Assembly: GCA_002929135.1 (NCBI GenBank)
Contig: PESC01000024.1
Location: forward strand, 1-64,000
Origin: Methylomonas sp.
Lineage (GTDB): Bacteria > Pseudomonadota > Gammaproteobacteria > Methylococcales > Methylomonadaceae
Reading direction: 5' to 3'
Length of the DNA stretch: 64,000 nucleotides
Part shown: piece by piece, positions 1 through 64,000 of the stretch
How positions within the stretch are numbered: the first letter of the stretch is position 1
Layout of the letters: each line of letters starts with the position of its first letter
The notes under the pieces: model-generated
Databases searched by the model: none
Seen by the model: only the letters and a program-made list of their open reading frames with translations
Told to the model about the DNA's origin: nothing
Position numbers and translations under genes: made by a program

Positions 1-36
1 CACTTTTTCACGTAAATCAACAGAATAGGGTTTCAT
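1..36 (-). mobile_element. N-terminus of an IS630-type transposase, cut by the window edge
   Basis: The complement of bases 36 to 1 reads ATG followed by eleven codons giving MKPYSVDLREKV, the usual opening of IS630-family transposases (a helix-turn-helix DNA-binding start). Only 12 codons are visible, so I cannot tell whether the gene is intact. The element would extend to the left of the window, with its transposase transcribed away from the pmo operon. The element's right end should lie in the 40-120 region; a TA-flanked G-rich stretch near 85-101 is a possible edge, but no matching inverted repeat can be checked here. Confidence 0.6.
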
Positions 37-242
37 CACGCACACTCCTGCAAATGGTTGGATGCCTGTACTGTATCGAATCAGTTAGGGGGGTTGCTAT
101 AAGAAATTTCGCCCCGGATGAGCTTGAGCAGGCCATCGATGAAATCGACCAAAGCACACACTAACTTTTTGCTAGCCGCTTGCCATCCAAGGAGCGTTTA
201 TAACTGATGCTGAGCAACAGGCACCGAACGCTACCAGCATGT
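37..242. other. Gene-free stretch between the IS630 edge and the lipoprotein gene
   Basis: No convincing gene is seen. On the plus strand, a short open stretch at about 100-165 ends with codons for EIDQSTH and a stop, with no start or ribosome-binding site. It may be the tail of a gene broken by the element, but this is weak. Confidence 0.3.
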
Positions 243-659
243 TTAATTTTCTTCCGCCTTCGAAACCAGATTTGACAGGCAATTGACTACCGCTTCAGCA
301 TAAATAGCATGGGCATCGGCCAAGCCTTGAGGCGAGCCAAAAGCAGTGCGTAACTCCTCCAGTGTTTTCGTCGGCTCTGACGACTTCGTCAGTTCCAGCA
401 TAGCCGTATAATTTTTCAGGGCTTGGCGTCGAATTGGGTCAATAGCATTCAAGCCAGGCATTCTGCTACTTGTTTCACTTACCACGCAGGCTGTCATTAT
501 CTGCGGGTCAATTTTGTAATCTTTAATATCTTTCTCATTTTGCATTTGCTGCAAAACTGCCCGCTCGTATGCATCTTTCTCCGCACAACCTGCCAGCAAA
601 CCAACTAACAACACAAAAAAAGTTCTTGGTAACACCCTTCGAATAATGCTAATCGCCAT
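243..659 (-). CDS. Small putative lipoprotein downstream of pmoB
   Basis: A 138-residue protein with a type II signal peptide: two arginines, a hydrophobic stretch (about residues 9-24) and a lipobox LLAGC with the lipidated cysteine at position 25. It should therefore be exported and anchored in the inner or outer membrane. The mature part is polar, mostly helical by composition, and has two further cysteines. I do not recognise a family. It lies just after the pmoCAB terminator on the same strand, so it could receive read-through transcripts from the methane monooxygenase operon. No strong Shine-Dalgarno sequence precedes the ATG, and its start lies only about 30 bp beyond the terminator. 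Function unknown; a link to pMMO rests on position alone. Confidence 0.7.
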   Translation of the reverse strand: MAISIIRRVLPRTFFVLLVGLLAGCAEKDAYERAVLQQMQNEKDIKDYKIDPQIMTACVVSETSSRMPGLNAIDPIRRQALKNYTAMLELTKSSEPTKTLEELRTAFGSPQGLADAHAIYAEAVVNCLSNLVSKAEEN

Positions 660-690
660 TTTTCTAAAACTTTATTTAATCTGACCAAAT

Positions 691-723
691 AAAAAACCCC
701 TGCTATCTATTTGATAGCAGGGG
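691..723 (-). terminator. Rho-independent terminator of pmoCAB
   Basis: An 11-bp perfect inverted repeat (CCCCTGCTATC at 697-707, GATAGCAGGGG at 713-723) with a 5-nt loop. In the minus-strand transcript it is followed by six U residues (691-696). It sits 38 bp after the pmoB stop codon. Confidence 0.93.
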
Positions 724-761
724 TGATCTCTAAGAACAAGCCTTAGTCAAGCCTTCATTGC

Positions 762-2006
762 TTAGATGAAGGATGGAATCAACGGAGCGTCAACAGTAAC
801 CATTTGACGTGTTCCGTTTTCGTCCCAGAAGAACAGCAGACCTGCGAAACGAGAATCTGGATCGTAGATCAAGTCAGCAAGACGATATACTTCCCAAGCA
901 GCATCAGAAGCAGTCACTTCAACAGTGCGAGTCTCACCAGGAGCCAACGGGCTGTTGTCGCTAACAGTCAAACCTTCTTCAGCCAACAAGTCGTCAGGAT
1001 AGTTGGTTTCATCTTCATGAACCGCTGGCTCCAGGAAACGAACACCTGCGGTGTTGAATTCACCCAAACGAACCGCTGAGTCACCATTGTTGGTGATGGT
1101 CAGAGTCATTTGCATTGCGCGACCTGGTACACGGTAAGTAGCGTCATCAACTTTAACTGAAACAGTAGCTTCAGGCATTTGGTAGGTTTTCATACCACGG
1201 ATCAAGCCTGCTTGCAACGGAGTAGTTATCGGGTATTTTTCGTTAGCTGCACCCATAGCGGCTGCAACAACGACCAGAGTGCCCACACCGAACAGCATTG
1301 CTACTTTTTTGTCACCGGCAGAGATCAGAGTATCTGCTTTGCCGCTGGCAACAGCGATATGACGTGGAACAAACAATGGACGTTTGATCCAGAACAACAA
1401 CCACGCGAACGCAATTGCGAACCATACGGCGTGCCAGAAGTAAACGTTATCCAGAGCGTAATGTTCCAGATCGATCGTTTGACCAGTCAGAGTGGTAACT
1501 GGGTTGACGAAATCTCTCATAGAACCGGTAATGGTTACCCATTTACCTGGGCCAATGATAGGGCCACCGCCTTGAACGTTCATCATTGAGTGTACGTGCC
1601 AGTCACCTGGACGACGTGCTTTCAACAACACTTTGAACTCATAGGTTTCGCCCAGTTCCAAAGAAACCGAACGAGGAACCAGTTGGCCACCAATCCAAGA
1701 TCCAGCACGTATAAATACTGGACCAGGGATACCAACGTTCAAAAATGATACTTCTGGTTTGTCAACCGTTTCTGGCCATCCTGCAAATACCAGGAACTTG
1801 CCAGAGATAGTCATTGTTTCATTGACTGGAACTTCTTCTTTTGACCAGTTCAGATCAAACCAGTGAATGGTACGCATACGCATGAAAGCCGCCTGCGATT
1901 TTTCACCATGAGCAGAAGCCGCAGGCGCGTAAAACATCGCTGCAGTCAAAGAGACAAGCAGTGCGACAAAGGACAGTTTTGCAACCTTGTCTTTAATTAA
2001 TTTCAT
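762..2006 (-). CDS. pmoB: Particulate methane monooxygenase subunit B
   Basis: PmoB is the large, mostly periplasmic subunit of the membrane-bound, copper-dependent enzyme that oxidises methane to methanol. The 414-residue protein starts with a signal peptide (about residues 1-32, ending ASA). The copper ligands fall exactly where they do in Methylococcus capsulatus: His33 directly after the signal peptide, His48, and the pair His137/His139 in DWHVH. Two C-terminal cupredoxin-like domains are separated by membrane helices near residues 190-210 and 235-255. I chose the ATG at 2006, preceded by GAGGAGGAAAT, rather than an in-frame start 17 codons upstream, because the signal peptide and ribosome-binding site both demand it. 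Last gene of pmoCAB, 97 bp after pmoA and followed by a strong terminator. Length is typical of the family. Confidence 0.98.
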   Translation of the reverse strand: MKLIKDKVAKLSFVALLVSLTAAMFYAPAASAHGEKSQAAFMRMRTIHWFDLNWSKEEVPVNETMTISGKFLVFAGWPETVDKPEVSFLNVGIPGPVFIRAGSWIGGQLVPRSVSLELGETYEFKVLLKARRPGDWHVHSMMNVQGGGPIIGPGKWVTITGSMRDFVNPVTTLTGQTIDLEHYALDNVYFWHAVWFAIAFAWLLFWIKRPLFVPRHIAVASGKADTLISAGDKKVAMLFGVGTLVVVAAAMGAANEKYPITTPLQAGLIRGMKTYQMPEATVSVKVDDATYRVPGRAMQMTLTITNNGDSAVRLGEFNTAGVRFLEPAVHEDETNYPDDLLAEEGLTVSDNSPLAPGETRTVEVTASDAAWEVYRLADLIYDPDSRFAGLLFFWDENGTRQMVTVDAPLIPSFI

Positions 2007-2103
2007 ATTTCCTCCTCTATTACTAGAGAATTTGTAATTAAGATCTTTCTGGCACATACCGCTTAATCATGCCAGCTGTCATTTTTATCCAACCAATATA
2101 CAA

Positions 2104-2853
2104 CTAGGTTGCATCATCGGAGATGAAGTCGGTTTTAGCAAACCAACGACCGAAGAAATGCCACAAGAAGTAAATGATGATAGAAACGAAACCAGAGAAG
2201 AACGCTGACACAGGGGCAACGTCTTTACCGAAAGTTCTTAATGTACCTTTTTCTACCATACGGATGTATTCGGGTGTGCCGGTACGTACATAGTGATAGC
2301 CTTGCAAGTCAGCCAGAGTCATCATCATGCCGTTGTACTCTACAGGAACGTGCAGAGGCGCAATGATAGGCCAGTTACCTGGGTAGAACAACAGGCCATA
2401 AGCCAAACCACCCACAACAGCAGTCAACGTCATGCTATTGCCCAGCATCAAAATCACATCAAGCACGATAGCGCCTGGCAACAGGTTAGATGGGAAGCAG
2501 ATATTGACCGGGAAGTAAGTCCAACCCCAGAAGTTGAAATATCTGTTGATCCACTCACCTATCATCAGAGCAACAACAGAGAGGGTTGCACCGATAGGCA
2601 AACGGTATCTCCACCACAAACATGCCTGAACAGCGGCTGGGAATGTAATGGAAACGATAGGTGCTACGGTTACCCATAGACGCCTATCTTTCCAGTCGGT
2701 CCAGAAATCCCAGTCACCACCAGTCAACATATAGTGAATGTGATAGCCACCTAGAACTGCTGTAAACAGCGTAAAAAGAATCATCCAGTCGAACGTACGG
2801 GAAACTTGTACCGCTTCCGCACGAGAACGTACAGCTGATTGAGATGCGCTCAT
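2104..2853 (-). CDS. pmoA: Particulate methane monooxygenase subunit A
   Basis: PmoA is the integral-membrane beta subunit of particulate methane monooxygenase and the usual marker gene for methanotrophs. The 249-residue product carries the conserved blocks used for pmoA typing: GGDWDFWTDWKDRR near residue 45, the helix with FPAAVQACLWWRYRLP, and NWPIIAPLHVPVEYNGMMM near residue 160. Seven or so hydrophobic helices can be picked out. The sequence is closest, from memory, to Methylomonas-type pmoA rather than to amoA or to type II pmoA. A strong AGGAGGT lies six bases before the ATG. It sits between pmoC and pmoB, with a 111-bp gap before it containing a long stem-loop, so its message may be processed separately from pmoC. 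Confidence 0.98.
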   Translation of the reverse strand: MSASQSAVRSRAEAVQVSRTFDWMILFTLFTAVLGGYHIHYMLTGGDWDFWTDWKDRRLWVTVAPIVSITFPAAVQACLWWRYRLPIGATLSVVALMIGEWINRYFNFWGWTYFPVNICFPSNLLPGAIVLDVILMLGNSMTLTAVVGGLAYGLLFYPGNWPIIAPLHVPVEYNGMMMTLADLQGYHYVRTGTPEYIRMVEKGTLRTFGKDVAPVSAFFSGFVSIIIYFLWHFFGRWFAKTDFISDDAT

Positions 2854-2895
2854 TAGCTTACCTCCTAAATAATTAAAATTATGTTCTTACTTTTT

Positions 2896-2935
2896 TCTCT
2901 TATCTTGCCCCACCTGAGCAGAGCAAGAAAGGAGA
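2896..2935 (-). promoter_or_regulatory. Stem-loop between pmoC and pmoA
   Basis: Two 13-nt arms (2896-2908 and 2923-2935) pair at 12 of 13 positions, counting one G-U, around a 14-nt loop. It lies in the 111-bp gap between pmoC and pmoA and is not followed by a terminal U-run strong enough to be a clear terminator. A role in mRNA processing, stabilising the upstream pmoC message, or partial termination is inference. Confidence 0.6.
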
Positions 2936-2964
2936 TAGTATTTTTACTTTTATAAACTAAGCGA

Positions 2965-3717
2965 TTAAGCCAAGTCTTTTTTCAACAGCTTGGCAATTGC
3001 CATTACTTCGGTGTTCACCACACCCATTATAGCGAGAGCAGCCCAACCAAAGAATACGAAACCGTAGTGCAATGGTGCAACGAACAACTCTTCCATAAAC
3101 CAGAATGTGTGACCCCATTCGTTCAAACCAACATTGGGCAGAATCATGAATGGACCGATAACCGCAATCAGATACATCAGGTTCAAGCCTTCTTGGTATG
3201 TAGGCAGTCTTGTTTTTGCATACATGAAAGAAGCAGTACCGGTAATGATGTAGATTGGGTATGACAGATAGAACTCAATGATGTGACTTGGAGTAAAGTC
3301 GGTATCACGAACGATGGTTTGGTGCCAGGTGCCGTCTTGCTCGGTGAAGTAAGAAGCGCCCCAGTAGATAGCCCAACCGTAGCAAACCAACCAGATCCAG
3401 TGTGTGAAATGACGACGCAGTTCTTCACGCGGCGTGATTGACATCACTTTACGATCACGGGTTTTCCAGATGTAACCATTGATACCGGCGAAAAACAGTA
3501 CTTCGAGAACGATCTCTGTGTACAGGAAGTTCATCCAGTAGGTTTCAAATTCTGGAGCGAACGAGTCCAGGCCAGCAGACCAGCCATAAACACCTTCGTA
3601 CCAGCGAACCCAGCTATAAAACACCAAGTACAGCAAGATACCCAGTGTTAGGTTTCTTTTATTTAAAAGCGGTGCTTCCGCAGCATCAGCCTTAACTGAT
3701 TCAGTTGTAGCAGCCAT
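2965..3717 (-). CDS. pmoC: Particulate methane monooxygenase subunit C
   Basis: PmoC is the third, fully membrane-embedded subunit of particulate methane monooxygenase and carries a metal site now favoured as close to or part of the active centre. The 250-residue protein has six or so transmembrane helices. Asp128, His132 and His145 keep the spacing (+4, +13) of the Asp156/His160/His173 metal ligands of the Methylococcus capsulatus protein. The region after His145 holds the conserved IIEFYLSYP. First gene of the operon: a strong AGGAGGT precedes the ATG and a sigma70 promoter lies about 110 bp upstream. No pmoD or extra pmoC copy is in the window; methanotrophs often carry further copies elsewhere. 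Confidence 0.98.
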   Translation of the reverse strand: MAATTESVKADAAEAPLLNKRNLTLGILLYLVFYSWVRWYEGVYGWSAGLDSFAPEFETYWMNFLYTEIVLEVLFFAGINGYIWKTRDRKVMSITPREELRRHFTHWIWLVCYGWAIYWGASYFTEQDGTWHQTIVRDTDFTPSHIIEFYLSYPIYIITGTASFMYAKTRLPTYQEGLNLMYLIAVIGPFMILPNVGLNEWGHTFWFMEELFVAPLHYGFVFFGWAALAIMGVVNTEVMAIAKLLKKDLA

Positions 3718-3742
3718 TTCTACCTCCTAAAAGATTATAAAA

Positions 3743-3821
3743 TCCCGGAAATCCGGGAGTTCTTTAGTTTTTCCCAAAATTTCATTCCGCATTTTACGGA
3801 ACACTCCATCCCTAGGAGTGT
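3743..3821 (-). promoter_or_regulatory. Leader of the pmoCAB message with stem-loops
   Basis: The predicted transcript starts near 3820. Its first bases form a hairpin (arms 3801-3807 and 3815-3821, seven perfect pairs, 7-nt loop). A second inverted repeat (TTCCG/CGGAA, 3785-3789 and 3797-3801) shares its edge and could compete with it. A third, GC-rich hairpin (arms 3743-3749 and 3752-3758) stands 20-odd bases before the ribosome-binding site and is followed by four U residues. Stable 5' stem-loops commonly protect abundant messages; an attenuation role is possible but unproven. Confidence 0.55.
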
Positions 3822-3826
3822 CGGGC

Positions 3827-3854
3827 AGTCTACCACCTCGGCAATGGTTGTCAA
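3827..3854 (-). promoter_or_regulatory. Sigma70-type promoter for pmoCAB
   Basis: On the minus strand, a perfect -35 TTGACA (3854-3849) is followed after 16 bp by a -10 TAGACT (3832-3827). It lies upstream of pmoC in the divergent gap. The near-consensus -35 suits a very highly expressed operon. Confidence 0.8.
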
Positions 3855-3995
3855 TACACTTGTTCAGCAATTTTTGACGGTCTTCGATCGGCGTATGACA
3901 GCTAAATTTATGTCGCTCAACAGGGCTGCGTTTTTTGTTAAACTCGGCAACCTGTCAGTCGTAAAACCACACCTCACCGGATTCCGCATATCACC

Positions 3996-4433
3996 ATGAG
4001 CCAAAAGAAAATTATAGTATTCGCCTTGTGCTTGGCCGGCCTGCTCGCCTTGCAGATAAAGTTCGTTTTGCCGCTATTGCAAGGTATCGCAGCGTCTGAT
4101 CTTTTTTTGGTGGAGAGCAAGGATGATGGCAGCTCAATCGCCATCTCCAACGAGATGACCAACATTGCCTTCACCCATTGCAACAGCTACATCAGCAAGG
4201 AACTAGGGCCTGAAATCTCGGCATCATTCGCCAGCAAACCAACAAACGCATGGAGCCTTGGAAATTACGAGTACATCATCAACGCAGAGCTTGAATTGCC
4301 GTCAAAAGACGGTGCAAACACGACGCATCATTACGTTTGCCGCATCCAGTATTCAAAAGGCGATGATTTGAGCGGGATCAACGACATCGACAACTGGTCG
4401 CTTGATGGTTTGACGGGCATCCCTGGGCTTTGA
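3996..4433 (+). CDS. Hypothetical protein with one N-terminal membrane anchor
   Basis: A 145-residue protein with a lysine-rich start and one hydrophobic segment (about residues 6-30), followed by an exported-looking polar domain with two cysteines (in AFTHCNSYIS and HYVCRIQYS) that could form a disulfide. The pattern is that of an inner-membrane-anchored periplasmic protein. No family recognised. It is divergent from pmoC, with a 278-bp gap between the two starts, and convergent with pilU. After its stop, an inverted repeat (GATGCCGA at 4464-4471, TCGGCATC at 4498-4505) with a long loop lies in the 76-bp convergent gap and could aid termination. Coding status is supported by length, codon pattern and a sensible signal-anchor, but not by homology. 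Confidence 0.6.
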   Translation: MSQKKIIVFALCLAGLLALQIKFVLPLLQGIAASDLFLVESKDDGSSIAISNEMTNIAFTHCNSYISKELGPEISASFASKPTNAWSLGNYEYIINAELELPSKDGANTTHHYVCRIQYSKGDDLSGINDIDNWSLDGLTGIPGL

Positions 4434-4509
4434 CCGAAACTCCTCCCTTTTTTTAATTTTGACGATGCCGACTCAAAGCCATACTCAAATAGCCTGATCG
4501 GCATCACGA

Positions 4510-5670
4510 TCAAACATCCTCTGCACTCTCATCATCCTTACTGATTGCCTCTAGCGACAAATTGTCCGACAACCGCCCCTTCTCGGGCCTGCTACCAACC
4601 GCCGACCCCAAGCCCTCGCTCAAATTGATCTTGAGCTTCAGGTTATTGGGTGAATCGGAATTACGCAAAGCCTCCTCCAACGAAATCACGCCGCTTTTGT
4701 ACAGCTTCAGCAAATGACTGTCGAAAGTCTGCATACCCACGTTTTCCGACTTTTCCATAGCCTCTTTGATTGCATGCACATCGCCGCGCTGAATCAAGTC
4801 GCTGACCAGCTTGGTGCCCAGCAAAATTTCGATCGCTGCAACCCGCTTGCCTTCCAGCGTCGGCACCAGTCGCTGAGAAACGAACGCCTGCAAATTCAGC
4901 GATAAATCCATCAGCAACTGCGGGCGGCGTTCTTCTGGAAAGAAATTGATGATGCGATCCAGCGCCTGATTGGCGTTATTGGCGTGCAGCGTCGACAGAC
5001 ACAAATGCCCGGTTTCGGCAAAGGCCAAGGCATGCTCCATGGTTTCCCTTGTACGAATCTCGCCAATCAAGATCACATCGGGCGCCTGCCGCAAGGTATT
5101 TTTCAACGCATCCTCATAACTTGCGGTATCGACACCCACCTCACGCTGATTGACCAACGACTTTTTATGCGGATGCATGTATTCGATCGGGTCTTCGATA
5201 GTAATGATATGGCCCGACGAATGACTGTTGCGATAATCCAGCAAGGCCGCCAGCGATGTTGATTTGCCCGACCCGGTGCCACCAACAAACAAAATCAGGC
5301 CACGCTTTTCCATGATTTTGTCTTTCAGGATTTGCGGCAAACCCAGCGTATCGGCATTGGGGATATCGACCTTGATGTTACGGATCACCAAGGCATAGCA
5401 ACTACGCTGCCGGAAAATGTTGACGCGAAAACGACCGATACCCGGCTCCGAAATCGCCAGATTCATTTCCGGCACCTGATCGAAGCTAGCACGCTGATCG
5501 GCATTCATCAGAATATCGGCAATTTCCTTCAAGCGCTCATTGCTGAGCCTGGCAGCCTCCAGAGGCTTCAAAACTCCTTGAAACTTGGCAGCCGGCGGCG
5601 CATCGGCGGTCAGATACAAATCCGAACCATCGTGTTGAACCAGTATTTTCAGGTAGTCACGGAATTCCAT
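4510..5670 (-). CDS. pilU: Type IV pilus retraction ATPase, PilU type
   Basis: A hexameric PilT/VirB11-type ATPase acting at the inner-membrane base of type IV pili, where PilU assists PilT in retraction. The 386-residue protein has the N-terminal PAS-like half, a Walker A motif GGTGSGKS (about residue 131), the Asp box EDPIEY, and the Walker B region DVILIGEIR, followed by the His box (GHLCLSTLHANN). The N-terminus, MEFRDYLKILVQHDGSDLYL, and the extended C-terminal tail after the core fit PilU better than PilT. I start it at 5670; the frame stays open 38 codons further up but those residues have no family match and overlap the divergent gene's upstream region. It is not next to pilT here. 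Confidence 0.85.
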   Translation of the reverse strand: MEFRDYLKILVQHDGSDLYLTADAPPAAKFQGVLKPLEAARLSNERLKEIADILMNADQRASFDQVPEMNLAISEPGIGRFRVNIFRQRSCYALVIRNIKVDIPNADTLGLPQILKDKIMEKRGLILFVGGTGSGKSTSLAALLDYRNSHSSGHIITIEDPIEYMHPHKKSLVNQREVGVDTASYEDALKNTLRQAPDVILIGEIRTRETMEHALAFAETGHLCLSTLHANNANQALDRIINFFPEERRPQLLMDLSLNLQAFVSQRLVPTLEGKRVAAIEILLGTKLVSDLIQRGDVHAIKEAMEKSENVGMQTFDSHLLKLYKSGVISLEEALRNSDSPNNLKLKINLSEGLGSAVGSRPEKGRLSDNLSLEAISKDDESAEDV

Positions 5671-5764
5671 AATGCATCGTTCACAGGGTTGATTGGACAC
5701 GCTGCCAAGTTTAGAAGAAGACGACGCAAGTTGTTGAAGTGAACGACCAAAATGCCCGATCGCG

Positions 5765-5770
5765 TATAAT
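5765..5770 (+). promoter_or_regulatory. Possible -10 element before the PP-loop ATPase gene
   Basis: A perfect TATAAT lies 35 bp before the chosen ATG, in the divergent gap with pilU. No convincing -35 hexamer is seen at 16-18 bp, so this is only a candidate. Confidence 0.35.
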
Positions 5771-5804
5771 GCCCTGTTTTTCAAGCATTGTTATTTTTTA
5801 CCTC

Positions 5805-6848
5805 ATGAGTCAATCACGAAAAGCCGTCGCCCTGATCTCCGGCGGTCTGGATTCGATGCTGGCCGCAAAAACCATCATGGATCAAGGCATCCACGTCGAA
5901 GGCATCAACTTCTTTACCGGGTTTTGCGTCGAAGGCCATACCCACGCCATTCGCAAACAAGACAGCGACAAGGTCAAGCGCAACAATGCGTTGTGGGTGG
6001 CCGAGCAACTAGGCATCAAACTGCACATCATCGACATCATCGACGAATATAAACAGGTGTTGCTGAACCCAAAACACGGTTACGGTGCCAACCTGAACCC
6101 CTGCCTGGACTGCAAAATTTTCATGGTGAACAAGGCGAAGCAGTGGATGCAGCAGAACGACTTCGATTTCATCATCACCGGTGAAGTCGTCGGCCAACGC
6201 CCGATGTCGCAACGCAAAATGACCATGCCCATCGTTGCCGCCGAATCCGGTGCCGACGACTTGCTGGTTCGTCCGTTGTCGGCACAAAACCTGCCCGCCA
6301 CCCTGCCGGAACGTGAAGGCTGGATAACCCGCGCCAAACTATTCGGCTTCAGTGGCCGGTCACGCAAACCACAGATGACACTGGCCAGCCAGCTCGGCTT
6401 CACCGACTATGCCCAACCGGCCGGTGGCTGCTGCTTTCTGACCGACGCAAGCTATTCGAAAAAACTGGTCGACTTGTGGCAGGCTCGCGGCAAGCGCGAT
6501 TACGAACTGGACGATGTCATGCTATTGAAAGTCGGCCGCCATATCCGCCCCAGCAAAAACTTCAAACTGATCATCGCCCGCGAAGACGGTGAAGCCCAAT
6601 TCATGAGCGGCTACAAAAAACAATTCATCAGCATGAACTGCGCCAGTCACCGGGGACCGCTGGTGTTGATTGATGGCGCACCCGACGAAAACGATCTGCA
6701 ACTGGCCGCCCGCATCACCGCCCGCTATGGCCAAGGCCGCGATGCCGAACAGGTCGACGTCACCATTCGCGACCACAACGGTAACGAACGCAACACCACC
6801 GTCAAACCGCTGCATGGCGATGACATTCCGGAGACCTGGTTCGTATGA
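5805..6848 (+). CDS. PP-loop ATPase related to tRNA thiolation enzymes
   Basis: A 347-residue protein of the adenine-nucleotide alpha-hydrolase (PP-loop) family, related to MnmA/ThiI-type tRNA sulfurtransferases. The nucleotide-binding SGGLDS motif is at residues 12-17. Cysteines stand at NPCLDCK (about residue 105) and in a conserved AGGCCFLTD near residue 208, and could carry sulfur. The C-terminal part (about 215-347) resembles the NFACT-R-like RNA-binding domain often attached to this subfamily. Family members would activate a tRNA base with ATP and replace oxygen by sulfur, but this branch has no settled substrate. It overlaps the TusA-like gene by 4 bp, so a sulfur relay from that carrier is a natural guess. 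I start at MSQSRKAV (5805); an upstream in-frame ATG adds 22 residues without family support. Confidence 0.75.
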   Translation: MSQSRKAVALISGGLDSMLAAKTIMDQGIHVEGINFFTGFCVEGHTHAIRKQDSDKVKRNNALWVAEQLGIKLHIIDIIDEYKQVLLNPKHGYGANLNPCLDCKIFMVNKAKQWMQQNDFDFIITGEVVGQRPMSQRKMTMPIVAAESGADDLLVRPLSAQNLPATLPEREGWITRAKLFGFSGRSRKPQMTLASQLGFTDYAQPAGGCCFLTDASYSKKLVDLWQARGKRDYELDDVMLLKVGRHIRPSKNFKLIIAREDGEAQFMSGYKKQFISMNCASHRGPLVLIDGAPDENDLQLAARITARYGQGRDAEQVDVTIRDHNGNERNTTVKPLHGDDIPETWFV

Positions 6849-7069
6849 GGCACACCACACTCAATGCCCGCAGGCTGCTATGCCCGCTTCCCGTCATACG
6901 CACACAAGACAAAATCAAAACCTTGGACACAGGCGATGTGCTGACCGTCGAATGCACAGACCCCGGTGTCATGCACGACATACCGGCCTGGTGCCGGGTC
7001 AACGGTCACACGGTACTGGAAACCCGCACCGAAAACGGCGAATACATTGTCGTCGTAGCCGTCGGCTGA
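6845..7069 (+). CDS. TusA/SirA-like sulfur carrier protein
   Basis: A 74-residue TusA-family protein. The diagnostic CPxP motif is present as LLCPLPV, with the persulfide-carrying cysteine at position 13, followed by the expected alpha/beta pattern (VLTVECTDPG near residue 35). TusA proteins pass persulfide sulfur between cysteine desulfurases and thiolation enzymes. Here the start codon overlaps the stop of the PP-loop ATPase gene (ATGA), so the two are translationally coupled and the partner is probably that enzyme. It is not the canonical tusA by position, so I leave the symbol blank. ArgJ follows after 44 bp. Confidence 0.88.
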   Translation: MRHTTLNARRLLCPLPVIRTQDKIKTLDTGDVLTVECTDPGVMHDIPAWCRVNGHTVLETRTENGEYIVVVAVG

Positions 7070-7113
7070 ATACTTTGCGAGACATTCGCACCCCTTCACC
7101 CTAAGGATTGAAC

Positions 7114-8328
7114 ATGGCAGTAGGTCAAGTCACATTTCCGTTCATGCACCCGGTCAAGGGCATCCAGCTCGGCACCTGTAATGCTGGCATCAAACAGACA
7201 CAACGCGACGACGTTCTGGTCATGGCCATGGCCGACGCTGGCCACTGCGCCGCCGTGTTCACCCAGAACGCATTCTGCGCGGCACCGGTACTGCTGGCGC
7301 GTGAACACCTGACGCTGGGGCCGCGCTGGCTGCTGGTCAATTCCGGTAACGCCAATGCCGGCACCGGCAAACAAGGCTTGCACGACGCTTTCGCCTGTTG
7401 CGCGGCGCTAGCAGACGAAATGGACGGCATTGCCCAGCAGGTTCTGCCGTTTTCGACCGGCGTCATTGGCGAGCCGTTGCCGGTTGGCAAGCTGACCTCG
7501 GCCTTACCGAAAGCAGTCGCCGCATTGGACGAAGTCAATTGGGATAACGCCGCGCGCGCCATCATGACCACCGACAGCTTCCCCAAAGGCGCATCGACCG
7601 TCATTGAAATTGGTGGCCATCCGGTTGTCATCACCGGCATAGCCAAGGGCGCCGGCATGATACAACCCAATATGGCAACCATGCTGAGCTTCATCGCCAC
7701 CGATGCCAAAATCGACGCCACCTTGCTGCAACACTGCCTGTTCGATGCTGCCGAAGCCTCGTTCAACCGCATCACCGTCGATGGCGACACATCCACCAAC
7801 GATGCCTGCGTACTGCTGGCCAGCGGATGCAGCGCTGCACCGACCATCCAGGCCGACACACCGGAGTACAAGGCTTTTGCCACGGCAGTGACATCGGTTG
7901 CCAAACGCCTGGCCGAGTTAATCATCCGTGACGGTGAGGGCGCCACCAAACTGATACGCATCGTCGTCGAACAAGCCGCCAGCGCCGCCGAAGCCTTGCA
8001 AGTCGGCAAGACCATCGCTCATTCGCCGCTGGTGAAAACCGCGTTCTTCGCCAGCGACCCGAACTGGGGGCGCATTCTGGCCGCCGTAGGACGCGCCGGT
8101 GTGCAAAACATGGTGCTGGAAGCCATCGAAATCTACCTGGGCAACGTCTGCATCGTCGAAAATGGCGGGCGCTCGCCCGGTTACACCGAACAGGACGGCC
8201 AGCGCGTGATGAAGCAAGAGGAAATCAGCATTACCGTGCGTCTGGGACGGGGCAACTACTGCGAGGAGGTATTGACCTGCGACTTTTCCTACGATTACGT
8301 CAAGATCAATGCTGAATACCGCACCTGA
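7114..8328 (+). CDS. argJ: Bifunctional glutamate N-acetyltransferase / amino-acid acetyltransferase
   Basis: ArgJ moves the acetyl group from N-acetylornithine to glutamate and, in bifunctional forms, also acetylates glutamate from acetyl-CoA, closing the cyclic arginine pathway. The 404-residue precursor has the self-cleavage site in QPNMATMLSF, where Thr189 becomes the new N-terminal nucleophile of the beta chain. The C-terminal NWGRI block and YVKINAEYRT end are typical. Start chosen at ATG 7114 because AAGGA lies six bases upstream; a TTG two codons earlier is too close to that site. The Nudix/ThiE-like gene begins 4 bp after the stop, so the two are co-transcribed. Confidence 0.97.
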   Translation: MAVGQVTFPFMHPVKGIQLGTCNAGIKQTQRDDVLVMAMADAGHCAAVFTQNAFCAAPVLLAREHLTLGPRWLLVNSGNANAGTGKQGLHDAFACCAALADEMDGIAQQVLPFSTGVIGEPLPVGKLTSALPKAVAALDEVNWDNAARAIMTTDSFPKGASTVIEIGGHPVVITGIAKGAGMIQPNMATMLSFIATDAKIDATLLQHCLFDAAEASFNRITVDGDTSTNDACVLLASGCSAAPTIQADTPEYKAFATAVTSVAKRLAELIIRDGEGATKLIRIVVEQAASAAEALQVGKTIAHSPLVKTAFFASDPNWGRILAAVGRAGVQNMVLEAIEIYLGNVCIVENGGRSPGYTEQDGQRVMKQEEISITVRLGRGNYCEEVLTCDFSYDYVKINAEYRT

Positions 8329-8331
8329 CCC

Positions 8332-9267
8332 ATGACACGCCCGGCACTGCATGTCGCAGTCGGTATCGTCCGCAATCCACAAGGCGACATACTCATCAGC
8401 CAGCGCCACGCCGACGCGCACCAAGGCGGTTTGTGGGAATTCCCCGGCGGCAAGGTCGAAGCACACGAAAGCGTTTTGACGGCATTGCGCCGCGAGTTTC
8501 AGGAAGAAGTCGGCATCGAAATTGGCCAGGCAAGACCGCTGATCAAAATCTGCCACAGCTATCCCGATCGCGACGTTCTGCTCGATGTCTGGCAAACGAC
8601 CGATTTCACCGGCACAGCACAAGGCCTGGAAGGACAAGCCGTGCAATGGATCGCACCTGAACGGCTGGGCGATTTCAACTTTCCCGCGGCCAACCGTCCC
8701 ATCATCCGCGCCGCCTGCCTACCCGAGCGCTATGCCATCCTGGAAGGGCGAAGCCGCCGCGAGATGCTCGACAATCTGGACAAAATCATCGCCCAAGGCA
8801 TCGGTTTGCTGCAATTTCGCGCCAAAACGCTGATGCCTGAACAAGACCTGGCCGACCTTTACCGTACCGTCAGCGAAATTTGCCATAGCCACGCGGTCAA
8901 CCTGCTGGTCAATGCCGACTTGCAACTCGCCATCTCAGCAAACCACGGCATTCATCTCAGCGCGCGCCAACTCATGGCCATCCAGCATCGGCCCAGGGTA
9001 CACGGCTGGATAGGCGCTTCGTGCCATAACCTGGCCGAATTGCGCCAGGCCGAGCACATCGGCATCGATTTTGCCGTACTGGCGCCGGTCTTGCCCACTG
9101 CAACCCACCCGGACGCGCCAACACTGGGCTGGCAGCGTTTTGCCGAATGGGTCGAACAGATCAACTTGCCGGTTTACGCCCTCGGCGGGCTGAACCAATC
9201 AGCCCTGTCCACAGCGTTTGCCGCTGGCGGACAAGGCATTGCCGGTATCCGCCTGTTTGTTGAATAG
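8332..9267 (+). CDS. Nudix hydrolase fused to a ThiE/TenI-like domain (MutT-type)
   Basis: A 311-residue two-domain protein. Residues 1-130 form a MutT-type Nudix hydrolase with a complete Nudix box at 39-61 (GGKVEAHES through REFQEEVGI), which would remove oxidised nucleotides such as 8-oxo-dGTP. Residues 135-311 form a TIM barrel of the thiamine-phosphate synthase group (LLQFRAK, GIHLSARQ, GASCH, YALGGL). The glycine- and lysine-containing phosphate-binding stretch of true ThiE is replaced by a TATHPDAPT-like loop, so thiamine phosphate synthase activity is doubtful. This fusion is common in beta- and gammaproteobacteria and is usually annotated simply as a Nudix protein. It follows argJ by 3 bp and probably shares its transcript. 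Confidence 0.88.
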   Translation: MTRPALHVAVGIVRNPQGDILISQRHADAHQGGLWEFPGGKVEAHESVLTALRREFQEEVGIEIGQARPLIKICHSYPDRDVLLDVWQTTDFTGTAQGLEGQAVQWIAPERLGDFNFPAANRPIIRAACLPERYAILEGRSRREMLDNLDKIIAQGIGLLQFRAKTLMPEQDLADLYRTVSEICHSHAVNLLVNADLQLAISANHGIHLSARQLMAIQHRPRVHGWIGASCHNLAELRQAEHIGIDFAVLAPVLPTATHPDAPTLGWQRFAEWVEQINLPVYALGGLNQSALSTAFAAGGQGIAGIRLFVE

Positions 9268-9556
9268 ATCAGAGCCTTGCTGCTGCGCGTAATCGTTTGG
9301 TCATCTGCAAGAATTAGCATCCCTGGCAGGCTACAGGGACATGACATCAAGTGATCGAAGCCTTGGCGGTCAAGAGGATAGGTGAGCGATACCATGCGAT
9401 TGTGCCAGCTTGACCCAGAGCGTTTGTGGCCCGGATACGGGCCGAGCGCCGTAAAAAACCAGCCCGCCCCACGCTTGTCCATGCCAGTATTGACGGGACG
9501 GCAACAAGGGCGACGCCCACTTACACAGCTTGCCTTCGCGCATCGAATACACCGAC
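9268..9556. other. 289-bp gap without a confident gene
   Basis: On the minus strand a frame of 64 codons (9370-9564), rich in tryptophan and tyrosine, could be a small or decayed gene, and a second frame continues in the same direction below it. Neither has a ribosome-binding site and I recognise no family. A 6-bp hairpin (GGCCCG/CGGGCC, about 9427-9442) is present. I see no promoter I would defend for the transporter gene that follows. Confidence 0.3.
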
Positions 9557-10894
9557 ATGAACAACCATCACACTAAAAATTCGGCAAGCTCGAACAGCAA
9601 CGCCGGTGCCGGACGAATGGAACTGCTGGCATGGGCCTTTTTCGATTTTGCCAACTCTGGCTATACCACGGTCGTGCAAACCACGCTGTTCAATACCTAC
9701 TTCGTTGCCGTGGTTGCTGGCAGTGTCCAGGGCATCACCCCCGGACTGGCAACATTATGGTGGTCACTGTCCATAGGCGCAGCAAACTTCGCCGTGATGC
9801 TGGGTGCGCCCATCCTGGGCGCAATCGCCGATCACCGCGCCTGCAAAAAACAGTTCCTGCTAATTACCACGGTGGGCTGTACGTTATCGACAGCTTTATT
9901 GGCACTGGTCGGCCCCGGCGATGTAGCGCTTAGCATGGTGCTCGTTACCTTTTCGATGATTATGTTCGCCAACGGCGAAAACCTGATTTCAGCCTTTTTG
10001 CCGGAAATAGTCCCTGAACAGAAAATGGGCCGAATGTCAGGTTATGGCTGGTGTCTCGGCTATTTCGGCGGACTGTTGACGCTGGTGACTTGCCTGGCCT
10101 ACATAAACTGGGCCACACGGCAAGGCATGACAGAGTCCCAGGCCATACCGGCGACGATGCTGATCACGGCCGCCATTTTTGCCCTGGCCGCCACGCCCAC
10201 GTTTGTTTTTTTGCGTGAGCGGGCACAACCCACCCTGCCCGACCAGCGCCGATCAATTCTACGAGCCGCTTTCAGCAAAACCTGCGCGACCCTCAAAAAA
10301 GCCGGGCACTTCCGCGACCTGTTCAGATTTTTGGTGACGCTTGCCGTTTATCAGTCCGGCGTGAATACCGTCATTGTCCTGGCCGCCATCTATGCGCAAG
10401 AAGTCATGGGCTTCGATACCCGTCAACTGATTGTTTTGATCATGGTGGTTAACGTGACTGCCGCCGTCGGCGCATTTATTTGCGGCCATTTACAAGACCG
10501 TCTGGGTTCGGTGCCGACACTGGCCATCACGCTAATCGTCTGGATTATTGCGATAGTGGCGGCTTTGTATGCCAGCAAACCTGCGCACATGTGGCTGGTT
10601 GGGAACATCATCGGCCTAGCGATGGGAGCAAGCCAGTCGGTAGGACGTGCCTTGGTCAGTAAATTTTCACCGCCCGAACAGGCGGGCGAGTTTTTGGGCT
10701 TGTGGGGGTTGGTCAACCGCTTGTCGGCTATCGTTGGCCCGTTGAGCTACGGCTTGATCAACTTCTGGAGCAAAGGCGATCACCGTTTGTCGCTGCTGTC
10801 GACACTGGCGTTTTTCATCCTCGGTTTGCTGATGCTGTTTAGCGTTAACGAGCAACGCGGCAAAGCCGCCGTCACAGAAAACGGAGGGCGATGA
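9557..10894 (+). CDS. MFS transporter, UMF1 (Atg22-like) family
   Basis: A 445-residue inner-membrane protein with about twelve hydrophobic segments. The N-terminal WAFFDFANSGYTTVVQTTLF is the hallmark of the UMF1/Atg22-like branch of the major facilitator superfamily, and a second signature lies in the middle (VYQSGVNTVIVLAAIYAQEVM). In yeast Atg22 exports amino acids from the vacuole; the substrates of bacterial members are unknown. A polar asparagine- and serine-rich stretch of about 20 residues precedes the first helix. I start at the ATG at 9557; a start nine codons upstream is possible and neither has a good ribosome-binding site. It stands alone, with 126 bp before the next operon. Confidence 0.85.
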   Translation: MNNHHTKNSASSNSNAGAGRMELLAWAFFDFANSGYTTVVQTTLFNTYFVAVVAGSVQGITPGLATLWWSLSIGAANFAVMLGAPILGAIADHRACKKQFLLITTVGCTLSTALLALVGPGDVALSMVLVTFSMIMFANGENLISAFLPEIVPEQKMGRMSGYGWCLGYFGGLLTLVTCLAYINWATRQGMTESQAIPATMLITAAIFALAATPTFVFLRERAQPTLPDQRRSILRAAFSKTCATLKKAGHFRDLFRFLVTLAVYQSGVNTVIVLAAIYAQEVMGFDTRQLIVLIMVVNVTAAVGAFICGHLQDRLGSVPTLAITLIVWIIAIVAALYASKPAHMWLVGNIIGLAMGASQSVGRALVSKFSPPEQAGEFLGLWGLVNRLSAIVGPLSYGLINFWSKGDHRLSLLSTLAFFILGLLMLFSVNEQRGKAAVTENGGR

Positions 10895-11020
10895 ATCGAC
10901 ACGCCAGCAAATGGCTCCCGTTTACAAGACAGTGATATGCTCGGCTAAAAACGCCGCGCCCTTCACCTCGCACCAAAGCGCGTTCTGGAATAAAACCCCA
11001 CAGCCAAATCGGAGGCGGAC

Positions 11021-11725
11021 ATGGCAGACAAAAACGGGTGCAACCAAGCCGGACTGCTTGCCGCCATTGCCGCGAGTACGCTGTTCGTGGTTACGGCGCT
11101 GGCCTTGCTGATTTATTTCGAGCTGGACGACCCATTCCTGCGCTGGCTGGACACCCTGGGGTGGTGGGCGCCGCTATTATTCATCCTGGCAATGGCTCTG
11201 GTCGTCGTGCTGCTGCTGCCTGGCTTCCCATTCACCACCGGCGCCGGTTTCATGTTCGGCGTATCTATGGGCACCTTGTGTGTAGTGGTCGGAATCACAC
11301 TCGGCGCCGCCCTGGCTTTTGTCATCGCCCGCAGGCTGTTCGGTGAGCGGGCGGCGCGTTATGTTTTGCAGCATCCCAAACTGCGGCTGCTGAGCAACGA
11401 ACTGGTTCCGCACGGCTGGAAGATCGTGATGTTGAGCCGTATGCTGCCGTTTTTCCCGTTCAAGCTGTCCAACTACTTTTTTGGCCTAACGGCAGTGTCG
11501 CTGCGCGACTTCGTAAGCGGAACCTTCCTCGGCATCATCCCCTTCTCGCTGCACAACGTCTATCTGGGCGCCATCGCCGCCGAAGTGGTAAAGCATGGCG
11601 CACAGGACAGTGGCATCTGGCTGCTCTACGGCGCCGGATTTCTGCTCGTCCTCGCTGGCGTAGTGCATTTCAGCCACATGGCGTGGCGGGCGTTAGCCCA
11701 ATACGCCGACCCTATCGAGGAGTAA
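11021..11725 (+). CDS. VTT-domain (TVP38/TMEM64, DedA-like) membrane protein
   Basis: A 234-residue integral-membrane protein of the VTT/DedA superfamily. Key blocks are visible: the re-entrant region LLPGFPFTTGAGFMFG (about residues 65-80), the glycine-rich helix VVVGITLGAALAFVIAR, and the SRMLPFFPFKLSNYFFGLT segment. The family includes lipid scramblases and undecaprenyl-phosphate or phospholipid flippases, so moving a lipid-linked intermediate is a reasonable guess here. GGAGG sits seven bases before the ATG. It opens a four-gene operon: the stop is 3 bp from the start of the glycosidase, and the later genes overlap each other by 4 bp. Confidence 0.85.
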   Translation: MADKNGCNQAGLLAAIAASTLFVVTALALLIYFELDDPFLRWLDTLGWWAPLLFILAMALVVVLLLPGFPFTTGAGFMFGVSMGTLCVVVGITLGAALAFVIARRLFGERAARYVLQHPKLRLLSNELVPHGWKIVMLSRMLPFFPFKLSNYFFGLTAVSLRDFVSGTFLGIIPFSLHNVYLGAIAAEVVKHGAQDSGIWLLYGAGFLLVLAGVVHFSHMAWRALAQYADPIEE

Positions 11726-11728
11726 CCA

Positions 11729-13972
11729 ATGCCCTGGTTGAAATGGCTACCCTGGCGGTTCTTTTTGCGGCGTCTCGCCCGCGCTCACGGCTTTCTCGAT
11801 CCCATCGCGCTGCTGGCCAGCCTGCGCCGCTTCACCCAACCAGCCGAGGTTACGGAACCCATCGAACTGCTGCGCGCCGGGGTGGTGTTCCATGCCCGCG
11901 GCCTCATCAACAGCCGCGTCATCCAGCACAACCTGGACTGGGTGTGGCCTTATTGGGTGGAGCGTCAGTTCGATCCCCGTGACGATGCCTTCACCCCCCG
12001 CGCCTTCTCCATCACCCACGTCAATCTCACCCATCGCAACTGGACGGCGATCGGCTGGCACGGCTGCGATGAATTGCCCATCGTCGACCCGCGCGGCCTG
12101 CTCACGCCGTTTTTCGACGGCTGGTCGCTGGATGCTTGGTGTGTCACCGACGATGGCCGCCGCCTGCTGCCTTCGCGCAGCCGCGCCGTCGATCAACGTT
12201 TACTGATGGACGCAGGGTTGGAAGTGGTCACGGCAATCGCGGAATCCGGCATGGTGCTGGAGCAACGCGCCTCGGTACAACTGAAAGACGGTGTGCCGGT
12301 ATGTCTTTTGCGGCTGACGCTGCTTAGCGACACGGCAGGCTGGCTGGTGCTGAGCTTGCGCCCCTACAACCCGGAAGGAGTCAGCCTCATTCACCGCATC
12401 GAGCTGGCGCCAGCGCGCGACGCCTGGCTGATCGAAGGCGAACGCTTGGTGGAGTGGGGCGTCGAGGCGGAGCGCCACCATGTCAGCGATTACCGCCAGG
12501 GCGACGTGGCGATTCATTTGCGGGATATGGAAGATCAGCAGGCAGGCGAATGCGACGTGGGCATGGCCACGGCCGCCGCTTTGTTCAGATTGGAACCGGA
12601 ACAAACCAGATCCCTCGCGGTGCGCATCCCGCTCGCCCCACCTGAAGCAGGGCTGCACGGCACCGCCTGGGCACAAAGCCTCGAAGGCGCTTGCGTGCTG
12701 GACATTCCCGACGCGCGTTACCGCTTCCTCTACGACGCCGCGTTGCGCACCCTGGTGCTGCACTGCCACGACGAAGTCTATCCGGGACCTTACACCTACA
12801 AGCGCTTCTGGTTCCGCGACGCGGCCTTCATCCTCCACGCGCTGCTGTGCGCCGGCCTGGGTGGGCGAGTCGAACGGGTGCTGGACAGTTTTCCGGGACG
12901 GCAGACGGCGGGCGGCTATTTCCACTCCCAGGACGGCGAGTGGGACTCCAACGGCGAGGCGCTGTGGATACTCGAACGCTTCGGTGCACTGACCGGTCAG
13001 CCGCCCAAGCCGGAATGGTGGACCGCCATCGTGCGGGGTGCCCGCTGGATCGCGCGCAAGCGGCTTGCCGACGGCGAAGCGCCCCATGCGGGACTATTGC
13101 CAGCGGGATTCAGCGCGGAACACTTAGGCCCCAACGATTACTACTACTGGGACGATTTCTGGGGCATCGGCGGGTTGCGCGCGGCAGCGGCGCTGGCTCG
13201 ACGCTACGGCGATGACGAAGCGGAACAGGAATTCCACAACGCAGCGGACGAATTTGACAGCGCCTTGGAGCGCAGTCTGGCGCAAACATCGCAGCGGCTC
13301 GGCGTCCCCGCCACGCCAGCCTCGCCCTATCGCCGTCTGGATGCCGGTGCCATCGGCTCGATCGCCTCAGGCTATCCCTTGCAGCTTTGGTCGGCGCGGG
13401 ATGCCAGGTTGCTCGCCACCGTCGAATTCCTGCTGGAACGCTGTTTCATCCAGGGCGGATTCTTTCAGGACATGATCCATTCCGGCATCAATGCCTATCT
13501 CACGCTGCACGTGGCCCAGGTGTTGCTGCGCGCGGGCGATGCGCGCGCCTTTGCGTTGATGGACACGGTCGCCAAACTGGCCTCGCCGACCGGTCAATGG
13601 CCGGAGGCGATCCATCCGCGCACGCTCGGCGGCTGCATGGGCGACGGCCAGCATGTCTGGGCGGCAGCCGAATGGGTGTTGATGATGCGCAACGGTTTCG
13701 TGCGCGAGGAGGGCGATACCCTGATACTGGCATCGGGCATCCCGCCAGCCTGGCTGACTGCGGGCCGCCCCCTGCGTTTTGGCCCGGCACCCACCGCCTT
13801 CGGCCCGGTCTCGGTGACCGTGGAACCCGAACCGGGGCAGGCGGCGACCGTGCGCTGGCAGGCCGACTGGCGAAAGCCGCCAACCGCCATCGAGGTGCAA
13901 CTACCGGGTTACGCCGCCCAAACCCGCACAGCCGGGGACGCGGCGGTTCGTTTAACACGGGAGATTCCATGA
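11729..13972 (+). CDS. Six-hairpin glycosidase, amylo-alpha-1,6-glucosidase-like
   Basis: A 747-residue protein without a signal peptide. The N-terminal 320 residues look like a beta-sandwich; the rest (about 330-700) is an (alpha/alpha)6 barrel of the glycogen-debranching / GH15 / GH63 type, with the recurrent WFRDAAFILHALL, GEWDSNGEALWILERF and YYYWDDFWGIGGL blocks whose acidic residues are the likely catalytic and substrate-binding ones. It would cleave or trim alpha-linked glucose. Being in an operon with a glycosyltransferase and a lipid-flippase-like protein, it is more likely to act on a glycolipid or small glycan than on glycogen; no glg gene is near. The last four bases overlap the next gene's ATG. 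Exact family number and substrate are not decidable by eye. Confidence 0.75.
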   Translation: MPWLKWLPWRFFLRRLARAHGFLDPIALLASLRRFTQPAEVTEPIELLRAGVVFHARGLINSRVIQHNLDWVWPYWVERQFDPRDDAFTPRAFSITHVNLTHRNWTAIGWHGCDELPIVDPRGLLTPFFDGWSLDAWCVTDDGRRLLPSRSRAVDQRLLMDAGLEVVTAIAESGMVLEQRASVQLKDGVPVCLLRLTLLSDTAGWLVLSLRPYNPEGVSLIHRIELAPARDAWLIEGERLVEWGVEAERHHVSDYRQGDVAIHLRDMEDQQAGECDVGMATAAALFRLEPEQTRSLAVRIPLAPPEAGLHGTAWAQSLEGACVLDIPDARYRFLYDAALRTLVLHCHDEVYPGPYTYKRFWFRDAAFILHALLCAGLGGRVERVLDSFPGRQTAGGYFHSQDGEWDSNGEALWILERFGALTGQPPKPEWWTAIVRGARWIARKRLADGEAPHAGLLPAGFSAEHLGPNDYYYWDDFWGIGGLRAAAALARRYGDDEAEQEFHNAADEFDSALERSLAQTSQRLGVPATPASPYRRLDAGAIGSIASGYPLQLWSARDARLLATVEFLLERCFIQGGFFQDMIHSGINAYLTLHVAQVLLRAGDARAFALMDTVAKLASPTGQWPEAIHPRTLGGCMGDGQHVWAAAEWVLMMRNGFVREEGDTLILASGIPPAWLTAGRPLRFGPAPTAFGPVSVTVEPEPGQAATVRWQADWRKPPTAIEVQLPGYAAQTRTAGDAAVRLTREIP

Positions 13973-15261
13973 ATATCGTCATGTTCACCAATGTCTATAC
14001 GCCGCACGTAGGCGGCGTGGAGCGGTCGGTGGCGGCCTTCGCCCAGGCCTATCGTCGTCTCGGCCACCGCGTACTGGTGGTGGCACCCGAGTTTCCGGGC
14101 CAACCGCAAGCCGAACAAGATGTGCTCCGCCTGCCCGCCATCCAGAACTTCAACGGTAGCGACTTCTCCATGGTACTACCCCTGACCGGCTTGCTGACCG
14201 ACGCCCTCGACGCCTTCCAGCCCGACCTCGTTCACTCCCATCACCCTTACCTGTTGGGCAGTTCGGCCTTGCGCATCGCGCGCTACCGCGAGGTGCCGCT
14301 GGTGTTCACCCATCACACCCAGTACGAGCACTACACCCATTACGTGCCGGTGGATTCCCCGGCGCTGAAACGCTTCGTGATCGAGCTGGCGACCTGTTAC
14401 GCCAATCTGTGCGACCAGGTGTTCGCCCCCAGCGAAAGCATCGCCGACTTGTTGCACGAACGTGGCGTGACCGCCCCCATCGCCGTGATGCCGACCGGGG
14501 TCGAGGTCGATCGCTTCGTTCGTGGCGACGGACGTAGCTTCCGCGCAAGCTTGGGGATTCCGGACGAGGCGTTCGTGGTTGGCCACGTTGGCCGACTGGC
14601 CCCCGAGAAAAACCTGGAATTCCTGGCCGAAGCGGTAATCGCCTTTCTGCGCACCGAGCCGTGCGCCCATTTCCTCCTCGTCGGCAAAGGCCCTTCCGAA
14701 TCGACCATCGAAACCGTCTTCGCCCACGCCGGATTGAGCGAGCGTCTGCATCATGTCGGCATCCTCGAAGCCCAAGGTCTCACCGATGCCTACCACGCCA
14801 TGGACGTGTTTGCCTTTGCCTCCAGGAGCGAGACCCAGGGCATGGTGCTCACCGAGGCCATGGCAGCCGGGGTGGCGGTGGTGGCCCTGGACGCACCCGG
14901 CGCCCGGGAGACGGTCATGGACGGGCGGAACGGTCGCCTGCTGCACACGGAAACGGTCGACAGCTTTCGCGCCGCGCTGCAATGGGTGGCGGGGCGAACC
15001 CCGGAACAACGGCGCGAGCTAGGGCGGGCCTGCCAGGAAACAGGACTTGCGTTTTCCATGGATCGCTGCGCCGAGCGAGCGCTGTCGATCTATCAAGGCC
15101 TGCTGGATCGGGATCATGGCGTCCGGCACCAGGACGACGAGCCGTGGACGGGTATCGCCAACCTCATCCAGGCGGAATGGGATCTCCTGGTCGGCAAGGC
15201 ACGGGCTTTGGGCGCCGCCTTCGCTGATGACGAAGCACCAAGGGACAACAACAGGCCATGA
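13969..15261 (+). CDS. GT4-family glycosyltransferase, diacylglycerol glucosyltransferase-like
   Basis: A 430-residue GT-B fold retaining glycosyltransferase. The N-terminal domain opens MNIVMFTNVYTPHVGGVERS, with a glycine loop for the acceptor side, and HSHHPYLLG and THHTQYEHYTHYVP follow. The C-terminal donor domain has GHVGRLAPEKN and the E-x7-E motif in SRSETQGMVLTEAMAAG. The arrangement with HHTxYExYxHYVP is what I associate with 1,2-diacylglycerol glucosyltransferases and mannosyltransferases of the PimB/alpha-MGS type, so a membrane glycolipid product is likely. Start by the ATGA overlap with the glycosidase gene; a frame open well upstream is just overlap with that gene. It overlaps the next gene by 4 bp. 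Confidence 0.85.
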   Translation: MNIVMFTNVYTPHVGGVERSVAAFAQAYRRLGHRVLVVAPEFPGQPQAEQDVLRLPAIQNFNGSDFSMVLPLTGLLTDALDAFQPDLVHSHHPYLLGSSALRIARYREVPLVFTHHTQYEHYTHYVPVDSPALKRFVIELATCYANLCDQVFAPSESIADLLHERGVTAPIAVMPTGVEVDRFVRGDGRSFRASLGIPDEAFVVGHVGRLAPEKNLEFLAEAVIAFLRTEPCAHFLLVGKGPSESTIETVFAHAGLSERLHHVGILEAQGLTDAYHAMDVFAFASRSETQGMVLTEAMAAGVAVVALDAPGARETVMDGRNGRLLHTETVDSFRAALQWVAGRTPEQRRELGRACQETGLAFSMDRCAERALSIYQGLLDRDHGVRHQDDEPWTGIANLIQAEWDLLVGKARALGAAFADDEAPRDNNRP

Positions 15262-17699
15262 TCGCCCGCATCGAAGCCGCCCTGCGTCGGCTGCGAACCG
15301 GGGTCGACCGCAGTGTCTGGCTGGCCAGACTGTTACACCTGCCTTTCTCCTTCGATACCGAGGCCACTCCCGGTCTGGTGATGATCCAGATCGACGGCTT
15401 GTCTCTCAAACAACTGGAACGTGCACTGGCGCACGGCAAAATGCCTTTCCTGAAGCGTCTGATCCGGCGCGAGCGTTACCGGCTGCAACGCCTGTACGCA
15501 GGTGTGCCGAGCACGACCGCCGCCTTTCAGGGCGAGCTGTTCTACGGCGTCAGGCAGGCGGTGCCGGGATTTGCTTTCATGGAGCACACCACGGGCGAGC
15601 TGGTTCGCATGATACAACCGACGGCGGTTGCCTCCATTGAGCGCGATCTTCAGGAACGCGGTGGCAAACCGCTGCTCGCAAGCGGCAGCGCCTATGTCGA
15701 CAACTACACCGGCGGCGCCCTGGAGTCGCACTTCTGCCCGACCGCACACGGCTGGGGGGCGGCACTGCGTGAGGCCCATCCTTGGACAGTAGCTTTTCTG
15801 ATTGTCACCAACGCCTACAGCTTTCTGCGCGTGATCGTACTCCTGGCCCTGGAGTTTGTACTGGCGCTGGTGGATTGCGCACGCGGCCTCATCGCCGGTC
15901 ACGACCTGGCCAAGGAACTGAAGTTCGTGCCGACACGGGTGATCGTCACGGTGCTACTGCGCGAACTAGCCACCATCGGCGCCAAGATCGATGTGGCCCG
16001 GGGCCTGCCCATCGTGCACCTGAACTTCCTGGGCTACGACGAGCAGGCCCACCGCCGCGGCCCGACCTCGCTGTTCGCGCACTGGAGCCTGAAAGGTATC
16101 GACGACGCCATCGCCCGCATCTGGCGTGCAGCGCACCATTCGAGGCGCCGTCACTACGACGTGTGGATCTATTCCGACCACGGCCAGGAGTCGGTCAAAA
16201 CCTACGAAACATTGCACGGGCGTCCTTTTGCCGAGGCAGTGGCCACCGTGTTCGCCCGGCAGCGGAGCGAAGCGGTCGACTACCGCACCAGCGGGGTCTT
16301 GGGGGATCAGCTCAATCGCGTCGAGCTACTGGGTGGCCGCTGGATACAACGCTGGTCTCCACTGCGCACGCTGATCGGGGAGGACAATGCAAAACCCAGG
16401 CTCAGCGTCACCGCCCAGGGGCCGGTCGCGATGATTTACTGGGAGGGCGAACTCGGCCACGCAGAGCGGACAGCCCTCGCGCAAGCACTGGTGGGGCAGG
16501 CGAAGGCACCGGCGATATTGTTCAAGGATGATGCCCACCAAATACATGTCCATACCAAAACCGGCGCGTTTCGTCTGCCCGAGGACGCCGCACAGGTATT
16601 GGGCAATGACCACCCCTTTCTCGAAGAAGCCGCTCAAGACCTGGCCTCCCTGTGCCAACATCCCGACGCCGGTGACTTCATCGCCCTGGGTTGGGCCGTC
16701 GGCGCGTGCGCCTTGAGTTTCGCCATTGAGCGCGGCGCCCATGGCGGTGCGGCGGCGGAGGAAACCACCGCGTTCGCCCTGCTGCCCGCCGATGCGCCTT
16801 TCCATGAAGCGGCGGATGAGGGTTCTCTGCCCGAAGGTGCGCACGATGTCGTACGCGCCGCCGATCTGCGCCAGGCGGCTTTCGCGCTGCGGCGGCGATT
16901 CGAAAACCACCCTGGCAACGCTCTCGGCAGGCGGCATAGTGCGCACCTAAAGACGTTGCGCGTCATGACCTACAACGTCCACAGCTGCATCGGCACGGAC
17001 GGACGGATATCCCCCGAACGCATCGCCCGCATCATCGCCCGCCACCAGCCGGACGTGGTGGCGTTGCAGGAACTGGACATGGGCCGGGTACGTAGCGGCG
17101 GCGTCGACCAGGCTCACCGCATCGCCCAGCTGCTTGAAATGGAATTCCATTTCCATCCGGCGCTCAAGGTAGAAGAGGAGCGCTACGGCAATGCCATCCT
17201 TACCCCTTTACCCCTCAGAGTGGTCAAGGCCGGCCCCTTGCCGGGACTCAAGGGCCAGCCTTGGCTGGAGCCGCGCGGCGCGATTTGGGTGGCTGTGGAA
17301 ATGGATGGCGTCGAGTTTCAGATCATCAACACGCATTTGGGGCTGTTGCCCCGGGAACGCCTGGTTCAAACGCAGGCCTTGCTGGGCGAGGACTGGTTGG
17401 CTCATCCTGACTGCCGCGCCCCGGTGATCTTGTGCGGCGACTTCAACGCGCTGCCACGTTCAGCGGTCTGTCGACGCTTGCGCGACCACCTCAACGATGC
17501 CCAGACGCGGATCGAACACCAGCGGCCTCGGGCCACTTTTTTCGGGCGTTTTCCCACCGCCCGCATCGACCATGTGTTCGTCGACTCTGGCCTGGAGGTG
17601 CTCGATGTCGAGGTGCCGAACGACGAACTCGCCCGCCTCGCCTCCGATCATCTGCCGCTCATCGTCGAATTACGGGTGGAGGACGCTCACGGGGGTTGA
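15258..17699 (+). CDS. Fusion of an alkaline-phosphatase-superfamily phosphodiesterase and an EEP phosphatase
   Basis: An 813-residue protein joining two unrelated phosphoesterases. Residues about 35-560 belong to the alkaline phosphatase superfamily (type I phosphodiesterase/nucleotide pyrophosphatase): metal Asp46 in MIQIDGLS, nucleophile threonine in PSTT (84-87), Asp261 and His265 in GYDEQAHRRG, Asp307-His308 in YSDHGQES. One or two hydrophobic helices (about 178-215) interrupt it, suggesting membrane attachment. Residues about 570-805 form a complete endonuclease/exonuclease/phosphatase domain (TYNVHS, ALQELD, NTHLG, GDFNALP, SDHLPL). Such domains hydrolyse phosphodiesters of lipids, inositol phosphates or nucleic acids. 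With the flippase-like, glycosidase and glycosyltransferase genes upstream, a lipid headgroup or glycolipid substrate is inferred. Start overlaps the glycosyltransferase stop by 4 bp. Confidence 0.85.
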   Translation: MIARIEAALRRLRTGVDRSVWLARLLHLPFSFDTEATPGLVMIQIDGLSLKQLERALAHGKMPFLKRLIRRERYRLQRLYAGVPSTTAAFQGELFYGVRQAVPGFAFMEHTTGELVRMIQPTAVASIERDLQERGGKPLLASGSAYVDNYTGGALESHFCPTAHGWGAALREAHPWTVAFLIVTNAYSFLRVIVLLALEFVLALVDCARGLIAGHDLAKELKFVPTRVIVTVLLRELATIGAKIDVARGLPIVHLNFLGYDEQAHRRGPTSLFAHWSLKGIDDAIARIWRAAHHSRRRHYDVWIYSDHGQESVKTYETLHGRPFAEAVATVFARQRSEAVDYRTSGVLGDQLNRVELLGGRWIQRWSPLRTLIGEDNAKPRLSVTAQGPVAMIYWEGELGHAERTALAQALVGQAKAPAILFKDDAHQIHVHTKTGAFRLPEDAAQVLGNDHPFLEEAAQDLASLCQHPDAGDFIALGWAVGACALSFAIERGAHGGAAAEETTAFALLPADAPFHEAADEGSLPEGAHDVVRAADLRQAAFALRRRFENHPGNALGRRHSAHLKTLRVMTYNVHSCIGTDGRISPERIARIIARHQPDVVALQELDMGRVRSGGVDQAHRIAQLLEMEFHFHPALKVEEERYGNAILTPLPLRVVKAGPLPGLKGQPWLEPRGAIWVAVEMDGVEFQIINTHLGLLPRERLVQTQALLGEDWLAHPDCRAPVILCGDFNALPRSAVCRRLRDHLNDAQTRIEHQRPRATFFGRFPTARIDHVFVDSGLEVLDVEVPNDELARLASDHLPLIVELRVEDAHGG

Positions 17700-17746
17700 C
17701 GGCATGATCGGCACAAAACGCTGGCTTGCTGCCTTTCCACAGCTAC

Positions 17747-17953
17747 TCAATCGGGCGGATCGGACAATGCCGTTTTGTCTTCGAAGGCGTCATCCAGTGT
17801 GGGAGAACCTGGAATTTTATGTGCCTCGGTCGCCCAATCGCCCAGGTCGATCAGTTGGCAGCGTTCACTGCAAAACGGTTTGAAACGCTCGCTGGCCAGC
17901 CATGGCACGGGCTTCTTGCAGGTTGGGCAGGCGACGACAGGCGCGGTCGCCAT
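17747..17953 (-). CDS. yacG: DNA gyrase inhibitor YacG
   Basis: A 68-residue zinc-binding protein with the four conserved cysteines of YacG (CPTC at 9-12, Cys28 and Cys32) and the tryptophan-rich middle ([12 protein letters not shown]). In E. coli it binds GyrB and inhibits gyrase. It starts directly after the zapD stop with no gap, in the usual gammaproteobacterial order coaE-zapD-yacG. Confidence 0.95.
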
Positions 17954-18724
17954 TCAGAATGCGCAGCAGGTCAGGTAAAACGCGATGTCATCATGCGTCT
18001 GGCTGGGACGACTTCCATCAGCCGACGGCTGCATGAAGCGTATGGTGAAGCGGTGACGACCGCCGCTGATTTCAGCAAAACAACGTACCGATGCTGGTAC
18101 GGCAACGCGCAAAAGCTGAACCGGCGATGATTTATCCAATGAAAGCTGGAAAAATCCGGCCTTGGCGACTTCAGCCCTGGGCAGGCTGCTGAGCCGAATG
18201 AAGCCCAGTATCATGTCTATGCCTGTACGGATGTCGGCAAAAGGCTGGGTCCAGCGCTCCAGGTCTTTCTGGCGTTCGGCGGCCTCTTGCTCCAGCCAGT
18301 AATGAAACGCCGGTAGATCGAACGAGCAGGTGCCACCGGGGATGGCGCTACGTTGGGAAATACTCTGAAACAGATCGCTTTCCATGACGCCAACGCCAAT
18401 TTTGCCGCTGGTGGTGTAAAGCGTGCGACTGGCCTGGTTGAGGTCGGCGAGAATTTCTTCCAGCTTTTGCCGGTCGACACCCTGGCTATCCACCAGATGC
18501 CGTAACACTTTGGTGTGACGATCAAGCTCCTTGATCAATTCCGACTTCAAATCGCTGCGGCTGAATAAGGTCAGTATTTCAAGCAGGGTGGCGATGGTCG
18601 CCCGCTTGTCGAATACCGATGGGCCTTCCATGAAATGGCCCAGTTGTTGAAAGAGTTGTTCCAGGCGCATAAACACCCGAATTCGTTCGTTGAGCGGGAA
18701 TTCGTAGGTTGTTTGTGTGTTCAA
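17954..18724 (-). CDS. zapD: Cell division protein ZapD
   Basis: ZapD crosslinks FtsZ filaments at the division ring. The 256-residue protein opens with TTYEFPLNERIRVFMRLEQL, the conserved family start, and carries the later RPWxQPFADI-like block (LERWTQPFADIRTGIDMILG, about residue 165). Length matches the E. coli protein. The ATG overlaps the coaE stop by 4 bp and yacG begins immediately after, so the three are translated as a coupled set. Confidence 0.96.
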   Translation of the reverse strand: MNTQTTYEFPLNERIRVFMRLEQLFQQLGHFMEGPSVFDKRATIATLLEILTLFSRSDLKSELIKELDRHTKVLRHLVDSQGVDRQKLEEILADLNQASRTLYTTSGKIGVGVMESDLFQSISQRSAIPGGTCSFDLPAFHYWLEQEAAERQKDLERWTQPFADIRTGIDMILGFIRLSSLPRAEVAKAGFFQLSLDKSSPVQLLRVAVPASVRCFAEISGGRHRFTIRFMQPSADGSRPSQTHDDIAFYLTCCAF

Positions 18725-19332
18725 GCCGGCGAGTTCCTGTCTGTGGCCAAAAAAAGGTAGAAATTGTGCAGACTTTCAACCCGTTGCGCAAGGCTGGCGG
18801 CGTCTTTGGCGTTATCGATGACATCATCGGCAATCGACAGCCGCTGCGCCCTGCTTGCTTGACAGTCCAGGATGGCCGTGGCCTGCTCCGGGTCAAGCCG
18901 ATCACGCCGCAGCAGACGCTCAAGTTGCACGTCCGCCGCACAATCCACCAGCAGCACCCGGTCGAATACCGCTTGGCGAGCAGTCTCGAACAACAGAGGC
19001 ACCACCACGACACAGTACGGCGGCGTCGCACGCCCAATGTCGGCGTCGATTTCCTGGAAAATCCTTGGGTGCAGAATGGCATTGAGACGCTGTCTGACGG
19101 CCACATCGCTGAAAACCCGATCTCTCAGCCTGGCGCGATCAAGCGTTCCGTCGGCATTGGCGATGTCGCGACCAAACGCCTCGAACAGCGCCGCCAATGT
19201 CGGCTGGCCAGGTTCGACCAGGCGACGGGCAATGATGTCGGCATCGATGATGTCCACACCGCGTTCGGCAAACAGCGCCGATACTGTGGATTTCCCGCTG
19301 GCGATGCCACCTGTCAACGCAACCGTGAACAT
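18721..19332 (-). CDS. coaE: Dephospho-CoA kinase
   Basis: CoaE phosphorylates the 3'-hydroxyl of dephospho-CoA, the last step of coenzyme A synthesis. The 203-residue protein has a P-loop GGIASGKST beginning at residue 8, the DADIIARRLVEPG substrate-binding region, and a LLFETARQAVFDRVLLVDC core. I take the ATG at 19332, which overlaps the pilD stop by one base (TGATG), rather than the TTG or GTG codons just upstream. Its place between pilD and zapD is standard. Confidence 0.96.
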   Translation of the reverse strand: MFTVALTGGIASGKSTVSALFAERGVDIIDADIIARRLVEPGQPTLAALFEAFGRDIANADGTLDRARLRDRVFSDVAVRQRLNAILHPRIFQEIDADIGRATPPYCVVVVPLLFETARQAVFDRVLLVDCAADVQLERLLRRDRLDPEQATAILDCQASRAQRLSIADDVIDNAKDAASLAQRVESLHNFYLFLATDRNSPA

Positions 19333-20207
19333 CACCAAAGCCCGGTCAAATCCAGGTAATAGCGGTTGATCTCGCTACCCCACAACAGGGCCAACCAGCC
19401 CGCTGCGGCCAGATAAGGCCCGAACGGGATGGGGGTTTTGACGTCATGTCGGCGAAAAACAATCATCGCAATGCCGGTCACAGCGCCCACCAGCGACGAC
19501 AGCACGACGATCATCGGCAGATATTGCCAGCCTAGCCAGGCACCGAACAGCGCCAGCAATTTGAAATCGCCGTAACCCATACCGTCCTTGCCGGTCAGCC
19601 ATTTGAACAGCTTGTACACCGTCCACAAGCTGAGATAACCGGCTATGGCGCCAATGATGCTGGCATGGCTGTCGGTGTAAATGTCGAACAGACTCAAAAA
19701 CAAGCCCAGCCATAACAAAGGCAAGGTGATCGAATCGGGCAGCAATTGATGATCGATGTCGATGGCGCTCAAGACTATCAAACACCAGGTTAGCAGCACG
19801 CCAAACACCATGGGCCAGCCGTAACCGAAATGCCAGGCCACCCAAGCCGAGCACACGGCGGTGAAGGCTTCGACCAATGGGTAGCGCAGCGCAATCGGCG
19901 CGGCGCAATAAGCGCATTTGCCGCGCAGCAGCAAATAACTGAACACGGGGATGTTGTGATGCGGTTTGATAGCCGTCTGGCAATGCGGGCAATGCGAGGC
20001 AGGCAACATCAAATTGAAGGTTGCGCTGTCGGCTTCGCCAGGCAATTGCAGATAGTCATGACAATCCTTCCGCCAGTTTTTTTGCATCATGACCGGCAGG
20101 CGATGGATCACCACATTGAGAAAACTGCCCACCATCAGGCTCAACAGGAATACCGCCCCTGTCAGCATGACTGGCGACGATTGCAGCGCAGACAGCAATA
20201 CGTTCAT
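19332..20207 (-). CDS. pilD: Prepilin peptidase / N-methyltransferase
   Basis: PilD cleaves the leader of type IV prepilins at the inner membrane and methylates the new N-terminus. The 291-residue protein has eight hydrophobic segments, the cytoplasmic domain with paired cysteines (CPHC and CAYC, about residues 73-105) and both catalytic aspartates in their usual settings, SAIDIDHQLLPD and GYGDFKLLALFG. Methyltransferase activity is expected because the cysteine domain is complete. Its start overlaps the pilC stop by one base. Confidence 0.96.
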   Translation of the reverse strand: MNVLLSALQSSPVMLTGAVFLLSLMVGSFLNVVIHRLPVMMQKNWRKDCHDYLQLPGEADSATFNLMLPASHCPHCQTAIKPHHNIPVFSYLLLRGKCAYCAAPIALRYPLVEAFTAVCSAWVAWHFGYGWPMVFGVLLTWCLIVLSAIDIDHQLLPDSITLPLLWLGLFLSLFDIYTDSHASIIGAIAGYLSLWTVYKLFKWLTGKDGMGYGDFKLLALFGAWLGWQYLPMIVVLSSLVGAVTGIAMIVFRRHDVKTPIPFGPYLAAAGWLALLWGSEINRYYLDLTGLW

Positions 20208-21439
20208 CAGCCCACCGCCGCGCCGAGTTTGAAGATAGGCAGATACATCGCCACGATCAAACCACCGACCAGCACCCCGAGCACCGCCATAATCATAGGC
20301 TCCATCAAGCTGCTGAGGTTGTCGACCAGGTTGTCGACCTCTTCCTCGTAAAAATCGGCCACCTTGTCCAGCATGGCATCTATCGAACCTGATTCCTCGC
20401 CTATGGCAACCATCTGAACCACCATGTTGGGAAACAAGCCGGTCTGTATCATCGAAAACTGCAATTGTTGGCCGGTCGAAACATCGTCGCGCATTTTCAT
20501 CACGCCGTCATAGAACAGAATGTTGCCGCAGGCGCCAGCGACCGACACCAGCGCCTCCACCAGTGGCACACCGGCAGTCGACATGGTGGACAAAGTTCTG
20601 GCAAAGCGGGCAATGGCGGATTTTTCGGTAATCATGCCCACCACCGGGATTTTGAGCAGGGTGCGATCAAGGAAATGATTGAATGGCCGCGAACGCTTTT
20701 TGAAATAAACAAAGCTGTAACCCACGGCACCGATAACCCCTACCACCACCCACCACCATTCCTGCAACCAGCGCGACATGGCGATGACCATTTTGGTAAA
20801 GGCGGGCAAATCGGCGCCGAAGCCCTTGAACAAATCTTCGAACACCGGCACCACGAACACCAGCAGGATGGCGGTCACGACGAAGGCCACCACCAGTACG
20901 GCAATGGGATAGGTCAGGGCTTTTTTGACCTTTTTCTTGATGGATTCGGTTTTTTCCTTGTAGGTGGCTATTTTGTCGAGCAGGCCTTCCAGCACACCCG
21001 ATTGCTCACCGGCATCGACCAGGTTGCAGAACAAATCGTCGAAATACAAAGGCCGTTTGGCGAGGGCCTGTGCCAGCGTGTCGCCGCCTTCGATGTCGGC
21101 CTTGATGGCCAGCAACATGGTCGACATGCTGGCGTTGTCATGCCCCTTGCCGATGATGTCGAACGACTGCACCAGCGGCACACCGGCCTGGAGCATGGTG
21201 GCCAGTTGCCGGGCAAACACCGCGATCTCGGCCGAGGTGATTTTTTGCGTCCTGTTACCGAACAAGGGTTTGGGCTTGGGCTTGACCTTGATGACGCGCA
21301 CCCCGGTCTTGCGCAATTCGGCACGCGCGATGGCCTCGCTCTTGGCAGAAATGATGCCGGCGGTTTTCTTGCCTTGCTTGTCGGTTCCATTCCAGAGGAA
21401 ATCGACTTGTTCATTGGTGATTTTGATAGCTTTTGCCAT
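20207..21439 (-). CDS. pilC: Type IV pilus inner-membrane platform protein
   Basis: PilC is the polytopic inner-membrane protein on which the assembly and retraction ATPases act. The 410-residue protein has the two repeated GspF domains (about 75-200 and 278-400), each with FARQLATMLQAGVPL- or FARTLSTMSTAGVPL-type motifs, and membrane helices near 175-200, 225-245 and 380-402. The N-terminus holds the extended soluble part typical of PilC. A 92-bp gap separates it from pilB. Confidence 0.96.
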   Translation of the reverse strand: MAKAIKITNEQVDFLWNGTDKQGKKTAGIISAKSEAIARAELRKTGVRVIKVKPKPKPLFGNRTQKITSAEIAVFARQLATMLQAGVPLVQSFDIIGKGHDNASMSTMLLAIKADIEGGDTLAQALAKRPLYFDDLFCNLVDAGEQSGVLEGLLDKIATYKEKTESIKKKVKKALTYPIAVLVVAFVVTAILLVFVVPVFEDLFKGFGADLPAFTKMVIAMSRWLQEWWWVVVGVIGAVGYSFVYFKKRSRPFNHFLDRTLLKIPVVGMITEKSAIARFARTLSTMSTAGVPLVEALVSVAGACGNILFYDGVMKMRDDVSTGQQLQFSMIQTGLFPNMVVQMVAIGEESGSIDAMLDKVADFYEEEVDNLVDNLSSLMEPMIMAVLGVLVGGLIVAMYLPIFKLGAAVG

Positions 21440-21471
21440 GAGATTGATTTCCCCAAAAGTTCTTGCACGAT

Positions 21472-21501
21472 AGATTCAAAACACCGCAGATTCAAAACAC
21501 C
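21472..21501. repeat. 14-bp direct repeat between pilB and pilC
   Basis: The 14-mer AGATTCAAAACACC occurs twice, at 21472-21485 and 21488-21501, in the pilB-pilC gap. Probably slippage; no function is suggested. Confidence 0.7.
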
Positions 21502-21531
21502 AAAGCCCAGGATTTTTTGGGTACGTTTTGC

Positions 21532-23241
21532 TCACTCTTTGGTGACACGATCGATTTCTTCCAGCGAGGTAATGCCTTGCCGCACTTTCAACAGGCCCGA
21601 CGCCCGCAAGTCGTTGATACCCTCGGTTTTTGCCAGCTCGGCCATTTCCATGGCGTTGCCACCGCGCAAAATGAGCGCACGCATTTTCTCGCTGATCGGC
21701 AAGACCTGATAAATCCCCACCCGGCCCTTGTAGCCATGGTTGCAATGCTCGCAACCCACGGCTTCGTAGATCGGAAACGTGCCGATGTCCTGTTCGGCGA
21801 AACCGGCAGCCAGCCAGACGTTGGCGGGAAAATCGGCCTCTTGTTTGCAGTGTTCGCACAAGCGCCGGGCCAGGCGTTGTGCCATGATCAAATTCACCGC
21901 CGAAACGATGTTGAACGGCTCTATGCCCATCTGTACCAGGCGGTTGATGGTTTGCGGCGCGTCGTTGGTGTGCAGTGTAGATAGCACCAAATGACCAGTT
22001 TGCGCCGCCTTGACGGCGATGCTGGCGGTTTCCAGATCGCGAATCTCGCCCACCATGATGATGTCGGGATCCTGCCGCAAGAACGCGCGCAAGGCTTCGG
22101 CAAACGTCAGGCCAGCCTTGGGATTGACGTTAACCTGGTTGATGCCTTCGACGGTGATTTCCACCGGGTCTTCAGCGGTCGAGATATTGCGTTCGATGCT
22201 GTTCAACAGATTCAGGCCGGTATAAAGCGACACCGTCTTGCCGCTGCCGGTAGGCCCTGTGACCAACACCATGCCGTAAGGTTTATGAATGGCATTGAGA
22301 AAGCATTTTTGCTGAGCGGGTTCGAAACCCAGCTTTTCGATACCGATTTGCGCACTGGTTGGATCGAGTATCCGCATGACCACTTTCTCGCCGAACAGCG
22401 TCGGACAACTGTTGACGCGAAAATCGATGGCACGATGCTTGGAAATCTGCATCTTGATGCGGCCATCCTGCGGCACACGGCGCTCGGCGATGTCCATTTT
22501 CGACATGACCTTGATGCGGGAAATGATGCGCCCGGCAATGGCAATCGGCGGACTGGCGATTTCCGACAAAATGCCGTCGGCACGGAAGCGGATGCGAAAC
22601 TTCTTCTCGAACGGCTCCAGGTGGATGTCCGACACGCCTTTTTTGATGGAATCGAGCAGGATTTTGTTGACGAAGCGCACGATGGGCGCGTCGTCGATAT
22701 CCGATGTCACCACATCTTCATTCTGCCGCTCGCCCTCGTCGGCAAAACCGATTTTGTCGAGATCAGCGTCGAGCAGATTGGTCATCGACGTATCGACCGC
22801 CTCCAGCGCGGCATCGATGGTTTTCCGTAATTTATCCTCTTCGACCAAGATACTTTCGGTACTCAGCCGCGTATGAAACTTGATTTCATCCAGGGTCTGG
22901 AAATGGGTCGGGTCGGCCATGGCGACGAACAAGCGGTTGCCCCGTTTGAACAGTGGCAAGGCATGGTGCTGGCGGATAAGTTTTTCGCTGACCAGCTTGA
23001 CGGGGACGGCGGCCAAATCCACGGCATCCAGGTCGAGCAAGGGAACGCCGAATTCGCGCGATGCCAGCGCAGCCACCGTGCGGCTGTCCACCAGCTTGTT
23101 ATTGACCAGGTAACTGATGAACGGCTGTATTTGTTTCTGTGCTTCCTGCTGCGCATTGACAGCCATGTCTTCCGTCAGCAGCCCTTCCTGAATCAGGCAC
23201 TTGGCCAGGCCGCTGAAAATGTTTGAAGGAGCTGTCGCCAT
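21532..23241 (-). CDS. pilB: Type IV pilus assembly ATPase
   Basis: PilB powers pilus extension. The 569-residue protein has the N-terminal MshEN-like domain (about 1-150), the Walker A GPTGSGKT (near residue 330), the Asp box EDPVEI, the Walker B DIIMVGEIRD, and a tetracysteine zinc site made of CEHC and CEHC, separated by about 34 residues, which distinguishes PilB from PilT and PilU. Length is typical. It is the first gene of the pilB-pilC-pilD-coaE-zapD-yacG run, with a promoter candidate about 45 bp upstream. The pilA gene is not in the window. Confidence 0.97.
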   Translation of the reverse strand: MATAPSNIFSGLAKCLIQEGLLTEDMAVNAQQEAQKQIQPFISYLVNNKLVDSRTVAALASREFGVPLLDLDAVDLAAVPVKLVSEKLIRQHHALPLFKRGNRLFVAMADPTHFQTLDEIKFHTRLSTESILVEEDKLRKTIDAALEAVDTSMTNLLDADLDKIGFADEGERQNEDVVTSDIDDAPIVRFVNKILLDSIKKGVSDIHLEPFEKKFRIRFRADGILSEIASPPIAIAGRIISRIKVMSKMDIAERRVPQDGRIKMQISKHRAIDFRVNSCPTLFGEKVVMRILDPTSAQIGIEKLGFEPAQQKCFLNAIHKPYGMVLVTGPTGSGKTVSLYTGLNLLNSIERNISTAEDPVEITVEGINQVNVNPKAGLTFAEALRAFLRQDPDIIMVGEIRDLETASIAVKAAQTGHLVLSTLHTNDAPQTINRLVQMGIEPFNIVSAVNLIMAQRLARRLCEHCKQEADFPANVWLAAGFAEQDIGTFPIYEAVGCEHCNHGYKGRVGIYQVLPISEKMRALILRGGNAMEMAELAKTEGINDLRASGLLKVRQGITSLEEIDRVTKE

Positions 23242-23284
23242 TTGCAGTTGTTTGTATTGGTTGTCGTGCGATCGTGATCGCTCA

Positions 23285-23312
23285 ACTATAGATGAGATGA
23301 GATGAAACGTAA
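23285..23312 (-). promoter_or_regulatory. Candidate sigma70 promoter for pilB
   Basis: On the minus strand TTACGT (23312-23307) is followed after 16 bp by TATAGT (23290-23285), 44 bp before the pilB ATG. A near-palindrome (GCGATCGTGATCGC, 23268-23281) lies just downstream of the -10 and could be a binding site. Fit is fair, not strong. Confidence 0.45.
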
Positions 23313-23441
23313 CTGTTCAGTGCAGGCTGAATACAGCGCGATTACCCTTGGGCAGGGTGCTTTCGCCGCCCAATACGGTTGTGGAGTACAATCACCGGCT
23401 GCCCGGTTTAAGGTCAGACTGACCATTATTGAGTTCCGCCG

Positions 23442-24926
23442 ATGACACCCGCCCAATTTGCCGACTATGCCCACCAGGGCTACAACCGCATCCCGGTCTG
23501 CCGCGAAGTGCTGGCCGACCTAGACACACCGCTCAGCGCCTATCTGAAGCTGGCCGACGGCGCCTATTCCTACCTGTTCGAATCGGTGCACGGCGGCGAA
23601 CAGTGGGGGCGCTATTCCATCATAGGCTTGCCCTGCCCTGTTCGGATCAAGATCAGCGGCCAGCGCATCCAGGTTGAAACAGAGGGTGGCGAAACTGAGT
23701 GCTTCGACCATGACCAACCCTTGCAATGGATAGAACAATTCCGTCAGCAGTACAAGGTGCCGGATGTGCCGGGGTTGCCGCGATTCAACGGCGGACTGGT
23801 CGGCTATTTTGGTTACGAAACCATACGCTACATCGAATCGCGCCTGCGCGACAGCCACAAACCCGACCCCATCGGCACACCGGATATTCTGTTGATGGTG
23901 TCGCAGGACTTGCTGGTGTTCGACAACCTGTCCGGCAAGATGCTGCTGCTGACCCACGCCGACCCGTCCCAGGACAACGCCTACCACAACGCCAAGGCCA
24001 GGCTGGATCGGCTGGTGACGAAACTGCGCGAGCCGCACGCCCACCCCAAGCCACACACATCGGCCAAACAGGTGCAGGAAGCCGATTTCGTATCCGGCTT
24101 CACCCAACAAGGCTTCGAAGCTGCGGTGCTGAAAGCCAAGCAATACATCACCGATGGCGACTGCATGCAGGTGGTACTGTCGCAGCGCATGTCGATACCA
24201 TTCAGCGCCGCGCCGCTGGATTTATACCGCGCCCTGCGTTGCCTGAATCCGTCGCCGTATATGTACTTCCTCAATCTGGACGGCTTTCATATCGTCGGCT
24301 CGTCGCCGGAAATTCTGGTGCGGCTGGAGGATGACGAAATCACGGTACGCCCCATTGCCGGTACCCGCAAACGTGGCGAAACCCACGAACAGGACGTGGC
24401 ACTGGAAAAAGACTTGCTGGCCGACCCGAAAGAAATCGCCGAACATCTGATGCTGATAGACCTGGGCCGTAACGATACCGGGCGTGTCGCGAAAATTGGC
24501 AGCGTCAAGCTCACCGACAAAATGATTATCGAGCGCTATTCGCATGTGATGCACATCGTGTCCAATGTCACCGGCTGTTTGCAGGACGGCAAGAATGCCT
24601 TCGACGTGTTGGCGGCCACCTTTCCGGCCGGCACCGTCAGCGGCGCCCCCAAAATCCGGGCGATGGAAATCATCGATGAACTGGAACCGGTCAAGCGGGG
24701 CATCTATTCCGGTGCGGTCGGTTACATCTCGTGGTCTGGCAATCTGGACACCGCCATCGCCATCCGCACCGCCGTCATCAAGGATCAAACCCTGCACATT
24801 CAAGCCGGCGCCGGCATCGTCTACGACTCGATACCGCGCAACGAATGGGACGAAACCATGAACAAGGGCCGCGCCGTATTCCGCGCCGTCAGCATGGCCG
24901 AAGCCGGTCTTGGCGGCAAGGCATAA
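23442..24926 (+). CDS. trpE: Anthranilate synthase component I
   Basis: TrpE makes anthranilate from chorismate with ammonia supplied by TrpG, the first committed step of tryptophan synthesis. The 494-residue protein has the feedback-binding region around [16 protein letters not shown] (about residues 44-60) and the chorismate-binding C-terminal half with [31 protein letters not shown] and [16 protein letters not shown]. It starts at ATG 23442 and is divergent from pilB. A TACAAT -10-like element lies 50 bp before the start without a clear -35. trpG is not adjacent; it may lie elsewhere or TrpE may pair with PabA. Confidence 0.97.
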
Positions 24927-24936
24927 GCAGACTGCC

Positions 24937-24982
24937 GCATAAGCATTCCTGGCGCACAGCCACGCGCCAGGAATGCTTATGC
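24937..24982. repeat. 19-bp perfect inverted repeat after trpE
   Basis: Arms at 24937-24955 and 24964-24982 are perfect complements, with an 8-nt loop. It begins 10 bp after the trpE stop. There is no T-run on either side, so a simple rho-independent terminator is unlikely; a rho-linked 3' hairpin or a REP/mobile-element-like palindrome fits as well. Confidence 0.85.
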
Positions 24983-25000
24983 CGACCAAATGGTTTCGAC

Positions 25001-25006
25001 TATAAT
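25001..25006 (+). promoter_or_regulatory. Possible -10 element for uppP
   Basis: A perfect TATAAT about 100 bp before the uppP ATG, without a good -35. The intervening leader (25010-25108) has no visible ORF or strong hairpin. Confidence 0.35.
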
Positions 25007-25108
25007 CCCACCCCGTTTGCGTGGCTTTTAGCCCTCACGCATTGTTTTGGTTGATCCATCCGCCGCCCAACTTAACCCAACTTCACCCTCTCGAACTCTT
25101 CTAAAGAT

Positions 25109-25936
25109 ATGGACATTGCCTTACTGATAAAAGCAGTCATCCTCGGCATCGTCGAAGGTCTGACCGAATTCCTGCCGGTTTCCAGCACCGGTCACCTGAT
25201 TCTGGCGGGTGATCTGCTGGATTTCACCGACGAAAAAGCCAAGCTGTTTTCCATCGTCATTCAGGTGGGCGCCATCCTGGCGGTGTGTTGGGAATATCGC
25301 CGCAAGCTGGCAGCGGTGATCTGCGGATTGCACCGCGATGCCCAGGCTCGCAAGTTCGTGATGAATCTTGTCGTGGCCTTCATGCCGCTGGCCATGCTGG
25401 GCCTGGCATTCGGCAAACAGATCAAGGCGGTGCTGTTCAAGCCGATACCGGTTGCCTTGGCGTTCATCATCGGCGCCTTCATCATCATCTGGGCCGAGAA
25501 GCGCGAGCACAAAATCCGGGTGCACGATGTCGATGACCTGACGGTGCTGGATGCACTGAAACTCGGCATCGCCCAAGCATTTGCCCTGATTCCCGGCACA
25601 TCGCGCTCGGGCGCCACCATCATCGGCGGCCTGCTGTTCGGCCTGTCGCGCAAGACCGCCACCGAATTCTCGTTTTTTCTGGCGATTCCAACCCTGGTGG
25701 TCGCCAGCCTGTACGACCTGTACAAACATCGTGATTTGCTGCATGGCGAAAGCGATGTCCTGCTGTTCGCCGTCGGCCTGATCGCATCGTTCGTCAGCGC
25801 CATCATTGCGGTCAAGGGTTTACTGCGTTACATCAGCCAGCACAATTTCATCATTTTTGCCTGGTATCGCATCGTGTTCGGCATCGTCGTCCTCGTTACC
25901 GCCTACACCGGCCTGGTGCAATGGACGGTAGGCTGA
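25109..25936 (+). CDS. uppP: Undecaprenyl-diphosphatase (BacA/UppP)
   Basis: UppP removes a phosphate from undecaprenyl diphosphate to recycle the lipid carrier used for peptidoglycan and other glycans. The 275-residue inner-membrane protein has the glutamate-rich motif [17 protein letters not shown] (residues 13-29) and the second conserved block [20 protein letters not shown] (about 160-180), both needed for catalysis. Length and membrane pattern match the family. It is followed by a Na+/Ca2+ exchanger gene after 41 bp and probably forms a unit with it and hpnN. Confidence 0.96.
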
Positions 25937-25977
25937 ACACAAGCCCGCTTTTTTCATCCGCATGTTTTGAAGGTTTT

Positions 25978-26955
25978 ATGGCATTACCGCTGTTGATGAT
26001 TTTCATCGGCCTGATCGTATTGATCTGGAGCGCCGATCTGTTCGTTGAAGGCGCAGCAGCATCGGCCAGCCAGTTGGGCATGTCACCACTGCTGATCGGC
26101 GTCATCGTTGTCGGTTTCGGCACCTCGGCACCGGAAATGACGGTGTCGGTACTGTCGGCCATGCAGGGCAACCCCGGTATTTCACTCGGCAATGCCTACG
26201 GTTCGAATATCGCCAACATTGCCTTGATTCTGGGCATCACCGCACTCATCAACCCGATCAGCATCCACTCACAGATGTTGAAAAAGGAGTTGCCGATCTT
26301 GCTGGCCGTGACACTGCTGGCATTCGAACAACTCTATGACGGCCAACTCAGCCGTACCGAAGCTCTGACCCAACTGGCGGTATTCATTGGCATTCTGGCG
26401 TGGATGACGTCAGAAGACATTAAAAAAGGCAATGAGGAACTGGTAAGAGACGTCGAGACCGAACTGGAAGCAATCCCGACTTCACTCGACCTGGGTATAT
26501 TCTGGGTAGTTGTGGGATTGACGTTTCTGATCGTCAGTTCGCGCGTGTTGGTGTGGGGGGCGGTGTCGATTGCGCAAAGCCTGGGTGTCAGCGATTTGAT
26601 TATCGGCTTGACCATCGTAGCTGTAGGTACGTCGCTACCGGAACTGGCATCGTCCATCATGGCGATTAGAAAAGGCGAGCATGATCTGGCCGTGGGCAAC
26701 ATCGTAGGCTCCAATCTGTTCAACACCCTGGCCGTCGTCGGCCTGGTCGGCAGCATTCAACCCATGCCGATTCCTGCGGATATTGTGAATCGCGACTGGC
26801 TGTTGATGGCACTATTAACGCTGGCCCTGTTTTTCATGGGCTATGATCGCAGCCGCAACGGTTACGGCAAAATCAACCGTCTCGAAGGCGGTTTACTACT
26901 GGCCACCTACATCGGCTATACCCTTTATTTGATCGATACCGGCGCTAACCCATAA
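25978..26955 (+). CDS. Calcium/sodium antiporter, CaCA family (YrbG-like)
   Basis: A 325-residue inner-membrane exchanger with the two inverted alpha-repeats of the CaCA family: GFGTSAPEMTVS with GSNIANI in the first half, and GTSLPELASS with GSNLFNTLAVVG in the second. The conserved glutamates in these repeats bind Ca2+. An acidic cytoplasmic loop (about 150-180) separates the halves. I start at ATG 25978 with GAAGG just upstream; the open frame runs 19 codons further up, into the end of uppP, without family support. The next gene follows after 2 bp. Confidence 0.92.
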   Translation: MALPLLMIFIGLIVLIWSADLFVEGAAASASQLGMSPLLIGVIVVGFGTSAPEMTVSVLSAMQGNPGISLGNAYGSNIANIALILGITALINPISIHSQMLKKELPILLAVTLLAFEQLYDGQLSRTEALTQLAVFIGILAWMTSEDIKKGNEELVRDVETELEAIPTSLDLGIFWVVVGLTFLIVSSRVLVWGAVSIAQSLGVSDLIIGLTIVAVGTSLPELASSIMAIRKGEHDLAVGNIVGSNLFNTLAVVGLVGSIQPMPIPADIVNRDWLLMALLTLALFFMGYDRSRNGYGKINRLEGGLLLATYIGYTLYLIDTGANP

Positions 26956-26957
26956 CC

Positions 26958-29630
26958 ATGTCGAGTACAACCTTGCGCAACCTCGCATTTCGCTGGAGTA
27001 ACGGGCTGCTGTATTCGCCCTGGCTGGTATTGCTGATAACCCTCGTGCTTGCCTACGGCGCATTCCGCTATACCGCCACCCATCTCAGCATCAACACCGA
27101 TACCGCCGAACTGATCGCCCCCGATGCGCCATTCCAGCAAAACCGGCGAAGGTTCGAGCAGCAATTCAACCAGGACGCTTATACGCTGCTGCTGGTGCTG
27201 GAATCGTCCAGCCCAGAATTGACCAAAGCCGCCGCCGCCCGCATGGCCCGCGAGTTACGGGCCGACACAGACCATATCGCCTATGTCTATCGTCCCGACG
27301 ACCACCTTTTTTTCCGGCAAAACGGCTTGCTGTTTCTCGACACCGACAAGTTGCAAGATTTTTCCGTCACCCTGGCGCAGGCGCAACCCTTCATCGGTCG
27401 CATTTCGCAAGATCCCAGCCTGAACGGCTTCTTCTCGATTTTCGAAGACGCGCTCAACGCTGAAAACCCGTCGGATGAGGTACCTATCGATCTAATATCG
27501 TTGATGGGTAAAGTCTCGGTGTCGCTGCATCGCACACTGAATGGCGAAACCGATTTGCTGTCGTGGCAAACGCTGATCGCAGAAAACGAAATCAGCAAGG
27601 CGCAATCGGACAAGGCCTTGATTTTCGTCAAACCCAAACCTGATTACCGCGCGATTCTGCCGGTCGCATCGACGATAGACGTCATCCGCGAAGCAGCACA
27701 AAGAATCCAGGATCCCAATCTGCCGACGGTCAGGGTACGCATCACCGGCGAAGTCGGTCTGGAGCACGACGAAATGGTCGGCATGAGCGAAGGCACATTC
27801 ACAGCCAGTCTATTTTCGATCGTTCTGGTCTGCGGCATTCTGTTTCTGGCCTACCGTTCCTGGCTGCTGGTGTCATGCACACTGGCAACACTGGGGCTGG
27901 GGCTGATATTTTGCGGTTTGTTCGCCGCCGTGTCGGTCAAGCAGTTGAATCTGATTTCTGTCGCCTTCGCAGTGTCCAACATTGGTCTCGGTGTCGAATA
28001 CGCCATCCATTTCTGTCTACGTTATCGCGACAGCCTGGCCATGCATGGCCGCGATAAAGTTCACGCCATTCGTACCGCCATTCTCGACACCAGCCCATCG
28101 TTGATTCTGTGCGCCGGCACCACGGCCATTGGCCTGTATGCCTTCATTCCCACCGATTACCAGGGCATTTCCGAACTCGGCTTGCTGGCCGGTACCAGTT
28201 TGTTCATCTGTTTGTTCATCACACTGACCGTACTGCCGGTACTGCTGAAGATCATGCCGACCCCGTCGGTCCGCGCCGCCAGCAAGGATGAAACGCCTGG
28301 CGCATCGCCGCTTTCACGATCGATGGCCTGGTTCACTCTGCATTACGCCAGACCGATCACGCTGATAACCCTGGTGGCTGCCATTGGCGGCATTTTCCTG
28401 GTCACACAGATCGAAACCGATTTCAGCCCGCTCAATTTGCGCGACCCCGATACCGAATCGGTCAAAGCCTTCAAGGACTTGATGCGACACAAGGACACAT
28501 CGCCAATGACATTGACCTACCTCGCCGACAGCGCGGCAGAGGTGCAATCGGTCTCAGCCAGGCTCAAACAGTTGCCAACGGTGGACAAGACCATCAGCCT
28601 GCTGGATTTCGTGCCCGACGAGCAGGACGACAAACTGGCCATCATCGACGAAATGGTGATGACACTAGGCCCACAAGGCCAGTTCTTTCCCCAGCTCAAA
28701 ACCGGTAGCGACCCCAAACCGGCCATCGAACGCATGGTGAAAGCCATAGACGCCAACCTGCCGAAACGCAGTCACCCGGCCGACATCGCCGCATTGCAAA
28801 ACTTCCGCCATGAATTACAGGATGTGCTGCTGGAACTGGACGCCCGTTTCCAGCCCAATCGCGGCGTTTTCATTGAGAAAATTCAAACCTCGCTACTCGG
28901 TACGCTGCCCACCGTCATGAACGAGTTGCTGACCGGCTTCAAGGCCGAGACAATCTATGCCGACGACATCCCTGCCGACCTGCGCGAGCGCTGGTTGAGT
29001 CGTGACGACTTATATCGGCTACAGATTTTTCCAAAACACGACCTCAACGACCTGAACAACATGCAACGCTTCATCACCGATGTCCAGACCATCGTACCGG
29101 ATGTCACCGACCTGCCCATCATGTACTGGGAGTCGATGAAAGCCGTCATAAGCGCGTTCCAGCAAGCCATCATCATTGCGCTGCTAGCGATTGCCGGTTT
29201 GTTGCTGTTCATACGGCGTAGCGTCGTCGATACCTTGCTAGTCATGGCACCTCTGGTGCTGGCCGGGTTGTTCACCATGGCCAGCACGGTATTGACCGGC
29301 ACCCCCATCAATTTTGCCAACATCATCGCCCTACCGCTGCTGATGGGGCTAGGCGTCGATAACGGCATCCACATGGTCGAAAAATTGCACCATTCGTTGT
29401 CGGAACAACAGAACATCTATCAATCAAGCACGGCGCGCGGCATGTTTTTCGGTGCATTGACGACGGTTTCGAGCTTTGCCGGGCTGGCATTCTCGCCGCA
29501 TCAAGGTATCGCCAGCATGGGCTTGGTCATCACCATCGGCATTTTCTGGATCATGACCTGCACCTTCATCGTACTGCCCGCCATCGCCAAGCTGGTACTG
29601 AAGCCTGTGTCTGCAAACAGCGTCGGATGA
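26958..29630 (+). CDS. hpnN: Hopanoid-associated RND transporter (HpnN/MMPL type)
   Basis: An 890-residue RND-superfamily protein of the MMPL type, best matched to HpnN, which moves hopanoids from the inner to the outer membrane. The pattern is helix 1 (about 20-42), a large periplasmic domain, helices 2-6 (about 275-430), helix 7 (about 470), a second periplasmic domain, and helices 8-12 (about 735-880). It has two repeats, each with a G.GVxN/GxGVEYAIHF-type helix (NIGLGVEYAIHFCLRY and LMGLGVDNGIHMVEKLHH). Type I methanotrophs make abundant hopanoids, which supports the call; no other hpn or shc gene is visible. It starts 2 bp after the exchanger gene and is the last gene of that run. Confidence 0.8.
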   Translation: MSSTTLRNLAFRWSNGLLYSPWLVLLITLVLAYGAFRYTATHLSINTDTAELIAPDAPFQQNRRRFEQQFNQDAYTLLLVLESSSPELTKAAAARMARELRADTDHIAYVYRPDDHLFFRQNGLLFLDTDKLQDFSVTLAQAQPFIGRISQDPSLNGFFSIFEDALNAENPSDEVPIDLISLMGKVSVSLHRTLNGETDLLSWQTLIAENEISKAQSDKALIFVKPKPDYRAILPVASTIDVIREAAQRIQDPNLPTVRVRITGEVGLEHDEMVGMSEGTFTASLFSIVLVCGILFLAYRSWLLVSCTLATLGLGLIFCGLFAAVSVKQLNLISVAFAVSNIGLGVEYAIHFCLRYRDSLAMHGRDKVHAIRTAILDTSPSLILCAGTTAIGLYAFIPTDYQGISELGLLAGTSLFICLFITLTVLPVLLKIMPTPSVRAASKDETPGASPLSRSMAWFTLHYARPITLITLVAAIGGIFLVTQIETDFSPLNLRDPDTESVKAFKDLMRHKDTSPMTLTYLADSAAEVQSVSARLKQLPTVDKTISLLDFVPDEQDDKLAIIDEMVMTLGPQGQFFPQLKTGSDPKPAIERMVKAIDANLPKRSHPADIAALQNFRHELQDVLLELDARFQPNRGVFIEKIQTSLLGTLPTVMNELLTGFKAETIYADDIPADLRERWLSRDDLYRLQIFPKHDLNDLNNMQRFITDVQTIVPDVTDLPIMYWESMKAVISAFQQAIIIALLAIAGLLLFIRRSVVDTLLVMAPLVLAGLFTMASTVLTGTPINFANIIALPLLMGLGVDNGIHMVEKLHHSLSEQQNIYQSSTARGMFFGALTTVSSFAGLAFSPHQGIASMGLVITIGIFWIMTCTFIVLPAIAKLVLKPVSANSVG

Positions 29631-29982
29631 ATAGACATGAACCCAGTGATTGCGCTGATCTACCCGTAGAGTAATCTCAGCCGCATGCAGCATCGATGTC
29701 AGCAGCGCCTGCACCGACTCAAGGCAACCATTTGACTCGACAGCAAGTGAATCACAAGCCCACCATTGCAACGGGCCTGGCATGTCGTTCGGAAATTGGC
29801 CTTTACAAGGGTTTGTAGGTTGCCGAGTATCAGAGATCAACCACCCGGAGATGGTCTGGCTTTCAGCGCTGATTTTTGCCCGCAACACGCAGTCGTTCAA
29901 AATCAATTTTGAAGTCGACTGACTTCGCTGCGAACCGAGGTTTTAACGAATCCAAACAAGTTTCCGAGCTTTTCACGTTATC
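29631..29982. other. 352-bp gap between hpnN and the atp terminator
   Basis: No secure gene. A minus-strand frame (29424-29906) has a plausible-looking first 90 codons in the gap but runs on into the end of hpnN, where it is only an antisense shadow. It has no ribosome-binding site and no recognised family. Confidence 0.3.
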
Positions 29983-30022
29983 CAAAAACAAAAAAGCCCG
30001 ATAACGCTGACGTTATCGGGCT
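29983..30022 (-). terminator. Rho-independent terminator of the atp operon
   Basis: Perfect 12-bp arms (29995-30006 and 30011-30022) with a 4-nt loop. The minus-strand transcript continues into a U-rich stretch (29983-29995). It lies 25 bp after atpC. A plus-strand transcript from hpnN meets the same stem but has no U-run after it. Confidence 0.94.
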
Positions 30023-30047
30023 TGTGGGTTTAACTTGGTATAGGCGA

Positions 30048-30470
30048 TCAGGATCCGCGTTTTCGCACTCGCTCCAGCATTTTCAATTGCATGATGGCAT
30101 CGGCCAGCTCGGCTTCGGCCAAAGCATAGTCATACTCACCGGATTTATCCTCCAGCATTTCTTCGGCGCGAAGCTTGGCCTCGATGGCGGCGGCTTCGTC
30201 GATGTCGCGCGCACGAATCGCCGTATCGGCCAGCACTGTTACCAAATGGGGCTGCACTTCGAGCAGGCCGCCGGATACATAAAATTCGTAACTTTCCTTG
30301 TCGCTGATCTTGACCCTGACTTCGCCCGCCTTTAATTTGGTGATGAACGGGGCGTGACGCGGCGCAATACCGACGTCACCCATTTCGGCCGGGGCAAACA
30401 CCATTTCCACCAAGCCGGAATAAACTTCCTTTTCGGCGCTAACGATGTCGACATGTATGGTCATGGCCAT
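30048..30470 (-). CDS. atpC: F1 ATP synthase epsilon subunit
   Basis: Epsilon is part of the central stalk and inhibits ATP hydrolysis. The 140-residue protein has the N-terminal beta-sandwich (VDIVSAEKEVYSG, MGDVGIAPRHAPFITKLK) and the C-terminal helical pair. GAGGAG eight bases before the ATG at 30470 sets the start. It is the last gene of the operon, 27 bp after atpD. Confidence 0.97.
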   Translation of the reverse strand: MAMTIHVDIVSAEKEVYSGLVEMVFAPAEMGDVGIAPRHAPFITKLKAGEVRVKISDKESYEFYVSGGLLEVQPHLVTVLADTAIRARDIDEAAAIEAKLRAEEMLEDKSGEYDYALAEAELADAIMQLKMLERVRKRGS

Positions 30471-30497
30471 GAGCTGATTCTCCTCTGCTGGCTGGGT

Positions 30498-31901
<1,404 letters not shown>

Positions 31902-32768
31902 TTAAACGGCCGCAGCGCCGGCAACGATTTCCGAAATTTCCTGCGTAATTGCCGCTTGTCTCGCTTTGTTGTACACCAGCTGCAATTCTTTGATGATGTT
32001 GCCGGCATTGTCGGACGCGCTTTTCATCGCAACCATGCGGGCCGCCTGTTCACAAGCGTTATTCTCGACCAGCCCCTGATAAACCATGGACTCGACATAG
32101 CGCATCAACAAATGATTCAGAACATCGCTGGCATTGGGTTCGTAGAGATAATCCCAATAACTTTTGCCGCTTGCAGGTTCAAGGTCGTCGGATGCAACCG
32201 GCAACAGCTTTTCCTTGATCGGCTTCTGGCTCATGGTGTTGACAAATTCATTGCTGAACACATGCAGTTCGTCAATGCTGCCCTGTGTGTAGGCATCCAG
32301 CATGATCTTGATGACACCAATAATGTCGCTTTGATTTGGGGTGTCTCCCAGCTTCGATACCTCGCCGATCATGTTTGCATGAAGGTCGCTGAAGAACGCA
32401 CTGGCCTTGTTGCCTATGGTGCAAATATCGACCTCTATGCCCGCCCGATACCAGCTTTGCATTTCGACTAGCACCTTGCGAAACAGGTTGGCGTTCAGAC
32501 CGCCGCACAACCCCCTGTCCGAGCTGATGACAATGATGCCGATACGTTTGACATCGCGTTTCACCATCAAGGGGTGTCTGTATTCGGGATTGGCGTCGGT
32601 CAGATGATGGATGATCTGGCTGATTTTCCGGGCGTAAGGCCGGGAAGCCTGCATCCGCTCCTTGGTTTTGCGCATTTTGCTAGCCGCAACCATTTCCATG
32701 GCACGGGTGATTTTCTGGGTATTTTTGATACTCGAAATCTTACTTCGTATTTCTTTGCCAACAGCCAT
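31902..32768 (-). CDS. atpG: F1 ATP synthase gamma subunit
   Basis: The rotor shaft. The 288-residue protein has the long N-terminal helix ([20 protein letters not shown]), [11 protein letters not shown] near residue 85, and a C-terminal helix with [21 protein letters not shown]. It lies 12 bp after atpA. Confidence 0.97.
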
Positions 32769-32780
32769 GGATAGTTCCTG

Positions 32781-34322
32781 TTACCAGCGTCCAGCTTTGA
32801 CGAAACGCTCTATCGCGCCGTGTATGCCGTTTTTGATGTCGTCGGAGAAATCACCGGTTTGATTGATTTTCGCCATCAAGTCAGCCTCTTCTGCTTTCAT
32901 GAAGGCCAGCAGGGTTGCTTCGAAATCGCGAACCGCTTTGACTTCCAGATTATCGAGGAAACCGGCATTGGCGGCATACAACGAGACACCCATTTCAGCA
33001 ACCGACATCGGTGCGTACTGGTTTTGCTTCATCAATTCAGTTACTCGTTGGCCACGCTCGATCTGCTTGCGCGTGCTTTCATCCAGGTCGGATGCGAATT
33101 GCGCAAACGCTGCCAATTCACGAAACTGCGCCAAGTCGAGACGGATACCGCCGCCGAGTTTTTTGATGATTTTGGTTTGTGCCGCACCACCGACCCGCGA
33201 CACCGACAAACCGGCATTGACCGCCGGGCGTATGCCGGAATTGAATAAACCGGTTTCCAGGAATATCTGGCCGTCGGTGATCGAAATGACGTTGGTGGGT
33301 ACGAAAGCGGAAACGTCGCCCCCTTGGGTTTCAATGATAGGCAGCGCCGTCAGTGAGCCGGTTTTACCTTTCACTTGTCCGTTGGTCAACTTTTCGACCT
33401 CGGCTGCATTGATACGCGCAGCGCGCTCCAGCAAGCGGGAATGAATGTAGAAAACGTCGCCAGGGTATGCTTCACGGCCTGGCGGACGACGCAGCAACAG
33501 CGAAATCTGGCGATAGGCCCAGGCTTGCTTGGTCAAGTCGTCATAAATGATCAGCGCATCTTCGCCTTTGTCACGGAAGTATTCGCCCATCGAGCAGCCG
33601 GTGTAAGGCGCGATGAATTGCAGGGCAGCCGATTCGGAGGCCGATGCGACGACGACGATGGTGTGCGCCATCGCACCGTGTTCTTCCAGCTTACGGACGA
33701 CATTGGCAATCGATGAGCGTTTCTGGCCGATTGCAACATAGATACATTTGATGCCGGTGCCTTTCTGATTGATGATGGCGTCGACGGCAATCGCAGTTTT
33801 ACCGGTCTGGCGGTCACCGATAATCAATTCACGCTGGCCACGGCCAACAGGAATCATGGAATCGATGGATTTCAAACCGATTTGTACGGGTTGGTCGACC
33901 GATTGCCGAGCAATGACACCGGGCGCGATTTTTTCGATGGGTGAGGTCAGATTGGTGTCAACCGGCCCCTTACCATCGATGGGATTGCCCAATGCGTCAA
34001 CAACGCGACCCAATAGCGCATCACCCACAGGCACTTCCAGGATGCGACCGGTACATTTGACCGTGTCACCTTCGGAAATGTGCTGATAGCCACCCAACAT
34101 CACGGCACCGACGGAGTCGCGCTCTAGGTTCAACGCCATACCGTAAGACCCGCCAGGAAACTCCAGCATTTCGCCCTGCATCGCTTCCGACAGGCCGTGC
34201 ACACGAACGATGCCGTCGGTCACGCTAACGACGGAGCCTTCCGTATGCGCTTCAGGAGGCGCGTCGAAATTTTCGATCTTCTTTTTGATTAGATCACTTA
34301 TTTCTGATGGATTTAGTTGCAT
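32781..34322 (-). CDS. atpA: F1 ATP synthase alpha subunit
   Basis: The non-catalytic nucleotide-binding subunit. The 513-residue protein has the Walker [10 protein letters not shown] (about 170-178) and the conserved [22 protein letters not shown] block; the C-terminal helical domain is complete. The N-terminal helix that binds the delta subunit is present ([20 protein letters not shown]). It lies 23 bp after atpH. Confidence 0.98.
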
Positions 34323-34345
34323 TTTTTGTTTTCCCGATCTGGCTC

Positions 34346-34876
34346 TTAGAGCCGTTTGGCTAATTGTTGAAGCTGGCCTCTGACGGACGCATCGATGACC
34401 TTATCCCCGGCTTTGGCAATGACGCCGCCTATCAACGCATGATCGACGGAAACCTTGGCGTTGATTTTTCGGTTCAGCAGTTTTTCCAACATGCCGACGT
34501 ATTTGTTCTGCTCCGCTTTGGACAAGGCGTAGGCGCTGGTGAGATTGACATTGACATAACCTTCGTCGTTAGCCTTCAGTTGCTCGAAAATAACTGCAAT
34601 TTCAGGCAACACCTTCACCTTGTCATTGGCAACCAGCAGTTTCAGCAGGTTCTTACCCTCGCCATGAACATGCTCTTGCACGATGTCGAGCAAAAGCTCG
34701 GTTGCTTTTGCCTTGCCTACCTTGGGGTTGTCGATGATGCGAATCAAATTGTCGCTCTGCGCCACCTGTGCCAGAAAGCTCAAAGAAGCAGACCATGTGT
34801 CGGCGTTGCTGCTCTGCTTGGCCTGTTTGAAGGCAGCCTCGGCATAAGGCCGTGCTAACGTCGCTAATTCAGTCAT
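34346..34876 (-). CDS. atpH: F1 ATP synthase delta subunit
   Basis: Delta (OSCP-like) holds alpha3beta3 to the peripheral stalk. The 176-residue protein opens [17 protein letters not shown] and ends in the conserved [20 protein letters not shown]. It is 3 bp from atpF. Confidence 0.97.
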
Positions 34877-34879
34877 TGT

Positions 34880-35353
34880 TTAGCCCAGTTGCTTGGCCGT
34901 CCGGCTCAGAAGTTCCTGATGCTTGGCCTTGTCGATCTCTTCTTTCAGAATCTGCTCGGCAGCACGCAGGGCCAGTGTCGAAACGTCTTTGCGCAAGCTT
35001 TCACGCGCTTGCAACCGTTCTTGCTCGATTTGCGCGCGAGCGGCTTCCAGCAGGCGTTCGGTCTCTTTTTGTGCCTGAGCCTTGGATTCCTCGATCAGAT
35101 CGTTGGCACGTTTGTGAGCACTGGCTATGATTTCCGCAGACTGCTCTTTGGCTTCCTTGATGACGCCAACGGCTTTCTTTTCCGCCAGCTTGATGGATTC
35201 CTGGCCTTTTTCGGCAGCAGCCAAGCCCTCTGCGATTTTGGTTTTGCGCTCTTCCAGAGCAGCCATGATCGGTGGCCATACATACTTCATGGTGAACCAC
35301 ACCAGAAGCGTGAAGGTGATCATTTGCCCGATCAGGGTAGCATTGATACTCAT
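34880..35353 (-). CDS. atpF: F0 ATP synthase b subunit
   Basis: The peripheral-stalk subunit. The 157-residue protein has one N-terminal membrane helix ([18 protein letters not shown]) followed by a long, charged coiled coil, alanine- and glutamate-rich, to the end. It is 109 bp after atpE, the widest gap in the operon. There is a single b gene, so b is a homodimer. Confidence 0.97.
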
Positions 35354-35462
35354 TGATGCTTTCCTCGTTTACCGTGTCATGTAGCTGTCGGCAAAGCTCG
35401 CGAACGACGCTTTGCGATACGCGGGATAACCACTGGCAATCGCGCGTCAGACAGCGATGGAT

Positions 35463-36562
<1,100 letters not shown>

Positions 36563-36572
36563 TCACAAAAAA

Positions 36573-36941
36573 TCAATTGCGCAGGCGATACAGCGCAAAC
36601 CAAAAAACCGATAATGTAGCCACGTAACCTATGAGCAACGTCAAAAAATTCATAGATAGCATTTGCAGGGCAATAGAAAAAAGCGCCGCAGTCAAAAGCA
36701 GTTTCACCGCTTCGCCGGAATAAAACGCCTTGACGATGACACCCGGCTCGCTATGCCTGGCCAGATAAATTCTGTATGCGAAATAAAAATTGGGAACTAT
36801 TGCCACAATACCGCCAACTAACGGTGACAAGGCTGATTTCCACCCGCCAGCCAATAAAAAACCCGATGTCACTATCATGGCCATCAAGGCCTGCGCATAC
36901 AACACTCGCCCGACAGCAAAAAACGGCTTTTCGACTGCCAT
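36573..36941 (-). CDS. atpI: ATP synthase assembly factor I
   Basis: A 122-residue four-helix membrane protein, the usual first gene of proteobacterial atp operons, which helps c-ring assembly or Mg2+ supply. It has the GGIVAIVPNFYFAYRIYLAR motif region seen in AtpI. GGGAGGGG precedes the ATG, and the operon promoter is about 30 bp upstream. Confidence 0.88.
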   Translation of the reverse strand: MAVEKPFFAVGRVLYAQALMAMIVTSGFLLAGGWKSALSPLVGGIVAIVPNFYFAYRIYLARHSEPGVIVKAFYSGEAVKLLLTAALFSIALQMLSMNFLTLLIGYVATLSVFWFALYRLRN

Positions 36942-36970
36942 AGACCCCTCCCGGACGGCTAAGCTCGGCG

Positions 36971-36999
36971 ATTATATCCAGCCACTACATTTAACGCAA
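36971..36999 (-). promoter_or_regulatory. Sigma70 promoter of the atp operon
   Basis: On the minus strand TTGCGT (36999-36994), 17-bp spacer, TATAAT (36976-36971), 30 bp before the atpI start. The perfect -10 and spacing make this convincing. Confidence 0.78.
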
Positions 37000-37088
37000 C
37001 ACTCCCCCGGCAGCGCAAGGCCATGGAAATCACGGCGAATCGCCTCGGCCTGACAGACGAGTTAGCACCAGCGGAAGGGGTGCCTTAT

Positions 37089-39827
37089 TCATTCCAGCAA
37101 AATCAATCCTGGCGGCAATGCCTCGCCAAAAACCTGTTTTTCCTGCTGCGCATCCAGCGGACACCAGGTTTCGACCATGCTCTGCCACGCAGCGGGCGCC
37201 TTGGCCTGCCTGAGCTTGTCTACAACCGCACGACGCAGCTCATCGTCGATGTCTCGCACCCTGTCGTCACAGCGACGCGCCAGCAAGGTGGCGGCAAACG
37301 CCGCTTGCACCTGTTTTCTCCAGTCAGACTGAAGCAAGATTTGCAGCCATTGCGCCACCCGTTCCACCGGAATCACATCATGCGCGGCAGCATGAAACGG
37401 AACCCGCGAACCGATACGCCCCAGCGCCCACCAGGTTTGCTCCGGTTCGCCAGGTTTCTGCAAGCGTTTGAGCAGCCAGTCGCCCAACATCGTTTTATCG
37501 CTCACCGGCAGACGCTCAAGGCTTGCGGCCAGTCTTACCATGTCGTCGTAGCCACGAATGGCCAGTTGCTTGGCAATACCCGGCTGCCGCGCCGACGCCG
37601 GATCGATGAACTTGCCGATGTCCTGAACGATGCGTTGCTGGGCCTCGACGCTCAAACCACCGGCAACGCGGCGCCACAATGTCCACCATTCCGTCCAGTT
37701 CTGCTTTTCATTGACGAATTGCAGACCGTCCCGATACAACGCCCACAGCTGCTCGACACGCCAGTCGTCCAGCGGGTAACCGAATCCGGGGCGCAGGCAG
37801 AAGCCGGTCAGACTCAGCCATACCCGCTCGTGCTGCTCGCTGCGCCTGCGATATTTGCTGCCTTCGAGCAAGGCACCAAACAATTCGCGCAGCAACGGCG
37901 TTTGCCACTCTGTGCGCGGCATGGCCAGGACTTTCTCCAGATCGCTGCGCAGGGTTTTCACGGCCTGCGGGTCGATGTTTTTGGACTTTGCACCAAATAC
38001 CTGCGCGATTTTTTCCAATGCCAGCGCCAATTGTTGCGGCAACTCGGCCTGCCTGGGTGATAGACCTGTCCTGCGTATCGGGAACTCGACATTCCAGCGC
38101 TTGGCAAAATCGTCCACCGCCACGCATTGCAACTGCAAGGTGCCGACTTCGGTGTACGCCGCCAGCAATTGCACGGTGACTGCGGTTTTGGCTTCGCCTT
38201 CCAGCGCCACCACCAGTGGCGGCAGGCTGTGAAAACTCTCGTCGTCGAGATCGACGACATCGCCCGGCGAATAATCGCCATCACCGCTCGCCGTCAGCAG
38301 ATGAAAGCGCACCGGTTGTCCAACCCGCAAGGCAAATTGCCGATCGGTCAGCAAGATGTCGCGGCCTTCCTCGCTGCCCTTGGGCAACAGACAGACACCA
38401 CGCCGGTTTTTGTCGGCGCCACCCGCTATCATCAGAAAATAACTGCGCGCTGCGCCGCCACCGATCTTCAGGGTTTTCTGCGTTTGAGCCAACGCATAAG
38501 CGACGGCACCCTGGGCTACAGCCAGCTCCGGGTGATCGTTGTCCAGCAACGACGGCGGCTCGCCGCGCCACAGCGTAAGCAGATCGATGATACGTCTGGA
38601 CAATGCCGGGCTGCGGAACACGCCGCCGTTGAGCAGCACGGCATCCGGTATTGGACGCTCATTACCCAGAGCGGCTTTGGCAGCCTGGGCATGCGTATGC
38701 AGAAATGCGGCAATATGCTTGCTGATCGCCGGTTCCGCAGCATACGGCAGGCCAAATTCGACGACGCCGCTACGCTTTTTGTCGGGCAGATCATTGAAGT
38801 CCGACAACGGCATGAAACCATCGACGGCAATACTGCCAACCTCATCGCGCGTCAGTTCGGTGCTGCGGCTACCGCCAATCAACCGGGAACCGCCACCCAG
38901 CAAGGTTATCGCCATGCGCTCGGGCGCATCCTGCGCCAACAGACGCTCCTTGGCGATACGGCATTGCTCGATCAATTGCGACATCTCGCTGGCCGACAGC
39001 TTTCTGTCATCGGTACGCAGCCGGTTTTCGGCCAGATGTGCCAGCGCAAGGTCGATGTTGTCGCCACCCAGCATCAGGTGATCGCCCACGCCGATACGGG
39101 TCAGCTTCGGTTCGCTGCCGGTGTATTCGATGCGAATGAGGGTGAAATCGGTGGTGCCGCCACCAACATCGCATACCAGCAACAACCGAGCCCCCGCCAA
39201 AGCCTCGGCGATACGACCGGCGTGACGGCGCAACCAGTCGTAGCAGACCGCCTGCGGCTCTTCCAGCAGGCGCACCTTGCCGAAACCGGCGAGTTCCGCC
39301 GCCTTGAGTGTCAGCGAACGTGCCGATTCGTCGAACGAGGCGGGAACGGTAATCACCACGTACTGTTCCGACAAAGGCGCATGATTGAAGCGTTGCTCCC
39401 AGGCCAGGCGCACATGGCGCAGATAACTTGCACTGGCAGCGAGCGGCGAAACCTTGTCGACCGTATCGTCGCTGCCCCAGGGCAGGATGGGCGCGGCTGG
39501 ATCGATGGCCGTGTGCGACAACCAGCTTTTGGCACTGGCCACCATGCGTCCCTGGGTTTTGGCGCCCAGCAAGCGGGCGGCTTCGCCGATGACGGCACGA
39601 TCGAGGGGCGTCAGGAAATTGCTTGCTTCGGCCATCTCACCCACTGCGGGGTGATAGCGCACCGACGGCAACAGCGGACGTTCGGCCACTTCTCCGGGGG
39701 CGATCAACTGGGGAATATCGAACAGATGGATGTGTCTTTCCGGATCATCAGTGCGGCTGTACGCCACCACGGTATGGGTGGTACCCAGGTCGATACCGAC
39801 CAGAAAGTGCGGGGATAGGCTATTCAC
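37089..39827 (-). CDS. Large Hsp70-family protein with an extended C-terminal domain
   Basis: A 912-residue protein with a full Hsp70-type ATPase domain: VGIDLGTTHTVVAYS at residue 10, the phosphate-2 motif DVGGGTTDFTLIR (about 200-212) and an LNGGVFRSP block (about 395) in place of the usual adenosine motif. Residues 480-590 could be a short substrate-binding part; the last 300 residues form a helical domain (DUF3731-type, rich in W and L) not found in DnaK. The start is GTG at 39827, without a clear ribosome-binding site. Proteins of this class are widespread in proteobacteria, but their clients are unknown. It stands alone between the atp operon and the flagellar genes, on the same strand. 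Not DnaK: no dnaJ or grpE nearby and the C-terminal lid differs. Confidence 0.8.
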   Translation of the reverse strand: MNSLSPHFLVGIDLGTTHTVVAYSRTDDPERHIHLFDIPQLIAPGEVAERPLLPSVRYHPAVGEMAEASNFLTPLDRAVIGEAARLLGAKTQGRMVASAKSWLSHTAIDPAAPILPWGSDDTVDKVSPLAASASYLRHVRLAWEQRFNHAPLSEQYVVITVPASFDESARSLTLKAAELAGFGKVRLLEEPQAVCYDWLRRHAGRIAEALAGARLLLVCDVGGGTTDFTLIRIEYTGSEPKLTRIGVGDHLMLGGDNIDLALAHLAENRLRTDDRKLSASEMSQLIEQCRIAKERLLAQDAPERMAITLLGGGSRLIGGSRSTELTRDEVGSIAVDGFMPLSDFNDLPDKKRSGVVEFGLPYAAEPAISKHIAAFLHTHAQAAKAALGNERPIPDAVLLNGGVFRSPALSRRIIDLLTLWRGEPPSLLDNDHPELAVAQGAVAYALAQTQKTLKIGGGAARSYFLMIAGGADKNRRGVCLLPKGSEEGRDILLTDRQFALRVGQPVRFHLLTASGDGDYSPGDVVDLDDESFHSLPPLVVALEGEAKTAVTVQLLAAYTEVGTLQLQCVAVDDFAKRWNVEFPIRRTGLSPRQAELPQQLALALEKIAQVFGAKSKNIDPQAVKTLRSDLEKVLAMPRTEWQTPLLRELFGALLEGSKYRRRSEQHERVWLSLTGFCLRPGFGYPLDDWRVEQLWALYRDGLQFVNEKQNWTEWWTLWRRVAGGLSVEAQQRIVQDIGKFIDPASARQPGIAKQLAIRGYDDMVRLAASLERLPVSDKTMLGDWLLKRLQKPGEPEQTWWALGRIGSRVPFHAAAHDVIPVERVAQWLQILLQSDWRKQVQAAFAATLLARRCDDRVRDIDDELRRAVVDKLRQAKAPAAWQSMVETWCPLDAQQEKQVFGEALPPGLILLE

Positions 39828-40053
39828 GGTTAATCCGGTAATGACGCACGATTCAGACAGAATGTCGGCTGTTTACCCGGGCAGCAATGGTCTGGAATCG
39901 GTGTCGGCTGAGAGCAAGGGGCGGCACTGTGTACCAAATTTGCGGATTGAGTGCCAGCGATAACACCGGAAAGCCTCAATTTAGCGGGTTTTTCGACCTG
40001 CCTCATCGCGCTCCGTCTGCGCTCCCACACAGAACGCGGAAACGAGAGAAGGA
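39828..40053. repeat. Gap holding a dispersed repeat (copy A)
   Basis: Around 40010-40050 the sequence contains GCTCCCACACAGAACGCGGA, an imperfect inverted repeat of the same type as that at 46513-46533 (TTCCCAC-loop-GTGGGAA). On the minus strand it translates to FPRSVWER, a peptide I know as a hallmark of dispersed palindromic repeats in gammaproteobacteria that get miscalled as genes. No promoter for the Hsp70 gene was identified. Confidence 0.5.
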
Positions 40054-40377
40054 TCAAAAACTGGCGTAGGCAACCAGTGCTTTTTTACCGCGCTCGTAAG
40101 TGATCTGTTGCTGAAGAATCGCATTCCGCCTGGCCTGGACGGTCGATTGAAACAACGCATCTTGTTGCAGAATCAGTTGGGCGAGCCGTTTCAGTTCATC
40201 TCGCAGCGCCGTCGGCACGGGGTCGACGAACACCTGCGCCAGATAGTGCTGACGCCGTTGCAGCAAGTCATTCAATTCGTCCCAGTTTTCCGTAGCAATC
40301 AATTGATCGATTGCCTTGGTGAAATCGCCAAGCACCTGCTTGTGACTACCAAGCGGGTCGTCACTGACCAATGGCAT
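40054..40377 (-). CDS. fliT: Flagellar chaperone FliT-like protein
   Basis: A 107-residue, mostly helical, glutamine-rich protein in the position of FliT, directly after fliS with a 17-bp overlap. FliT-type proteins chaperone the filament cap FliD and modulate FlhDC or other regulators. Sequence conservation in this family is low, so the call rests on size, helical character and context. Last gene of the fliC-flaG-fliD-fliS-fliT run. Confidence 0.75.
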   Translation of the reverse strand: MPLVSDDPLGSHKQVLGDFTKAIDQLIATENWDELNDLLQRRQHYLAQVFVDPVPTALRDELKRLAQLILQQDALFQSTVQARRNAILQQQITYERGKKALVAYASF

Positions 40378-40750
40378 CCCAGGCCTCCTTGATCTCGCGC
40401 ATCAGGCCAGCCACCTCATCGAGTTTTTCCGTGCTGTTTTCATGACTGGCTTGCAGCAAACGCATGTTGATGTAGTCGTACAAGCCGCGCAGATTCAAGG
40501 CCAAGTCACCGCCTTGGCCTACATCAAGCGATTCATTCAAGCCGCCGATGATGCCGATGGCTTTGGACATGTACAGGCTTTTCGCCTCCATGTCGCCATG
40601 CAGCATGGCGCCCTTGGCCGAATTGACCCTGGCCAGAAAACCATCCATCAGCATCTGGATCAATCGATGCGGCGAATCGTCGGCGATACCCGTCGCATTG
40701 TGAACGTCGGCATACTGTCTGGCGCTTCGTTTGTAAGCCTCTACGTACAT
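40361..40750 (-). CDS. fliS: Flagellin export chaperone FliS
   Basis: FliS binds the disordered C-terminus of flagellin in the cytoplasm and delivers it to the export gate. The 129-residue protein has the tyrosine-rich N-terminus (YKRSARQYADVHNATG), the HRLIQMLMDGFLARVNSAKGAM helix, and LRGLYDYINMRLLQAS near residue 90. TGAGGA lies seven bases before the ATG. Confidence 0.95.
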   Translation of the reverse strand: MYVEAYKRSARQYADVHNATGIADDSPHRLIQMLMDGFLARVNSAKGAMLHGDMEAKSLYMSKAIGIIGGLNESLDVGQGGDLALNLRGLYDYINMRLLQASHENSTEKLDEVAGLMREIKEAWDAIGQ

Positions 40751-40774
40751 GTCGAATTCCTCAGGTGAGTGTAA

Positions 40775-42166
40775 TTACTGCTTGTCGATCCAGCTGCTCA
40801 GAAATGAGCCGGTGGCATTGAAGCGCCCGACAGCAACATCCATCGCGGTAAATTGTTTGAGCAGGGATTTTTCCAGTTTGTCCAGCCTGAGCTGGACGTC
40901 TTCGCGTCGGCGCGTCAATGCCGACAACTGATCGCGCAACGAGGTTTGCTGACGATCCAGCGCCCCGCCCGACTGCAAAACGCTATCCAGCCGTTTGTCC
41001 AACCGATTGGCAACGCCTTCGCTTGACGTAAACACCTCGGCAACCGATTGCAGATTGCTGGTCAGAGCCGTTCGCAATCGACCGTTATCCAGCGCCATGA
41101 CGCCATCTTTGTTGATGGTGATGCCGATTTGCGCCAACGAATTGAAATGACTGGGTGCCGATGACACCGGAGCGCTGGTTTCCTGACGAATCTGCCCGGT
41201 CACCAGACGTAGCGAGGCGTCGCCCAGCAAAGGCCCGTTGCCGACACCATCGCCACTGCCGCCATGCCGTCCCAGATTCCGCGCCGTGCTTTGCAGTTTG
41301 TTGTAAGCCGTGACGAAATCGCCCACGGTTTTTTCGATGGCCTGGGTATCGAGGGCGACATTGACATTCACCGTGGCACCCACCTCGGCTTTACGCAAAT
41401 CCAGCGTCAATCCGGATATGACATCGCTGATGCTGTTGCTGCTGCGTGTGGCGGTTTGGCCATCGACGCGGATCACCGCATTGTCCGCCACCGTCTGGTT
41501 GGTCAAGTTGGCGGAAAACAACCCGGACAGCCCGGCGGTATCGGTGTCGTTACCATCGCTATCGGCACCGCCAACGGTAAACGCGCTGCCGATACCGGGG
41601 TTTCTGGCCGTCAACACCAGCCTGGAAACGGTTCCACCCAGGCCATCATCGACATTGATGATGCTGGCATTGACGAAGCTGTTGCCGTCAGCGCGGTTGA
41701 TGCTGTCGCGAATGCCTTGCAGGCTGTTGTTGGACGCATCGACCGTGACGGTGAACGCCGAACCGCTGCCCGGTGTAAACGTCAGACTACCGCTACCCAC
41801 CGTGGCCGCTGGGCTGGCATAACCGGTATTGGCAATGGATTTCTGCGCAGTCGCCAGCTTGACGACTTCGATCGCATAGTTCCCGGCAACAGCACCCAGA
41901 CCAGTCGCTACCCTGATTCGGCTTTCATCCGACGAGGTTACCGTATGGGGTCTAAACGAATTGCCATCCTTAAGTTTGTTCACGCTGTCGGCAAAGTCGG
42001 CCAGCGCACTTCTCAACGAACCCAACCCGCTCAAGCGGGTGTTGGCTGCTGCGGTCTGGCGGTTGATCGAGTTGAACGCAGGCTGGCCTTCGACGCTGAC
42101 CAACTGTTTGACGATGGCATTGATCTCCAGCCCGCTGCCTATGCCTGTTGCCGATACGATACTCAT
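40775..42166 (-). CDS. fliD: Flagellar filament cap protein FliD
   Basis: FliD (HAP2) forms the pentameric or hexameric cap under which flagellin polymerises. The 463-residue protein has the FliD N-terminus (ATGIGSGLEINAIVKQLVSVE) and C-terminal region with predicted coiled coil (SLRDQLSALTRRREDVQLRLDKLE), and a glycine/threonine-rich middle domain. GGAGGGTG sits just before the ATG. It follows flaG after 29 bp. Confidence 0.96.
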   Translation of the reverse strand: MSIVSATGIGSGLEINAIVKQLVSVEGQPAFNSINRQTAAANTRLSGLGSLRSALADFADSVNKLKDGNSFRPHTVTSSDESRIRVATGLGAVAGNYAIEVVKLATAQKSIANTGYASPAATVGSGSLTFTPGSGSAFTVTVDASNNSLQGIRDSINRADGNSFVNASIINVDDGLGGTVSRLVLTARNPGIGSAFTVGGADSDGNDTDTAGLSGLFSANLTNQTVADNAVIRVDGQTATRSSNSISDVISGLTLDLRKAEVGATVNVNVALDTQAIEKTVGDFVTAYNKLQSTARNLGRHGGSGDGVGNGPLLGDASLRLVTGQIRQETSAPVSSAPSHFNSLAQIGITINKDGVMALDNGRLRTALTSNLQSVAEVFTSSEGVANRLDKRLDSVLQSGGALDRQQTSLRDQLSALTRRREDVQLRLDKLEKSLLKQFTAMDVAVGRFNATGSFLSSWIDKQ

Positions 42167-42195
42167 GACACCCTCCGCGAACGCTCAGCCTTTTG

Positions 42196-42642
42196 CTAGG
42201 CACGTTCCTGAAACATATTGCCCAAACGTCCCTCGCCGTCGAGTTCCTGCAATCGGGCAACGAATGCCAACATTTCTTCGGAAGGAATCTGACGAACCAG
42301 CTCGCCGCTGTTGCTGTCAACGATCTTGACCACCAGCTCCTGGGTTGACTCATCGACAGTGAACTGCAAATTGCGCCTGACCGATTGCAGCAAGGTATTG
42401 CCCTCGTCTGCGGCTTTTCTGACGACTTCGCGCGAAGATTGGGTCTCGGCGTCCTTGTCATCCTCAGGCTTGACATACGTCAATGGCTTTTCCGTCGTGG
42501 TTTTGTTGACCAGAACCAGCTTCGAAGGGCTGCTGTGCACATTGTCCGACGCTGGCGCGGCGTAGTTTTGCTTGGGTGTTTTCTCGGCTTTGGTTACAGT
42601 CACGGGCGATAGCTTCGATATATTCGAAATCTCACTATTCAT
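42196..42642 (-). CDS. flaG: FlaG-family flagellar protein
   Basis: A 148-residue FlaG protein; the conserved half is C-terminal (NLQFTVDESTQELVVKIVDS and GELVRQIPSEEML), preceded by a disordered, lysine- and serine-rich N-terminus. FlaG affects filament length in polar flagellates. Start at MNSEISN (42642); a start 12 codons upstream would lie inside the fliC terminator. The fliC terminator lies 23 bp upstream, so expression depends on read-through or an unseen promoter. Confidence 0.88.
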   Translation of the reverse strand: MNSEISNISKLSPVTVTKAEKTPKQNYAAPASDNVHSSPSKLVLVNKTTTEKPLTYVKPEDDKDAETQSSREVVRKAADEGNTLLQSVRRNLQFTVDESTQELVVKIVDSNSGELVRQIPSEEMLAFVARLQELDGEGRLGNMFQERA

Positions 42643-42664
42643 GGCATGCACCCCATCCTGATTA

Positions 42665-42701
42665 CAAAAAATCAGCAAGGCTGCGCGTCCGCAGCCTTGC
42701 T
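42665..42701 (-). terminator. Terminator after fliC
   Basis: Perfect 12-bp stem (42674-42685 with 42690-42701), 4-nt loop, then a U-run in the minus-strand transcript (42666-42671). It begins 9 bp after the fliC stop, making fliC largely monocistronic. Confidence 0.93.
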
Positions 42702-42709
42702 ACCTGGCT

Positions 42710-43564
42710 TTACCTGAGCAAACTCAACACGTTTTGCTGCGACTGGTTGGCCTGCGCCAGCATGGCCGTTCCGGCTTGTTGCAGGATTTGTGTGCGGCTC
42801 ATGTTGGAGGTCTCCACTGCGAAATCGGCATCCATGATACGAGAACGGGCGGCACTCTGATTTTCAATCGACGACTGCAGGTTGGCGATGGTGGTTGTGA
42901 AGCGGTTTTGCACGGCACCCAGCGTAGACCTGAAGTTATCGACCTTGGCAATGGCATTGTCTATTGCGCTGATCACCGAACGAACTCTGACAGAGGTTAC
43001 CGAGCCGATACCACCCGCACTTGCTGCCATGGCAATCACCTGGCTCACACCGCCTGTAGTCAGCATGTTCGAAACCCGGATGGAAATCTGATTATTAGCG
43101 GCTACGTTGGCGCCAATCTGAAAATTCACGCCCGCCAGCGAGCCATTGAGTATCTTTTTACCATTGAATTCGGTATTTTCGATGATGCGTCTGACTTCGG
43201 CGCCCAATTGCTGGAATTCGGTGTGCAATTTTTTTCGGTCATCCAGCGTTACGGCACCGAAGTTGGCGGACTGCACCGCTAGGTCGCGCATCCGTTGCAG
43301 GGTGTCAGTAATGTTGCCCATACCGGCTTCGGCGGTTTGCGCCATGGAGATACCGTCATTGGCGTTGCGTGCGGCTACCGTCATGCCGCGTATCTGCGAT
43401 GTCATTTTGTTGCCGATGGCGAGACCGGCGGCATCATCCTTGGCCGAATTGACCCGCAAGCCTGAAGACAAGCGCTCCATCGAGGTCGACAGCGAGTTGC
43501 CGGAGCTTCTCAGCATCCTTTGCGCGTTGATGGATGCTGTATTGGTGTTGATGACCATAGCCAT
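42710..43564 (-). CDS. fliC: Flagellin
   Basis: A 284-residue flagellin, short because it keeps only the D0/D1 core and a small central domain. The N-terminus MAMVINTNTASINAQRML and the C-terminus QQAGTAMLAQANQSQQNVLS are the canonical coiled-coil ends. Serine and threonine residues in the central part (about 150-215) are candidate glycosylation sites, which matters because the nonulosonate cluster ends immediately upstream. AGGAGGG is eight bases before the ATG and a sigma28 promoter lies 88 bp upstream. Confidence 0.97.
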   Translation of the reverse strand: MAMVINTNTASINAQRMLRSSGNSLSTSMERLSSGLRVNSAKDDAAGLAIGNKMTSQIRGMTVAARNANDGISMAQTAEAGMGNITDTLQRMRDLAVQSANFGAVTLDDRKKLHTEFQQLGAEVRRIIENTEFNGKKILNGSLAGVNFQIGANVAANNQISIRVSNMLTTGGVSQVIAMAASAGGIGSVTSVRVRSVISAIDNAIAKVDNFRSTLGAVQNRFTTTIANLQSSIENQSAARSRIMDADFAVETSNMSRTQILQQAGTAMLAQANQSQQNVLSLLR

Positions 43565-43651
43565 GATGTTACCCTCCTGAGTGCTGGGCGTTCAGCCCGA
43601 CCGATTGTGTTTAACGATTTTAGAAATGGGTTAATTTCAAACTCGCTGCTT

Positions 43652-43678
43652 GTATCGGCCCTGTATTGGGGAACTTTA
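43652..43678 (-). promoter_or_regulatory. Sigma28 (FliA) promoter of fliC
   Basis: On the minus strand TAAAGTTC (43678-43671), an 11-bp spacer, then GCCGATAC (43659-43652). This matches the class-3 flagellar consensus TAAAGTTT-N11-GCCGATAA at 14 of 16 positions. It begins 11 bp after the stop of the preceding nucleotidyltransferase gene. Confidence 0.92.
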
Positions 43679-43689
43679 ACCCCGGGTAG

Positions 43690-44742
43690 TCAGAAAAATT
43701 GCGCGAATTCACCTTGCGCGCGCAGAAAGTCGGCCTCGCGGCCTATGTCCAGCCAGTAATCATTGACCGCAAACATAGCCACCGCCTCGCCTAGCGCGAT
43801 TTGCTGATTGAACAGCGTCGGCATGTCCAGTGTTTTTTGTGCGGCGATGGACTTTATCAAACTGTGATCGAGCACATAAATCCCGGCGTTGGCCAGACAG
43901 CTTTGCAGTGGTTTTTCCTCGATAGCGACGATGCGCTGCTGCGCCAGTGTGACGACACCGTAAGGTATTTGATACTCATACTGCCGCACACATAGCGTGG
44001 CGATAGCCTGTTGCTCGTTGTGATAAGCCAGCAGCCGGGAAAAGTCGATCTGGGTGAGGATGTCGCCATTCATCACGATCAGCGGCACATCCGGCAAATC
44101 GCCGGGCAAAAGCCCTATCGCACCGGCAGTGCCCATCGGTTCGATTTCATCGATGTAGTGAATCGCAATCCCCCAGCGCCCGCCGTCACCGAAATACTGC
44201 TTGATCTGCTCGGCCTTGTAATGCACGGCAATGAAAAACTGGCGAAACCCGGATTTGACGAAATTTTCGATGATGGTCTGCAAAATCGGCTTGCCGCCGA
44301 TTTCCAGCAAAGGCTTGGGGCAATCATCGGTGTACGGCCTGAGGCGCTTGCCAAAACCGCCCGCCAGCAAAAACACCGGATTCGGGAACGAAGGCTGCTT
44401 GTACAGCGCCTGCAACGATTCCAACCTGACCACACGGCCCTGCTCATCGACCACCGGCAACTGGTACAAATGATGACCTTCCATGATGGCAATCAATTGC
44501 GTCTTGCTGTCTTGCAGGCTGGCCACCTTGGGCCGCTTGTTCATGACGTCGCTCACCGGCTGTTCCAGCGCCCAGCCCCGAATCAGCGCCCGGCGTATGT
44601 CGCCGTCGGTGACTACACCAACCAGCTTGTCGTCGTCATCGACCACCAGCGCAATTTGCAGCGCGCCGCGATCGATCACCTCTATCGTCGAACGCAAGCT
44701 GGCCTCTGGCCGGATCACTACCTGCTGCCAATGTTGTTTCAT
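43690..44742 (-). CDS. ptmE: CBS-domain nucleotidyltransferase, PtmE-like
   Basis: A 350-residue protein with a CBS-domain pair (about 1-120; LVGVVTDGDIRRALIRG) followed by a sugar-1-phosphate nucleotidyltransferase domain with the activating motif LAGGFGKRLRPYTDDCPKPLLEIGGKP (residues starting near 128) and later NGDIL and IGREADF. In Campylobacter jejuni the same architecture, PtmE, makes GDP-GlcN as the entry to legionaminic acid. Start at MKQHWQQ (44742) by the ATGA overlap with legH. It is the last gene of the nonulosonate operon before fliC. Confidence 0.82.
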   Translation of the reverse strand: MKQHWQQVVIRPEASLRSTIEVIDRGALQIALVVDDDDKLVGVVTDGDIRRALIRGWALEQPVSDVMNKRPKVASLQDSKTQLIAIMEGHHLYQLPVVDEQGRVVRLESLQALYKQPSFPNPVFLLAGGFGKRLRPYTDDCPKPLLEIGGKPILQTIIENFVKSGFRQFFIAVHYKAEQIKQYFGDGGRWGIAIHYIDEIEPMGTAGAIGLLPGDLPDVPLIVMNGDILTQIDFSRLLAYHNEQQAIATLCVRQYEYQIPYGVVTLAQQRIVAIEEKPLQSCLANAGIYVLDHSLIKSIAAQKTLDMPTLFNQQIALGEAVAMFAVNDYWLDIGREADFLRAQGEFAQFF

Positions 44743-45383
44743 CTCAATAAATCCTGAATTTGCGAACGCGCCGGATAAACGATCTGCCGTGCCGCGACAT
44801 CGCGCGTCACCACGCTGCCAGCGCCGATGATGCTGCCCGCACCTACCCGTATGTCTTGAATCAGCGTCGCCCCGGCGCCGACATGCACCGCGTCGCCCAG
44901 CGTGACACCACCACACAACACCGCCCCCGGTGCGATATGCACGCTGTGGCCGATGCGGCAATCGTGCTCGACGATAGCGCCGGTGTTGACGATGCAGCTT
45001 TTAGCAATAACCGTGCCTGCCTGAATAATGGCACCGGCCATCACTTGTACGCCTTCGGCCAACGCTACGTCGTCCGCCAGCAGTGCCGCAGGATGCACCA
45101 GAGTCAGGAATCGATAACCTTTGCTGTGAAAATGCTGCCACACGCGACTGCGACCGCCCTGATCGCGGGGCAAGGAACCCAAGCCGTTCACCAATACAAC
45201 CCGGTCAGGCAAGTAGGCTTCGACGGCGGCATCGCCACCCAGCACGGTGCAGCCCAACCAGTCATCGCCTTTTGTTCGGGCCGGATCGACGACACCCAGC
45301 ACATCAAACTCACGGCGGCGCAGGCTATCCAGCAACACCTTGGCGTGGCCACCGCTGCCCAGCAAAATGACCGGTTGGTTCAT
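44739..45383 (-). CDS. legH: Sugar O/N-acyltransferase of the NeuD/LegH type
   Basis: A 214-residue left-handed beta-helix acetyltransferase: an N-terminal Rossmann-like sugar-binding part (VILLGSGGHAKVLLDSLRRR) and hexapeptide repeats (about 105-200, with VNTGAIVEHDCRIG and HIAPGAVLCGGV). In legionaminic acid synthesis LegH acetylates the C4 amine of the sugar. The His of EHDC is the likely base. Start and stop overlap its neighbours by 4 bp each. The substrate could also be the O-acetylation step done by NeuD, but the company of legB, legC and legG favours LegH. Confidence 0.82.
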   Translation of the reverse strand: MNQPVILLGSGGHAKVLLDSLRRREFDVLGVVDPARTKGDDWLGCTVLGGDAAVEAYLPDRVVLVNGLGSLPRDQGGRSRVWQHFHSKGYRFLTLVHPAALLADDVALAEGVQVMAGAIIQAGTVIAKSCIVNTGAIVEHDCRIGHSVHIAPGAVLCGGVTLGDAVHVGAGATLIQDIRVGAGSIIGAGSVVTRDVAARQIVYPARSQIQDLLR

Positions 45384-46450
45384 TCGATCAAATCATCGGC
45401 TTGATAACACTGGCCACTGGCTTGCCCCAGCATTTGCCAGTACAGCATGGGGTTCAAGCCCGTTCCTGGGCGCTTGCACGTCAAATTATTGGCGCTGAAC
45501 CGCTCGCCCGCCGCAATCGCGCTCGCAGCCACCAGGCTTTTGCGGGCGACATCGCGATTGTTCAGCTCGACCGGCTGCGGCAGCTTGCGCGATGAACCCA
45601 ACGCCAGTTCGACCGCGCGTATCGCCGACACCATCTGCTTCAGCTCGTCAGGCTCCAGCGATACGCGATGATCCGGGCCTTTCAGCGCCCGATCCAGCGT
45701 GAAATGCTTCTCGATGACCTGGGCACCGCGTGCGGCAGCGGCAATCGGCACCACCAAACCTTCGGTGTGATCGGAATAACCAGCAGCCAAGCCAAAAGCG
45801 CTGCTCAGGGTAGCCATGGCCCGCAGGTTGACATGGCCGGGTGGCGTGGGATATTCCGTGGTGCAATGCAGCAAGGTCACTTTTTCCCGCAGCAAGCGCT
45901 GACCTTCATCACAAGCGTAAGCCGCTTGAAACGCCGCCAGACTGGGTGACTCGCCCGCCAGATAACCAAACGCCAGAACACCCAGCGCCATTTCGATTTC
46001 ACCGAGTGTTGCCATGCCGGTCGACAGCATGATGTCCTTGCCGGTTTGCGCATGAGCCAGCAAAAAAGGACCGTTGGTGATTTCACCTGATGGAATCTTC
46101 AAGCGATCGACACCCACGTCATTAACCAGAAACGCCAGACTGTCGAAATCGAAAGCCGTTGACAGAAAGGTAATGCCGTTTTTCCGGCAATGGTCGCGCA
46201 GTTGAAAATGAAACTCCGGCTTCAACTCCAGTTTGCGCAGCATGGCCAACTGGCTTTCGCTGGCGCCCGTGGACTGTTGCTGGTATTCGGCTTTACTGGC
46301 TGTCGCAGTCACCAGTTTTTCCGATTTGAAAGTCTGAAACTTGACGGCATCGGCACCCGCCGCAACGGCCACATCGACCAGTTCCAAGGCAAGCGCCAGG
46401 CTACCGTTATGATTGACGCCTGCTTCGGCGATGATGAAGGTTGGTGGCAT
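45380..46450 (-). CDS. legI: Nonulosonate synthase, LegI/NeuB family
   Basis: Condenses a six-carbon 2,4-diacetamido sugar with phosphoenolpyruvate to the nine-carbon acid. The 356-residue protein has a TIM barrel (FIIAEAGVNHNGSLALALEL at the start, KFQTFKSEKLV, IPSGEI, STGMATLGEI, HCTTEYPTPP, GYSDHTEG, EKHFTLDR) and a C-terminal SAF antifreeze-like domain (about 290-350, RSLVAASAIAAGE). Start at MPPTFII (46450); the preceding 115-bp gap holds a dispersed repeat and no good ribosome-binding site. LegI versus sialate synthase is set by context. Confidence 0.88.
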   Translation of the reverse strand: MPPTFIIAEAGVNHNGSLALALELVDVAVAAGADAVKFQTFKSEKLVTATASKAEYQQQSTGASESQLAMLRKLELKPEFHFQLRDHCRKNGITFLSTAFDFDSLAFLVNDVGVDRLKIPSGEITNGPFLLAHAQTGKDIMLSTGMATLGEIEMALGVLAFGYLAGESPSLAAFQAAYACDEGQRLLREKVTLLHCTTEYPTPPGHVNLRAMATLSSAFGLAAGYSDHTEGLVVPIAAAARGAQVIEKHFTLDRALKGPDHRVSLEPDELKQMVSAIRAVELALGSSRKLPQPVELNNRDVARKSLVAASAIAAGERFSANNLTCKRPGTGLNPMLYWQMLGQASGQCYQADDLIE

Positions 46451-46512
46451 GGTGTAAACCCAAGCGGTTGATTGAGGCCAGAAGATTAGCGCATTGTGGC
46501 AACGTGGTCTGG

Positions 46513-46533
46513 TTCCCACGCAGAGTGTGGGAA
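46513..46533. repeat. Dispersed palindromic repeat (copy B)
   Basis: TTCCCAC (46513-46519) and GTGGGAA (46527-46533) flank a 7-nt loop. The element lies in the only sizeable gap inside the leg operon, between legG and legI, and resembles the sequence near 40021. Confidence 0.6.
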
Positions 46534-46565
46534 TCAGCGTTTGCGGTGCCCGGTGTTTATCCCGC

Positions 46566-47723
46566 TCAGCCGCTGATGTCGTAAAAGCGCTTCTTCAAAA
46601 TGCCGGACAAATCCGCTTGTTTGAGTATGGCTTTGATGCGGCCCGATGCACCACCTTGACCGTAAGGATTGTCGGAAGGCGGGATGGATTTGGACAGCGC
46701 CACCTGTAGTGCTGCCTGAATGGCAGCAGCTTGCGGCTGGCAATGAATCACACTGTTCGCACACAGCCTGCCACGCTGGCGGTCGCCGATGTTGACGGTG
46801 GCGACACCGAGGGCGGGTGCTTCGATGATTCCGCTGGAGGAATTGCCGACGACGGCATCGACATGGCGCATCGCCGACAGATAACGCACACTGCCCAACG
46901 ACACGAATACGGCAACCCGATCCGGGTGTTTTGCTCGATAGGCTTCGATCAACCCGGCCATCGCCCGGCCATCGGCATCGGCGTTGCTGTGGGTAAAGAG
47001 GATGTGGGCATCGTCGAAGCCATCCAGTGCTTGCAGCAATGCTTCGAATTGCTCGCCTGCCGTCTGCTTTTCCAGGGTGACGGGATGAAATGTCACCAGA
47101 AAATTCTTAGCACCCAGACGAAAACCAATCGAGTCTTCCAGGGCCGCCCGATCCAGCAATGGCAAACGATGGATGTTGTCCAACCCCGGCGCACCGACAT
47201 TGAATACCCGCTCGGGCTGTTCGCCCAACTGAATCACCCGATGACGGTACGTCTCGGTCGCGGTGAAATGCAGATGCGACAGTTTGGTCAAGGCATGGCG
47301 AATGGCGTCATCCACCGCACCCTCGGACAGTTCGCCGCCGTGGATGTGGGCAAGCGGAATGCGCAGATTCATCGCCGCTTGGGCGGCTGCGAATATCTCG
47401 AAACGGTCGCCCAGCACCACAACAATATCTGGCTGCAACGCCGCCAGCGCATCGGCAAAACCGATCAAACTCAAGCCCATGGCTTTGCTGATGCCCACCG
47501 GTGTATCAGACGACAACAGCATTTCCACCTTGTGACTGATGTTGAAACCGTCGGCGGCAATCTGCTGCCAGGTCGAACCGAATTCCGGTGATAAATGCAT
47601 ACCGGTTGCTACCAGCTGTAATTCAAGACCGGCATCGGCCTGAATGTCTTTCATCAACCAGTAAAGCAAGCCGTAGTCGGCGCGGGAACCGGTGACGACA
47701 CAAATTTTGCGCACGACAGTCAT
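46566..47723 (-). CDS. legG: Hydrolysing NDP-sugar 2-epimerase, LegG/NeuC family
   Basis: Removes the nucleotide and inverts C2 of a diacetamido sugar, giving the substrate for LegI. The 385-residue GT-B-like protein has the family marks TGSRADYGLLYWLM (N-terminus), LGDRFEIFAAA, HIHGGELSEGAVDD, VTFHPVTLEK and GNSSSGIIEAP. Start at the ATG 47723, one base into the legC stop (TGATG); the GTG just before it is less likely. C. jejuni LegG uses a GDP sugar, in line with a GDP route here. Confidence 0.88.
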   Translation of the reverse strand: MTVVRKICVVTGSRADYGLLYWLMKDIQADAGLELQLVATGMHLSPEFGSTWQQIAADGFNISHKVEMLLSSDTPVGISKAMGLSLIGFADALAALQPDIVVVLGDRFEIFAAAQAAMNLRIPLAHIHGGELSEGAVDDAIRHALTKLSHLHFTATETYRHRVIQLGEQPERVFNVGAPGLDNIHRLPLLDRAALEDSIGFRLGAKNFLVTFHPVTLEKQTAGEQFEALLQALDGFDDAHILFTHSNADADGRAMAGLIEAYRAKHPDRVAVFVSLGSVRYLSAMRHVDAVVGNSSSGIIEAPALGVATVNIGDRQRGRLCANSVIHCQPQAAAIQAALQVALSKSIPPSDNPYGQGGASGRIKAILKQADLSGILKKRFYDISG

Positions 47724-48862
47724 CACACCACCACGCTGCTCGGTATGTTGACCAGCCGTTCGGCCAGCCAGCGCGAATGGACAAGGCCATCATGCTGGCA
47801 ATGGCTGTACATCGGCAAATCGGGCATCAATGTCCACAATGGCCGCGTCATCACGCCGTGGCGATGGGTGCAATCCAGAAAGGCGTCGCGCTGTGCCCGG
47901 TCATCGAGCAGCAAGGCGTTCAGCCAATAATTCGATTCCGCGCCGTCCGGTTCGCACACCATGCGCACAGCATTGTCTTCCGCCCAATGGCGATAACGCG
48001 CGGCCAGGCCGCGTTTGCATTCGACAAAACCCGGCAATTGTTCCCGTTGCGCCAAACCCAACGCGGCGTTCAGGTTGGGCATGCGGTAGTTGTAGCCGAT
48101 CTGGTCGTGTGCGAAGTGCCATGCGTGGGCGCATTTGGCGGTGGTGGTGAGGTGTCTGGCTTGCTGTGCCAGCGCATCGTCATCAGTCAGTATCATGCCG
48201 CCGCCGCCGGTGGTAATGATTTTGTTGCCGTTGAAACTGAGCACGCCCAAAGTACCGAAGGTGCCGCAGTGCCTGCCGCTCAACCGGCTGCCCAAGGCTT
48301 CGGCGGCGTCTTCGATCAGCGAAATGCCATAGTCGGCGCAAACAGCCAGTAAACCGTCCATGTCGCATGGATGACCGAAAGTGTGCATCGGCAAACAAAC
48401 AGCGATGCGTTTGCCGCTGGTTTTGTTGAACACGCCATGGTCGCGGCGTTCGGCATGTCGGTGCAAAAATTCGGCAAGCGCGGTCGGCGACAGCCCCAAC
48501 GTCGCCACATCGACATCGACGAATACCGGCTCGGCGCCGCAGTAGTGGATGGCATTGCAGGTGGCGACGAAGGTCACCGCCTGGGTGATGACCTCATCGC
48601 CCGGCCCGACACCCGCCAGCAACAAGGCAATGTGCAGCGCTGCAGTGCCGTTGACGGTGGCAACGGCGTGGCGGGCAGCGCAATAGTCGGCGATCTTGCT
48701 TTCGAATTCGCCGACATAAGACCCGACACTGGACACGAAGGTACTGTCGATTACATCGTTGAGATAGCGTTTTTCATTGCCCAGAAAACGCGGCTCGTGC
48801 AACGGGATGAAGCCATCGGTTTGGTAAATATCCCGAACCGATTGGACGAAATGTTCAAACAT
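47723..48862 (-). CDS. legC: PLP-dependent sugar aminotransferase LegC
   Basis: Adds an amino group at C4 of a 4-keto sugar. The 379-residue DegT/DnrJ/EryC1-type protein has IPLHEPRFLGNEKRYLND at the start (the LegC signature), the PLP lysine in SFNGNKIITTGGGGMI, and an EDAAEALGS segment. It overlaps legB by 8 bp and legG by one base. Confidence 0.92.
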   Translation of the reverse strand: MFEHFVQSVRDIYQTDGFIPLHEPRFLGNEKRYLNDVIDSTFVSSVGSYVGEFESKIADYCAARHAVATVNGTAALHIALLLAGVGPGDEVITQAVTFVATCNAIHYCGAEPVFVDVDVATLGLSPTALAEFLHRHAERRDHGVFNKTSGKRIAVCLPMHTFGHPCDMDGLLAVCADYGISLIEDAAEALGSRLSGRHCGTFGTLGVLSFNGNKIITTGGGGMILTDDDALAQQARHLTTTAKCAHAWHFAHDQIGYNYRMPNLNAALGLAQREQLPGFVECKRGLAARYRHWAEDNAVRMVCEPDGAESNYWLNALLLDDRAQRDAFLDCTHRHGVMTRPLWTLMPDLPMYSHCQHDGLVHSRWLAERLVNIPSSVVV

Positions 48863-49835
48863 TGTAACGGTCGGTTTTGTAGTGTTTGAGGTTGTCGGGA
48901 TTGCAGAACCAGGTGATCGTGCGCTGCAAGCCCTCCTGCAAACTCACCTGCGGCGCAAAGCCAGTCAGCGAGAAAATTTTGCCGTTGTCGCACCACAGGC
49001 GGTTGACTTCGGATTTTTCCGGACGCAGGCGCTGCTCATCAACGATGAACTCAACCTCGCTGGCCATCAGGTTTTTAATCAAATTCAGCGTATCGGCCAC
49101 CGAAATCTCGAAATTGGAGCCGATGTTGACGGTTTCGCCTATCGTGGCGCTGGCTTCGGCCAGGGCGATGAAGCCCCGGCAGGTATCTTCGACGTAATTG
49201 AAATCGCGGGTCGGTGATACGTCGCCCAGTTCGATCTGTCGTTTACCTGCCGCAATCTGGCTGATGATGGTGGGTATCACCGCGCGTGCCGATTGCCTTG
49301 GGCCATAGGTGTTGAAGGGCCGGGCAATGGTCACTGGCAGACCGAAGGCATTGAAGAAACTCATCGCCATGGCATCGGCGGCGATTTTCGAGGCGCTGTA
49401 GGGCGATTGCGGCTGCAACGGGTGGTTTTCGTCGATCGGCACGTACTGCGCGGTGCCGTAAACCTCGCTGGTGGAGGTGTGAATCAGCCGCCGCACTTCG
49501 GCATCGCGGGCCGCCTGGCAGATGTTCAAGGTGCCGCGAATGTTGGTGTCGACGTAACTGTCTGGCGCCTGGTAGGAATACGGGATGGCGATCAGCGCCG
49601 CCAGATGGAACACGGTGTCGATGCCTAGGCAAAGGCTGCGGCAAAACGCCGGATCGCGCACGTCGCCGGCCATGATGTCGATGTCATGCTTGCAACCGAC
49701 CTGTTCCAGCCAGCCCCAGTGGTTGAACGCGTTGTACTGCGCCAATGCCCGCACCCGGCAGCCTTGCGCTACCAACATTTCAGTCAGGTGCGAGCCGATA
49801 AAACCGTCGGCGCCGGTGATTAAAACCTGTTTCAT
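48855..49835 (-). CDS. legB: NAD-dependent 4,6-dehydratase LegB
   Basis: Converts an NDP-GlcNAc to the 4-keto-6-deoxy sugar. The 326-residue SDR-extended protein has the NAD-binding GADGFIGSHL (residues 8-17), the active-site TSTSEVYGTA and YSASK, and the ARPFNTYGPRQSARAVI block shared by LegB. The first methionine of the longer frame was rejected: ATG 49835 overlaps the legF stop by 4 bp and has the right N-terminus. Confidence 0.92.
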   Translation of the reverse strand: MKQVLITGADGFIGSHLTEMLVAQGCRVRALAQYNAFNHWGWLEQVGCKHDIDIMAGDVRDPAFCRSLCLGIDTVFHLAALIAIPYSYQAPDSYVDTNIRGTLNICQAARDAEVRRLIHTSTSEVYGTAQYVPIDENHPLQPQSPYSASKIAADAMAMSFFNAFGLPVTIARPFNTYGPRQSARAVIPTIISQIAAGKRQIELGDVSPTRDFNYVEDTCRGFIALAEASATIGETVNIGSNFEISVADTLNLIKNLMASEVEFIVDEQRLRPEKSEVNRLWCDNGKIFSLTGFAPQVSLQEGLQRTITWFCNPDNLKHYKTDRYNV

Positions 49836-50533
49836 ACCAAGCCTTGTTTGATGTATGCCTCGGCGATAGCCCAGTCTTCTTCGGTGTCGATGTCCAGGCT
49901 TTGAATCGTGTTCATCACCAATGGCACGGTATTGGGCGGATAAAACGATTGGTGTTCCAGCAAATGCCGGGTTTTGCACAAATACATCGCGCCATTGGGC
50001 GTCAACAAGGGAGGCTGTTGCTGGCGGCTGGTCTGGGTGGGTTGCTGCCTGTCCAGTGCCGCCAGATAACCATCGTGGATGCGGAATAGCGTGGTCAAAT
50101 CACGGTGAATCGGCTTGCAGCCAATCACCGCATCGACCGCCGGGCTGGCTGCCATCTCGACCGCCTGACGTATCAGCGCCGCCGTACGAAACGGCGAGGT
50201 GGGCTGCAACCACAGGGTGAATTCGGGGCTGTAGCCATGATGGGCCACAAACCAGACGACAGCATGCTCAATCACCGGCAAGGCCGCCACAGCGTCACCG
50301 GCATACGCCGCAGGCCGCAGAAACGGTACGCTCAAGCCCGCCTGTCGCCCCAGCACGGCGTACTGTTCGGAATCGGTCGACAAAATCGCCAAGCCATCTG
50401 GCAACGCAGCCTGGTTGATGGCCTCTGCCGTCCAGGCCAGCAAAGGCCGCCCCGCCAGCAATTTGATGTTTTTGTCGATTAGGCCTTTGGAACCGGAACG
50501 CGCCGGTACCACGATCAGAATTCGTATCGTCAT
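49832..50533 (-). CDS. legF: CMP-nonulosonate synthetase LegF
   Basis: Activates the nine-carbon acid with CTP. The 233-residue NeuA-family nucleotidyltransferase has the start VPARSGSKGLIDKNIKLLAGRP, the LQPTSPFRT segment, and the C-terminal SLDIDTEEDWAIAE with metal-binding aspartates. Start at ATG 50533, 8 bp after the preceding glycosyltransferase gene. Together with legB, legC, legG, legI, legH and ptmE this completes the CMP-legionaminic acid route. Confidence 0.9.
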   Translation of the reverse strand: MTIRILIVVPARSGSKGLIDKNIKLLAGRPLLAWTAEAINQAALPDGLAILSTDSEQYAVLGRQAGLSVPFLRPAAYAGDAVAALPVIEHAVVWFVAHHGYSPEFTLWLQPTSPFRTAALIRQAVEMAASPAVDAVIGCKPIHRDLTTLFRIHDGYLAALDRQQPTQTSRQQQPPLLTPNGAMYLCKTRHLLEHQSFYPPNTVPLVMNTIQSLDIDTEEDWAIAEAYIKQGLV

Positions 50534-50541
50534 TCGCTTCG

Positions 50542-52230
50542 TCAACAGCTCAATTGATGTGGCAGGTCGGTCGTGGCCTGTTTGTGCGGCTGACCGCAAA
50601 GCCGATAAAACCCGATCAGACGCTGAACCTGGCTGTCCATTGACAATCGTTCGCGGGCTGCCAATACACCTTTACGCAACGCCAACCAATCCAAACCTTG
50701 CAGGACATTGGGCAAGTCGCGCAATTGCTCGGCGGAAATGGCTAAACCACAGCCGTGGCGCTCGACAAATTCAGCCGTCGCCTCGGCACGGTGACTCACC
50801 AGAACCGGAAGACCTGCTTCCAGATACATGAACAATTTAGACGGGATCAGGGTTTTGAAATGTTCCGCCCCAACCAGCAGGGTGTCGGCGTAATCGTAAA
50901 CGATCAGACCCAGGTCATAATCGCTGATGATTTGGGCGATACGCCCTGGTAATTCGCCTTTCAGGAAACGATAGTTCGGGTAGCGTTCGGCCAGTGCCAA
51001 ATGGTCGGCATAAACATCGACATAATCTTCCTCGGCCATTTTCAGCGGATTATTGTAAACATCCAGAGCAAAACCCTGGCCGACGATGGTTTCGACCGTA
51101 TCCAGCAACTGGGCATCGCTGAACAATGCGGCCGGGTGCTTGGCATTCACGGGCGGAATGCCGCCGGCAAACACTAGCCTGGGGCGTTGCGGCACAGGGC
51201 GTTCAGGGTCGGTCGCAACGTAAAACTCCGGCAACGGATAGCACAAAAACTGTAACCAGCGTGATGGCCGACCGGTGCCGCCTAGCAGATCCATGATGCG
51301 GCGACAGCCCTGGTAAACGATGCCGTCGGCATGATGGACCAGATATTGCTCGCACGCCATCTGCACCTGTTGCAATGCAGCGACATCATCGCCCCAGGTT
51401 TGACGCATGTGGGGCAGCAGTTGTGGCAAAGCGTCTGGTGGCAGAAAAAATGAGTTCAAATCCATCAACTCAACAATTTGCTGACCGTCGTCTGGCAAAA
51501 ATGCGTCGATCAACACCGGAATGTGATAGCGGAACAGCCAACCCTGGGTATGCAGCACCACCCCGCGTGCGCCTTGCAACCACAACGAAAAGCTGAGCAG
51601 GTCGGTTGCCAGCACGTCATCGAAATACCCCGACTTGTGTTCCCGCAAATCAGGGTTGAATGTGATAGCAACGGTACGAAAACCCTGGCGACGTAAGCTG
51701 GCACTCATCCGCAACTGGTTGTAATACGCGAGTTTGGCGACAAAAATCACCACCGGCGCGTCACCCGCCAGTAATGCATTCAGGCGTTCGGCCAATTCCC
51801 GGCGATGCCGGGCCAACGCCAGGGCATATGCTTGCTGTACATCGGCGCTGGCGATGCCGAATACACACGCTCCCGCTACCTCGCCGTCATCCTTGGCAAA
51901 CACCTTGAGCGCCGCTTCGCCCACGCTGCCGCGTTGTAGCGGCATCCCACAAAATTGACGGCGACGGGTGGGATTGTCGAGCGGGTCGATCGCCACGCGA
52001 TACGGCAGCGCGGCCAATTGTTCGCACAACAAGGCGGTTAGCGGCGAAATACCACGAATCGTCACCACACCGTTCGGCAGATGGCGTTGCAACACATCAA
52101 GCAAGGCATGTGCGCAGGCCTCATGGTTAAAAGACTCTGCATCCAGCAGTGCGCGCCAATTGCTGCCCAGTGCCGCCAATGCCGTCGGCCTGGCTATGGC
52201 ACTCTCGATAACAGCATCACTGACGTTCAT
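50542..52230 (-). CDS. Putative glycosyltransferase of the GT-B fold
   Basis: A 562-residue protein whose C-terminal third reads like the donor half of a GT-B enzyme (RPRLVFAGGIPP, NYRFLKGELPG, PSKLFMYLEAGLPVLVSHRA). The N-terminal 150 residues are helical and unlike known families; the middle (about 150-330) resembles an acceptor domain. It could attach the CMP-sugar or another sugar to flagellin. No Maf (MAF_flag10) signature is seen. I start at MNVSDAV (52230) because GAGGAG stands nine bases upstream; the longer frame has an unlikely arginine-rich prefix. A 25-bp gap separates it from the small gene upstream. Confidence 0.7.
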   Translation of the reverse strand: MNVSDAVIESAIARPTALAALGSNWRALLDAESFNHEACAHALLDVLQRHLPNGVVTIRGISPLTALLCEQLAALPYRVAIDPLDNPTRRRQFCGMPLQRGSVGEAALKVFAKDDGEVAGACVFGIASADVQQAYALALARHRRELAERLNALLAGDAPVVIFVAKLAYYNQLRMSASLRRQGFRTVAITFNPDLREHKSGYFDDVLATDLLSFSLWLQGARGVVLHTQGWLFRYHIPVLIDAFLPDDGQQIVELMDLNSFFLPPDALPQLLPHMRQTWGDDVAALQQVQMACEQYLVHHADGIVYQGCRRIMDLLGGTGRPSRWLQFLCYPLPEFYVATDPERPVPQRPRLVFAGGIPPVNAKHPAALFSDAQLLDTVETIVGQGFALDVYNNPLKMAEEDYVDVYADHLALAERYPNYRFLKGELPGRIAQIISDYDLGLIVYDYADTLLVGAEHFKTLIPSKLFMYLEAGLPVLVSHRAEATAEFVERHGCGLAISAEQLRDLPNVLQGLDWLALRKGVLAARERLSMDSQVQRLIGFYRLCGQPHKQATTDLPHQLSC

Positions 52231-52255
52231 TGTGAATCGCTCCTCGTCGTTGTGT

Positions 52256-52393
52256 TTATGACTTGACCAGATCGGTAGTCGGCGAGTTGATCCAGGACAG
52301 GCCGACCTTCGTTTGATTCGACAGGTGATAATCTTCGGCAGAAACGCCTGGCGTATCGCGCGGCATGAACAAGGCAATGCGATGAATTTTCAT
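52256..52393 (-). CDS. 45-residue peptide gene coupled to the B12 radical SAM gene
   Basis: An ORF of 45 codons plus TAA whose ATG overlaps the radical SAM gene's TGA (ATGA, 52390-52393), exactly as in the neighbouring coupled pairs. The product opens MKIHRIALFMPRDTP and continues with a polar tail (residues 16-45) ending TTDLVKS. Its first 14 residues resemble the start of the glycosyltransferase at 54334-55488 (MKLEHLGLFMPGNTP; 8 of 14 identical). It could be a real small protein, a peptide substrate of the radical SAM enzyme, or the remains of a glycosyltransferase paralogue. It has no Cys and no clear leader/core border. Too short for ordinary gene calling. Confidence 0.5.
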   Translation of the reverse strand: MKIHRIALFMPRDTPGVSAEDYHLSNQTKVGLSWINSPTTDLVKS

Positions 52394-54321
52394 GCCTGGT
52401 CAGCAGATGGGATGAAAAACTCGTTCCAGCAGATCACTTTTAGCGGCGTCACCTGCTGATACTTGATCTCATCCAGAACATTTTGATATTCGACCCATGG
52501 CAGAATAACCACTACCTGACCCTCAAGCTGCTTGATGTGGTCGGCATCGAGTAGCCGGGCTGGTTTGTTCAAAAACAGTTTATCCATCCGAAACGCTCGG
52601 GTGTCGTATACAGCAGCCACACAGTCCGGGTCGATTGCTATCTCTTGCAGAAACACCGTGGCAAATCGATCGAGAGCGGGGATGAATACTGCTTGCTGCC
52701 GGTTTTCGGCCAAAGCATCCATTTCAGCTTGAAACCGCTGGTAAATCGGTTTCATGTGTGGAATATCCTTGGCTTTCAAATGCATTTTTCGAGCACACTC
52801 AGGGCATAGCACATTGATGCCCTGCACACCAACCGGCCCTCTCAAAACAGGGCCGTTTTCATCCTGTTCAAATGGAAACGACAAATCCATCGTTTGTTGA
52901 TGTAAACAACTCGGGCACTCAATGGTGATGTTCGATTTCCAGTGTTCGACAATTTCGCCAGTCACCACGCGAGTGCAGCGTTTGCGATGATTTTCATCAT
53001 TTAATTCGCGCAGCTTGATATACCAGCTACTATATTCGTCATCACTCATTTCGGTCATATTGACCTGGCTGCTGTACAAATAGCCCGATATATTGCACAG
53101 GCTGCGCATAAATACTTCGCGATCGGCAATCAAGCCTTTTTCCAGCGCATAATGATAAATGGGTGTGCCGGCATAGGGAATTACCGCCGACCAATCGCAG
53201 AAATACAATTGATTTTCTTCCTGAAACTGCAAACTCTCCTGAAGAGTCTCCCGAGTTTCGGCCGGATCGCCGAATAAAAAATTACCTTGAATGCCAATTC
53301 TGGCCTGGCGGACGATCTTGACCGCATCAGCAATCGTTTGTTTGGTGATTTTTTTCTTCATACTGCCCAAAACCACATCGCTGCCGCTTTCGATACCAAA
53401 GGAAATATAATTGCAACCGGTTTCCTTCATCAGTTGCAACATCGGCAAGTCCAATTGATCCATGCGTAATTGGCAAAACCACTGAATATCGATATTGCGC
53501 TGTTTCAATAAATTACAAAACTCGACGACCCGGTCTTTGTTAGCCGAAAATAACTCGTCGTAAATAGAAAAGTTATTGATGCCATAGGTTTGAATATAAC
53601 CTTGGATTTGATCGACCACCCGACTGATGTCGTGCTTTTTATACGTGCCCATGCCGGCATGGTGACAAAACGTACATTTGAAAGGACAGGAGCGACTGGC
53701 CGAGATCGGGAAGGAGCGACCGGCGTCCAGCCGGGTCAGATGATGGGAGAACTGACCATGCTCGCCCTGCAAGCCAATGTGGTCGCGAATGCCAAACGAA
53801 TCCAGATCCGGCAATGGTAATTCATCCAGATTTCTAGGCGACTCACCCTCGCCGGTAAATCGGGGTTTATCGGCATCCCAATACCAGATGCCCGCCACCT
53901 TGCCTGTCTCATCGCCCTCGGCCATCGCTTTCAGCAAGCGGCTGAAAATCAGTTCCCCCTCGCCTACCACCGCATAATCTGGCCGCAAGGTGTTCATCAT
54001 CAATTCACCTTCCACCGAGGTGATTCCGCCACCCAGCACGATAGGCACGTCACTACGGGTCTCCCGAATAGCCTTTATCAGGCGGTCGATCTCGTTGAAT
54101 GCCACGGTCAAGCCGCTGATGCCGACCACATCCACGGCTTCGTGTCGCAAGGTATCTCGCAACGCCGGGTTGCGCCTTTCCATCGGCATGTGATTGAGAT
54201 TCAAGCCCATCACCTCATGCCCCTGCGTCTGGATGTAGGCCGAAATACAGGCCAAACCCAACGGAAAGTACGAGGCATTGGCTTGCGGGTAATAACTGGG
54301 CGAAATCAATAAAACTTTCAT
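52390..54321 (-). CDS. B12-binding-type radical SAM protein with a C-terminal zinc ribbon
   Basis: A 643-residue protein. Residues 1-150 form a Rossmann-like cobalamin-binding-type domain (PLGLACISAYIQTQGHEV, DVVGISGLTVAF, VLGGGIT); the strict DxHxxG motif is not seen. The radical SAM core follows, with the [4Fe-4S] cysteines Cys212, Cys216 and Cys219 in CPFKCTFC and a GIESGSD block near 309. Unusually, a tetracysteine ribbon (Cys469/472 in CPSC and Cys506/509 in CPEC) sits in the C-terminal third. Such enzymes methylate or rearrange unreactive carbons. It lies among glycosyltransferases and legionaminate genes, so a sugar, lipid-linked sugar or flagellin side chain is a plausible substrate. 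The 45-codon ORF follows with ATGA overlap. Function unknown. Confidence 0.85.
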   Translation of the reverse strand: MKVLLISPSYYPQANASYFPLGLACISAYIQTQGHEVMGLNLNHMPMERRNPALRDTLRHEAVDVVGISGLTVAFNEIDRLIKAIRETRSDVPIVLGGGITSVEGELMMNTLRPDYAVVGEGELIFSRLLKAMAEGDETGKVAGIWYWDADKPRFTGEGESPRNLDELPLPDLDSFGIRDHIGLQGEHGQFSHHLTRLDAGRSFPISASRSCPFKCTFCHHAGMGTYKKHDISRVVDQIQGYIQTYGINNFSIYDELFSANKDRVVEFCNLLKQRNIDIQWFCQLRMDQLDLPMLQLMKETGCNYISFGIESGSDVVLGSMKKKITKQTIADAVKIVRQARIGIQGNFLFGDPAETRETLQESLQFQEENQLYFCDWSAVIPYAGTPIYHYALEKGLIADREVFMRSLCNISGYLYSSQVNMTEMSDDEYSSWYIKLRELNDENHRKRCTRVVTGEIVEHWKSNITIECPSCLHQQTMDLSFPFEQDENGPVLRGPVGVQGINVLCPECARKMHLKAKDIPHMKPIYQRFQAEMDALAENRQQAVFIPALDRFATVFLQEIAIDPDCVAAVYDTRAFRMDKLFLNKPARLLDADHIKQLEGQVVVILPWVEYQNVLDEIKYQQVTPLKVICWNEFFIPSADQA

Positions 54322-54333
54322 CGTGTATTACAT

Positions 54334-55488
54334 TCAGGCATAGGCCAGATCGTGAAGAATTTTTTCGGCTCGTGCCCGCCAGGTGTGATGGGCCTGAATT
54401 ATCGCTCTAACCTCGGTGATGGCACTGGCTCTTGACGACAGGCACTCCAGGGCATTCTGGTAAGTTTGTTCGAAGTCAGAGCGCTTGAAGGCAAGATAAT
54501 GGCAACGGTCATCGAAATGATCGTGTAAACCGCGTCCTGGTACACGAAAGGCATCGACTTCATCATTGTCGTACCAAAACAGCAGGCCACCCGATGCCAG
54601 ACAGTCGATGGCGCGAAAATGAAAACTCACGCCGTCATGCAGATTGATGCGCGAATGTTGGTGAACCCGGTTGAGTTCCGCCGGACATGCCAGAAAATGC
54701 CGGTAAAACGCTTTGTATTCCTGCCATTCGGCCCAATTGCTGCTGCCGTAAATCGCAACAGACGCCGACTTGGCCAGCGCGAAATTCAGCAATTCGGTAC
54801 GATTTTGCACGCGTTTGGTGCGCTCCATCAAATCGTAGTAGTAAGCGTTCAAACACTCAGGCGGCAGCGGCGTGCCGGCGTCACGCAACAGATCATCGAT
54901 GATGCGTTTCAAATCGCCGTGGGTTTTTATTTGATCACGAGTGGCCCGCAAATGGTTGTCGTAGCGCTTCAGCACGTCACCGAACGACATGTCCGAATCA
55001 ACCGTCATGCGCCGTGCCAGTTCGGCATTGCTCCAGGGCAGCGGAATATGACCAATGAAATTGAAATCCACCTCGATTGACGCATCGCCCGGTAAAGGCT
55101 GGAAGGTTTGCGAACAGGTACCCGGCGGCAACCAGTCCTGCACTCCGCCAGTGCGGTAGTTGGCATCCCAGCCGGGATCGAAGAAATAGGTGATTTCACT
55201 GCCGGAAATCTGGGCTTCGGTACGTCCCTGAAAATCGACGATCCAGGCAATGTGCGGAATTCTGTACTGGTGTAGCGATGGCACTTCGTCCTTGACCCGA
55301 TTCATTTCAAACACTGCGTCTGGCCGGTATTGCGCAAGCCAGTCATGCATTTGTGCATCGCTTAGCAAGCCGCAACCGCCACTGACCCGGATACCAAGCT
55401 GGGCGAATGCGTCGCGCAAAAATCCGTAAACACGCCGATAAAACGGCGTATTTCCTGGCATGAAAAGCCCCAGATGTTCCAGTTTCAT
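54334..55488 (-). CDS. CgeB-like glycosyltransferase
   Basis: A 384-residue protein of the CgeB/Glyco_trans_1_2 type: an N-terminal half that binds the acceptor (VFEMNRVKDEVPSLHQYR, HIAWIVDFQGRTE) and a C-terminal half with RINLHDGVSFHFRAIDCLASGG, the conserved donor-side signature. CgeB of Bacillus acts in spore-coat maturation; relatives here are typical of flagellin and surface-protein glycosylation loci. Its ATG overlaps the stop of the 1271-residue gene by 4 bp. Confidence 0.8.
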   Translation of the reverse strand: MKLEHLGLFMPGNTPFYRRVYGFLRDAFAQLGIRVSGGCGLLSDAQMHDWLAQYRPDAVFEMNRVKDEVPSLHQYRIPHIAWIVDFQGRTEAQISGSEITYFFDPGWDANYRTGGVQDWLPPGTCSQTFQPLPGDASIEVDFNFIGHIPLPWSNAELARRMTVDSDMSFGDVLKRYDNHLRATRDQIKTHGDLKRIIDDLLRDAGTPLPPECLNAYYYDLMERTKRVQNRTELLNFALAKSASVAIYGSSNWAEWQEYKAFYRHFLACPAELNRVHQHSRINLHDGVSFHFRAIDCLASGGLLFWYDNDEVDAFRVPGRGLHDHFDDRCHYLAFKRSDFEQTYQNALECLSSRASAITEVRAIIQAHHTWRARAEKILHDLAYA

Positions 55489-58400
55489 TGGCCGCCGCTC
55501 GCGGTGAAACGCTGAACCGCCGCCGCCATGACTTGACCGGCCAAAGTGCGATACGACAAATGCTCGGCCAGACTGCGTAGTGCATGGGCGGCAATGCGTT
55601 GTCTTTGTTCAGGGTTGTTGATGTAGTAATCGACCTTGGCCAGCAAATCGCTTTCGTCGGCGTAAAGCACGGCGGCATCGCTGTCAAAAAAATCGCGCAG
55701 CGACGAGCCGTCGTAAATCATCTGCCGGGACAGCATGAAGCGCCCGGCGGCGATGATTTCCAGTGCCCGCATGTGCAAGGTGACACCGGGGTTGGCATTC
55801 AAACAAATCCTGGCCCGATTCATGATTTGGTTGAGCGCTGTGCCGTTTTCCGCCACGCCTTGGGCGAAGCGGGCAAATGCGGGATACGCATCCCAGTTTT
55901 TGCCGTAAACCCGGATGCATAAATGCGGAAACGCACGGGACAGCAAGTCGAGAGGCCAGTATTTCATGCGATTCAGATAGTCGAAATGCAGACGATTGCC
56001 TTTCAGACACACCAGAATATCGATGATCTCGTCACTCAGCTCATAACCGTGCGCCTTGAATAATTGACGAAAATCGTGAGTGGTTTTATCAGTGTGCAAC
56101 GTACAGAATTCTTCGAACCCGGCCATCGTCATTCCCGCGCAATGCCTTTCCAGCACCGAGTACAACTCGCGTAATTGTTCCAGGCTGATAACACCCCGAC
56201 GCATCAGCTCCACTTCGCCGCCATGCAGAATCAAATCCAGTGTTGGGTCACGTAACGGCTCCAGGGTTTTACCCGGTGCTTCCAGGTGGCTGACCAGCAG
56301 CAGGTCGCAATCTTCTGTCGTGTCGTCCAGCGGGTGATACTGGCTGTCATTGAAGCCCAAGGGCAAAAATTGCAATGGATAGTCGCGGTAAACCGGTAGT
56401 GCGTTGAAGCTGAGCCAACGCCTGGCGAATACGAAGTTCAGGTCATAAAGCCCCGGCGGGACATCGTTGCAACGGATGCTGGGCAACATGTCCTGAATCC
56501 AGTTGACGAATGGCAGCGTGTCGGGAATGCCTGCGTATTCATGGCGGAAATGATCTATCGTCAGAATCAGGTCGGGCTTGAAACGATTGATGTCGTCTAT
56601 CAGATGTTCGATCGTGCTCAAGTAATGATTTTCGGCTTCGCTGCACCAATGGATTTGTGCACCGCAACGCTCGAAACCGTCCAGCCAGTCGCGCATGCAG
56701 TATTTCAAAAAACTGGAAAAACGCGAGATGAAGCCCATCACCCGCAATTCGCCACGGCGTTCCTCGTTGAACTTGTCGCGCCATGTATCGATGTCGATGA
56801 GCGCGTAGTAGTCGGCCACCTGCCGCAGATTGTCGGCATGACGCTCCGCCCTGTGCTGTCTGGCGTCGACCAACCGTTGGTAAATCGCGTTGGCACCGAA
56901 AGCCGCCGAGGGATCGAGGTTGAACACCACATCCGGCAAGGCCGCCTCGAAACGCGCGAACTCGGCTTCGAGACACTTGGCAGCGTCGTTGCCGTGGTAG
57001 ATCAGCAAGCGGCGTGCGGCAAACAGCGGGGCGAAATCATGCAGCAACAGGTTCAACAGCCACATGTCCGATCGGGATTCCACCAGATAGAGCGGTACTT
57101 CGAATTCGGCCATTTCGGCAATTGGCCGCTCGGTGGCGTGAAAAACCGAGACCAGCTCATAACCGGCGCCGATACCGGCCAATGCGTAACAACAGGTATT
57201 TTCCCGGATCATGGTGCGGGTGTTGTCGGCGATCACCCGGCTGTGTTCCAGCCTATCAATGCGGTTCAGGCGATAGACTTCGTTAGCCTCGACAGTAAGC
57301 ACCACGCGCCAGAATTCGTCGTCTATCGGCAAACCCAGACTGATTTTCGCATCCAGACCGGCCCAGGCTGGCAGCAGCGTTTGGTAGAGTTCCGGACGAT
57401 GCTGCGCCAGTGCCGCCAGATTGGCATTCAAGCGGTTCTGGCAAATCTGCCAGGTGTCTTCGTCGTCACAAATCAACAGCATCCGCTCACCGAGCCGTTC
57501 GGGTAACAGCGGTGCGGCAACCTCACGGGATGGCCCAGCCAACGCCAACAACCGGCTCAAACCGGCGCTATTGCTTATATGGCAGGCGGCAGCCCGATAG
57601 GTGAAATGCGCGGCCATCGCCTGCGGTGCCCTGAGCGGCTGCAAACGCTGTTCGAGTATCTGATGCAGATCGGCTGCAGTTTTAAAAAACAGGCAATGCT
57701 GATCCCAATGCGGATACTCGGCAATGTCACGGCAATCGTAAACCAGCGGAATGCAACCACAGGCGGCGACTTCAGCCAGTCGCTGAGAATTGATCTCGAA
57801 AGGGTGACAAACTAGGGCATAGCGGGCGTTTCGATAAACCTCGGCAACAGACTGGCCGTGGCTCAGTTCGCCGCGATAATAGGGAGCAATAGCTTCGTCC
57901 TGTTCCCAATAACGGCCATACACGTCGACTGCCAGCCCGGCATGGGTCTGGCACAGCCAATGCACGGCATGATCACGGATCACATAGTGCAGCAATTTCC
58001 AGAACACGAATTCGTAACCCAGGCCTGCCGCACCGGCAATACCCGCAATCGTCGCTTCGTCGAAGGTTCCGCCACGTTCCATGACAGCAAGCAAGGCGTC
58101 TATAGCCTGACAATGTTGGGCATTAGCAAAATTTACAACCGGCAAATAAGAGCTGCCGACGAATACCACGCGCTCAGCGCGCTCGCCGGAAACCTGTGGG
58201 TGAAACACCGCCTCGTCGAAGGCAAAGTGCAAGCGCTCCACCTGCCTGGCGCCACAATCCGCCAGATAACGGTCGAACTGTGGCGAAATAGAGAAATTGA
58301 AATCCTGTTCGCGCCATGTCAATAACTGCCGGTTTTTCAATTGCGGCATCAAATCCTGCCACCACAGCAGATTGATAACGTCATCATGCAAAAACCCGTT

Positions 58401-59300
58401 GCTCTGGTTGTTGACAAAAAAACAGGCATGAGGGGCAAACTCGATGTAGCGTTCGAGCATGTCGACGACATTACTGCCTTCCATATCGTTGGCTTCGATA
58501 TGAAACAGGGTTTTCCAGCCCAGATCGGCAAAGGCCTGGGCAATGCCTTTGGCGCTGTACTGCATGACCGTGGTCAGGCGATTGCCTAAAATGAACATGC
58601 GTGGCCGTTTACCGACCGCCCCCGGACGCATGGCTTTGGCCTTGTTTGCCAATTGCCCGGTCAGCATGGCGCGGCGCTGTTTGACCGATTCGACGGCTTT
58701 GGCAATAGCCTGTCTGACCGCAGATTGCAATTCAGGCTCCAGACCGTCCGGGATTTGAATATTTTCGGGTATCCGCAAACGGGAACGCATGAAGAAATCC
58801 TCGAAATCGTCCAGTTCCAGATGAATCAGATTATCCAAGTCATGGGCTGGTAACTCGCCCCGGTAATAGCAAATCTGCAAGCCATCTATCGTGGGATGGC
58901 CACAGAACACCCGATTGCGCTGTTTGGCGACGTTCAGCGCCAGCAGTGGATCTACGAAATAGGTATCGAAATGCACGGATTCGGCCAGTTTATAGGTGGC
59001 TCGATACCGGCAAATCTCATCGACGACATCGGCTGGCATATCGTTGAATGCCACATGGCCATTTTGTGAAATGGCGATTTTGCCCGGAATCGGTAACGAA
59101 TTATGCGAGAAGAATTCGACAAAGCGTTCGGACGACACCTGGATAAGATAGGGCAGGCTTATGTCGGTCAAAGACCCGTCGTAATAGCAGTATTGCAGGC
59201 GAGGGCGACCGTCGGCACCCACCACGATTTGCTGTGCCTCGGCGGCCCGCCAGGCGTCCTCGATAGTCAGAAAGAAACAGTCGAAAACCGCAGCGTTCAT
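55485..59300 (-). CDS. 1271-residue protein with an N-terminal tandem repeat and two CgeB-like regions
   Basis: Residues about 5-105 and 110-208 are two copies of an unnamed unit: FDCFF/FDTYF near the start, LQYCYYDGSL/LQICYYRGEL, and RFVEFF/DFEDFF followed by LPIP/LRIP and an I-rich end. From about 232 a first CgeB-like glycosyltransferase region runs to about 600 (FVGSSYLPVVNF, NSQRLAEVAACGCIPLVYDC). A linker region (about 600-870) has no recognised domain. A second CgeB-like region occupies about 880-1270 (CLNANPGVTLHMRALEIIAAGRFMLS). It may add two sugars in turn, or one half may be inactive. No membrane segment or signal. It is 11 bp after the SPASM radical SAM gene. Confidence 0.78.
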   Translation of the reverse strand: MNAAVFDCFFLTIEDAWRAAEAQQIVVGADGRPRLQYCYYDGSLTDISLPYLIQVSSERFVEFFSHNSLPIPGKIAISQNGHVAFNDMPADVVDEICRYRATYKLAESVHFDTYFVDPLLALNVAKQRNRVFCGHPTIDGLQICYYRGELPAHDLDNLIHLELDDFEDFFMRSRLRIPENIQIPDGLEPELQSAVRQAIAKAVESVKQRRAMLTGQLANKAKAMRPGAVGKRPRMFILGNRLTTVMQYSAKGIAQAFADLGWKTLFHIEANDMEGSNVVDMLERYIEFAPHACFFVNNQSNGFLHDDVINLLWWQDLMPQLKNRQLLTWREQDFNFSISPQFDRYLADCGARQVERLHFAFDEAVFHPQVSGERAERVVFVGSSYLPVVNFANAQHCQAIDALLAVMERGGTFDEATIAGIAGAAGLGYEFVFWKLLHYVIRDHAVHWLCQTHAGLAVDVYGRYWEQDEAIAPYYRGELSHGQSVAEVYRNARYALVCHPFEINSQRLAEVAACGCIPLVYDCRDIAEYPHWDQHCLFFKTAADLHQILEQRLQPLRAPQAMAAHFTYRAAACHISNSAGLSRLLALAGPSREVAAPLLPERLGERMLLICDDEDTWQICQNRLNANLAALAQHRPELYQTLLPAWAGLDAKISLGLPIDDEFWRVVLTVEANEVYRLNRIDRLEHSRVIADNTRTMIRENTCCYALAGIGAGYELVSVFHATERPIAEMAEFEVPLYLVESRSDMWLLNLLLHDFAPLFAARRLLIYHGNDAAKCLEAEFARFEAALPDVVFNLDPSAAFGANAIYQRLVDARQHRAERHADNLRQVADYYALIDIDTWRDKFNEERRGELRVMGFISRFSSFLKYCMRDWLDGFERCGAQIHWCSEAENHYLSTIEHLIDDINRFKPDLILTIDHFRHEYAGIPDTLPFVNWIQDMLPSIRCNDVPPGLYDLNFVFARRWLSFNALPVYRDYPLQFLPLGFNDSQYHPLDDTTEDCDLLLVSHLEAPGKTLEPLRDPTLDLILHGGEVELMRRGVISLEQLRELYSVLERHCAGMTMAGFEEFCTLHTDKTTHDFRQLFKAHGYELSDEIIDILVCLKGNRLHFDYLNRMKYWPLDLLSRAFPHLCIRVYGKNWDAYPAFARFAQGVAENGTALNQIMNRARICLNANPGVTLHMRALEIIAAGRFMLSRQMIYDGSSLRDFFDSDAAVLYADESDLLAKVDYYINNPEQRQRIAAHALRSLAEHLSYRTLAGQVMAAAVQRFTASGGQ

Positions 59301-59311
59301 CAGTCAGTCAC

Positions 59312-60703
59312 TCAGATGAAGTTGATGTGTTCCGGCGGGTTTTTTAAGTCCCACAGGAACTTGTTGACGTAATCCTGGCGGCAACCTATCGCGCAATCCT
59401 TATGCACATCGACCGATTCAGCAACGTCCTTGTGTACCTGCCAGTAGCGCTCGCTGTTCGCGACCAGTTCGTAGAACGAATCCGTGTGCAGGTCACCGAT
59501 GTAAAAGCGTTCCTTGTTGAAAAACGGCCCGCACGGATAAATTTTGCCGTTACCGGAAATTTGCAACAAAAACGCCGTGCCGAAGCATTGGTCGTATTTG
59601 CGATAACCGTCTTTGTACAGACTGGTTTCACCTGCGGCATTGATCTTGTTCCATTTCGCCTGCACGACGTAGTTGTCGTTGCTCATTGCCTCGGCCTGTT
59701 TCAGCAAATCGTTGATGCTCAAATAGGCGTCGTAGTCGATGCCGATTTCCTTGTATTCGGAATCCGAGCAATGCTTGATGACGAAATAATCCACACCCAA
59801 TTCAGCACCCAATGCTGCCTCTGCCAGCACTTCGTCGAAACATTCCGGGATCAGCACCATTTGAAGGCCAATCGTGCATTTGTAGCCCTTGTCTTTCTTG
59901 ATTTTCACCAATTCGCGAATCTTGCCGATGAGCAGGTCGAAATTGCCCTCAACCGACTGATGCACCCGGCGAAAGCCTTCCGGGGTACCGGCCGACAAAT
60001 TGAAGCGGATGTAGCTCATGTTCTTCAGCAAATCGTCGGCACGGCTCATATCGAGCGCAATACCGTTGGTGGCCATCGCGGTATCGATACCCAATTCGCC
60101 AGCCAGCACTGTCGCATCGTACAAAGCCGGATTCAGCGTCGGTTCGCCGTCGCCGATGAAGCCCAGCGAACGCACCCCCAAGCGGCCGCAATCGCGGACG
60201 AAATCCAGCAGCGCCTCGCGACCTATCATGGCGCCCTTGGTCATGTTCTGCACTACGGCATAACAGTACAAGCAGGCGGTATTGCAGAACTTGGTCAGGC
60301 CCATATCGATATGCACCGGCGCAAAACGCTCGCCGTTTTGCCAGGCTTGAACCCGATCCAGATGATGCATCATCTTGTGGCCATCGAATCTGAAGCGCTC
60401 GTGCCGGGTACGGAAGCTGGGGCCGGTAAACTGGTTCGGCGCCGGTTTGTCATGCTCGCAGCCAGCATCCAGGCGGATGATGCCTTGCTGACCATCGTGC
60501 GATACGGTTTCAAGCTGTTGCCCCGGCAAACGGGTCAGTTGCCGGGTGTCGATGATCTGGTAATCCTGCGACAGTGCACTGCGATCGACGATCTGGTTGG
60601 ACGTGCGCAGTTTATGGCCTGGCCGGTTGAACAATGGCGCATCGTCTGGAATGGCCGTGGCGGCAGCATTGCCGAAACGATTGATTTGCTCGGGATTGGA
60701 CAT
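59312..60703 (-). CDS. Radical SAM protein with a SPASM-like C-terminus
   Basis: A 463-residue protein. A 115-residue N-terminal extension precedes the radical SAM core with Cys140, Cys144 and Cys147 in CNTACLYC and GDGEPTLNP. The C-terminal part has extra cysteines in CFGTAFLL, IYPCGPFF and KDCAIGC, as in SPASM domains that hold further [4Fe-4S] clusters. SPASM proteins modify peptides, sugars or alcohols. It starts 16 bp after the E1-beta gene and is followed 11 bp later by the 1271-residue glycosyltransferase. No nearby precursor peptide other than the 45-codon ORF. Substrate unknown. Confidence 0.85.
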   Translation of the reverse strand: MSNPEQINRFGNAAATAIPDDAPLFNRPGHKLRTSNQIVDRSALSQDYQIIDTRQLTRLPGQQLETVSHDGQQGIIRLDAGCEHDKPAPNQFTGPSFRTRHERFRFDGHKMMHHLDRVQAWQNGERFAPVHIDMGLTKFCNTACLYCYAVVQNMTKGAMIGREALLDFVRDCGRLGVRSLGFIGDGEPTLNPALYDATVLAGELGIDTAMATNGIALDMSRADDLLKNMSYIRFNLSAGTPEGFRRVHQSVEGNFDLLIGKIRELVKIKKDKGYKCTIGLQMVLIPECFDEVLAEAALGAELGVDYFVIKHCSDSEYKEIGIDYDAYLSINDLLKQAEAMSNDNYVVQAKWNKINAAGETSLYKDGYRKYDQCFGTAFLLQISGNGKIYPCGPFFNKERFYIGDLHTDSFYELVANSERYWQVHKDVAESVDVHKDCAIGCRQDYVNKFLWDLKNPPEHINFI

Positions 60704-60719
60704 GGCGGGTCTCGATCAA

Positions 60720-61790
60720 TTAAAACGGGCCGACGAAATAGCGGTCGGGTTGATCCCTGGCCAGAGTGGATTGCAATGACCGGCATACGCTTGTGATTAG
60801 CGGCCGTCGATCCAGAATCTCCAGTATCGCAGCCGCAAGATGTTCGGCACCGGGGTAATAATCATTCGCCAGAAAATGCGAGGTCGGTACCGGATGATTG
60901 GGGTAAGCGACGAGACGCGGTGCCTGTTTCAATAAAGTGGGCTGGCGCTGATACAGCCGCGAAATCAGCAGGTGCCCGATCGAGGCCATTTCCGGTGCGC
61001 AATCTGCCACCAGCAAATGACCGGTTTGCGCAACCGAGTTGGCAACCGTTTCGACATCCAGCGGCGTCAAGCAGCGCATGTCCACCACGTCGGCTTCGAT
61101 ACCGTGCTCCGCCAGTACTGTCGCTGCCTTCAGCGCCTCGATGGTTATGTGTGAAAACGCCGCAATGGTAATGGCGTTTCCCTGTCGTAACCGGGCCGCG
61201 CCCGTAACGCCAGCCGCCGGTTGGCGTTTATCGACTTCGCCGGTGATGTGATGCAGCCAGCGATGCTCGACGAACAACACCGGGTTGTCATCGGCAATTG
61301 CGTTCAGCATGAAATGGTAGGCGTCACCAGCCGTGGTCGGCATCACCACCTTCAGCCCAGGCACCTGGGCGAACATCGCCTGCAAACTTTGCGAATGTTG
61401 TGGCCCCTGTCCCCAACCCCGACCGATGATGACCCGCACCACCAGCGGTACTTTTTGCTGGCCGTTGAACATGTAACACCATTTGGCCGCGTTGTTGACC
61501 ATCTGATCCATCGCCAACAGCGCGAAATCGATGCGCTGATGCACCAGCACCGGCCTCATGCCTGCCAATGCCGCACCGATACAGATGCCGGTCATGCCGT
61601 TTTCAGCCAGCGGCATGTCCTGTACCCGTCCGGCGCCGTAGGTTTCGCGCAGGCCCTGAGTGGTGGAAAAAATGGTTTTCGGATCGGGAACGCCTTCACC
61701 GATCACCAGCATGTCGGGATGCCTGGCCAGAGCATCATCCAATGCCTCGCGGATCGCCGCACCGTAGCTCAGAGTCATCACGTCAGACAT
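60720..61790 (-). CDS. TPP-dependent 2-oxo acid dehydrogenase E1 beta-like protein
   Basis: A 356-residue protein with the transketolase-pyrimidine domain (ALDDALARHPDMLVIGEGV, residues 12-30) and the C-terminal transketolase domain (VVDMRCLTPLDVETVANSV, about 235). It would pair with the E1-alpha-like protein encoded just upstream with an 8-bp overlap to form one TPP active site. It has the E1-beta QxxD/EH-type glutamate region. Because E2 and E3 genes are missing, it is not an ordinary pyruvate dehydrogenase; a ketol transfer to an aldehyde or sugar is more likely. Confidence 0.85.
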   Translation of the reverse strand: MSDVMTLSYGAAIREALDDALARHPDMLVIGEGVPDPKTIFSTTQGLRETYGAGRVQDMPLAENGMTGICIGAALAGMRPVLVHQRIDFALLAMDQMVNNAAKWCYMFNGQQKVPLVVRVIIGRGWGQGPQHSQSLQAMFAQVPGLKVVMPTTAGDAYHFMLNAIADDNPVLFVEHRWLHHITGEVDKRQPAAGVTGAARLRQGNAITIAAFSHITIEALKAATVLAEHGIEADVVDMRCLTPLDVETVANSVAQTGHLLVADCAPEMASIGHLLISRLYQRQPTLLKQAPRLVAYPNHPVPTSHFLANDYYPGAEHLAAAILEILDRRPLITSVCRSLQSTLARDQPDRYFVGPF

Positions 61791-62751
61791 GGATATGATG
61801 CGTCATGCTGATTACATCGGGACGACGACCGCTCAGCGCGATAGCGAACGCTTGATCTATTTCGACGCCAATCTGCTGTTCCATGACTTGCAAGTCGCCG
61901 TCTGTCACGCCGCATAGTCTTAGCATGTGTTCAGTGTGGCGTAACGGACAACGCAGTTTCCAGGTTGCCAGCTCGCCGGGCGGACGGTAACCCAGATCGT
62001 CGTCTTCGTTCGGCCCGCAATGCTCGGGCCAGCGGTGAGTATGGAGTTCCAGAAACTGTGGGCCTGCACCGGCGCGCACGGCGGCAATCGCGGCTTGCGC
62101 CAGGGCATGAACCTGTTCGACCCGGTTGCCATCACCGCTTGTCGCATTCAGACCATGGGCGGCGGCAATCGGGTAAATATCGCGGGCAGGCTGGCGCTCG
62201 TTCAGTGGCGTCATCACCGAATACTGGTTGTTCTCGCATACCATCACCAACGGCAGTTTTTTGAGGGCTGCGAAATTCAGGGTTTCGTGTACCACGCCTT
62301 CCTCGAAGCAGCCGTCACCGAAAAATACCACGACGACGTTGCCACTACCCTTGATTTGCTCCGCCCAGGCATAACCGGCTGCGACTGGCACCGTGCCGCC
62401 GACGATGGGCGTAGACGCCACGAATCCGGCGTTCAGATCGCTCAAATGCATGGAGCCGCCACGACCGCCACAACAACCTTCGGCAAAACCGTAGAGTTCG
62501 GCGAGCAAACCGACCAGGCTGCCCCCCTTGGCCAGATAATGGCCGTGGCCACGATGATTGCTGAACACTTTGTCGGCAACCGTCAGGTGAGCGCAAATAC
62601 CCACCGCGATGGCTTCCTCTCCGATGCACAAGTGGGTCGGGCAGCGCATCTGTTGTTCCGCATAGCGGGTGGCAATCGCCTCCTCAATGCGACGGATACG
62701 CAACATTCTGTGATACAAACCGGTCAATTCAGCCGTCGTCGGCAAGCTCAT
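61783..62751 (-). CDS. TPP-dependent 2-oxo acid dehydrogenase E1 alpha-like protein
   Basis: A 322-residue protein with the TPP-binding motif in full: Gly-Asp-Gly at 145-147 (FFGDGCFEEG) and Asn-Asn at 174-175 (ENNQYSVMTP). The N-terminal CIGEEAIAVGICAHL and SNHRGHGHYLAKGG match E1 alpha of the PDH and acetoin dehydrogenase group. The phosphorylation-loop region is short. The alpha/beta pair has no lipoyl E2 partner here. Start by the 4-bp overlap with the kinase gene stop. Confidence 0.88.
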   Translation of the reverse strand: MSLPTTAELTGLYHRMLRIRRIEEAIATRYAEQQMRCPTHLCIGEEAIAVGICAHLTVADKVFSNHRGHGHYLAKGGSLVGLLAELYGFAEGCCGGRGGSMHLSDLNAGFVASTPIVGGTVPVAAGYAWAEQIKGSGNVVVVFFGDGCFEEGVVHETLNFAALKKLPLVMVCENNQYSVMTPLNERQPARDIYPIAAAHGLNATSGDGNRVEQVHALAQAAIAAVRAGAGPQFLELHTHRWPEHCGPNEDDDLGYRPPGELATWKLRCPLRHTEHMLRLCGVTDGDLQVMEQQIGVEIDQAFAIALSGRRPDVISMTHHIHV

Positions 62752-64000
62752 TTCAGCAAGGTCGTGATGTATTTGAACAAGGCCACAGCCCGCACCGGCT
62801 CGCGGTTACAGACGATCTGCACGTCCAGCGCCGCCGCAACGCTACCGGCAAACAAGGCCATTTCCGGCACCAGGCCGCCGCCCAGACAGAGACCTGCCAC
62901 CGACAGAAAGGCATCGCCGGCACCGATCCGATCCACAACAGTGGAGGATAACGCCGGTATTTTGTATTGAGTACGCGTTTGATCCAGCAGCAATGCCCCT
63001 TTGGTGCCACGGGTAATGGCAATATGGTCGGCATCCAATTGATTGGCGAGCTGTCCGGCCAGTTCTTCGATGGCCGCGCTGCGGTCGTGCACCGCCAGCC
63101 TGAGTTCAGGCACGTTCATCGACAGGAAATTGGCGCGTGGGTAGCGGGTAATCAAATGATAACCACGGTTACCACTGTTGACCTGAGCATTGACGGCCAG
63201 AAACCGGGCCTTGCCGGACAAGGCCGCGACCATGTCTCCGGAAATGAAGCCATTACCGAAGTCCGGCACGATGACCACATCAAAATCGCGCAAATGCCGA
63301 TCCAGCCAGACGACGATCTTGCGGTTGATGTCTTCCGGCAATGGTGCGTCGTTGTAAAAATACACCTCGAACAACTTGGCAATGTCGGCATCGACATAAC
63401 GCCGCTTGACGATGGTCGGCCTATCCTGGCTGAAAAAAAACACCGGATCGATATTGGGATTCAGATGGGTGCGGATGAAGTTTTCGTGGCTCTTGGCAGC
63501 CCCCAGGCCGGACAACAACGTCACATTGTCGGTGAATTCGGCAACGTGATTGGCGACCGCAATCGCCCCACCGGCAAAGCGCTCGTAATCGTTATATTTG
63601 ACCGCAAACACATTGCCCTTGCCGGTCTGGCCCAATGGCGAGGTGTAATGGTATTCGTCGACGATGGCTTCACCAACCACCAGCACGTTGAGGTCTTTCA
63701 GGCCTTTCATCCGTTCGATGAGGCTATTGGCCGATATCCGATCCTTGAACTCGTCCAGATAGGCGGAAATTTCCGGCGAAAACACTTCAAAGTATTCGTT
63801 CAGCAAACGGGTCGAACTCGACGTCAGTTCGTCGGTGAAAAACACCTTGCCGCCGTGGCGCTCGACCGCCTCCTTCTCGTGCTGGATATTGCCGGTCAAA
63901 TCGTCGCTGGTACTTTTGTAATCGCTGCCTTTCACGTACAAGTCCGGCTTGACCGCATCCAATACATTGACAGCGGTCACGGCATGATTGATCGCCACGC
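62748..64000 (-). CDS. Bifunctional cytidylyltransferase / PfkB-family kinase, cut by the window edge
   Basis: The visible part is 417 residues. About 90 residues at the N-terminal side read as the end of a cytidylyltransferase domain (LYVKGSDYKSTSDD, FFTDELTSSSTRLLNE); the remainder (about 95-416) is a PfkB/ribokinase-type sugar kinase with the catalytic GAGDAF signature in DRIGAGDAFLSVAGLC. HldE (RfaE) has kinase first, then cytidylyltransferase; here the order is reversed. It would phosphorylate a sugar and activate it with CTP or ATP, making an NDP-heptose or similar. The start lies beyond the window; the GTG at 63998 is an internal valine codon. It opens the visible part of the cluster. 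Confidence 0.85.
   Translation of the reverse strand, partial: VAINHAVTAVNVLDAVKPDLYVKGSDYKSTSDDLTGNIQHEKEAVERHGGKVFFTDELTSSSTRLLNEYFEVFSPEISAYLDEFKDRISANSLIERMKGLKDLNVLVVGEAIVDEYHYTSPLGQTGKGNVFAVKYNDYERFAGGAIAVANHVAEFTDNVTLLSGLGAAKSHENFIRTHLNPNIDPVFFFSQDRPTIVKRRYVDADIAKLFEVYFYNDAPLPEDINRKIVVWLDRHLRDFDVVIVPDFGNGFISGDMVAALSGKARFLAVNAQVNSGNRGYHLITRYPRANFLSMNVPELRLAVHDRSAAIEELAGQLANQLDADHIAITRGTKGALLLDQTRTQYKIPALSSTVVDRIGAGDAFLSVAGLCLGGGLVPEMALFAGSVAAALDVQIVCNREPVRAVALFKYITTLLK

Follow-up and report, generated by a model that had tools for sequence, protein, structure and literature searches.

Within a 64,000-nt window of a contig from the methane-oxidising bacterium Methylomonas (the whole stretch of DNA that was analysed), a long run of minus-strand genes leads through glycosyltransferases and legionaminate genes to the flagellin gene fliC (Table 1). 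The run begins at contig position 66940, beyond the right edge of the window, with seven genes in the order rSAM2, epimerase, GmhA-like SIS isomerase, CTKin, E1-alpha, E1-beta and rSAM1 (5' to 3'), which we call the module. Downstream of it on the same strand are glycosyltransferases and a B12-radical-SAM gene, followed by the legionaminate genes and fliC. A first-pass annotation had described this region as a contiguous, tightly spaced set on one strand with two radical SAM proteins and a TPP enzyme. All genes of the set between 50542 and 64000 do lie on the minus strand in one contiguous run, but the set is cut by the window (CTKin extends to 64268, with SIS, epimerase and rSAM2 upstream of it), its radical SAM genes number three once rSAM2 is included, and its TPP enzyme is encoded as two genes. 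With gene starts picked by eye, spacings lie between -8 and +16 bp along the run apart from three wider gaps: 159 bp ahead of the glycosyltransferase at 50542 (12 bp with its TTG at 52377), 115 bp ahead of the NeuB-type synthase and 125 bp ahead of fliC. No sigma-70-like promoter was found ahead of rSAM2. Long plus-strand open reading frames also occur in 50542-64000, for example at 59402-60796, antisense to the genes described here.

Table 1. Genes of the run in contig coordinates, listed in the direction of transcription.
Feature	Position	Strand	Basis or remark
rSAM2, radical SAM gene	65840-66940	-	beyond window, same run
Epimerase	64844-65830	-	beyond window, same run
SIS isomerase	64272-64835	-	beyond window, same run
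CTKin, nucleotidyltransferase-kinase fusion, 506 aa	62748..64000 in window, start 64268	-	PF01467 + PF00294
E1-alpha-like TPP enzyme subunit, 322 aa	61783..62751	-	PF00676, 184.8 bits
E1-beta-like TPP enzyme subunit, 356 aa	60720..61790	-	PF02779 + PF02780
rSAM1, radical SAM/SPASM-type protein, 463 aa	59312..60703	-	PF04055 + PF13186, conserved cysteines, predicted model and fold search
Glycosyltransferase-like protein, 1271 aa	55485..59300	-	two PF13524 stretches
Glycosyltransferase-like protein, 384 aa	54334..55488	-	PF13524
B12-binding radical SAM protein, 643 aa, accessory	52390..54321	-	PF02310 + PF04055
GT-B-like glycosyltransferase, 562 aa with ATG start	50542..52230	-	predicted fold matches GT-B enzymes; no Pfam family
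CMP-sugar cytidylyltransferase, probably LegF	49832..50533	-	PF02348
LegB-type dehydratase	48855..49835	-	514.4 bits, cut-off 475
LegC-type aminotransferase	47723..48862	-	537.4 bits, cut-off 420
NeuC-type epimerase, probably LegG	46566..47726	-	478.1 bits, cut-off 235.9
NeuB-type synthase, probably LegI	45380..46450	-	479 bits, cut-off 399.65
NeuD/PglB-type acetyltransferase, probably LegH	44739..45383	-	217.7 bits, cut-off 160.8
Sugar-1-phosphate nucleotidyltransferase	43690..44742	-	several nucleotidyltransferase models, each under cut-off
Flagellin gene fliC	42710..43564	-	PF00669, E 9.6e-43

Protein families of the module

None of the module proteins reached an NCBIfam cut-off among the best 25 models per protein. 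The nearest solved family to the E1 pair is PDH E1, and the two subunits scored 260.7 of 393.85 bits (E1-alpha) and 246.5 of 321 bits (E1-beta) against the corresponding PDH models. Motifs were counted in rows with >40% identity and >75% coverage, a set that leaves out more distant rSAM1 relatives. E1-alpha has an RWxEHCGPxxDDxLxYR-type loop in place of the RYHGHS-type loop of PDH, with EHxGP in 35 of 37 rows, and E1-beta keeps the catalytic-type Glu and His columns in 40 of 40. A dedicated E2 for this pair was not found in the genome, which is 95.9% complete; the two E2 genes that are present lie beside an OGDH-type E1 and beside an 884-aa frame that is AceE-like as judged by its size and place.

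In the CTKin fusion, residues 29-145 match PF01467 and residues 194-484 match PF00294, and all 33 rows counted have the HxGH and GAGD motifs. The closest known types to CTKin and to the SIS protein are HldE-type proteins and phosphoheptose isomerases, respectively, and the module shares the isomerase, kinase, nucleotidyltransferase and epimerase logic of the ADP-heptose route (GmhA, HldE, GmhB, HldD). It differs from that route in that CTKin (98.4 of 521 bits for bifunctional HldE) and SIS (90.7 of 209.45 bits for GmhA) score under the cut-offs, the nucleotidyltransferase of CTKin precedes the kinase in a reversal of the HldE order, GmhB is absent from the run, and TPP and radical SAM enzymes are added, while GmhA-type and HldE-type genes that do exceed the cut-offs are located elsewhere in the genome. 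No relatives of CTKin were found in a phage collection at E 1e-30, and two plasmid records contain rSAM1 relatives at E 1e-20.

The radical SAM motif CX3CX2C and four auxiliary cysteines of rSAM1 are present in 85 of 85 rows above 40% identity. A fold search with a predicted model, of which 109 extra N-terminal residues are unreliable, places rSAM1 among the Twitch/SPASM sugar enzymes DesII, BlsE and BtrN, with the peptide maturases SuiB and SkfB ranking between DesII and BlsE, and the auxiliary region also matches BtrN by profile (E 1e-4). In the pathway proposed below, rSAM1 would act on the sugar, perhaps oxidising a hydroxyl to a ketone or epimerising it. It nevertheless departs from the sugar enzymes in its 12-17% identity to the fold matches shown, in its N-terminal residues and in three E1-associated relatives (L054, L145 and L146) that lack all four auxiliary cysteines, which is at odds with a single dehydrogenase role. 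The B12-radical-SAM protein also fell below all NCBIfam cut-offs among its best 25 models.

Recurrence of the module in other genomes

Neighbourhoods were compared for the best 79 of 370 confirmed rSAM1 relatives, loci that were chosen by rSAM1 and many of which are on contigs that end near the match. All six families (rSAM1, rSAM2, epimerase, SIS, CTKin and E1) occur together in 23 of these 79, and in 30 rSAM1 is accompanied by four or more of its five partners. Gene orders vary among module loci, and carriers, among them Methylomonas LW13 and M. koyamae, range from Methylomonas to Magnetococcales and Omnitrophota. Since the same families group in many genomes with altered gene order, their clustering is beyond chance. 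The neighbourhood comparison proposed in the first-pass annotation reveals a gene set that recurs as a unit. In Methylomonas and Methylobacter this unit continues via glycosyltransferases into legionaminate genes and fliC. We consider it likely that the module genes form one shared pathway.

Co-occurrence was also counted in samples of genomes related by descent. CTKin is present in 16 of 251 genomes of the order, all 16 with a full-length rSAM1 and an rSAM2-type match, and in 46 of 299 genomes of the phylum, where rSAM-family matches occur in 44 and both in 41. Its distribution within one genus is patchy (13 of 32 same-genus genomes among those listed), so carriers and non-carriers are directly comparable by glycan mass spectrometry. 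CTKin neighbourhoods were collected from 46 of 48 places, leaving out that of the window itself and a second copy in genome G113, and in 27 of the 46 SIS, epimerase and rSAM2 are absent from the fetched stretch. Additionally, 12 of the 18 CTKin loci having a TPP enzyme have no rSAM1 within 6 kb, indicating that the TPP step at those loci can do without rSAM1. The idea that E1 and rSAM1 are a mere add-on to a SIS/CTKin unit was dropped, as TPP enzymes adjoin CTKin without rSAM1 too.

TPP enzymes beside rSAM1

Of the best 79 of 370 loci, 61 have a TPP enzyme no more than 5 kb from rSAM1 and 18 have none at that distance; among the 43 with 5 kb available on both sides, 9 have none. TPP systems number 58 per 409 kb within 3 kb of rSAM1 versus 6 per 737 kb beyond. 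Three subfamilies are represented: the E1 pair, split transketolases, which in many loci take the place of the E1 pair and occur next to CTKin without rSAM1 as well, and an ALS-type enzyme in a few relatives. Subfamily largely tracks the rSAM1 tree with 13 changes. This tree comes from a quick method that flagged long branches, and 9 of its 84 rows carry no label because the contig was cut.

Split transketolases keep the catalytic Glu and His in 38 of 38 rows each. Of four residues that we take to be the substrate phosphate ligands of transketolase, S385 and H461 are lost in all 38 rows, whereas R358 persists in 36 of them and R520 is replaced by Lys in 37; D469 is lost in all 38 as well. The loss of phosphate-ligand residues weakens the case for a conventional transketolase reaction with sugar phosphates, and the kept R358 together with the Lys at R520 could still permit phosphate binding.

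A putative pathway for a surface sugar

The reading that we put forward, which we hold at about even confidence, is that the module is a dedicated NDP-sugar pathway for an undescribed sugar that adjoining glycosyltransferases put on a surface glycan, with the presence of a branch left uncertain. We infer its substrates, order of steps and product as follows. The SIS protein would isomerise a sugar phosphate, CTKin would phosphorylate and then activate the sugar to an NDP-sugar, and the epimerase and rSAM2 would adjust it. After any ketone formation or epimerisation by rSAM1, the E1 pair, working without a lipoyl E2, would take a carbon unit off a 2-oxo acid and join it to the carbonyl of a sugar, giving a carbon-branched sugar for the neighbouring glycosyltransferases. 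We consider it somewhat probable that the TPP enzyme forms a C-C bond, and only tentatively suggest that it adds a two-carbon branch. More doubtful still is a general, unreported two-enzyme route to carbon-branched sugars, in which the radical SAM enzyme makes a ketone and a TPP enzyme of any of the three subfamilies adds carbon; such a route would be spread over a number of bacterial phyla as well as an archaeal bin and would serve flagellin and other surface glycans alike. Counting against the main reading are the rSAM1 loci with no TPP enzyme nearby, the CTKin loci without SIS, epimerase and rSAM2, the CTKin loci with a TPP enzyme but no rSAM1, the rSAM1 relatives without auxiliary cysteines and the fold likeness of rSAM1 to peptide maturases. 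Our estimates for the branch and for the general route were each lowered slightly by the auxiliary-cysteine and phosphate-ligand results.

The first-pass annotation had proposed a branched or methylated sugar and had placed these genes outside the nonulosonate routes. We agree on the latter point, as we know of no nonulosonate route to which the module genes belong. A branched sugar was a good guess, given that both known kinds of branching enzyme adjoin rSAM1, while a methylated one is unsupported for the module because the B12-radical-SAM gene is carried by only some relatives and sits in the middle part of the cluster, which varies.

Two papers, one of them PMC4753412, give two known ways of adding a two-carbon branch, the first relying on a PDH-E1-like pair and the second on an ALS-like enzyme. 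Pairs of the former kind are proposed for AviB1/AviB2 (avilamycin), Pau11/Pau12 (paulomycin) and EvdU5/EvdS3 (everninomicin), and the latter is exemplified by YerE (yersiniose), an ALS-like TPP enzyme making a two-carbon branch in Gram-negative O-antigens. By description, these clusters and the Methylomonas one are alike in having an E1-alpha/beta pair among sugar genes, with no E2 gene in the Methylomonas one. However, AviB1/AviB2 and its kind belong to actinobacterial antibiotic clusters with 4-keto-sugar precursors, whereas the Methylomonas pair has radical SAM, SIS and kinase-nucleotidyltransferase partners. The likeness to YerE is one of enzyme type alone; an ALS-type enzyme adjoins rSAM1 in a few relatives, whereas the window has the E1 pair. 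If the proposal is true, a compact and widespread gene set makes a class of sugar for which, among Gram-negative bacteria, a passage of PMC4753412 names the YerE-type enzyme alone. A role in glycan synthesis would then also fall to radical SAM proteins outside the curated families (best 25 models). Our literature search found no description of the gene set in titles and abstract starts, a thin coverage (few subscription papers and no preprints) that is weak evidence of absence.

Alternative chemistries

The TPP enzyme could instead act first, in a two-carbon transfer giving a ketose phosphate that SIS isomerises and CTKin activates, with the epimerase and the radical SAM enzymes limited to tailoring an unbranched, linear higher-carbon aldose of the heptose or octose type. 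The nearest relatives of SIS and CTKin fit this scheme, as do the split transketolases that replace the E1 pair and adjoin CTKin without rSAM1, with R358 and a Lys at R520 in nearly all of them. We nevertheless regard it as unlikely, for these transketolases have lost two of the four phosphate ligands along with D469, the genome also has GmhA-type and HldE-type genes over cut-off, and 2-oxo acids are the usual substrates of E1- and ALS-type enzymes. Far less probable is that the E1 pair serves as the E1 of an ordinary 2-oxo-acid dehydrogenase with a shared E2, the other genes being mere neighbours with no common pathway. Clear PF00676 and PF02779 membership and the proximity to PDH E1 speak for such an enzyme; missed PDH cut-offs in both subunits, the altered loop, the attachment of both E2 genes found to other E1s and the repeated clustering of the module families all speak against it.

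Legionaminate genes and the target glycan

The legionaminate set had been called complete, and for LegB, LegC and the NeuB-, NeuC- and NeuD-type genes, all over cut-off beside fliC as in a legionaminic-acid pathway with flagellin genes, this holds. The cytidylyltransferase, for which PseF is the best NCBIfam model, misses the cut-off (120.1 versus 205.7 bits). We take the nucleotidyltransferase next to fliC to be PtmE-like. The seven-gene module lies outside the legionaminic-acid pathway.

From the gene order we infer that the module sugar is delivered to flagellin, and in this lineage the target is most likely a flagellin glycan that also carries a legionaminic-acid-type sugar. It is less likely that the sugar serves LPS, capsule or exopolysaccharide and that fliC is adjacent only through a shared surface-glycan neighbourhood. 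Consistent with this, fliC lies inside only 7 of the best 79 of 370 rSAM1 loci, and the module is carried by Omnitrophota, Lentisphaerae and Planctomycetes bins, in which flagellin would be unexpected as a general target. Against it, the run here reaches the legionaminate genes and fliC without a change of strand, 10 of 15 extended regions go on to legionaminate genes and 3 as far as fliC, fliC is near the module in Betaproteobacteria, in Gammaproteobacteria bins and in one Magnetococcales stretch, and a Maf-like gene adjoins another flagellin.

Gene run and family assignment

The window covers positions 1-64000 of a contig that is 121,532 bp long and belongs to a genome of 2.57 Mb with 95.9% completeness. 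The tight spacing and common minus strand of the genes at 50542-64000, described in the first-pass annotation, are borne out, and the run even extends past the right edge of the window, beyond which it starts. The four genes opening the run are followed in order of transcription by those for a TPP (thiamine-diphosphate) enzyme pair resembling PDH E1 (E1-alpha, E1-beta), a radical SAM protein (rSAM1, 91% identical to that of Methylomonas koyamae), two glycosyltransferases of PF13524 (1271 aa and 384 aa), a B12-binding radical SAM protein, a 562-aa GT-B-like protein, a legionaminate-type set and fliC.

First four genes of the run (contig coordinates)
Feature	Position	Strand	Description
rSAM2 (radical SAM protein)	66940-65840	minus	366 aa, first gene of run
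SDR-type epimerase	65830-64844	minus	328 aa, second in run
SIS protein (GmhA-like isomerase)	64835-64272	minus	187 aa, third in run
CTKin (nucleotidyltransferase-kinase fusion)	64268-62748	minus	506 aa, fourth in run

Judged from sequence, the genes from rSAM2 to rSAM1 constitute an uncharacterised nucleotide-sugar module, probably a variation on known sugar biosynthesis, so that the first-pass guess of an undescribed sugar pathway was a good one. The E1 pair, CTKin (nucleotidyltransferase N-terminal, kinase C-terminal), the SIS protein, the epimerase and both SPASM-type radical SAM proteins pass broad-family Pfam cut-offs and fall under every NCBIfam cut-off among the best 25 models. NCBIfam cut-offs are passed by the neighboring LegB, LegC, NeuB-, NeuC- and NeuD-type proteins, upholding the proposed legionaminate set beside fliC. 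The module has the look of a second set of paralogues, as the genome carries elsewhere a phosphoheptose-isomerase-type gene (315.2 bits against a cut-off of 276 for one model; under the TIGR00441 cut-off), an HldE-type kinase above cut-off and a GmhB-like match under cut-off. Two E2 genes were found in this 95.9%-complete genome, one adjoining an OGDH-type E1 and the other an 884-aa frame that we read as AceE from its size and place; since both adjoin other E1s, no E2 belonging to the window's E1 pair was found.

Elsewhere in the window, a gene for a PmoB-type monooxygenase subunit (762-2057) marks a methane or ammonia oxidiser; taken with the 91% identity of rSAM1 to that of M. koyamae, it suggests a methanotroph close to Methylomonas. 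Additionally, a GC-rich stretch (11001-18000; 0.63-0.66 in 2-kb windows) encodes a protein of 747 aa that matches no Pfam family, a glycosyltransferase fused from GT4 and GT1 types, and a protein of 813 aa that combines phosphodiesterase and exo-endo-phosphatase domains.

Conservation of the module

Scanning named genomes with an rSAM1 alignment yielded 370 confirmed relatives, the best 79 of which were kept as loci. rSAM1 occurs together with rSAM2, epimerase, SIS, CTKin and E1 in 23 of these 79, and at least four of the five partners lie near rSAM1 in 30. The suggestion that the gene set is a real unit is thus sustained across several gene orders and taxa, and the neighborhood comparison called for on first pass finds it in Methylomonas and Methylobacter (both with the window's order), Magnetococcales and Omnitrophota (one bin each), gammaproteobacterial bins and others. 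The order differs in Aquitalea, Paludibacterium, Vogesella and Xylophilus, and Polaromonas has module genes split over both strands. A partial module occurs in Nitrospinaceae and a Thermoplasmatota bin. Among 56 loci with N-terminally extended rSAM1, on contigs many of which end close to the match, we counted E1 in 37, CTKin in 32, rSAM2 in 29, SIS in 28 and epimerase in 26. An Azospirillum oryzae plasmid carries consecutive genes for an epimerase, SDR, PfkB, SIS, E1-alpha, transketolase-C and two aminotransferase plus radical SAM proteins.

Within the order, CTKin was detected in 16 of 251 genomes, every one of which also has an rSAM2-type match and full-length rSAM1; one further genome (G526) has full-length rSAM1 and no CTKin at threshold. 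Genome G457 has a short rSAM1 together with rSAM2, epimerase, SIS and E1, with CTKin absent from the fetched stretch. Among 299 genomes of the phylum, rSAM-family matches occur in 44, CTKin in 46 and both in 41, and CTKin accompanies rSAM1 of at least 65% identity in 14 of 15 genomes; these counts are not independent, because 15 rSAM-match genomes appear to coincide with Magnetococcales records of the named-genome scan. SIS, epimerase and rSAM2 are all absent from the fetched stretch in 27 of 46 CTKin loci examined.

Plasmid pDCAR1 of Solidesulfovibrio carbinolicus (L208) bears a glycan cluster that encodes an rSAM1 relative, a transketolase C-terminal protein, an MptE-like (Maf-type) protein and several methyltransferases and radical SAM proteins. 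A protein family of about 335 aa (c14), whose one match is ArgZ-like and weak (22 of 27 bits), adjoins CTKin in seven loci (L077, L086, L115, L123-L125, L129).

TPP enzymes and catalytic motifs

Of the 79 loci, 61 have a TPP enzyme no more than 5 kb from rSAM1; among those with at least 5 kb on both sides the figure is 34 of 43. Over all 79, E1 occurs alone in 39, split transketolase alone in 16, an ALS-type enzyme alone in four, two kinds in two and none in 18. The density of TPP systems is 58 per 409 kb up to 3 kb from rSAM1, as against 6 per 737 kb farther out. Mapped onto the rSAM1 tree, the kinds mostly occupy separate clades, with at least 13 changes. It would seem that the TPP step is part of the wider pathway, in which rSAM1 is a frequent partner, since TPP enzymes also adjoin CTKin without rSAM1: of 18 CTKin loci that have a TPP enzyme within 6 kb, 12 lack rSAM1.

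The E1-alpha loop is of the type RWxEHCGPxxDDxLxYR (EHxGP in 35 of 37 rows), as against RYHGHSMSDPG in human PDH E1-alpha. We compared 38 module split-transketolase C chains, whose closest relative is the solved split transketolase of Carboxydothermus, with that enzyme and two ordinary transketolases, using transketolase residue numbers and roles. All 38 keep the catalytic Glu and His, and 36 keep R358. S385 (G in 35), H461 and D469 are lost throughout, and 37 chains have Lys in place of R520. This pattern makes a sugar-phosphate acceptor less likely. In one ALS-type protein (856 aa) the TPP domains begin at residue 257, and the preceding part, without a Pfam match, is read as cupin-like. A D-galactarate/altronate dehydratase family protein lies between the ALS-type enzyme and rSAM1 in L102, L103, L107 and L108, and is also found in L104; it hints at different sugar-acid chemistry in these loci.

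In all 85 rows rSAM1 retains a CX3CX2C motif and C373, C391, C437 and C441, with an auxiliary cysteine spacing resembling that of BtrN (profile match, E 1e-4). All four auxiliary cysteines are lost in three E1-associated relatives (L054, L145, L146). A fold search with the predicted core (residues 1-109 of the model being unreliable) placed DesII nearest, followed by peptide maturases such as SuiB, then BlsE and, lower, BtrN, all at 12-17% identity.

According to PMC4425429, only two mechanisms for two-carbon sugar branches were known, one using YerE and the other the PDH-like AviB1/AviB2 together with AviO2; the paper proposes that Pau11/Pau12 work like AviB1/AviB2. Two further papers assign Gram-negative yersiniose to the single enzyme YerE (PMC4753412) and propose PDH-like EvdU5/EvdS3 for eurekanate (PMC10338323). 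These E1-like and ALS-like solutions are matched by two of the TPP kinds adjoining rSAM1, and mainly because of this analogy we tentatively suggest, at somewhat less than an even chance, that the module product might carry a two-carbon branch.

Destination of the sugar

Of 15 extended regions, one of them too short to tell, 10 contain legionaminate genes and three contain fliC; fliC also lies within seven of the 79 named loci and in a Magnetococcales stretch (L049). A Maf-like (PF01973) gene sits just downstream of another flagellin gene (genome G000, contig C21, ~18094-20132). Flagellin is a likely target of the module sugar in this lineage, and other carriers may use it elsewhere. The conserved module and the conserved legionaminate genes of Methylomonas and Methylobacter flank a variable stretch of accessory and glycosyltransferase genes that is like a glycan-diversification region. 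Methylomonas strains differ strongly in the genes present there (L057-L060, L135-L143, L149).
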